From a virus, in IMG/VR virus record IMGVR_UViG_3300035184_001114, positions 1 to 20,696 of that record: a stretch of 20,696 nucleotides of DNA; one strand, written 5' to 3'. Of this stretch, positions 1 to 20,696 are shown in pieces. Both the position numbers and the translations under genes were made by a program. The notes under the pieces were generated by a model, which was not told the origin of the DNA, did not search any database, and was given only the letters and a program-made list of their open reading frames with translations. Each line of letters opens with the position of its first letter. The first letter of the stretch is position 1.

Positions 1-765
1 AAGCAAGTTCTTAAGAACTTCTGCTTTTGCTTGGTGTACTTCGTCAACAATAACACATCTTACGTCTTCTAAAAATTCTGTTAGTGTAAGTTTTGCTTCA
101 TGGTTCTTTGACTTCTTGTCTAATACATTAAGACTTTGCCATGTAATAATAGTATGCTTATGTCCTAGTTCTTTTCTATCACCAAAGTATACACCTACAT
201 CTAATCCACAGTTAATATAATCTTCTTCTGTTTGTGTAACAAGTGACTTGTTAGGTACAATAATAATACTGTTACCATACGGCTCACACATCTTACTTAA
301 TGTTGCAGTGATAATAGTTTTACCTGCACCTGTTGCAACTTCTTGTAAACTTTGTGGATTGCTAATAAAGTTGTTGATAACCTCTACTTGATAATCACGT
401 AGTACAATTGGTTGTCCTTCTGCTACATGTCCTTTTGGCCATACTGTACCTTCCTCTTTCCAATAGTCTTCTGTGATGTTTGTAAAGTTTAATTGTGTAG
501 GGTCTCGGTGATCTTCAACTTCAACATACCATCCTTTTTGTTCTAACAAAGGCAATGCATCTTCAAGCATACTAACATATGTAGTTCCGCCTAGTCCAAA
601 GAAACTAACTTTGCCATCCCAGCGTCCTAGTTTAAATGCTGGTAGGTAACGAGCATACGGAATGTCATACTTGAACTTGTTAGTTAATGCCTTACGCATT
701 TCCAAATCAAGTCCTTCAAACTTAACGTTTACTTCGTCTTTAATTATTAATTTACATGTCGGCAC
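1..765 (-). CDS. uvsW: UvsW-type superfamily 2 DNA helicase, N-terminal part (cut by window edge)
   Basis: The visible 255 residues match the start of the T4 UvsW recombination helicase, which in T4 unwinds branched DNA and R-loops and helps switch origin-dependent to recombination-dependent replication. An N-terminal substrate-binding region carries a GRWDGKVSFF stretch, the counterpart of T4 GNWDGRIRLL. Motif I (VATGAGKT, ending at about residue 150) and motif II (DEVH at 241-244, within VIVDEVHQ) follow. The rest of the helicase lies to the left of the window. I chose a GTG start at 763-765 because GGAG lies 9 nt upstream and it gives MPTCKLIIKDEVNVKF; the next ATG in frame is only at 697-699. 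The start overlaps the 3' end of the upstream 397-aa gene by 14 nt, which suggests translational coupling. The family call is firm; the start is moderately supported. Confidence 0.93.
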   Translation of the reverse strand, partial: MPTCKLIIKDEVNVKFEGLDLEMRKALTNKFKYDIPYARYLPAFKLGRWDGKVSFFGLGGTTYVSMLEDALPLLEQKGWYVEVEDHRDPTQLNFTNITEDYWKEEGTVWPKGHVAEGQPIVLRDYQVEVINNFISNPQSLQEVATGAGKTIITATLSKMCEPYGNSIIIVPNKSLVTQTEEDYINCGLDVGVYFGDRKELGHKHTIITWQSLNVLDKKSKNHEAKLTLTEFLEDVRCVIVDEVHQAKAEVLKNLL

Positions 766-1945
766 AGTTGTCTACTCCACTTGGTTTGGAACTAGTATAA
801 TATATAACGTTAGGTTTGCTTTCTAACCACGCCTGTGTTTTGTAATGGCTAGGTTGTGTAGGAAGCAAACTAAAAACTAATTGCGGATCAATATCATTAC
901 TTAACAACGGCTTAGGAATCTTTTCGTTAATAATAAAAATTTTCTTATTAGGAGCAAAGGAGTTTACACCCTTGTTCTTAATAAATTTATTACCTTCAAA
1001 ATAATCCTTGTTTTTAGTAAACCTAAACATAACACAAACGTCATCGCCTGTATAACCATTATCAAATAAGTTGTCTACAACAGTTTGTAACTGTTCTATA
1101 TTACTACTACTACACATAATTATACACTGATCTACAGTATTAAGCAATGAAAATATATCCAAATAGGGTATTAAATTTGAATTAATAAACCATTTTTGAC
1201 TATCTCCTAGTAACATTTTATCCAAAGGTTTCTTAGGTTTCATACTGTCAACGACACTATCGTCAAACACATTACACCCTAGTAACTTCGATTGTATTAC
1301 TGCACGTCTTGGATCATTTACTTCAATTACATTATTGTTATAAACATATCCATTTGTTTCTTTAGTTAACATAGGATAATGATCTAAAGCATTCTTTTTA
1401 AGTTCAATAATACTTTCATAATCATCTTTTATTTTTTGATCTATATTAAAGTTCATTCCTTTAATTAGATTAACCATAAATTCAACATTAGGTTCATTAT
1501 AATCAAATGCCCATTCTTTGGATTCTGCTTGATACATTCCTTTGTAGTAACTAGGCGTTCTTCTTTTCTTAACTTTGTTTACAATGTCAGCAATGAATGG
1601 GCTCTTTAGTACAATCTGTTCTCCGTCGATATATAAACTTTTAGTTCTATCAATAGTTCTAAAAGGCCATTTGAATGTTTGCTTATCAAGTATTGCTTTT
1701 GGATCAAATCCAGTACGTGCTAATAACGAACTGTATTTGTTAACAATACGCAGTCCGATATGACTTTGCTTTTGTGTAAACGGACTACCTGAACCTAATT
1801 GCTTACCTAAACTTTTTACAATAGCATAATCATATTGATCAATAGATACTTCGTCTCCAAAGATGTAATTACCTTCTCCAGAAAGATACATAATACATTC
1901 TTCGATATTCTGATCGGCGGCTGGTAAAGATTCACCCATATTCAT
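752..1945 (-). CDS. Hypothetical protein with HARP-like segment, encoded upstream of uvsW
   Basis: A 397-residue soluble protein of unknown function, co-directional with and overlapping uvsW. Residues about 118-164 (with YYKGMYQAESKEWAFDYNE) resemble the HARP motif of SMARCAL1-type annealing helicases, where a short 'Y.....KEW.F' core precedes the SNF2 motor. There is no Walker A or DEAD box. The C-terminal third (about 270-385) has alternating hydrophobic strands such as QCIIMCSSS and KKIFIIN that could be a degenerate RecA-like lobe. The ATG at 1943-1945 is preceded by AAGGA at 5 nt spacing. A good sigma70-type promoter sits just upstream at 1969-1997. Context suggests a role with UvsW in branched-DNA processing, but this is inference; the gene is otherwise unrecognised. 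Confidence 0.7.
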   Translation of the reverse strand: MNMGESLPAADQNIEECIMYLSGEGNYIFGDEVSIDQYDYAIVKSLGKQLGSGSPFTQKQSHIGLRIVNKYSSLLARTGFDPKAILDKQTFKWPFRTIDRTKSLYIDGEQIVLKSPFIADIVNKVKKRRTPSYYKGMYQAESKEWAFDYNEPNVEFMVNLIKGMNFNIDQKIKDDYESIIELKKNALDHYPMLTKETNGYVYNNNVIEVNDPRRAVIQSKLLGCNVFDDSVVDSMKPKKPLDKMLLGDSQKWFINSNLIPYLDIFSLLNTVDQCIIMCSSSNIEQLQTVVDNLFDNGYTGDDVCVMFRFTKNKDYFEGNKFIKNKGVNSFAPNKKIFIINEKIPKPLLSNDIDPQLVFSLLPTQPSHYKTQAWLESKPNVIYYTSSKPSGVDNCADM

Positions 1946-1968
1946 TCTATTCCTTAAGTTATGTAAGT

Positions 1969-1997
1969 ATTATAGCACAATTATGTGTTTTGAGCAA
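1969..1997 (-). promoter_or_regulatory. Sigma70-type (early/middle) promoter for the HARP-like/uvsW operon
   Basis: Read leftward: -35 TTGCTC (1992-1997), 17-nt spacer, then TATAAT (1969-1974), with TGC directly before it making an extended -10. The predicted start near 1962 leaves a leader of about 17 nt holding the AAGGA ribosome site. The element overlaps the last codons of the upstream glycosyltransferase gene, so the two-gene replication block can be transcribed separately from the glycan cassette. The match is by eye. Confidence 0.7.
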
Positions 1998-2910
1998 GAA
2001 CTAATTTCTCTAATCTAGGAAGTAATCTTACCAATGGCAAGCCGTCTGCTATTTCGTCAATAAAATATTCAGTGTATAGTAAGTTATTAAACCAAATTAA
2101 TCGATCAGGTTTATGTAGACTTTCAATCCTACTATAGTCTTTATTTGACACATCATATGCTAAACTTTCTTTTCCTACAAATACAGGAACACCTGCTACA
2201 ACTGCTTGAAGTCCCGGATTGCTACTATGACTAATAACACAATGAGCACCGTCTAACGCCGCATCGAAATCAAATTCGTCATACGTTTGTTGGTATCGTT
2301 TTGGATACTGTAAATCTACATTTTTGTAATTGAAATTAAGTTGTCGAATAGTACTAGGATCAACTGGACTACGAGGGTGTGGTCTTATCTTTATATCTCT
2401 ATTAGTATGTTTTCTTATTTGTTTAATCTGTTCTTCTAGCCATTGGTCAACTGGAGGCATAGATCGCCATTGATGACTTTTGTTGTGTTGTGTGCATATC
2501 AATATGTATTTGTTATTTGCTGTTTCTCTCCACGGTTGTAAGTCTAAGTCAAACTTCTTTTGTCTAAACTTACTAGCATTTCTCAACCAGTTGTTAACAC
2601 TACTGTTAGATTCTTCTCCAAAGTATGCTTCTCTGTTAATACCGTCAATAGCAACTTTCCAACTTTGATTGCGTTGTAGCCCACCAACTTCTAATACAAT
2701 TATAGGTTTGTTATTTGCTTTACAATGATCCCATACTTCTTTGTTTCTAGCCATACGACCATTCCACAACACTGACCATATAACAGCAACATTACACATG
2801 TTGATATTCTTAGTCCATGGTACACCTGCTTTATCAAGACTGGTTTGAAAAGCACCAAACACAGGCCCTGAATTCATTGCACCAAACTCGTTAAACATTC
2901 CGAAGATCAT
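1981..2910 (-). CDS. GT-B-like glycosyltransferase, paralogue 1 of 5
   Basis: A 309-residue soluble protein whose C-terminal half resembles nucleotide-sugar-binding domains of capsule/LPS-type glycosyltransferases (the KpsC/KpsS-like fold is my best comparison, by motif only). Visible landmarks are IRPHPR at 175-180, AHCVISHSSNPG at 222-233, GVPVFV at 240-245, and a C-terminal WFNNLLYTEYF..E...G segment at 273-290 equivalent to the W...L.Y.QW..E...G of its four paralogues in this window. It lacks the DRW motif they carry; it has NWLRNASKF there instead. The ATG follows an AAGGTGG ribosome site. It sits apart from the leftward nine-gene operon and has its own late-type octamer 41 nt upstream (2952-2959). 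Substrate and acceptor are unknown. Confidence 0.75.
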   Translation of the reverse strand: MIFGMFNEFGAMNSGPVFGAFQTSLDKAGVPWTKNINMCNVAVIWSVLWNGRMARNKEVWDHCKANNKPIIVLEVGGLQRNQSWKVAIDGINREAYFGEESNSSVNNWLRNASKFRQKKFDLDLQPWRETANNKYILICTQHNKSHQWRSMPPVDQWLEEQIKQIRKHTNRDIKIRPHPRSPVDPSTIRQLNFNYKNVDLQYPKRYQQTYDEFDFDAALDGAHCVISHSSNPGLQAVVAGVPVFVGKESLAYDVSNKDYSRIESLHKPDRLIWFNNLLYTEYFIDEIADGLPLVRLLPRLEKLVLAQNT

Positions 2911-2930
2911 TTGCCACCTTTTCCATTAAA

Positions 2931-2937
2931 CTAAATA
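2931..2937 (+). promoter_or_regulatory. Candidate late promoter (CTAAATA) for the rightward glycan arm
   Basis: ACTAAATA at 2930-2937 resembles the T4 late octamer TATAAATA and the CTAAATA form reported for marine T4-like phages. Transcription would begin near 2943 and give a leader of about 27 nt with GGAG before the ATG at 2970. A TATAAT at 2944-2949 is an alternative sigma70-type -10, but its -35 (TTCCAT) is weak. Confidence 0.45.
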
Positions 2938-2951
2938 TACGTATATAATGT

Positions 2952-2959
2952 TATTTATG
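2952..2959 (-). promoter_or_regulatory. Candidate late promoter (CATAAATA) for the 1981-2910 glycosyltransferase
   Basis: Read leftward the octamer is CATAAATA, identical to those before the 726-aa protein gene and the nucleotidyltransferase gene. It lies 41 nt before the start codon, leaving room for a leader with the AAGGTGG ribosome site. It faces the rightward CTAAATA at 2931-2937, so predicted start points of the two divergent transcripts nearly coincide. Confidence 0.5.
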
Positions 2960-2969
2960 GAGTTTATAT

Positions 2970-3803
2970 ATGTCACGCAAATTTGCTGTATTAACAACCT
3001 TTAATCAAAAAGGTTTACAACTGTATGGTCAACGAATGATCAATAGTTTTGATGATCGAATGCCTCAAGAGATTGATTTGTACATCTATGCAGAAAGATG
3101 CTTACCAATAAACCGTAAAACAAAAAGAGTTATTAATATATTAGATCACGAGAAAACTTTGCCTGCTATGGTAGAATTTAAAAAGAAGTATATTGGAGAC
3201 CCTAGAGCAACAGGTCAAGGCCCTGATGGTAAAAGACTAGATGCTAAAAAAGCATTTAAGTGGGACGCTATTAAGTTTTGTAATAAAGTTTATGCAGTGT
3301 GTGATGCCGCAAGGCGAGCAAAAAAGGATGGTATAGATGTACTATTGTGGATGGATGCAGACAGTTATGTACATACTCCAATGCCGTTAACCTTCTTAGA
3401 AAAGTTTATTCCTGACCATGTGTTTACTTGCTTTTTAGGTAGAGGGCCAAAGTATACTGAGTGTGGTTGGTACACACTAAACTTAAATCATGAACACTGT
3501 GATAAGTTTATAGATGAATTTCAACGTATGTATGACGATGCTGAAAACGGTATCTTTAAAGAAAAAGAATGGCACGACAGTTACATTTATGATGTAGTTA
3601 GACGTTGGCATGAAACTACATATAATGTAACAAACAAAGATATATCAAGCGGAATACAAGGTGAAGGACATCCACTTATCAATAGTGAACTAGGACAATT
3701 TTTTGATCACATGAAAGGCGATGATCGCAAACGCAAAGGTCAAAGCAAACGCAAAGATTTAAAAGTCCAAAGACATGAGGATTACTGGAAGAGCGTAAGA
3801 TGA
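2970..3803 (+). CDS. GT-A-like glycosyltransferase with DAD motif
   Basis: A 277-residue protein beginning MSRKFAVLTTFNQKG, as in many phage GT-A-like transferases. LLWMDAD at 125-131 supplies the metal-binding DxD of nucleotide-sugar transferases, and a C-terminal HMKG at 247-250 resembles the second metal/phosphate-binding His of GT8-like enzymes. The tail from 250 is very basic (DDRKRKGQSKRKDLK). It is a distant paralogue of the gene at 9631-10479, which shares the start, the DAD and HFKG. It is the first gene of the rightward four-gene arm, with GGAG 7 nt before the ATG, and overlaps the next gene by ATGA. It likely adds a sugar to the glycan made by this cassette; the donor is unknown. 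Confidence 0.8.
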   Translation: MSRKFAVLTTFNQKGLQLYGQRMINSFDDRMPQEIDLYIYAERCLPINRKTKRVINILDHEKTLPAMVEFKKKYIGDPRATGQGPDGKRLDAKKAFKWDAIKFCNKVYAVCDAARRAKKDGIDVLLWMDADSYVHTPMPLTFLEKFIPDHVFTCFLGRGPKYTECGWYTLNLNHEHCDKFIDEFQRMYDDAENGIFKEKEWHDSYIYDVVRRWHETTYNVTNKDISSGIQGEGHPLINSELGQFFDHMKGDDRKRKGQSKRKDLKVQRHEDYWKSVR

Positions 3804-4390
3804 AGCAACCTTATTTAGAGGCTTTCTATCAAATATTTGACAAGTACAAGCCTGTAACTATAGGAGAAATAGGAACACACGACGGACGTACTGGTGTTGA
3901 GTTTTGTAAGTATTGTTTACAACATGCTAACAATATAAGTTACACAGGATATGATATATTTGATTTAGACACCGACGAAGACTTTCAACGTAACGAATTT
4001 AATGGTAAAGGACCTGGACGACAATGGGTCGCCGAAAAAGGATTTAATAAAGTACGTAGTCGTAATTCAAAATTTAAGTACAATCTTGTACAAGGGTTTA
4101 CAAACGAAACACTTACAAAAACAAAGTTTGATTTTGTCTTTATAGACGGCGGACATTCATATGAAACAGTTAAACATGATTACAATATGGTAAGCGATAG
4201 CACAGTACTTGTGTTTGATGATTACTATCAAGACGATGTTAAAAAATTAGTAAACGAAGTAATACAAAATGAAAATATTCCATTAATGGATTGGGATACT
4301 GTATTAGATTCAACAGGTTTACGTGCGGCAGAATTGCCTAAGTTACCTGAAGTAGGTAAGCAACATAAACTTGCAATATTCAAGGAGTAG
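3800..4390 (+). CDS. Class I SAM-dependent methyltransferase (Methyltransf_24-like), tandem copy 1
   Basis: 196 residues with EIGTHDGR at 23-30 (SAM-binding motif I), FVFIDGGHSYETVKHD at 112-127 and VFDDYY at 138-143. These are the signature of small methyltransferases common in polysaccharide clusters that O-methylate sugars. The next gene is a clear tandem duplicate, sharing EIGTHDG, an NGKGxGR insertion (67-74 here) and the IDGGH block. The start overlaps the upstream glycosyltransferase stop (ATGA). The target is unknown; sugar hydroxyl methylation is inferred from family and context. Confidence 0.82.
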   Translation: MKQPYLEAFYQIFDKYKPVTIGEIGTHDGRTGVEFCKYCLQHANNISYTGYDIFDLDTDEDFQRNEFNGKGPGRQWVAEKGFNKVRSRNSKFKYNLVQGFTNETLTKTKFDFVFIDGGHSYETVKHDYNMVSDSTVLVFDDYYQDDVKKLVNEVIQNENIPLMDWDTVLDSTGLRAAELPKLPEVGKQHKLAIFKE

Positions 4391-4392
4391 AA

Positions 4393-4968
4393 ATGAAGAG
4401 CCCATTAATAGATAATTTTTATAGAATATTTGATGTAGTAAGGCCTGCATCAATATGTGAAATAGGAACACACGATGGTAAGAGTGCAAAACAGATGTGC
4501 GAGTATCTTTTAGAACTAGGCATAGATGTTAACTACACAGGTTACGATTTGTTTGAAGATGCAAACGATGAAACACATAAGATTGGACACAATGGCAAAG
4601 GAACTGGTAGATTAAGTATTGCTACTGCGAAGTTACAATCAGTACGTGAAAAATATCCTACAAGATTTAACTATGTATTACACAAAGGCGATAGTACTAA
4701 AATTTTAAACACACCACAAAAATATGACTTTGCTTTTATTGATGGCGGGCATAATTACGAAATTGTAAAGCATGATTATTCTATGTTAAGTGAAACTCCA
4801 GTTGTTATTTTTGATGATTATATTATTAAAGGTGTAGCAGAAGCAGTTGATGAAATAGATAATGTATGGCAAATAGATACAAAATGTAAACGCAATAAAC
4901 GTAAACAAGCAGTACGATTTTTAGATAGTAGTATTGTTGATAAACTTGCAGAAGGAGTTATAAAATGA
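4393..4968 (+). CDS. Class I SAM-dependent methyltransferase (Methyltransf_24-like), tandem copy 2
   Basis: 191 residues, a diverged copy of the preceding gene. It has the same MK.P....FYRIFD-type start, EIGTHDG at 23-29, NGKGTGR at 67-73, FAFIDGGHNYEIVKHDY at 113-129 and IFDDY at 139-143. The C-terminus is shorter and basic around 164-171 (KCKRNKRK). AAGGAG precedes the ATG, and the end overlaps the next gene by ATGA. Retention of both copies suggests they methylate different positions or different sugars. Confidence 0.82.
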   Translation: MKSPLIDNFYRIFDVVRPASICEIGTHDGKSAKQMCEYLLELGIDVNYTGYDLFEDANDETHKIGHNGKGTGRLSIATAKLQSVREKYPTRFNYVLHKGDSTKILNTPQKYDFAFIDGGHNYEIVKHDYSMLSETPVVIFDDYIIKGVAEAVDEIDNVWQIDTKCKRNKRKQAVRFLDSSIVDKLAEGVIK

Positions 4969-5528
4969 ATTTACCCGAACATCTAGGTGGACACAAAAAT
5001 AGAACACACTTAGACGAAGGATCATTAGATCATTGTATAGAAACTTTACAAGTTAAATCAATGTTAGACATTGGGTGTGGTCCCGGAGGGATGGTAGCAC
5101 TTGCTAGAAGTAAAGGTTTAAAAGCATACGGAATTGATGGAGACTTTGAAGTCAAGCGTTCTAAAAAAGTATCTAAGTTTGTAACAATACACGATTACGA
5201 AACAGGTCCAAGTTCATTGGATGTTGAGGTAGACTTAATATGGTCAGTAGAGTTTTTAGAACATGTTTGGGAAAAGTATCAAGACAACTATATGAAAGAC
5301 TTTCAACGTGGTAAGTTTGTTGTTTGTACATTTAGTGAAAAGAATGGACATCATCACGTTAACATAAAACCAGAATCATATTGGATAGACGTATTTAAAA
5401 ATTACGGATTTAGCCATGATGCTAACATGACAAGAATGATTAGAGAAGTTACTACATTAAATCTTACAGGAAAATTTGCACACAAACCTTTTGTTAAGAC
5501 TCACGGATTGTTTTTTGTTCGAGACTAG
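4965..5528 (+). CDS. SAM-dependent methyltransferase, Methyltransf_11/23-like
   Basis: 187 residues, unrelated in detail to the two preceding methyltransferases. It has classic motif I (LDIGCGPGG at 34-42), an acidic residue after strand 2 (AYGIDGD at 55-60), and DLIWSVEFLEHV at 90-101, typical of UbiE/COQ5-like folds that methylate small molecules or sugars. A HHHVN stretch at 129-133 follows strand 5. GAAGGAG lies before the ATG and the start overlaps the previous stop. It is the last gene of the rightward arm; its TAG stop shares CTAG (5525-5528) with the stop of the convergent TylF-type gene. Confidence 0.82.
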   Translation: MNLPEHLGGHKNRTHLDEGSLDHCIETLQVKSMLDIGCGPGGMVALARSKGLKAYGIDGDFEVKRSKKVSKFVTIHDYETGPSSLDVEVDLIWSVEFLEHVWEKYQDNYMKDFQRGKFVVCTFSEKNGHHHVNIKPESYWIDVFKNYGFSHDANMTRMIREVTTLNLTGKFAHKPFVKTHGLFFVRD

Positions 5529-6184
5529 TTTGTTACAATAATACTAGTTTGACAGTGATTGCTTCTAGATAAGATATCAAACGATCTATTATATTTTTTA
5601 ATCCATTGGCCTAGTGCTTTGTATTCATGCTCTTTCCAAGTAGTGAACCATTTTTTATTTGTCCATGGATAAAATTCATCAAACACTATTACTGTACCTT
5701 TGTTTATTTTTGAATTTAAGCAATCAAGTATTGTTTTAGCACTACTATATAAGTCACTGTCTACATGTAAAAAACTTATATTATCAAAGTTATTTGATTC
5801 TATAAAAGCAGGTAATGATGTATCAAACCAACCTTGAATTAGTTCAACATTCTTTTTTACTTTTGGAAACTTCTTCTTTCCATCAGGTCTACCAAAGTGT
5901 CCTGCTTCAATTGTTTTCTTTTTATTAAGTTGCCACTCTTCAGGTAGTCCTTCAAAACTATCAAAGCCGTATATAGTTTGATCGGGTAATGCTTTTGCAA
6001 TATGATTTATTGTAGTTCCTCTACTAACTCCAAATTCTAACACAAGTCCATTAGTGTTGATGTGTGCAAGTGCATTATCTAAATTACTAAATCTTGCATC
6101 ACCTTTCCAATGTAGTTCAGGATACTTTGATTCTACGACCATAGCACGATGAAACTTTTCAATGTTATAATCTGTTGAATCCAT
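5525..6184 (-). CDS. TylF/macrocin-O-methyltransferase-like sugar O-methyltransferase
   Basis: 219 residues with VLEFGVSRGTT at 48-58 (motif I), GFDSFEGLPEEW at 73-84, LHVDSDLY at 139-146 and FDEFYPW at 168-174. The latter two supply the metal-binding Asp residues of TylF-type Mg2+-dependent sugar O-methyltransferases. I chose the ATG at 6182-6184 because it overlaps the previous stop as TAATG. An in-frame ATG at 6209-6211 would add nine residues but lies inside the conserved GEAWEH end of the upstream gene. It is the last gene of the leftward nine-gene operon. The presence of a TylF-type enzyme is among the better reasons to believe the cassette makes an O-methylated sugar. Confidence 0.85.
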   Translation of the reverse strand: MDSTDYNIEKFHRAMVVESKYPELHWKGDARFSNLDNALAHINTNGLVLEFGVSRGTTINHIAKALPDQTIYGFDSFEGLPEEWQLNKKKTIEAGHFGRPDGKKKFPKVKKNVELIQGWFDTSLPAFIESNNFDNISFLHVDSDLYSSAKTILDCLNSKINKGTVIVFDEFYPWTNKKWFTTWKEHEYKALGQWIKKYNRSFDILSRSNHCQTSIIVTN

Positions 6185-7119
6185 TATACGTATTTTCTCA
6201 TATGTTCCCATGCTTCGCCTGATGTTAGTTCATCAAAGTTCCAATGACACATACTTAACTTTTGTAACCATAATTCTCTATCAAATACGTCTGGCATTTC
6301 AATATTTGCAATATCACTATTACAAACATCTTGTGCTTGGCAATCAATAGGATCATCTACAAATACAGGTATTCCTTCTATCGCACTTGCAACTGCCGGA
6401 GAACTATTATAAACTACTGTACACCAAGCATTGTTTAAGTCCATTTGTAAACTTCTATTAAGACGATCACTTATATGTACGTTATCAAGACCGTGTAGTT
6501 TATATGCTTTTTCTTTTGGATTTAAATACTTTCCTGCTCTACGATCACCCGGATGTCCTCTAATAATAATTGGACGATCACTAAACTGTCTAATACGAGT
6601 TATAACATCTCTTGCCCAGTCTTGGTTATCTAACCCCTTCATTGACCAACCGCCATTACGTTGCAAACAAATTAAAATATGATTACCTTGTGTTCTCCAT
6701 TGTCTTGTACGTATACCTAAGTCTTGACTAACTTTAATCCAACGCTTTGGATCAGGATTATCTGAAAAATAATTTCCTGTAGTAGGAAATACACCATCCA
6801 TACTATAACGCAAATAGCGTTTAGTATTTTGTTTATCTAAGTATAGAAATAAATTACTGTCTACAATAATAGTTTTACGATTACGCTTTGCTTGTTCATC
6901 TAATACTTGTTTGCGTAATTGTAAGTGCGGAGTATGTGGACTATCTTCATGTACATATCCTTGTAATACTGCAACATCACTAGGTGTGTAAAGACCGTCG
7001 TGTGCTATACCTACATCACCGTGTACTTGTACACCTTGTACGAAACGTTTAAGAACTTCTGGCTTTTCTGGATTCTTATTACTACCAGGTATACCTTTTA
7101 GGTAACTTACTACTTTCAT
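6184..7119 (-). CDS. GT-B-like glycosyltransferase, paralogue 2 of 5
   Basis: A 311-residue member of the window's five-member family. Landmarks: KRW at 125-127 (DRW equivalent), W141 followed by GNHILICLQ at 145-153, IIIRGHPGDRR at 184-194, DLNNAWCTVVYNSSPA at 227-242, GIPVFVD at 249-255 and CHWNFDELTSGEAWEH at 291-306. The last block is closest to the copies at 7116-8150 and 10472-11434. It is coupled at both ends (ATGA with the upstream gene, TAATG with the downstream gene). No signal peptide or membrane segment, so it acts in the cytoplasm. Substrate unknown. Confidence 0.78.
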   Translation of the reverse strand: MKVVSYLKGIPGSNKNPEKPEVLKRFVQGVQVHGDVGIAHDGLYTPSDVAVLQGYVHEDSPHTPHLQLRKQVLDEQAKRNRKTIIVDSNLFLYLDKQNTKRYLRYSMDGVFPTTGNYFSDNPDPKRWIKVSQDLGIRTRQWRTQGNHILICLQRNGGWSMKGLDNQDWARDVITRIRQFSDRPIIIRGHPGDRRAGKYLNPKEKAYKLHGLDNVHISDRLNRSLQMDLNNAWCTVVYNSSPAVASAIEGIPVFVDDPIDCQAQDVCNSDIANIEMPDVFDRELWLQKLSMCHWNFDELTSGEAWEHMRKYV

Positions 7120-8150
7120 TCTGTTGGCTCAGGCATACCACAAAGGTCAACAATTTTTGGCCATATATGTGTCCATGCTCTACCTTGTGCCATTTCTGCT
7201 CTGTCCCATTGACAATATGAAAGATCATTAAACCATTGTTGAATGTCTTCACTACTTGCAAGTGCAGGATTTTCAACTGCTTCTAACTGTTTGCTAGATA
7301 CATGATATGCAAAGTTTCCTTCATCTACTGCAATAGTCGGGATACCATATGCAATAGCATCAATAGCACTACCACTACTATAAGTAATACAAGTTTTTGC
7401 TTCTTTTAAATCTTGTTGTAATGTTCTTGCAATTCCGTCACTCCATATTACATTAGGATAGTTTTTAAATACTATTTTTCCTATATCGCCAAAAAAGTTT
7501 TCGTGTCCTTTTTCACTCATTGCAGGATGAAATCTAACTCTTATTTCACGTTTTGTAATACTTCTAAGTTCTTCTATTGTATCTAATAACCACTCACCAT
7601 GATCAGATCCACGTAGACTAGCATCGCCGGGCAACTGTGTAAGTATTAAAATATTACCGTCTTTGTTATTAATCCAGCCTTTCCATCTAATGTATAAGTC
7701 TCCAAATTTACTAAGTCTGTCACTGTTTGAATTTTCGTTATTAAACTCTCCAGCACCACTTAAAAATCCGTTAAGTCCAATTCTATACATATCGTGATTA
7801 CTCTGCTTTACAATACTTCTAGCAAGTAAAGGAGTTTCAAGTACAATATAATTTTTACATTTTTCAATTACGCTGTTTCTTACACGATGATGTAAATTTT
7901 CTCTTTCTTTTGCACTACCAAATATAATACCAACGTCTGCTGTTTCATCTGCAACTTCGCCGTAATCTAAACTAATATCTACACCAATTTTACGGATTTC
8001 TTTAATATACTTTTGCATATTGAATTCTGTTAGTTCTTCTTTTACTTTTACACTTTGCGAAAAGTGCGTAACAAGGCCACGATAGTATGCACGTAATACA
8101 TCTTTTTCGCCGTTGTTTTGTCCTGTTAACATGTAGACTTTAATTTTCAT
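7116..8150 (-). CDS. GT-B-like glycosyltransferase, paralogue 3 of 5
   Basis: The longest family member at 344 residues. Landmarks: SDRLSKF at 143-149, GNILILTQLPGD at 165-176, IRVRFHPA at 203-210, DLKEAKTCITYSSGSA at 247-262, GIPTIAVDEG at 269-278, and SYCQWDRAEMAQGRAWTH at 311-328. The N-terminal 60 residues carry an extra helical stretch (KYIKEIRKIGVDIS) absent from shorter copies. Its end overlaps the next gene by ATGA, and its start overlaps the upstream gene by 11 nt. Likely a cytoplasmic nucleotide-sugar-dependent transferase; donor and acceptor cannot be read from the sequence. Confidence 0.77.
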   Translation of the reverse strand: MKIKVYMLTGQNNGEKDVLRAYYRGLVTHFSQSVKVKEELTEFNMQKYIKEIRKIGVDISLDYGEVADETADVGIIFGSAKERENLHHRVRNSVIEKCKNYIVLETPLLARSIVKQSNHDMYRIGLNGFLSGAGEFNNENSNSDRLSKFGDLYIRWKGWINNKDGNILILTQLPGDASLRGSDHGEWLLDTIEELRSITKREIRVRFHPAMSEKGHENFFGDIGKIVFKNYPNVIWSDGIARTLQQDLKEAKTCITYSSGSAIDAIAYGIPTIAVDEGNFAYHVSSKQLEAVENPALASSEDIQQWFNDLSYCQWDRAEMAQGRAWTHIWPKIVDLCGMPEPTE

Positions 8151-8925
8151 TCAATGCTCTCCTTGCTGTTCCGTCGTATAGTTCTTGTATATGATACTGT
8201 CCGTATGCTAGATGACATGCCCATTTATGAACTAAATCGCTATCTGGATAGTATGGTGTTTCAATTTTAGTTATATCATTAGATGCTACAGGGGTACTAG
8301 CATTGGGTGCAAGTCCAAAAGCAGGTACTCCATATAATACTGCTTCAGTTGCCGCAATACTTTGTAGTGTAACAACAGCATGTGCATTATCTAATTCGTC
8401 ATATATAGTTTTAATAATACGTTCTGGACGACTTGCTTTTTCACGTACAACTATAGGACGATCAGTGTGTTCTTTTATTTTACTAATTGTTTGCTCACGC
8501 CATTCGTTCATATCAATATTATAGAACTTTGCAGGTTTCTCACTTGGCATAACAACAAGAATATTACGTCCGTCTTTTTTCCATTTTGGAATCTTGTATT
8601 GTAATTTTTCCCATCTATCACTAGGTCTATCAATTATAGTGTTGTGTTGTAGATCATTCTTTACTATCCTATGAAACCATTTCCAACCATTAGGGTTGAT
8701 AGGAGATTTGTAATTACCTAGGTATCCACTATCCATATAGTAAAAATCTCTTTTATCTTCCCAACACTTTTTCATAATTTTATGTTTTAGTATACCACGT
8801 AGCACTATCGGGTGTGGTGCAGTTGTATCGTAATCAAACGTTTTATCCGATGTAGGTTTAGCATTACAACCTTCTGCAAACATATTAACGTATTCGTCTG
8901 TGCCGTTTTTACTTAAAAATATCAT
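8140..8925 (-). CDS. GT-B-like glycosyltransferase, paralogue 4 of 5, divergent active-site region
   Basis: 261 residues from the ATG at 8923-8925, which gives MIFLSKNG like the starts of its paralogues. The reading frame continues 17 codons upstream but that would overlap the preceding gene further. Family landmarks: DRWEKL at 103-108, W115, GRNILVVMP at 119-127, DELDNAHAVVTLQSIAATEA at 176-195, GVPAFGL at 199-205 and AYGQY at 240-244. The HP of the RPHP block is missing: VVREKASRPER occupies 159-169. The SS of the next block is QS, and the final G..W.H is reduced to DGTARRA. These changes mark it as a separate branch, possibly with a different donor or lacking catalysis. Confidence 0.7.
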   Translation of the reverse strand: MIFLSKNGTDEYVNMFAEGCNAKPTSDKTFDYDTTAPHPIVLRGILKHKIMKKCWEDKRDFYYMDSGYLGNYKSPINPNGWKWFHRIVKNDLQHNTIIDRPSDRWEKLQYKIPKWKKDGRNILVVMPSEKPAKFYNIDMNEWREQTISKIKEHTDRPIVVREKASRPERIIKTIYDELDNAHAVVTLQSIAATEAVLYGVPAFGLAPNASTPVASNDITKIETPYYPDSDLVHKWACHLAYGQYHIQELYDGTARRALNEN

Positions 8926-9634
8926 TTTGATAATCTTTCCAATATACATGTTCTGACATACGTTGTTTAAATTCATCTAACAAGTCTGCATAACTGTTGT
9001 TCTTTTCTAAACGTTCTGTTGATAATAAACTTTCGTCAACTCTATTAGGATCATAAAAAAATATGTTTACACTATTACTGCTAATACTAAAAAATTTATA
9101 TCCTATACTTTCAAAATAGTTTCTGTATTTTTTATAACTTACACCGTGCCATATTGTTTTACTATAGTGATCACAATCTTCAATAAAAGGAAATGATCCT
9201 ACAGCATCGTAACTAAACTTTCTATTAATCTCTGCACAAATAATACTAGGACGAAAGTTTAAATTAATTAAGTTAGTCATAACTTCGTAATCGTAACTGT
9301 CAATATCTAAACTAAACACATCTACATCCTTGTCAAATACTTGTATAATTTCTTTACATTTATCAGGAGTAATACGTCCTCTGTGGAAAGTAACATTCTT
9401 ATGCAGATTGATTTGTCGTTTCATATCAAATGCTGTACACGTATACTTGTGATTTTGTACTAAATTTTGTGTGCAATTTATTGATATACCTGTTGGACTT
9501 TTTACATCACTGCCCCAGCCGATTTCTACACATCGTTTAGTTGGCTTCTTGAGTGCTTTTACTAAATGTAAAATTATACCATCTTCGTCTGATTGGCAAT
9601 GATGCCTTTCGCTGTAAGGTAATCTAAACTTCAT
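8909..9634 (-). CDS. FkbM-like SAM-dependent methyltransferase
   Basis: 241 residues from the ATG at 9632-9634, which overlaps the upstream stop as ATGA and follows GGAAG; an ATG three codons earlier is possible. Visible motifs are CQSDEDGII at 13-21 (the SQ.EDGI signature), CVEIGWG at 35-41 (SAM motif I), FDMKRQ at 69-74, DVFSLDIDSYDYEV at 105-118 and IICAEIN at 131-137. These are the blocks of FkbM-type O-methyltransferases often found in LPS and capsule clusters. It follows a GT-A-like transferase and precedes a GT-B-like one in the same operon, so a sugar substrate is likely though unproven. Confidence 0.78.
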   Translation of the reverse strand: MKFRLPYSERHHCQSDEDGIILHLVKALKKPTKRCVEIGWGSDVKSPTGISINCTQNLVQNHKYTCTAFDMKRQINLHKNVTFHRGRITPDKCKEIIQVFDKDVDVFSLDIDSYDYEVMTNLINLNFRPSIICAEINRKFSYDAVGSFPFIEDCDHYSKTIWHGVSYKKYRNYFESIGYKFFSISSNSVNIFFYDPNRVDESLLSTERLEKNNSYADLLDEFKQRMSEHVYWKDYQNDIFK

Positions 9635-10479
9635 TTCTTCCATGTCCTAAAATTATTTTCTAACTCTTTTAGTTTGCCGTGTTTTTTATTTTTCTTTTCT
9701 TGTTTGTCAAGATCTTTACGTTCTGCACCTGTAGTAATTTTTTCAATATACTGATCCATCTTAGGATCTTTCTTTCTCGCACCTTTAAAGTGTCTAAAAT
9801 ATTTGCCTAGTACAGTTTCTTTAAGTGGACTGTGTGCAGTACGTTGTGGGTGAAAGTCAACTACTTTTACTCCGTTGCTTATTGCATCAATTACACAATC
9901 AGCAAATACATATGCATCATTTGGTTTAGGAAATCTACTTCTATCATTAACACTACGTGATAGATATATGTCTTCGTATCTGTTTACAAACGTTTCAGCA
10001 TAGTTGTGTTTTGTGTTAAACCAATATATACCTGTATCAGCATGTTGTATATTAGTACCAGCATACTTGCCTTTATTCATTGTTACACCCATGTACGCCG
10101 CAATATTATCTATAGGACACTGTTGCTCTAACCACTCTTGTGTTATATCTCTGTAAGTAACACTGTCTGCATCTAAGTATATAATTGTGTCTGCATCAAT
10201 ATTTCTACAAGCATGTACCCAACTAAATGCTTTGTAAGCAAAGCCTCTACTAAAGTGTGTTCCAATATAATCTAAATATTCTTTTAAAGGTTCACCACAT
10301 GCTTCGTATACATCTAGTTCTTTAAGTTTAGGTGAACTTAAAGGTAGTTTCATATCTTCAGTGTAGCAATACAATGGGATATCACTAGGCCAAAACTGTA
10401 GATAGGTTTCTACCATTTTGTTTGCCATTGAGTCGTAGTAGTCTTTATTAAATGTTGTTATACAAGCAAATTTACGCAT
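9631..10479 (-). CDS. GT-A-like glycosyltransferase with DAD motif, paralogue of the 2970-3803 gene
   Basis: 282 residues starting MRKFACITTFNKDYYDS, parallel to MSRKFAVLTTFNQKG of the rightward-arm gene. TIIYLDAD at 98-105 gives the DxD; AYKAFSW at 81-87 matches AKKAFKW of the paralogue; HFKG at 230-233 matches HMKG. The C-terminal 50 residues are rich in Lys and Glu and probably helical. I chose the ATG at 10477-10479, with GGAG 6 nt upstream, over a TTG four codons earlier. It overlaps the upstream gene by 8 nt. Probably a metal-dependent retaining or inverting sugar transferase; which sugar is not evident. Confidence 0.8.
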   Translation of the reverse strand: MRKFACITTFNKDYYDSMANKMVETYLQFWPSDIPLYCYTEDMKLPLSSPKLKELDVYEACGEPLKEYLDYIGTHFSRGFAYKAFSWVHACRNIDADTIIYLDADSVTYRDITQEWLEQQCPIDNIAAYMGVTMNKGKYAGTNIQHADTGIYWFNTKHNYAETFVNRYEDIYLSRSVNDRSRFPKPNDAYVFADCVIDAISNGVKVVDFHPQRTAHSPLKETVLGKYFRHFKGARKKDPKMDQYIEKITTGAERKDLDKQEKKNKKHGKLKELENNFRTWKK

Positions 10480-11434
10480 TGTTATCTCCAAATACTAACG
10501 GTTTTAGGTGTGCCCAACTTTCGCCTTTTGCATGTTCTCTTTGTGTCCATTGAGTGTATGCAATGTCATTACACCATTGTGTTCTATCTATATCGTAGTT
10601 TAAATTTTCTATATTTTCTAAACCTTGTTGTCTTATAGGCCAAATCATACTACCATCTTCAAATGCAAAAGTTGGAACACCTTCACATATTGATTCTACT
10701 GAACTTAAACTATTATATGTAATTACGCAATGTGCATCGTTGAGGTCTCGATATAGGCCGTCTGCTGTACAGTTGTTATTCTCGTCTGGCAAGTAACTAT
10801 GCAATGAATCTACATTTTCACTTACACTTATATCTAATCCTGGATATCTTTTTTTAAGTCTAAGCGACATCTTTGTTCCTCGACTTAAATTTCTAGGATG
10901 AGGTCTTAAAAGTATTGGACGATCCGTATGCTTTTTAATCTCTATTATAATGTATTCTACCCAATCGTAAAAACTGTTGTAATCTTTGTACAAATTTAAA
11001 AGGCTACTATCACCTTCTTTTTGTCCCATAATAATGATTTTATCACCACGACTTTTCCAGTCTTTTAATTCTACACCACTTTCTTTTTGAAATTTATTCC
11101 AACGATCTGGTGGACTATTTTCATTACCAAAGTTTCCTTCAGTCCACTTATAACTTGTCCAACCTAGTCTAGTCCAACCTAAATGTCTTCTAAAACAAGA
11201 ACTTTCATTAACTAGAAATGGCTTACCACTATCACGTATGAAACGGTACATAGGTCCTTGCCAGCCATTGTCAATTTTTGGTTTTAATAAATTTGTTTGT
11301 ATGTAAGCATCAGCGTTGTGCGGTACATCAATGTTGTCAACTATCTGAAAACTATCACCGTGACGTACTAATCCTTTTGTTAGACAAACTTGTAATGATT
11401 TTACTGAGCCTTTAATTCCTACAAGGGAGACCAT
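10472..11434 (-). CDS. GT-B-like glycosyltransferase, paralogue 5 of 5
   Basis: 320 residues and one of the most complete copies. Landmarks: PPDRWNKF at 108-115, W126, GDKIIIMGQKEGD at 130-142, ILLRPHPR at 174-181, DLNDAHCVITYNSLSS at 230-245, EGVPTFAFEDG at 251-261, AYTQWTQREHAKGESWAHL at 292-310. The spacing between the RPHP and TYNS blocks is widened by an insertion around 205-225. It starts within the end of the upstream GT8-like gene (16-nt overlap). It is a good reference copy for aligning the other four. Confidence 0.78.
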   Translation of the reverse strand: MVSLVGIKGSVKSLQVCLTKGLVRHGDSFQIVDNIDVPHNADAYIQTNLLKPKIDNGWQGPMYRFIRDSGKPFLVNESSCFRRHLGWTRLGWTSYKWTEGNFGNENSPPDRWNKFQKESGVELKDWKSRGDKIIIMGQKEGDSSLLNLYKDYNSFYDWVEYIIIEIKKHTDRPILLRPHPRNLSRGTKMSLRLKKRYPGLDISVSENVDSLHSYLPDENNNCTADGLYRDLNDAHCVITYNSLSSVESICEGVPTFAFEDGSMIWPIRQQGLENIENLNYDIDRTQWCNDIAYTQWTQREHAKGESWAHLKPLVFGDNNA

Positions 11435-12114
11435 TCTGTACCTGTTTTGTTTGCAGTTTCAATCCATAAGTTAGCATAGTCTACATCTTGTTTTCCTTTA
11501 AACCAAGGTCCACCTTCTGTAAAATGAATTGCTTTTGGTTTACCATCTTTTGGTTCTTTATACCAACCTTCTAACCAATTCCATTCATGGCTAACTTCGC
11601 CAATCTCTTCATCTTTTAACCAACTAAAACGATGCATAAATTTTCCTGTTTCTTTGTTTACCATACTAGGTATGACTTGCTGATTGCTCGGATGTCCGCA
11701 GTTCCACAATACCATTGAACTCCAATTCTTGCGTGGATATAAATGCTGTGTTTTACCGTCCATCTTATCCGAACCATCTTTAGGAGTATAGTCATGATGA
11801 ACACACATAACAGCATACTTGTCATCTCTTTGTTGTAGTAGTTTATCTACATCATCTAACCAAAGAAAATCGCAATCACAAAATAATGCCCAACCTTTAT
11901 AACCTTGTAGATGTGGAATTAAAAACCTGCTAAATGTAAATTCAGTAGACCCTAATGCGTCTGTTTCTCTAGTGTAAACACCACTGCGTTTAAGTTCAGG
12001 TAATTTAAGATATTTTATATCAATAGGTTCTTCTGTAGTGTGACGTAAACTATGCTCACAAACATCACTAGCAATTTTTTCTCTGCTGTCATATCCAATG
12101 TATACTGTATTCAT
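11419..12114 (-). CDS. GT8-like (GT-A) glycosyltransferase
   Basis: 231 residues with VYIGYDSRE at 4-12, FTFSRFLIP at 59-67, LFCDCDFLW at 77-85 (DCD metal-binding motif), YPRKNWSSMVLWNCGH at 126-141 and HFTEGGPWF at 197-205, where the late His resembles the C-terminal metal ligand of GT8-type enzymes. This is a recognisable family in marine phage and bacterial polysaccharide loci; it is distinct from the two MxRKFA-type GT-A genes here. AGAGAGGA precedes the ATG, which lies 2 nt after the upstream stop. Second gene of the leftward operon, right after the nucleotidyltransferase. Confidence 0.82.
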   Translation of the reverse strand: MNTVYIGYDSREKIASDVCEHSLRHTTEEPIDIKYLKLPELKRSGVYTRETDALGSTEFTFSRFLIPHLQGYKGWALFCDCDFLWLDDVDKLLQQRDDKYAVMCVHHDYTPKDGSDKMDGKTQHLYPRKNWSSMVLWNCGHPSNQQVIPSMVNKETGKFMHRFSWLKDEEIGEVSHEWNWLEGWYKEPKDGKPKAIHFTEGGPWFKGKQDVDYANLWIETANKTGTEWSPL

Positions 12115-12116
12115 TA

Positions 12117-12899
12117 TTATTCCTCTCTGCGTTCAATATCTTCTTCAACGCATAATTCTCCGTATTGAACTTCTAGTATATGACACGGTTCTTGGAAAGG
12201 ATTGTACCCTTGGTGCCAAACTTCCTTGTCAATATCGTAACCTTTTGTTAAGTGTGGTAATGTAACATCACTTACATGACCGTTAAATTCTGTTTGAACT
12301 TTACAACAGCCTTTAAGTACATACCACATCTCAGCACGTTTAAAATGCTTCTGCATTGACAGTTTTTGTCCAGGTGCAATAACAAGTTCTTTAACTTTTA
12401 CAGTTTTGCCAATTGTATATAAATCTCTATACCAACCCCATGTACGTTCAACTTTAGGATGTTTCCATTCTTCTAATATCCAACTACTTGAATTCTTTTT
12501 ATTTTCGCCACCAATACCAAACTTAAACTCAACGGTAGGATCATCTCCATATGTAAGCATTTCAGGAATGTTTTTCCATGTTCGATCTCCGCCGTTAGCA
12601 AATATAATTTTATCACCTAATGCGTTTAATTGTTTTGTTTTGAAGATTGCTCCACATGCACTATCGTCACTGTCATCAAAGTCAATAACATAGTCTACCA
12701 TATAAAATCTTTTTGTAATTTCAACACGTTCTTCAAGTGGCATAAAAGGTCGCCCTTTCTTGCGTGTTAGCCAATCATCTGAGTTTAGTCCTACCCAAAG
12801 TTCGTCGCCTAACTTCTTTGCTTCTTCTAAGTAGGCTAAATGTCCACTGTGTATAGGATCAAATCCGCCTGTTACTAGTACTATTGTTTTCTGCTTCAT
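12117..12899 (-). CDS. Fusion of cytidylyltransferase-type nucleotidyltransferase and mannose-isomerase-type cupin
   Basis: 260 residues in two domains. Residues 1-145 form a nucleotidyltransferase of the GlyC/RfaE-C type: GGFDPIHSGH at 11-20 holds the HxGH catalytic motif, GLNSDDWL at 37-44, and NSSSWILEEW at 136-145 stands where the ISTT-like motif occurs. It would activate a sugar or polyol phosphate with CTP or ATP. Residues about 152-260 form a type II cupin close to the C-terminal mannose-6-phosphate isomerase/ManC domain: LSMQKHFKRAEMWYVLKG at 180-197 with His185 and Glu190 as likely metal ligands. First gene of the leftward operon; CATAAATA ends 5 nt before the ATG and no ribosome site is seen. 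It may supply the activated sugar for the cassette. Confidence 0.85.
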   Translation of the reverse strand: MKQKTIVLVTGGFDPIHSGHLAYLEEAKKLGDELWVGLNSDDWLTRKKGRPFMPLEERVEITKRFYMVDYVIDFDDSDDSACGAIFKTKQLNALGDKIIFANGGDRTWKNIPEMLTYGDDPTVEFKFGIGGENKKNSSSWILEEWKHPKVERTWGWYRDLYTIGKTVKVKELVIAPGQKLSMQKHFKRAEMWYVLKGCCKVQTEFNGHVSDVTLPHLTKGYDIDKEVWHQGYNPFQEPCHILEVQYGELCVEEDIERREE

Positions 12900-12904
12900 A
12901 GTAC

Positions 12905-12912
12905 TATTTATG
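12905..12912 (-). promoter_or_regulatory. Late-type promoter octamer 5 nt before the nucleotidyltransferase start
   Basis: Read leftward, CATAAATA is followed by GTACT and then ATG. The T4 late octamer occupies about -13 to -6, which would put transcription start on the A of the ATG and make the nine-gene leftward operon begin with a leaderless message. The same spacing recurs at four other genes in this window. Confidence 0.6.
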
Positions 12913-12949
12913 TGCGTATATTATTGTGTAATTTTTTTTGAATAGTCAT

Positions 12950-12974
12950 AAAAAAAGACTCCGAAGAGCCTTTT
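12950..12974 (-). terminator. Rho-independent terminator after uvsY
   Basis: Read leftward: AAAAGGCTC, loop TTCG, GAGTCTTTT, then further T residues. The stem is 9 bp with one G-U pair, a UUCG tetraloop and a U tract. It lies 23 nt beyond the uvsY stop and separates the gp32-uvsX-uvsY operon from the glycan operon. Confidence 0.88.
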
Positions 12975-12996
12975 AATATAAGCGTAAAATGATATA

Positions 12997-13452
12997 TTAT
13001 ACGGAAGCGTCTTCCATACCTGCTACACGTAGTTTAACAATATTAGTAATTTGCCATTGTTTCATGTCAATACCTTTCATTACTCCTAACCACTTGTTAC
13101 GTAGTAGAGCAAACTCGTTAATGATCTTTTCAAAGTCTACTACATCTGCTTCACCGTCAACGTATTTTTCAACGTCACGACTGCTTAATGCTCTTTGATA
13201 GTTTTCTAAATATTGTTTAAAAAACCTTGATCTAGTTCTACGTAGTTCTATATTTAGGTATTCTAGTACTGCCTCAATCTCTTGTAATTGTCCAAAACGT
13301 TCTTCAACAATTCCTGGTAGGTTTGCGGCCTGCTTTTCTAAATTGCCAAACAACTTTGTTTGCTTACGTGCATCTTCAAGTTCGCCTTCATACCATAGAA
13401 TAGCCGGAGGTATGTTTGCAATATCTTGAGTAATTCTAGAATACCAATTCAT
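12997..13452 (-). CDS. uvsY: UvsY-like recombination mediator
   Basis: 151 residues, close to T4 UvsY length (137). In T4, UvsY loads UvsX onto gp32-covered ssDNA. The protein is predicted mostly helical: EGELEDARKQTKLFG near 18-32, the LPGIVEERFGQLQEIEAVLEYL stretch in the middle in two adjacent helices, RRTRSRFFKQYLENYQRALS near 71-90 with basic residues suited to DNA binding, and a C-terminal WQITNIVKLRVAGMEDA segment (from about 132). This pattern matches UvsY of marine T4-like phages as I know it; similarity to T4 UvsY itself is weak. Position after uvsX in the gp32 operon supports the call. It follows the acidic-protein gene with TAAATG (stop and start adjacent) and ends at a terminator. 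Confidence 0.82.
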   Translation of the reverse strand: MNWYSRITQDIANIPPAILWYEGELEDARKQTKLFGNLEKQAANLPGIVEERFGQLQEIEAVLEYLNIELRRTRSRFFKQYLENYQRALSSRDVEKYVDGEADVVDFEKIINEFALLRNKWLGVMKGIDMKQWQITNIVKLRVAGMEDASV

Positions 13453-13719
13453 TTAGTTCCACTCATCATCATCACTGCTATACGGGTCTTCGTCCCAATT
13501 ATCACTATCTTCGTCCTTATACTTTTCACCTTGTACATCATTTACTGCTTCACCTAAGTATGGATCTTCAGCACCTACGGCATAAAGTGTATCTTCGTTG
13601 ACACCGTTATCTTGACACCACTTAACGTATTGCGTTGCTAATTGTTCTTTATTGGTCTTTGGGACATACTCCGAAAAGATATCCCAAAGATCTATTAGTT
13701 GGTCTTCACTCATTTCCAT
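13453..13719 (-). CDS. Small acidic protein between uvsX and uvsY
   Basis: 88 residues from the ATG at 13717-13719, with GAGGG 10 nt upstream inside the uvsX end; a GTG one codon earlier and an ATG two codons later are alternatives. The N-terminal 60 residues look like a small helical domain (DLWDIFSEYVPK, ATQYVKWCQDNG). The C-terminal 25 are strongly acidic (DEDSDNWDEDPYSSDDDEWN). Overlaps uvsX by 14 nt and abuts uvsY. I do not recognise a named T4 counterpart. The acidic tail and location suggest a protein partner of UvsX, UvsY or gp32, but that is inference. Confidence 0.75.
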   Translation of the reverse strand: MEMSEDQLIDLWDIFSEYVPKTNKEQLATQYVKWCQDNGVNEDTLYAVGAEDPYLGEAVNDVQGEKYKDEDSDNWDEDPYSSDDDEWN

Positions 13720-14824
13720 CACTTATTTTTCCCTCAACATTAACATTTTCTGATTCTACAACTTCATCTTCTACAGATGTGTCTGCTTCTTCGTACTTAT
13801 GTCTAATTTTAGAAAAGTCATTCATTACGAGTTGTAATTTTTCACCAGTCCAATCTTTACGGTAGTGTAAAATTTCCTCGTTTTTACTGTTAACGAACTT
13901 GAGTCTGTTACCTTGTTGTGTTAGAAGTCCTTGTTTTTCAAACAAGTCTACTAGTCCACTGTAAGGATCCATTCCTGTTTCATAAGGGATCTTTACTTGT
14001 ACACCTTCAAAAGGTTTTGCGTAACGTGTTTTCATTACCTTACATGCGGCTCTAATACCACGTACATCTGTTACCTTTTTGCCATCAGCATCTTCTTTTA
14101 GTTTTAGTTTTTTCATTGCTACAACAATTGAAGATGCATACACAAAGCCTTGTCCTCCACTGATTTTATCATCAGGATCAAACATATCTTGCGATGCATA
14201 CGTATGGTTAGTACATACCATACCTACATTATAACTACCAAACATGTTAACTGTGTTACGTACAAGGGCTGTCAGTGCCTTAGGTTTTCTACCCATATCA
14301 CCTTTCATATCACCCTTTTGGAACTGGTCAACATCTGTTGGTGTTAATAACATACCTAGTGAGTCAACAACAAACAATACTTTAGGTCTGTCTTCTGTGT
14401 CTACAGAATCATAATCGTTTCTATAGTCTTTCATAAACTCACTTATAGTTTTAGCAACATCATCAATCATTGATATTGACAGTCTAAGCAATTTGCCTTC
14501 GTCTGTAGCAACACCTAATGCTTGTAGCCACTTTTCATCAAGGGCATTCTCTGAGTCAATTAGAACTACAAAGATACCTTGATCTTGTGCTGACTTTACA
14601 ATGTTACCACTTGCAAAGTATGATTTACCTGCGCCGGATTCACCTGCAAACACCGTCACCTTACCTAGAGGAATCCCTTTATGGAAGTCCCCTGAGATAA
14701 GATGATTAAGTGCGTAATTGCCGGTTGAAACCCAGTCAGTCGGATCGTTAAAACCTGTACCTAATCCTGTAATAGACTTGGTTAGGTTCTTACGAAATTT
14801 ACTAACGTCGAATGGTTTCGCCAT
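13706..14824 (-). CDS. uvsX: UvsX recombinase (RecA/Rad51-like)
   Basis: 372 residues (T4 UvsX is about 390). It forms filaments on ssDNA and performs strand exchange in recombination-dependent replication and repair. Walker A GESGAGKS at 61-68; DSENALDEKWL at 90-100 with the conserved Glu; Walker B VLFVVD at 149-154; putative DNA-binding loop with DPDDKISGGQGF at 216-227, then ASSIVVAMKK. The C-terminus from 345 is acidic. AGGAG precedes the ATG; only 9 nt separate it from gp32, so both share the 15917-15945 promoter. Confidence 0.96.
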   Translation of the reverse strand: MAKPFDVSKFRKNLTKSITGLGTGFNDPTDWVSTGNYALNHLISGDFHKGIPLGKVTVFAGESGAGKSYFASGNIVKSAQDQGIFVVLIDSENALDEKWLQALGVATDEGKLLRLSISMIDDVAKTISEFMKDYRNDYDSVDTEDRPKVLFVVDSLGMLLTPTDVDQFQKGDMKGDMGRKPKALTALVRNTVNMFGSYNVGMVCTNHTYASQDMFDPDDKISGGQGFVYASSIVVAMKKLKLKEDADGKKVTDVRGIRAACKVMKTRYAKPFEGVQVKIPYETGMDPYSGLVDLFEKQGLLTQQGNRLKFVNSKNEEILHYRKDWTGEKLQLVMNDFSKIRHKYEEADTSVEDEVVESENVNVEGKISDGNE

Positions 14825-14833
14825 GATTACTCC

Positions 14834-15829
14834 TTACGATTGACGGTTGCGAATCATTGCTAAAATATCATTAGCACGTTCACTACTTGGTTTTTCTTCT
14901 GTTGCACTTGCAGTAGGTGCCACCGCTTCAGCAGTTGGTGCTGGAGCCGCAGATGCTACTGGTTCTGCTACTGGAGTAGGAGTCGCTGTCGGTGCCGCTA
15001 CAGGCGCTTTTGCCTTGCTCGGATCACCAGTTGGAGCACTCATGCCTGGAGCACGAAAGTACTGCCCAAAACGCTCTGGATCATATGCTTCACCATCAAC
15101 CGATGCTTCAAACATTTCCTGGATAACTTTAACTTCAACGTCAGATGGCTTTTTAGGTAAAAAGTCATTTAAGTTATGCAATCCATGTGCATCGATTGCT
15201 GTTTTTTCTTCTTCAGTAATAGCACGTTCTCTACGTGACCAAGCCGAAGTTGAATAATCAGCATATCCACCTTTAGATGTTTTCTTGATTCTAAAGTCCA
15301 CACCACGTACATAATCTGTAGGTAGTTCTTCCATCTCAGGATCCATTAATGCACCCTTAATGATTTGGAAAATTTGTGGTCCAATAATAAAACGTCTAAT
15401 TGGATTTTCTGGAGTAGTATCTTCACTGATTGGATTTTCTGCTACAAAGCCTTGGAAAATATAAGAACGTTTCTTCCAATATTTTCTACCTTGTTGCTCC
15501 AATGCAGGATCTTTGAACCAGCCACGTACTTCTTGTAGTACTGGACATGCTTCACCATACATTTCCATACATGGAACGTTAACTGTCACTGGACGTGAAT
15601 CAGTTTGTCCTTTAATACCTGCAAAAGGAAGTTTGATCATTAAGCGTTCTTTCCAAAAGAAAGTTGCTTCAGGATCAGAGTCAGGAAGAAAACGAAGTAC
15701 TACTTCACTACCTTCTGCCATATTCCAATGTGGGTAAATTGCGTTATCGCCGCCGCTTTGTTTATTGTTGCCACCTGTGCGTGACTCTTGTTCGCGTAAT
15801 TTTGCACGAATTTCTGCTAATGTTGCCAT
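14834..15829 (-). CDS. gp32: gp32-like single-stranded DNA-binding protein
   Basis: 331 residues. The N-terminal basic segment (IRAKLREQESR at 7-17) corresponds to the LAST/B domain for cooperative binding; an OB-fold core follows (YPHWNMAEGSEVVLRFLPD near 32-50, PIRRFIIGPQIFQIIK near 143-158). The zinc region has only C87 and C95 (PCMEM..EACPVLQ), where T4 has C-x9-C-x2-C plus His; the third Cys is Leu here. The C-terminus is unusual: an Ala/Pro/Thr-rich linker at about 270-312 and then the basic SERANDILAMIRNRQS, in place of the acidic tail by which T4 gp32 recruits partners. AGGAGG lies 8 nt before the ATG, downstream of a structured leader. Confidence 0.92.
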   Translation of the reverse strand: MATLAEIRAKLREQESRTGGNNKQSGGDNAIYPHWNMAEGSEVVLRFLPDSDPEATFFWKERLMIKLPFAGIKGQTDSRPVTVNVPCMEMYGEACPVLQEVRGWFKDPALEQQGRKYWKKRSYIFQGFVAENPISEDTTPENPIRRFIIGPQIFQIIKGALMDPEMEELPTDYVRGVDFRIKKTSKGGYADYSTSAWSRRERAITEEEKTAIDAHGLHNLNDFLPKKPSDVEVKVIQEMFEASVDGEAYDPERFGQYFRAPGMSAPTGDPSKAKAPVAAPTATPTPVAEPVASAAPAPTAEAVAPTASATEEKPSSERANDILAMIRNRQS

Positions 15830-15869
15830 AATTTAAGCCTCCTATTTGTTTTGCCTTTATGTGCCTGTT

Positions 15870-15913
15870 GTTCGACTATCGAACATTTCGATATGTTTCT
15901 CTAACAACATATC
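15870..15913 (-). promoter_or_regulatory. Inverted repeats in the gp32 leader (possible autoregulatory RNA or operator)
   Basis: Read leftward: a hairpin GATATGTT-8 nt-AACATATC (15890-15913), then GTTCGA-TAG-TCGAAC (15870-15884). Competing pairings exist: TCGAA-ATG-TTCGA (15879-15891), and TGTTGTT of the first loop region with AACAACA just past the second hairpin. T4 gp32 represses its own translation through a 5' pseudoknot, so an analogous element is plausible. The predicted start near 15910 trims the outermost pairs of hairpin 1; it could instead be a DNA operator. Confidence 0.55.
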
Positions 15914-15916
15914 TAT

Positions 15917-15945
15917 ATTATAGTTACCTTTTGTTATAAAGTCAA
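15917..15945 (-). promoter_or_regulatory. Sigma70-type promoter of the gp32-uvsX-uvsY operon
   Basis: Read leftward: -35 TTGACT (15940-15945), 17-nt spacer, -10 TATAAT (15917-15922). Near-consensus at both boxes and at spacing. Predicted start near 15910 gives a leader of about 80 nt. Host-type promoter structure fits early or middle expression of replication genes by the unmodified host polymerase. Confidence 0.8.
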
Positions 15946-15960
15946 CTAATAATTCTGATT

Positions 15961-18141
15961 TTATCTAATTAATTTAGCCAATTTGTCTTTAATGTAGGCT
16001 AAGTCTTCATTTGTTCGCTGTAATGCTTTAACTACACTAGGATGTTGGGATAAACCTTTAGCAATCTTTTCAATTACTTCAACAGCACCTGTATAGTTAC
16101 CACCTTTGAATCGTTTGTCATTAAGTACACCAAATGCCATTTTGATTTCTTTATCAGTATAGCCTTTGTTGTCTTTTTCTTCATCTTCTACAGTTTTACT
16201 CAAAGCCTGTTTAACTTCGTCAGCGGACATGTTTAGTTCTTTTGCTATTTCTTCGTCGCTGTGACCTTTGGCTTTAAGACTGTGCATATACTTAATGCTA
16301 CCTTCTTCTACATCTTGATCGTCTTCAACTTGTACCTCGTTACCTGTAAGTTTAGATACAAACTTTTCAACTAGATCCCCTACGGAATCACCAAAACGCT
16401 TACGAGCGGAAATAACCACACCAGTTTCACCTTTTGGAAACGCTCCAGTTTCTGTGTCATAGAATGAGCGAACAAACTCAATGATATCTTCGGTAGATGC
16501 TTTTTCATCTTTTGGCTCTTCGTCGTCGCCTGCTAATTTCATAGCACCGTCTTTATCAATAGTTACATCTGTAGTATCGTCATCATCTTCCATAGTCATA
16601 TCACCAAAGTCTAGATCATCTAGTGCCTCAGGATCGTTTTGTTTAAGATAACGATAGATAGCGGGTCTAGCACAGGACTCTGGGTCGCTTTCTGCTAAAC
16701 TTTTTAGTTCGTTCATTAGTCCTTCGTCTTCAATAATACCTTTGAGACTGTTTATTGCATTTGTTGCATCAGGACCTACTGGTAGTGATTTGCTAATCAT
16801 TTTGTTTAACATATCAATACGTTGTTTGTCTAAGGCTTCATCAATTACAGAGTCTGCCCATTCTTCAAATTCGTCTTCAGGAGTATTAGAGGTTTCAAAA
16901 CGCTCACGCTCCATATCTCTCTGCATGTCTGCTTGGTCGTGTAGTCTGTCATTGTAGTCTACAGCAATCCAATCAATCATTGCAGGAAGTTGATCTAATT
17001 CTTCTAAATCGTCATCATCAACTTCTGTACCGTCTGTGTATTTCATACCAGAATCTAATACAAAGAGTAAATCGCTAGGATCTTGCATATCGTATTCGAT
17101 AGTGTCTGTGTCAATTTGTTTGCCCTTAAAGATAATGTCGTCATTACTTTCGTCTAACACATCATCTAAACTAACCGTAGTTTCAGCAACACGCTTTTGA
17201 TGAATACTATGTAGTAACGGGAACATGTCTTTTAGTTCTTCATTAAATTGCGGAATTGTAAATGCATTGGTAAGATCATTTACAATGTCTTCTCCCAATT
17301 CTTCGCCTGTACTTTCAACAGGAATAAAGTTTTCTTTTGATTGTGCGTAATATCCTTGACCTTGTAATTTTTTAAGATGTGATCTCATATAATCAAGTTC
17401 TACATTACTTCCTTCAATAATATCATTTGAGGTTGTATTCATAAAATCTTTTTTACCTACAAATCTTTTAAATGCAGTAAGTTTAGCAATGTTTTCAGAA
17501 GTTGCAATAATATGTTTGCCAAAGTCGTCATGAGGGACGCCACTGTTAGCAACATGTCTAGCCATTGCTCTAGCACCTGCTAGATGAGCAAAAGGATATT
17601 TAAAACGTTCTCCTGATTCATTTTCAATAAACAAAGAACTAATATGTCTAGTTCTAGCACCTGACTGTTCTGGTGTAATTTCTTTTTTATGTCTAATAAT
17701 GAGTTTTGTTTTGTCTAGTTCCTCATAACTAGATTTAGTTGTTCCGTACATTGTTGACTCCTGAACTTGTTTGTTTGCCAAGTATTGATAATCTCGTTTA
17801 TCTAAATTTGATTTTGCTATATCTCTAGTATCAAAACCCATCATGTGCTTTTTAGCAAAGAAACGCATTTCTTTTAAAAAGTTATACCATTCGTTTTCAA
17901 TAGGCTCTGGTAAATTTTCTAACATGTTTTGACTGTAATATACTTTTAATGATTCTGCTTCACTAATGCTAATACTAACGGCGCCTTGGTTTTCACCATT
18001 TACAACCCAATCAAAATCATAAAATCGTGCTGTTCCTTCATCTGATGTAGGTGCGCCATTTTCGTCTCCCATTACAATCTTTGGAAAACGACTACGAATC
18101 TTTTCAAATAACTGTGTTGCTATACTGTCTAATCCTGTCAT
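15961..18141 (-). CDS. Large acidic protein of unknown function (726 aa), late-type promoter
   Basis: A 726-residue soluble protein without recognised catalytic motifs. Residues 1-120 contain a folded-looking region (RFYDFDWVVNGENQGAVSI near 39-57, LKEMRFFAKKHMMGFD near 89-104). The middle (about 320-600) is very rich in Asp and Glu with DDDD-type clusters. Residues about 619-648 (HSLKAKGHSDEEIAKELN, then MSADEVKQAL) read as a helix-turn-helix of the resolvase/sigma region 4 style. The C-terminal 60 residues are helical and basic. Its CATAAATA-N5-ATG start marks it as a late gene, and it directly follows gp17, so a virion or head-morphogenesis role is plausible, but no homologue is recognised with certainty. 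Confidence 0.8.
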   Translation of the reverse strand: MTGLDSIATQLFEKIRSRFPKIVMGDENGAPTSDEGTARFYDFDWVVNGENQGAVSISISEAESLKVYYSQNMLENLPEPIENEWYNFLKEMRFFAKKHMMGFDTRDIAKSNLDKRDYQYLANKQVQESTMYGTTKSSYEELDKTKLIIRHKKEITPEQSGARTRHISSLFIENESGERFKYPFAHLAGARAMARHVANSGVPHDDFGKHIIATSENIAKLTAFKRFVGKKDFMNTTSNDIIEGSNVELDYMRSHLKKLQGQGYYAQSKENFIPVESTGEELGEDIVNDLTNAFTIPQFNEELKDMFPLLHSIHQKRVAETTVSLDDVLDESNDDIIFKGKQIDTDTIEYDMQDPSDLLFVLDSGMKYTDGTEVDDDDLEELDQLPAMIDWIAVDYNDRLHDQADMQRDMERERFETSNTPEDEFEEWADSVIDEALDKQRIDMLNKMISKSLPVGPDATNAINSLKGIIEDEGLMNELKSLAESDPESCARPAIYRYLKQNDPEALDDLDFGDMTMEDDDDTTDVTIDKDGAMKLAGDDEEPKDEKASTEDIIEFVRSFYDTETGAFPKGETGVVISARKRFGDSVGDLVEKFVSKLTGNEVQVEDDQDVEEGSIKYMHSLKAKGHSDEEIAKELNMSADEVKQALSKTVEDEEKDNKGYTDKEIKMAFGVLNDKRFKGGNYTGAVEVIEKIAKGLSQHPSVVKALQRTNEDLAYIKDKLAKLIR

Positions 18142-18146
18142 ACTGT

Positions 18147-18154
18147 TATTTATG
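18147..18154 (-). promoter_or_regulatory. Late-type promoter octamer before the 726-aa protein gene
   Basis: Read leftward CATAAATA, then ACAGT, then ATG. It lies in the 16-nt gap after the terminase stop. No Shine-Dalgarno sequence is visible, so a transcript from here would be leaderless. Confidence 0.6.
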
Positions 18155-18157
18155 CTT

Positions 18158-19750
18158 CTAGAATGAAATAAACACAGGCATTGGCATTACACTAGATTCG
18201 TGATCTGCATCACGCATCTTCTCATATATAGCAGGATCCCATTCTGCGAGTATCTTTTGCATACGAACATTAAGCATAGTACTCATTACTAGATCGTCAT
18301 GTTCGCCTGTTTTGGCGCCAAATGTAGTACCGTGTGCAACAAATGCTTTTAGTTCTGATATTAGTGGTTTGGATTTGATTTTAAGTTGACCGCTTTCAAG
18401 TAGTTGCTTAAATTTAGCACATGCTGATATCTTTGTTTTATGCGTAGTATTAAATCCTTTTCTAAACTTACGTACATGCCCTTTACGTGCAGGCTCACTT
18501 AAAAACATTCCATATATGTTTTCTTCGCCATAGTCAGAAATTGACACTAATACTGCTTCTCCTATAGAGTTGTTTTCTACACTGTAGTATACTTGTGGAA
18601 GTTTTTGCCCTCGACGTTGCCCTTCTTCCATGATAGTTTTGTTAATATCTGCAAGTATTCTTACTTGTGCTTGTACCGGTGTAGTATTATGTTGCCATTC
18701 TGCTACTTGTTTAAAACTTGGAAGTTCAAACACTTGTATTGCCGCATAGTCACCACCTGTACCTAAACTAGGATCTAAACTTACAACATATGTAAAGTTA
18801 GGATTAATATCTTCATACCAACGTGTTTGTCCAAACTTTCTTAAAGGTTCTGCACCTTCAAGTTCTGCAAGTTTAACACTATTAATTAATGTTTCGTCAA
18901 AGATTAAAAATTCACATTCGTGTTCACGTCTAAAACGTTCTTCGCCAATACGTGATTTTTCTTCTGCGGCCCAATCGTCGTCACGGTCAGGATGTTCACT
19001 CCAGTGTGCAGAAAAAGCAAAGAAGCCGTTTATTCCAACTTCAGTATCATTACCGTGTTCGTCAAAACGCTTACATGCTTCTGTCCAAATAAGTGCAAAC
19101 TGATCTTCATCACTGTTAGGCGTTGAAGTAATAATTGCTTTACCACCTGTTGCTAGTGTTGGAGAAATAGCAGTCCAGAACTCTTTGGCAATAGTAGGAT
19201 TAACAAACGCAAACTCATCACAATATAATAATGATATGGACATACCACGTCCAGTGTTGTCTGTTGTGGTTTGTGAAACTATTCGCGAGCCGTTATCAAA
19301 TTCCATTGATCCTTTGTTGTATGAAGTTACACCGCATCTTATATGATCTGGACAGTCTTCGTAAGCATAGCGAACACGATGCATAATTTCTTGAGCACCT
19401 GCATATTTGTGAGCGGCAATAAGAACAGTTACATCTGGATTAAACATTGCATACCATAACAAGTAACCAGCCGCTGTCGTTGACTTACCTGTTTGTCGAG
19501 GTAGCATATTGATATTAAATCTATAACTGTGATATGAGTCTACAAGTCTTTCTTGAAACTCAAAAGGTGCAAACTTCAACTTACCTTTTGTAGGATGTTG
19601 AATATAAAAGAAATTATCCATAAAGAATTTAGCGCCTGTGTCTGGGTGAGCACATGCTCTTAGTTCTTGAACTTCTTTTTCTGTATATCTAGTCCTTGTG
19701 TGTGCTTTTTTAACAAGTACACCGTCAAGGCTTTTTGCGTTTTGTGCCAT
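18158..19750 (-). CDS. gp17: Terminase large subunit, DNA-packaging ATPase/nuclease (gp17)
   Basis: 530 residues (T4 gp17 is 610). ATPase domain: FQERLVDSYHSYRFNINMLP region then Walker A PRQTGKST at 84-91; Walker B LLYCDE at 174-179; coupling motif ITSTPNSDE near 207-215. RNase-H-like nuclease domain: VVSLDPSLGTGGDYA at 322-336 (Asp326), SVENN at 390-394 (Glu392) and EHDDLVMST at 483-491, giving the acidic triad that cuts concatemers. It pumps DNA into the prohead through the portal, with gp16. It starts 5 nt after an AGTAAATA octamer whose TAA is also the stop of the upstream 142-aa gene. Confidence 0.96.
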   Translation of the reverse strand: MAQNAKSLDGVLVKKAHTRTRYTEKEVQELRACAHPDTGAKFFMDNFFYIQHPTKGKLKFAPFEFQERLVDSYHSYRFNINMLPRQTGKSTTAAGYLLWYAMFNPDVTVLIAAHKYAGAQEIMHRVRYAYEDCPDHIRCGVTSYNKGSMEFDNGSRIVSQTTTDNTGRGMSISLLYCDEFAFVNPTIAKEFWTAISPTLATGGKAIITSTPNSDEDQFALIWTEACKRFDEHGNDTEVGINGFFAFSAHWSEHPDRDDDWAAEEKSRIGEERFRREHECEFLIFDETLINSVKLAELEGAEPLRKFGQTRWYEDINPNFTYVVSLDPSLGTGGDYAAIQVFELPSFKQVAEWQHNTTPVQAQVRILADINKTIMEEGQRRGQKLPQVYYSVENNSIGEAVLVSISDYGEENIYGMFLSEPARKGHVRKFRKGFNTTHKTKISACAKFKQLLESGQLKIKSKPLISELKAFVAHGTTFGAKTGEHDDLVMSTMLNVRMQKILAEWDPAIYEKMRDADHESSVMPMPVFISF

Positions 19751-19755
19751 ACTAG

Positions 19756-19763
19756 TATTTACT
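19756..19763 (-). promoter_or_regulatory. Late-type promoter octamer before gp17
   Basis: Read leftward AGTAAATA, then CTAGT, then ATG. The TAA within the octamer is the stop codon of the preceding gene, so promoter and coding end are superimposed. Confidence 0.55.
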
Positions 19764-20187
19764 TTAATATTGGAGTGGTTTTACGTTTATTGATGCTAGT
19801 GTCTATTACAGTACGTAATAAATCAAAATGTGTACTTAAATTATCAAATAAGTCAATGTTTAAGTATTCACTAGCCATGCTATAACTACTTTTTCCTATG
19901 TTACTATAGTAAGTTATGTCTAAACCTTTATTATGTCCGTATGAAGGGAATACGCCTGTTACAAACAAACATGTATCACCTAATTGCTTTGCATTCTGTG
20001 TATATGGTCGTTGTAATTTTAAATATGATTCAGCAAATGTTTGTTGTGGTAAAAAGTCTGGCTTTTCAATATGGCTCGCCAAAAGGAAAACAATATACGA
20101 CTCTAGTTCAACTGGAAGTTCGTAACCGTATGTTTCTTTCGCCTCAGATACAATATCGTAGAAGGCGTTAGTGTACTCCGTCTTCAT
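19759..20187 (-). CDS. 142-aa protein upstream of gp17 (gp16 position; function unassigned)
   Basis: 142 residues. The N-terminal half is helical (FYDIVSEAKETYGYELPVE, YIVFLLASHIEKPDF), the middle has KQLGDTCLFVTGVFPSYG near 67-84, then ITYYSNIGKSSYSMASEYL near 90-108, and a helical C-terminus. The 'LGD..LFV.G.FP...YY...G..SY..A' pattern reminds me of a widespread bacterial family of unknown function rather than of T4 gp16. By position it would be the small terminase subunit, but the sequence does not show a gp16-type coiled-coil or HTH, so I leave it unassigned. Begins 5 nt after AATAAATA and has no ribosome site. Confidence 0.75.
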   Translation of the reverse strand: MKTEYTNAFYDIVSEAKETYGYELPVELESYIVFLLASHIEKPDFLPQQTFAESYLKLQRPYTQNAKQLGDTCLFVTGVFPSYGHNKGLDITYYSNIGKSSYSMASEYLNIDLFDNLSTHFDLLRTVIDTSINKRKTTPILK

Positions 20188-20192
20188 ACAAA

Positions 20193-20200
20193 TATTTATT
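20193..20200 (-). promoter_or_regulatory. Late-type promoter octamer before the 142-aa gene
   Basis: Read leftward AATAAATA, then TTTGT, then ATG. It fills most of the 18-nt gap after the preceding stop. Confidence 0.55.
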
Positions 20201-20205
20201 GTATT

Positions 20206-20544
20206 TTATGGTTTTAACTCGTTATAATAACCGGTATCAAACCGTAAATCAAATAGGGTACGTCTATCTTGTTGTATCAATATAGGTACAGGACTTCCAA
20301 ACTTTCCGTACTTAGGTTCACTCCATAACCATTCGTATTCGTAACTTACATTTAACTGTTTACAAAGTTTTTTTAGTCGTCTGCGATTAATATCTTTAAA
20401 TGTATAAACAATGGCTTGGTTATCACCTAAGTGTTCCCATTCTCCAGCCCATTGTATTATTTTGATTTCGTTCTTTTTCCATGCCGCTAAACTCCACGGA
20501 CATACAGGTTTAATTTTTTGGAAATATTCTGCCCAGTCTGTCAT
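20206..20544 (-). CDS. Hypothetical protein, 112 aa
   Basis: 112 residues, no recognised family. It is aromatic-rich: seven Trp, with WAEYFQKIKPVCPWSLAAWKK at the N-terminus (residues 4-24, broken here by Pro residues), IKIIQWAGEWEHLGD at 27-41, and YEYEWLWSEPKYG at 68-80. The core is basic (DINRRRLKKLCKQL). A small alpha/beta fold is possible. It starts 5 nt after AGTAAATA and just behind the 20559-20585 terminator, so it begins a new late transcript leading into the terminase genes. Confidence 0.72.
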   Translation of the reverse strand: MTDWAEYFQKIKPVCPWSLAAWKKNEIKIIQWAGEWEHLGDNQAIVYTFKDINRRRLKKLCKQLNVSYEYEWLWSEPKYGKFGSPVPILIQQDRRTLFDLRFDTGYYNELKP

Positions 20545-20549
20545 ATGAA

Positions 20550-20557
20550 TATTTACT
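20550..20557 (-). promoter_or_regulatory. Late-type promoter octamer before the 112-aa gene
   Basis: Read leftward AGTAAATA, then TTCAT, then ATG. It starts one base after the U tract of the preceding terminator, forming a compact terminator-promoter-start unit. Confidence 0.6.
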
Positions 20558-20558
20558 G

Positions 20559-20585
20559 AAAAAAATAGGCTCCGGAGAGCCTATT
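20559..20585 (-). terminator. Rho-independent terminator of the right-edge gene
   Basis: Read leftward: AATAGGCTC, loop TCCG, GAGCCTATT, then TTTTT. A perfect 9-bp stem followed by a U tract, 20 nt after the stop of the right-edge gene. Its GGCTC/GAGCC core closely resembles the uvsY terminator. Confidence 0.88.
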
Positions 20586-20605
20586 GAATCTATTATATTT
20601 AAAGT

Positions 20606-20696
20606 TTACTTTTTATATGAAGCAAGTCTATCTTTGTTTGCTTTTCTAGCGGCTTTATCTTCAGCATCCATCTTTGCGACATTCTTATTTCTAAGA
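20606..20696 (-). CDS. C-terminal end of a lysine-rich protein (5' part beyond window)
   Basis: Only the last 30 codons are visible, ending in TAA at 20606-20608. The peptide ends with KMDAEDKAARKANKDRLAS, then YKK. It is highly charged and probably helical. The leftward terminator directly after it supports a real gene end. Function cannot be assigned; the position upstream of the terminase genes would fit a tail/neck or head gene in T4-like order, but this is a guess. Confidence 0.6.
   Translation of the reverse strand, partial: LRNKNVAKMDAEDKAARKANKDRLASYKK

Follow-up and report, generated by a model that had tools for sequence, protein, structure and literature searches.

What does a phage build with a long run of glycan genes lodged beside its recombination genes, and onto which molecule? 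The window analysed here (the whole stretch of 20,696 nucleotides, positions 1 to 20,696 of IMG/VR record IMGVR_UViG_3300035184_001114) carries 14 ORFs at positions 1981-12899, all intact and with tight or overlapping junctions. Eight code for glycosyltransferases, four for clear methyltransferases, one for an unverified methyltransferase and one for a nucleotidyltransferase-cupin fusion, NTcup (Table 1). A sequence-only reading had described a 14-gene glycan-building and O-methylation cassette between uvsY and uvsW. All the ORFs are present and the location holds, with two amendments: the fifth methyltransferase is unconfirmed, and o397, a gene left unmentioned in that reading and without a match in Pfam or NCBIfam, bounds the cassette opposite uvsY and separates it from uvsW. 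We lean slightly towards a late cytoplasmic pathway that would attach an O-methylated oligosaccharide, probably containing Kdo, to the virion.

Table 1. Genes and promoter-like elements of the window.
Feature	Position	Strand	Remarks
uvsW-like helicase, N-terminal part	1..765	-	truncated by window end; Pfam ResIII 4e-16 and DEAD; 51% to Paride helicase
o397, right slot edge	752..1945	-	found before uvsW in the loci read, both empty and filled
GB1, GT-B family member	1981..2910	-	RxHP present, QxxxD nucleophile replaced (QHNKS); weak Pfam Capsule_synth, E 0.057
CTAAATA late-type promoter element	2931..2937	+	heads rightward arm; conserved upstream of GA1 in L009, L014, L016, L022, L035, L037, L040, L041
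CATAAATA late-type element	2952..2959	-	upstream of GB1
GA1, GT-A fold retaining glycosyltransferase	2970..3803	+	same family as GA2
MT1, class I SAM methyltransferase (Methyltransf_24)	3800..4390	+	Pfam 6e-11; 44% to MT2
MT2, class I SAM methyltransferase (Methyltransf_24)	4393..4968	+	Pfam 8e-12
MT3, class I SAM methyltransferase (Methyltransf_23/11)	4965..5528	+	Pfam 5e-8
MT4, TylF-type sugar O-methyltransferase	5525..6211	-	Pfam TylF 1.6e-15
GB2, GT-B family member	6184..7119	-	RGHP present; QRNGG, without nucleophile Asp; homolog in CcrColossus
GB3, GT-B family member	7116..8150	-	full QLPGD and RFHP signature of retaining Kdo transferases
GB4, GT-B family member	8140..8976	-	without both motifs (PSEKP, REKA)
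MT5, candidate methyltransferase	8909..9643	-	by inspection only
GA2, GT-A fold retaining glycosyltransferase	9631..10491	-	likely start ATG at 10479
GB5, GT-B protein	10472..11434	-	Q138KEGD142 and R177PHP180; fold of KpsC/KrkA/WbbB
GA8, GT8-like GT-A glycosyltransferase	11419..12114	-	core gene; phrog_28018, E 7e-55
NTcup, HldE/TagD-type nucleotidyltransferase and ManC-type cupin fusion	12117..12899	-	first gene of leftward operon
CATAAATA late-type promoter element	12905..12912	-	5 nt from NTcup ATG
uvsY, left slot edge	12997..13452	-	phrog_231 7e-16
o89, small gene between uvsX and uvsY	13453..13722	-	
uvsX recombinase	13706..14824	-	Pfam RecA 2e-15
gp32-like ssDNA-binding protein	14834..15829	-	Pfam gp32 1.7e-5, slightly below curated cut-off
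o726, predicted virion structural protein	15961..18141	-	phrog_13484 4e-13
Same promoter element as at NTcup	18147-18154		upstream of virion-protein gene o726
Terminase large subunit	18158..19750	-	

The predicted enzymes fit a sugar pathway. The fusion in NTcup is confirmed, both halves having Pfam matches (CTP_transf_like 2e-16, MannoseP_isomer 2e-18), and the protein would isomerise and activate a sugar phosphate. In GA8, the DxD and H-x-x-G-G-P-W motifs are invariant, with a weak Pfam GT8 match (E 0.044). The GT-A fold was modelled for GA2 (AF2, pLDDT 87.4; Foldseek matches to alpha-3GalT, LARGE1 and glycogenin, E about 1e-7), GA1 being placed by shared family, and K83, D103, D105 and H230 are invariant in the family alignment. 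DxD and a C-terminal His are invariant in both alignments, as in retaining GT-A transferases of the GT8 superfamily; GA8, together with GA1 and GA2, may work near the start of the chain. Among the methyltransferases, which would cap the chain, MT4 has as its closest PDB relative the TDP-rhamnose 3'-O-methyltransferase CalS11 (2e-7). MT5 found no family match, and its candidacy as FkbM was dropped after profile comparison gave none.

The remaining five glycosyltransferases, GB1 to GB5, are paralogs (pairwise E to 1e-27). A structure model of GB5 (pLDDT 90.9) searched against the PDB with Foldseek returned KpsC, KrkA and WbbB at ranks 1-17 (probability 1.00, E 9e-7), with TM-scores of just 0.4-0.54 and about 10% identity to these Kdo transferases. 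By the motif definitions for retaining Kdo transferases (PMC12887879), QxxxD, which holds the nucleophile Asp and the carboxylate-binding Gln, is present in GB3 and GB5 and absent from GB1, GB2 and GB4, whereas the CMP-binding motif (K/R)xHP is absent only from GB4, whose donor or activity is uncertain. Across loci, the QxxxD and RxHP pair occurs in 39/243 GB ORFs and in 0/2287 other ORFs. The class placement rests on fold and motifs, since Pfam and PDB HMM searches by sequence returned no significant match. The retaining beta-Kdo transferases KpsC (GT107), the WbbB N-terminal module (GT99) and KrkA (GT140) thus share the GT-B fold of GB5 and the motif pair of GB3 and GB5, and differ in that the GB proteins are phage-encoded and that three of them lack the nucleophile or both motifs. 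The GB fold also matches proteins of Tetraselmis virus 1. Bacterial genomes scanned with the GB alignment gave no usable patterns, and Capsule_synth proteins occurred in 1/14 of the NTcup-holding bacterial genomes, too few for comparison. The GB paralogs may attach a CMP-activated, Kdo-like ulosonic acid or related residues; for CMP-Kdo as donor there is the circumstantial sign that KdsA and KdsB adjoin some cassettes of relatives, KdsA being found in only some filled lineages. Some members of the clade may also carry their own SAM supply (MetK).

Comparison across relatives revealed a defined slot. Complete intervals number 57: a cassette of 6-14 kb occupies 30, the fusion gene alone is present in two and the other 25 are empty. 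Empty and filled alleles share the same junction. Complete cassettes have an ordered core (NT, GA8 and GB in 30/30, GA in 29/30), GA8 directly following NTcup in 26 and a GB gene closing the slot in 27/30; the remainder is variable and includes, in other phages, a pyruvyl transferase, a GT29-like protein, epimerases, radical SAM proteins and, in some, a 2OG oxygenase. The genes are under purifying selection and are being maintained rather than decaying, since dN/dS against close relatives, with cassette genes compared as true orthologs, lies between 0.02 and 0.24. The idea of a cargo insertion site stands as far as the slot is concerned; a recent insertion is disfavoured, because empty sites are derived and nested in filled lineages on the uvsX tree, which is rooted through a long outgroup branch and where counts cannot prove direction. 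The cassette is probably not a recent arrival, and an ancestral cassette with losses is preferred.

The phage does not belong with the marine T4-like cyanophages (Kyanoviridae): the closest relatives by terL and uvsY are PA5oct-type Pseudomonas phages and Sinorhizobium phage Phosso, not cyanophages, and the terL identity of 55% and 48.5% to these two jumbo-phage types, respectively, led us to reject a cyanophage or pelagimyophage origin. Nor can the host be named from NTcup, because fused relatives are widespread in SAR11 and SAR86; those of SAR11 adjoin polA, an MFS gene and PEPCK, which is not a glycan locus. Cyanophages P-TIM68 and S-SSM7 have the stand-alone NTase half only, between DNA polymerase and uvsX, with no glycosyltransferase cluster in these neighbourhoods.

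Timing was approached through the late-type promoters that had been noticed ahead of the leftward operon and the rightward arm. The window holds no more TATAAATA-like elements in total than chance would give, and the informative test is fixed spacing across loci: ATAAATA-N5-ATG precedes 43/75 NTcup genes and 0/384 flanking recombination and ssDNA-binding genes, far above chance, and the CTAAATA element before GA1 is conserved in relatives, so both promoters hold up. The same element at the same spacing on NTcup and on o726 means that the cassette may be co-expressed with virion genes, and is counted in favour of a virion target.

That the cassette lacks membrane proteins was borne out, with transmembrane segments in 0/785 slot ORFs (related slots included) and in 0/429 non-redundant slot proteins, vs 16/360 outside the slot (p = 3e-6). 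The claimed lack of a flippase or lipid-phosphate sugar transferase likewise extends to 11 related records, in which PF02397, PF00953 and PF01943, taken for PGT, WecA-type transferases and Wzx, found no match while positive controls did; these records include some of 345-364 kb, and exporters were covered through the transmembrane scan of the slots rather than by family. A complete O-antigen or capsule locus is rejected on this basis, and a cytoplasmic pathway directed at the virion gains support.

The acceptor would be the virion or a host lipid-linked glycan. The latter is the strongest competitor, with a minor share of our confidence: working in the cytoplasm, the cassette would extend or decorate an O-antigen, capsule or core glycan of the host surface, host flippase and ligase would export it, and the infected cell or its debris would stop binding competing or progeny phages. 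The GB fold and motifs, typical of capsule and O-antigen Kdo transferases, the KdsA and KdsB genes beside some cassettes and the NTcup homologs in SAR11 and SAR86 all suit this proposal. The characterised proteins closest to GB, namely KpsC, WbbB and KrkA, act in the synthesis of capsule or LPS glycans, and none of them is known to be an integral membrane protein, so solubility by itself is compatible with a host lipid acceptor. It is also the published view of cyanophage (P-SSM2-type) and pelagimyophage clusters, sporadically present sets of glycosyltransferases, epimerases, HIGH-superfamily NTases, cupins and O-methyltransferases, which their authors read as host-surface modification (PMC7824862, PMC7029224). 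However, a late-type promoter common to a virion gene leaves little time for surface remodelling, membrane, initiating and export components are missing even in the 345-364 kb records, and homologs in other phages sit within structural or lysis operons. In CcrColossus and CcrSC, homologs of GA8 and GB are flanked by the last tail gene and the endolysin; a podovirus has them among structural genes, and another has them next to terL. Such neighbourhoods of tail, capsid and lysis genes make the virion the favoured acceptor.

A soluble glycosylated secondary metabolite, or modification of a host cytoplasmic factor, is improbable: MT4 resembles CalS11 and NovP, which O-methylate antibiotic sugars, some slots contain radical SAM and 2OG oxygenase genes, and one cyanophage cluster has also been given a metabolite reading (PMC7824862), but the slot genes examined include no scaffold-making enzyme (PKS, NRPS) and several sequential glycosyltransferases per slot better suit an oligosaccharide. 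Glycosylation of phage DNA with hypermodified bases, T4-like or as multi-sugar DNA glycans, is very improbable, for although phage glycosyltransferases can hypermodify DNA (as far as work cited in PMC12619734 indicates) and MT1 and MT2 have a weak hit to a PHROG annotated as DNA methyltransferase, the signatures are those of ulosonic-acid transferases and a TylF sugar O-methyltransferase, and the thymidylate synthase/dCMP-hydroxymethylase family (PF00303) is absent from 9/10 related records (fragments may miss it), including a 364-kb filled one, which disfavours T4-type glucosylation and counts for a virion over a DNA target.

Glycosylation of the virion is thus pointed to by the fixed empty or filled slot, the soluble-only content, the shared late-type promoter and the tail, capsid and lysis synteny elsewhere, and the glycosyltransferase folds and families and the sugar O-methyltransferase similarity support it. 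Counted against it are the survival of near relatives with empty slots, the restriction of KdsA to some of the filled lineages and the finding of no acceptor protein among the slot genes. The product would be an O-methylated, branched oligosaccharide on one or more virion proteins of a PA5oct-related jumbo phage, probably in the tail or head, where the coat could mask or tune receptor binding or stability; in other phages the pyruvyl transferase, GT29-like protein, epimerases and radical SAM proteins would decorate the chain, and such variable decorations may be exchanged by recombination between the conserved flanking genes. More tentatively, at just under even chances in our estimation, the slot may be a modular virion-glycosylation locus of a widespread jumbo-phage clade, whose alleles combine a conserved soluble core with decorations that can be exchanged. 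It would be to phages what capsid glycans are to chloroviruses, adding late a CMP-ulosonic-acid-derived (Kdo-type), O-methylated oligosaccharide to virion proteins, some members having their own KdsA/KdsB and MetK supply.

Phage virions are seldom known to be sugar-coated on such a scale. Mycobacteriophages carry glycans on subunits of the capsid and of the tail tube (Freeman et al. 2023, cited in PMC12619734). If the virion is the target, the surface chemistry of phages would be open to exchange, possibly affecting adsorption, neutralisation and environmental stability, and Kdo-transferase-like paralogs would have found a new use. The cultured Caulobacter jumbo phages CcrColossus and CcrSC (Dolichocephalovirinae) make this testable now: they hold GB and GA8 homologs beside other glycosyltransferases, CcrSC also a methyltransferase, and differ in being siphoviruses with a small gene set in a tail-lysis operon and no NTcup by tblastn. 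Large-phage glycan clusters have so far been read as host LPS tools, whereas the present slot points to the virion. It shares with the cyanophage and pelagimyophage clusters the glycosyltransferases, NTases, cupins and O-methyltransferases, and differs from them in phage lineage, site (uvsY|o397-uvsW), fused NTase-cupin, fixed core order, soluble-only content and late-type promoter common to a virion gene. Chlorovirus capsid glycans likewise combine a conserved core and a virus-specific part, with O-methyl sugars and pyruvate ketals (PMC7019647, PMC9614988), and the resemblance of our ordered core and variable remainder supports a virion target. Chlorovirus PBCV-1 and mimivirus (NCLDV) also encode soluble glycosyltransferases and methyltransferases; they differ in their eukaryotic hosts, their largely other glycosyltransferase families and a virion glycan that is demonstrated there and predicted here. 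The mycobacteriophage study, for its part, reportedly describes few phage glycosyltransferases, compared with the 14 genes of the present cassette.

The sequence-only reading had described fourteen genes between uvsY and uvsW. Fourteen ORFs do occupy this cassette: GB1, then GA1, MT1, MT2 and MT3 (rightward arm), then MT4, GB2, GB3, GB4, MT5, GA2, GB5, GA8 and NTcup (leftward). The position also holds, except that an additional gene, o397, stands between the cassette and uvsW. Paralog sets are GB1-5 (GT-B glycosyltransferases), GA1/GA2 (GT-A retaining glycosyltransferases) and MT1/MT2 (methyltransferases). Cassette genes have dN/dS values of 0.02-0.24 against close relatives, true orthologs only. 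The flanks carry uvsY, uvsX, a gp32-like protein gene, o726 (predicted virion structural protein) and terL. Because TerL is 55% identical to that of Pseudomonas PA5oct/Paride-type phages and 48.5% to that of Sinorhizobium phage Phosso, the source is a fragment from the genome of a large phage related to PA5oct; among related contigs are some of 345-364 kb.

Coordinates of the cassette, other window features, late-type promoters and features of related loci
Feature	Locus	Position	Strand	Remark
o397	window	752-1945		no family match; upstream of uvsW in empty and filled loci alike
Cassette	window	1981-12899		14 ORFs
GB4	window	8140-8976		GT-B paralog
o726	window	15961-18141	minus	
Late-type promoters	window	12905-12912, 18147-18154, 20193-20200	minus	NATAAATA then exactly 5 nt and ATG
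Split UvsX-like recombinase	L001 (phage Paride)	5971-9016		1.4-kb hypothetical ORF splits the gene in two; intron- or intein-like insertion pattern
Slot module	L104 (also L094, L105, L110, L111, L127)	2847-9928		conserved; two radical SAM proteins, 2OG oxygenase, several unknown genes
Second sugar/methylation island, downstream of uvsW	L257	4799-6900		KdsA, KdsB
Second sugar/methylation island, downstream of uvsW	L258	2687-8792		KdsA, KdsB, MetK (SAM synthetase), three methyltransferases

Genes were mapped in loci fetched from viral contigs, 80 by uvsY and 80 by NTcup, partly overlapping. Among complete uvsY-o397 intervals (the slot), 25 were empty (uvsY and o397 overlap or are separated by no more than 103 bp), two held an NTcup-like gene only (L046, L129) and 30 were filled with a cassette of 6-14.3 kb. 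The core of these 30 cassettes comprises the nucleotidyltransferase (30/30), GA8 (30/30), GB (30/30) and GA (29/30), with GA8 directly after the nucleotidyltransferase in 26 and a GB gene adjoining o397 in 27. Variable slot genes code for glycosyltransferases (GT29-like, GT2, GT17, GT25), polysaccharide pyruvyl transferase, FkbM methyltransferases, epimerases, UDP-glucose dehydrogenase, radical SAM proteins and 2OG oxygenase. GB and GA genes were found in none of the empty-slot records searched, including one of 345 kb. In Paride the helicase adjoins uvsY; in Phosso three hypothetical genes separate them. Since empty loci are nested within filled lineages on the uvsX tree (3 changes versus about 12 with shuffled labels), we take the cassette to be old and to have been lost later in some lineages, the root and direction of change being assumptions of this reading.

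Among solved structures, the GB5 model (pLDDT 90.9) is closest to KpsC, KrkA and WbbB, which are retaining beta-Kdo transferases (probability 1.00, E 9e-7, TM 0.4-0.54). Two motifs characterise this class: QxxxD, which supplies the nucleophile Asp and a Gln that binds carboxylate, and (K/R)xHP, for CMP binding (PMC12887879). Both motifs occur in GB5 (QKEGD, RPHP) and GB3 (QLPGD, RFHP); GB1 and GB2 have RxHP and lack the QxxxD Asp, and GB4 has neither. The pair is present in 39 of 243 GB-family ORFs versus 0 of 2287 others. The GB4 subfamily consistently misses both the CMP-binding HP and QxxxD yet is under strong purifying selection (dN/dS 0.06-0.11), which suggests an altered donor or a non-catalytic role. 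Proteins of TetV-1, an algal giant virus, also match the GB fold. The GA2 model has a GT-A retaining transferase fold with invariant DxD and His, and GA8 is GT8-like. Five methyltransferases had been proposed; MT1-MT4 are class I enzymes, with MT4 most similar to CalS11 and NovP, both sugar O-methyltransferases, and MT5 was left unconfirmed. NTcup proved to be the expected fusion, an HldE/TagD-type nucleotidyltransferase with a ManC-type cupin, motifs conserved.

The window stops at uvsW, and any supply genes of its own genome would lie outside it. KdsA and KdsB (PDB E 3e-82 and 1e-28) directly follow uvsW in several filled lineages of its clade. KdsA occurs in eight filled loci and no empty ones, and is missing from some filled records, including one of 364 kb.

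The absence of membrane proteins noted in the sequence-only reading was borne out: none of 785 slot ORFs of at least 100 aa has a transmembrane segment (non-redundant, 0/429, against 16/360 outside the slot in these loci; p = 3e-6), and initiating phosphoglycosyltransferase, WecA-type transferase and flippase families were found in 0 of 11 records, where positive controls were detected. Both suspected late-type promoters were likewise recovered, a conserved CTAAATA heading the rightward arm and a T4-late-like ATAAATA exactly 5 nt before the ATG of 43/75 NTcup genes. The latter spacing, a strong signal across related loci, recurs ahead of some o726, o142 and terL genes and of none of 384 uvsX, gp32, uvsY, o89 (a small gene between uvsX and uvsY), uvsW and o397 genes. 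With the element only 5 nt from ATG, late mRNAs would be nearly leaderless.

Homologs occur in other phages. Caulobacter jumbo siphophages carry GA8 and GB together between the last tail gene and endolysin (CcrColossus gp126-131, CcrSC gp511-516); one podovirus has GA8 and an FkbM methyltransferase with structural genes on either side, another GB, MT and GA adjoining terL. In Pelagibacter phage Mosig, GA8 and GA accompany two GBs and two methyltransferases, and in cyanophage S-SCSM2R KdsB and KdsA adjoin GA8. NTcup is also found in an unrelated viral neighbourhood of conserved order (ORFs of about 904, 243, 123 and 515 aa) without the GB/GA cassette (L113, L116, L122, L130, L132, L147, L154, L175). 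The fusion is widespread both in SAR11 genomes (L168-L211), where its neighbours are polA, PEPCK and a gene for an MFS transporter, and in SAR86 (L165-L169), near UDP-glucose dehydrogenase; no description of its cellular function was found in the literature. Among phage-like contigs in bacterial MAGs (L160, L162-L164), a Neomarinimicrobiota bin holds a uvsY-uvsW locus and a Rhodobacteraceae bin has terL-bearing contigs with NTcup nearby.

The simplest account, which we somewhat favour, is virion protein glycosylation on a putative acceptor: a late cytoplasmic pathway would build a core oligosaccharide bearing swappable decorations. Its main rival, possible if rather doubtful, is that a host lipid-linked glycan is modified instead, altering the host surface, which is the published reading of cyanophage and pelagimyophage clusters (PMC7824862, PMC7029224). 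Action on a metabolite or another substrate seems improbable, and DNA as the target very improbable. Glycan clusters in large phages are already known. The literature compared describes neither a slot at a fixed site, empty in some phages and filled in others, with soluble-only, core-plus-variable content, nor Kdo-transferase-like paralogs or a late-type promoter common to cassette and virion gene. For virion protein glycosylation, the proposed core with swappable decorations, deduced here from genes, would be analogous in its logic to the capsid glycans of chloroviruses (PMC7019647, PMC9614988).

Follow-up and report, generated by a model that had tools for sequence, protein, structure and literature searches.

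Gene content and N5 sites of the window

The window analysed here is the entire IMG/VR record IMGVR_UViG_3300035184_001114, 20,696 bases in length, and it comes from uncultured giant phages related to T4; relatives were collected by their terminase large subunit (TerL). In tblastn the window terminase shares 48-55% identity with the terminases of two jumbo phages, PA5oct and Phosso, and 53% with that of Atu_ph07 over 80% of its length. We define an N5 site as TAAATA followed by five spacer bases and ATG (TAAATA-N5-ATG). The window has five such matches, all on the minus strand, against an expectation of 0.67, and five or more were found in none of 100 dinucleotide shuffles. The N5 sites, the genes behind them, an adjoining terminator and two contrast genes are as follows.

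20564-20585, minus strand: intrinsic terminator (AATAGGCTCTCCGGAGCCTATT and a T run), ending against the promoter of module 1, whose TAAATA extends to 20555
20542-20555, minus strand: N5 module 1, with TAAATA at 20550-20555, spacer TTCAT and ATG at 20542-20544 of the 112-aa ORF
20206-20544, minus strand: 112-aa ORF, family unassigned, predicted to be leaderless (ORF list and profile searches)
20185-20198, minus strand: N5 module 2, with TAAATA at 20193-20198, spacer TTTGT and the ATG (20187) of the 142-aa ORF
19759-20187, minus strand: 142-aa ORF, family unassigned (ORF list and profile search)
19748-19761, minus strand: N5 module 3, with TAAATA at 19756-19761, spacer CTAGT and the ATG (19750) of the terminase large subunit
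18158-19750, minus strand: terminase large subunit (gp17), a predicted leaderless late gene (PHROG 36964, E 1.5e-124; tblastn)
18139-18152, minus strand: N5 module 4, with TAAATA at 18147-18152, spacer ACAGT and the ATG (18141) of the 726-aa ORF
15961-18141, minus strand: 726-aa virion structural protein-like gene (phrog_13484)
14834-15829, minus strand: gp32 single-strand binding protein (phrog_1192), contrast gene with a strong Shine-Dalgarno (SD) sequence and without an N5 module
13706-14824, minus strand: uvsX recombinase (phrog_97), contrast gene with an SD and without an N5 module
12897-12910, minus strand: N5 module 5, with TAAATA at 12905-12910, spacer GTACT and the ATG (12899) of the nucleotidyltransferase gene
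12117-12899, minus strand: protein with a nucleotidyltransferase and a mannose-6-P isomerase C-terminal domain (PF01467, PF01050), predicted to be leaderless

The original prediction had placed promoter and start codon pairs on the leftward strand at 12899, 18141, 19750, 20187 and 20544, and all five were confirmed with the 5-nt spacing. It had described the promoter as an octamer; the hexamer TAAATA is present at the five sites and conserved in relatives, but the preceding [AC][AG] is not conserved across relatives. All five ATGs are the first ATG, GTG or TTG after the preceding in-frame stop, and therefore an earlier start of these ORFs is impossible. All five spacers end in T, and the TAA stop of the 142-aa ORF (19759-19761) is also the first three bases of the TAAATA of module 3. 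The nucleotidyltransferase gene heads the sugar cassette, a big block at 752-12899 whose genes, on both strands, encode putative glycosyltransferases and methyltransferases, with the N5 gene at the head of one side; most of its members that were tested had no Pfam family match.

It had also been claimed that the five genes have no SD while other genes in the window do. The SD duplex energies of the five N5 genes lie between -0.4 and +1.6 kcal/mol, whereas those of gp32, uvsX and the GT8 gene are -10.2, -8.7 and -6.5 kcal/mol, respectively, and those of the divergent pair in the cassette are -6.6 and -5.9 kcal/mol. This part of the claim holds, but several genes inside the cassette, starting at 8976, 9643 and 10491 and each overlapping the preceding ORF, also have no SD, and therefore absence of an SD is not by itself unique to the five N5 genes.

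The 5-nt spacing among related phages

Eighty relatives were collected by terminase; the close clade consists of 37 relatives, to which longer contigs were added. Spacing was counted as unique TAAATA-to-ATG distances for ORFs of at least 60 aa. In the close clade 73 unique sites were at distance 5 and at most three at every other distance from 0 to 19. Over whole longer contigs the distance-5 counts were 17 in G006, nine each in G002 and G010, eight in G005 and seven in G009. Genes were also collapsed into families to lessen pseudoreplication. Counted in this way, distance 5 accounted for 24 families in the close clade with the longer contigs, each of the remaining distances between 0 and 40 having six or fewer, the sister clade had 36 at distance 5, 13 at distance 4 and at most 12 elsewhere, and the pelagiphages (T4-like phages of Pelagibacter) had 18 at distance 5 and at most eight elsewhere. 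For HTVC008M and the majority of these contigs, no hexamer before starts was more position-enriched than TAAATA at -11 to -6. In the sister contig G012 distance 7 rivals distance 5 in position enrichment; spacings of 4, 6 and 7 also occur in the sister clade. A scan of the distance from TAAATA to start codons had been named in the original prediction as a check, and run on the relatives it revealed a strict preference for 5 nt. A variant hexamer was seen as well: in part of the close clade TAAGTA stands in place of TAAATA at the TerL promoter, with the same 5-nt spacing, in L014, L015, L018, L020, L032, L034 and L037, and TAAGTA was found 25 times at distance 5 and at most nine times at other distances.

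The orthologs of the window genes behave accordingly at each of the five sites. Spacing 5 was found in 4 of 4 orthologs of the 112-aa ORF, 16 of 16 of the 142-aa ORF, 21 of 22 of the nucleotidyltransferase, 62 of 77 of the 726-aa ORF (the remainder being at 4, 6 or 7) and 55 of 77 of TerL, where eight more are at 4 and further ones have TAAGTA at 5. The spacing is kept in these orthologs while the spacer and the upstream sequence vary. None of the 67 gp32 orthologs and none of the 57 uvsX orthologs is an N5 gene, and both groups have a strong SD. SD energies of N5 genes in relatives resemble those of shuffled sequence, and at most of their N5 sites the ORF has no possible start before the ATG. 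In contigs of the close clade, 57-88% of the genes that follow a more distant TAAATA have an SD.

Among phages outside these clades, T4, Syn9, PA5oct, Atu_ph07 and KVP40 showed no surplus of distance-5 sites when TAAATA-to-start distances were scanned, and the idea of N5 as a universal rule of T4-like phages was rejected on their account; the modal TAAATA-to-ATG distance in T4 is about 28. XacN1 had a partial excess, nine sites at distance 5 and five at distance 6, some of them with an SD. Little or no excess over a reversed-pattern control was found in P-SSM2, Campylobacter F356, ORM_20, S-SRM01 and Melnitz, and the Pelagibacter phage Mosig had 11 matches versus three in that control. In HTVC008M, also a Pelagibacter phage, 12 of the 14 matches to the pattern fall precisely on CDS starts of the deposited annotation, and its N5 genes include those for head closure, tail tube cap, baseplate wedge, tape measure and tail completion. 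As for hosts, sister-type TerL was found among bacterial genome contigs only in one Methylophilaceae MAG and one Euryarchaeota MAG, which is too weak for naming a host; the 89.5 kb contig L434, binned with the Methylophilaceae MAG, carries a sister-type TerL (65%) and gives a weak hint of a host.

Since TAAATA and ATG are both AT-rich, it could be argued that the pattern arises by chance in AT-rich sequence or from wrongly chosen start codons. This is hardly credible, because permuted hexamers of equal composition gave no comparable peak in the spacing scan of relatives unless they overlapped TAAATA itself, and because the shuffles, the deposited starts of HTVC008M and the first-possible ATGs of the window all speak against it; the clade-wide spacing had already refuted it.

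Start site, initiator and probable reader of the proposed late promoter

The octamer of T4 late promoters spans -13 to -6 (PMC1524935), which matches the numbering used in the original prediction, and thus five spacer bases place +1 on the A of the ATG. The base before the ATG at N5 sites is a pyrimidine in 73 of 73 cases in the close clade, 59 of 59 in the sister clade and 23 of 24 in the pelagiphages. The initiator was also tested without the constraint of an ATG, using those TAAATA sites of the close clade that precede an SD-led start by 14-49 nt. At these leadered promoters a pyrimidine-purine step falls at nucleotides 5 and 6 after TAAATA in 26 of 34 cases, compared to 2-15 at other offsets, and with family weighting the values are 0.82 and 0.05-0.54, respectively. 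Because leadered promoters keep this step, the most likely explanation from these sequences is that the start site is a property of the promoter and that in the window clade the ATG of N5 genes has been placed onto it. The window itself has two candidates of the leadered type.

2932-2937, plus strand: leadered late-promoter candidate TAAATA, with initiator spacing TACGT/A, upstream of the SD-led gene at 2970-3803
2952-2957, minus strand: divergent leadered late-promoter candidate TAAATA, with ACATT/A, upstream of the SD-led gene at 1981-2910

This divergent TAAATA pair (2932-2957) separates the two arms of the sugar cassette; both candidates keep the initiator at the 5-nt spacing but have leaders and SDs, and the arrangement at 2932-2937 is also present in the relative G002.

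Leadered TAAATA sites of the sister clade have no initiator at 5 and 6 (0.30, family-weighted). Since this step is absent and some of the sites use a spacing of 4 or 7, the choice of start site may be looser in the sister clade, and the geometry is less certain there. A minority of sister-clade sites (for example in L053, L066, L070 and L083) have spacing 7 with mostly A at nucleotide 5 after TAAATA; judged by this, RNA may start 3 nt before the AUG at such sites. These observations bear on the alternative that the polymerase uses several starts around the AUG and makes leaders of 1-3 nt, the tight spacing arising because a compact genome leaves no space for a leader. The sister spacings of 4, 6 and 7, the A at nucleotide 5 of the spacing-7 sites and the stop codon inside the TAAATA of module 3 would agree with it. 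Compaction, however, gives no preference for 5 over 4, 6 or 7, and in the close clade 73 of the 77 unique sites at distances 4-7 are at 5, and the pyrimidine at -1 is invariant. We therefore regard short leaders of this kind as unlikely.

A hairpin followed by a T run was found in the 20 nt preceding TAAATA at 21 of 75 N5 sites in the close clade and 19 of 66 in the sister clade, versus 7 of 1600 positions chosen at random. An intrinsic terminator thus directly precedes about 28% of N5 sites, and the abutting arrangement of module 1 also occurs in relatives. Because the terminator abuts the promoter, read-through RNA would be cut off, and the transcript from the late promoter should be the main message there. 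This is relevant to a different reading of the hexamer, in which TAAATA at -11 to -6 is not a promoter but a non-SD element that binds ribosomes on a longer mRNA. TAAATA does sit at the position of an SD, and the SD is missing at exactly these genes. In the window clade, however, TAAATA also lies 14-49 nt before genes with a strong SD and has the same initiator step at 5 and 6 there, it is identical to the core of the T4 late promoter, terminators finish just a few nt short of it, so that there would often be little upstream RNA to bear such an element, and contigs of the sister clade encode gp55. A ribosome-binding role for TAAATA is therefore very improbable.

A gp55 homolog is present on G015, G020, G021 and G022, all of them contigs of the sister type with N5 sites of their own. 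On contigs of the window clade, all of which are fragments (the largest being 116 kb), none was detected, and gp45 (phrog_223) had no match in these phage records, those on the window-clade side being fragments, nor in the controls, which makes the gp45 result uninformative. The TAAATA core stands upstream of late and virion genes as expected of a T4-type late promoter, and the N5 genes of G006 and G020 with family matches encode tail tube, head-tail adaptor and minor coat proteins and 2OG-Fe(II) oxygenases. The idea that leaderless late genes commonly go together with a phage-encoded bS21 was considered and rejected: this protein is absent from the window and the sister contigs and present in phages without N5. 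Genes for bS21 were found in HTVC008M (91228-91431) and in three phages without N5, PA5oct (170985-171143), Atu_ph07 (489120-489257) and Phosso (389762-389905).

Based on these results we propose that N5 sites are very probably gp55-type late promoters with +1 at the A of the AUG, from which leaderless late mRNAs would be made alongside the SD-led messages of other genes. The late promoter would be reduced to TAAATA-N4-Y-A, in which the initiating A doubles as the A of the AUG of the gene; RNA polymerase with the phage late sigma of the gp55 family would start RNA at the AUG, and the message would be translated through recognition of its 5'-terminal AUG and not through an SD. The same promoter, placed farther upstream and followed by an SD-bearing leader, would serve other genes in the same phages, and replication genes (gp32, uvsX) would use SD-led starts that are not N5. 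At the level of sequence, the motif, its exact spacing, the conserved initiator of the window clade, the absence of an SD, conservation in many families and the abutting terminators are established. We infer the rest, namely, the start of transcription at the N5 AUG, the reading of the promoter by gp55 in the window clade and the translation of the leaderless messages by ribosomes. The leaderless late mRNAs of the original prediction are supported by the pyrimidine-A step at the predicted -1 and +1, the equal initiator spacing in leadered promoters of the window clade, the loss of the SD and the abutting terminators. Its further suggestion, that promoter and start codon are selected as one unit, agrees with the fixed 5-nt spacing, but no separate coupling mechanism is necessary: an ATG placed on the fixed +1 of the promoter would give the fixed spacing, and the appearance of one unit, without any extra coupling.

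Known systems and implications

Late transcription of T4 is a textbook system with SD-led messages, and the cI mRNA of lambda made from PRM is leaderless. The T4 late promoter (TATAAATA; gp55/gp33/gp45) is like N5 in having a TAAATA core, no -35 element and late genes behind it; the predicted +1 is six nt past the last A of the core in both, and sister-type genomes have a gp55 homolog. Unlike in the N5 phages, the T4 promoter drives SD-bearing leaders, the modal distance to the ATG being about 28 nt, and has no excess at distance 5. The late promoters of T4-like cyanophages and KVP40 (NATAAATA; PMC2984593) have the same core motif before late genes, but in Syn9 and KVP40 no ORF starts at distance 5 and the sites are mostly 20-40 nt upstream. 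In phiKZ the late promoter of the nvRNAP has TATG with the G as transcription start site (PMC5312081). It resembles N5 in being a late promoter of a giant phage with TATG in the core at the start site, but its reader is a multisubunit RNA polymerase of the phage and not gp55, and the reported start is G and not A. In mycobacterial leaderless genes RNA starts at the AUG and there is no SD (PMC4633059). The leaderless mRNAs of these examples belong to host genes or isolated phage genes, whereas N5 covers many genes of one temporal class of a phage under one type of promoter. In the literature searched, subscription papers being outside its coverage, we found no report that joins leaderless mRNA and gp55 late promoters; thus, T4-type late promoters and leaderless mRNAs are each known, and their systematic fusion was not found there.

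A late promoter merged with the start codon would couple the transcription switch of the phage to another way of initiating translation. It is possible, though we offer this tentatively, that in the jumbo clade of the window, the sister clade and the SAR11 phages the late sigma leads to leaderless virion mRNAs while replication stays SD-led, and that the phage could favour its own messages late in infection by shifting ribosomes toward initiation at a 5' AUG. HTVC008M and Mosig are cultured carriers that allow direct testing. The pattern TAAATA-N4-Y-ATG would serve as a simple rule for settling start codons and recognising late genes in phages that are uncultured.
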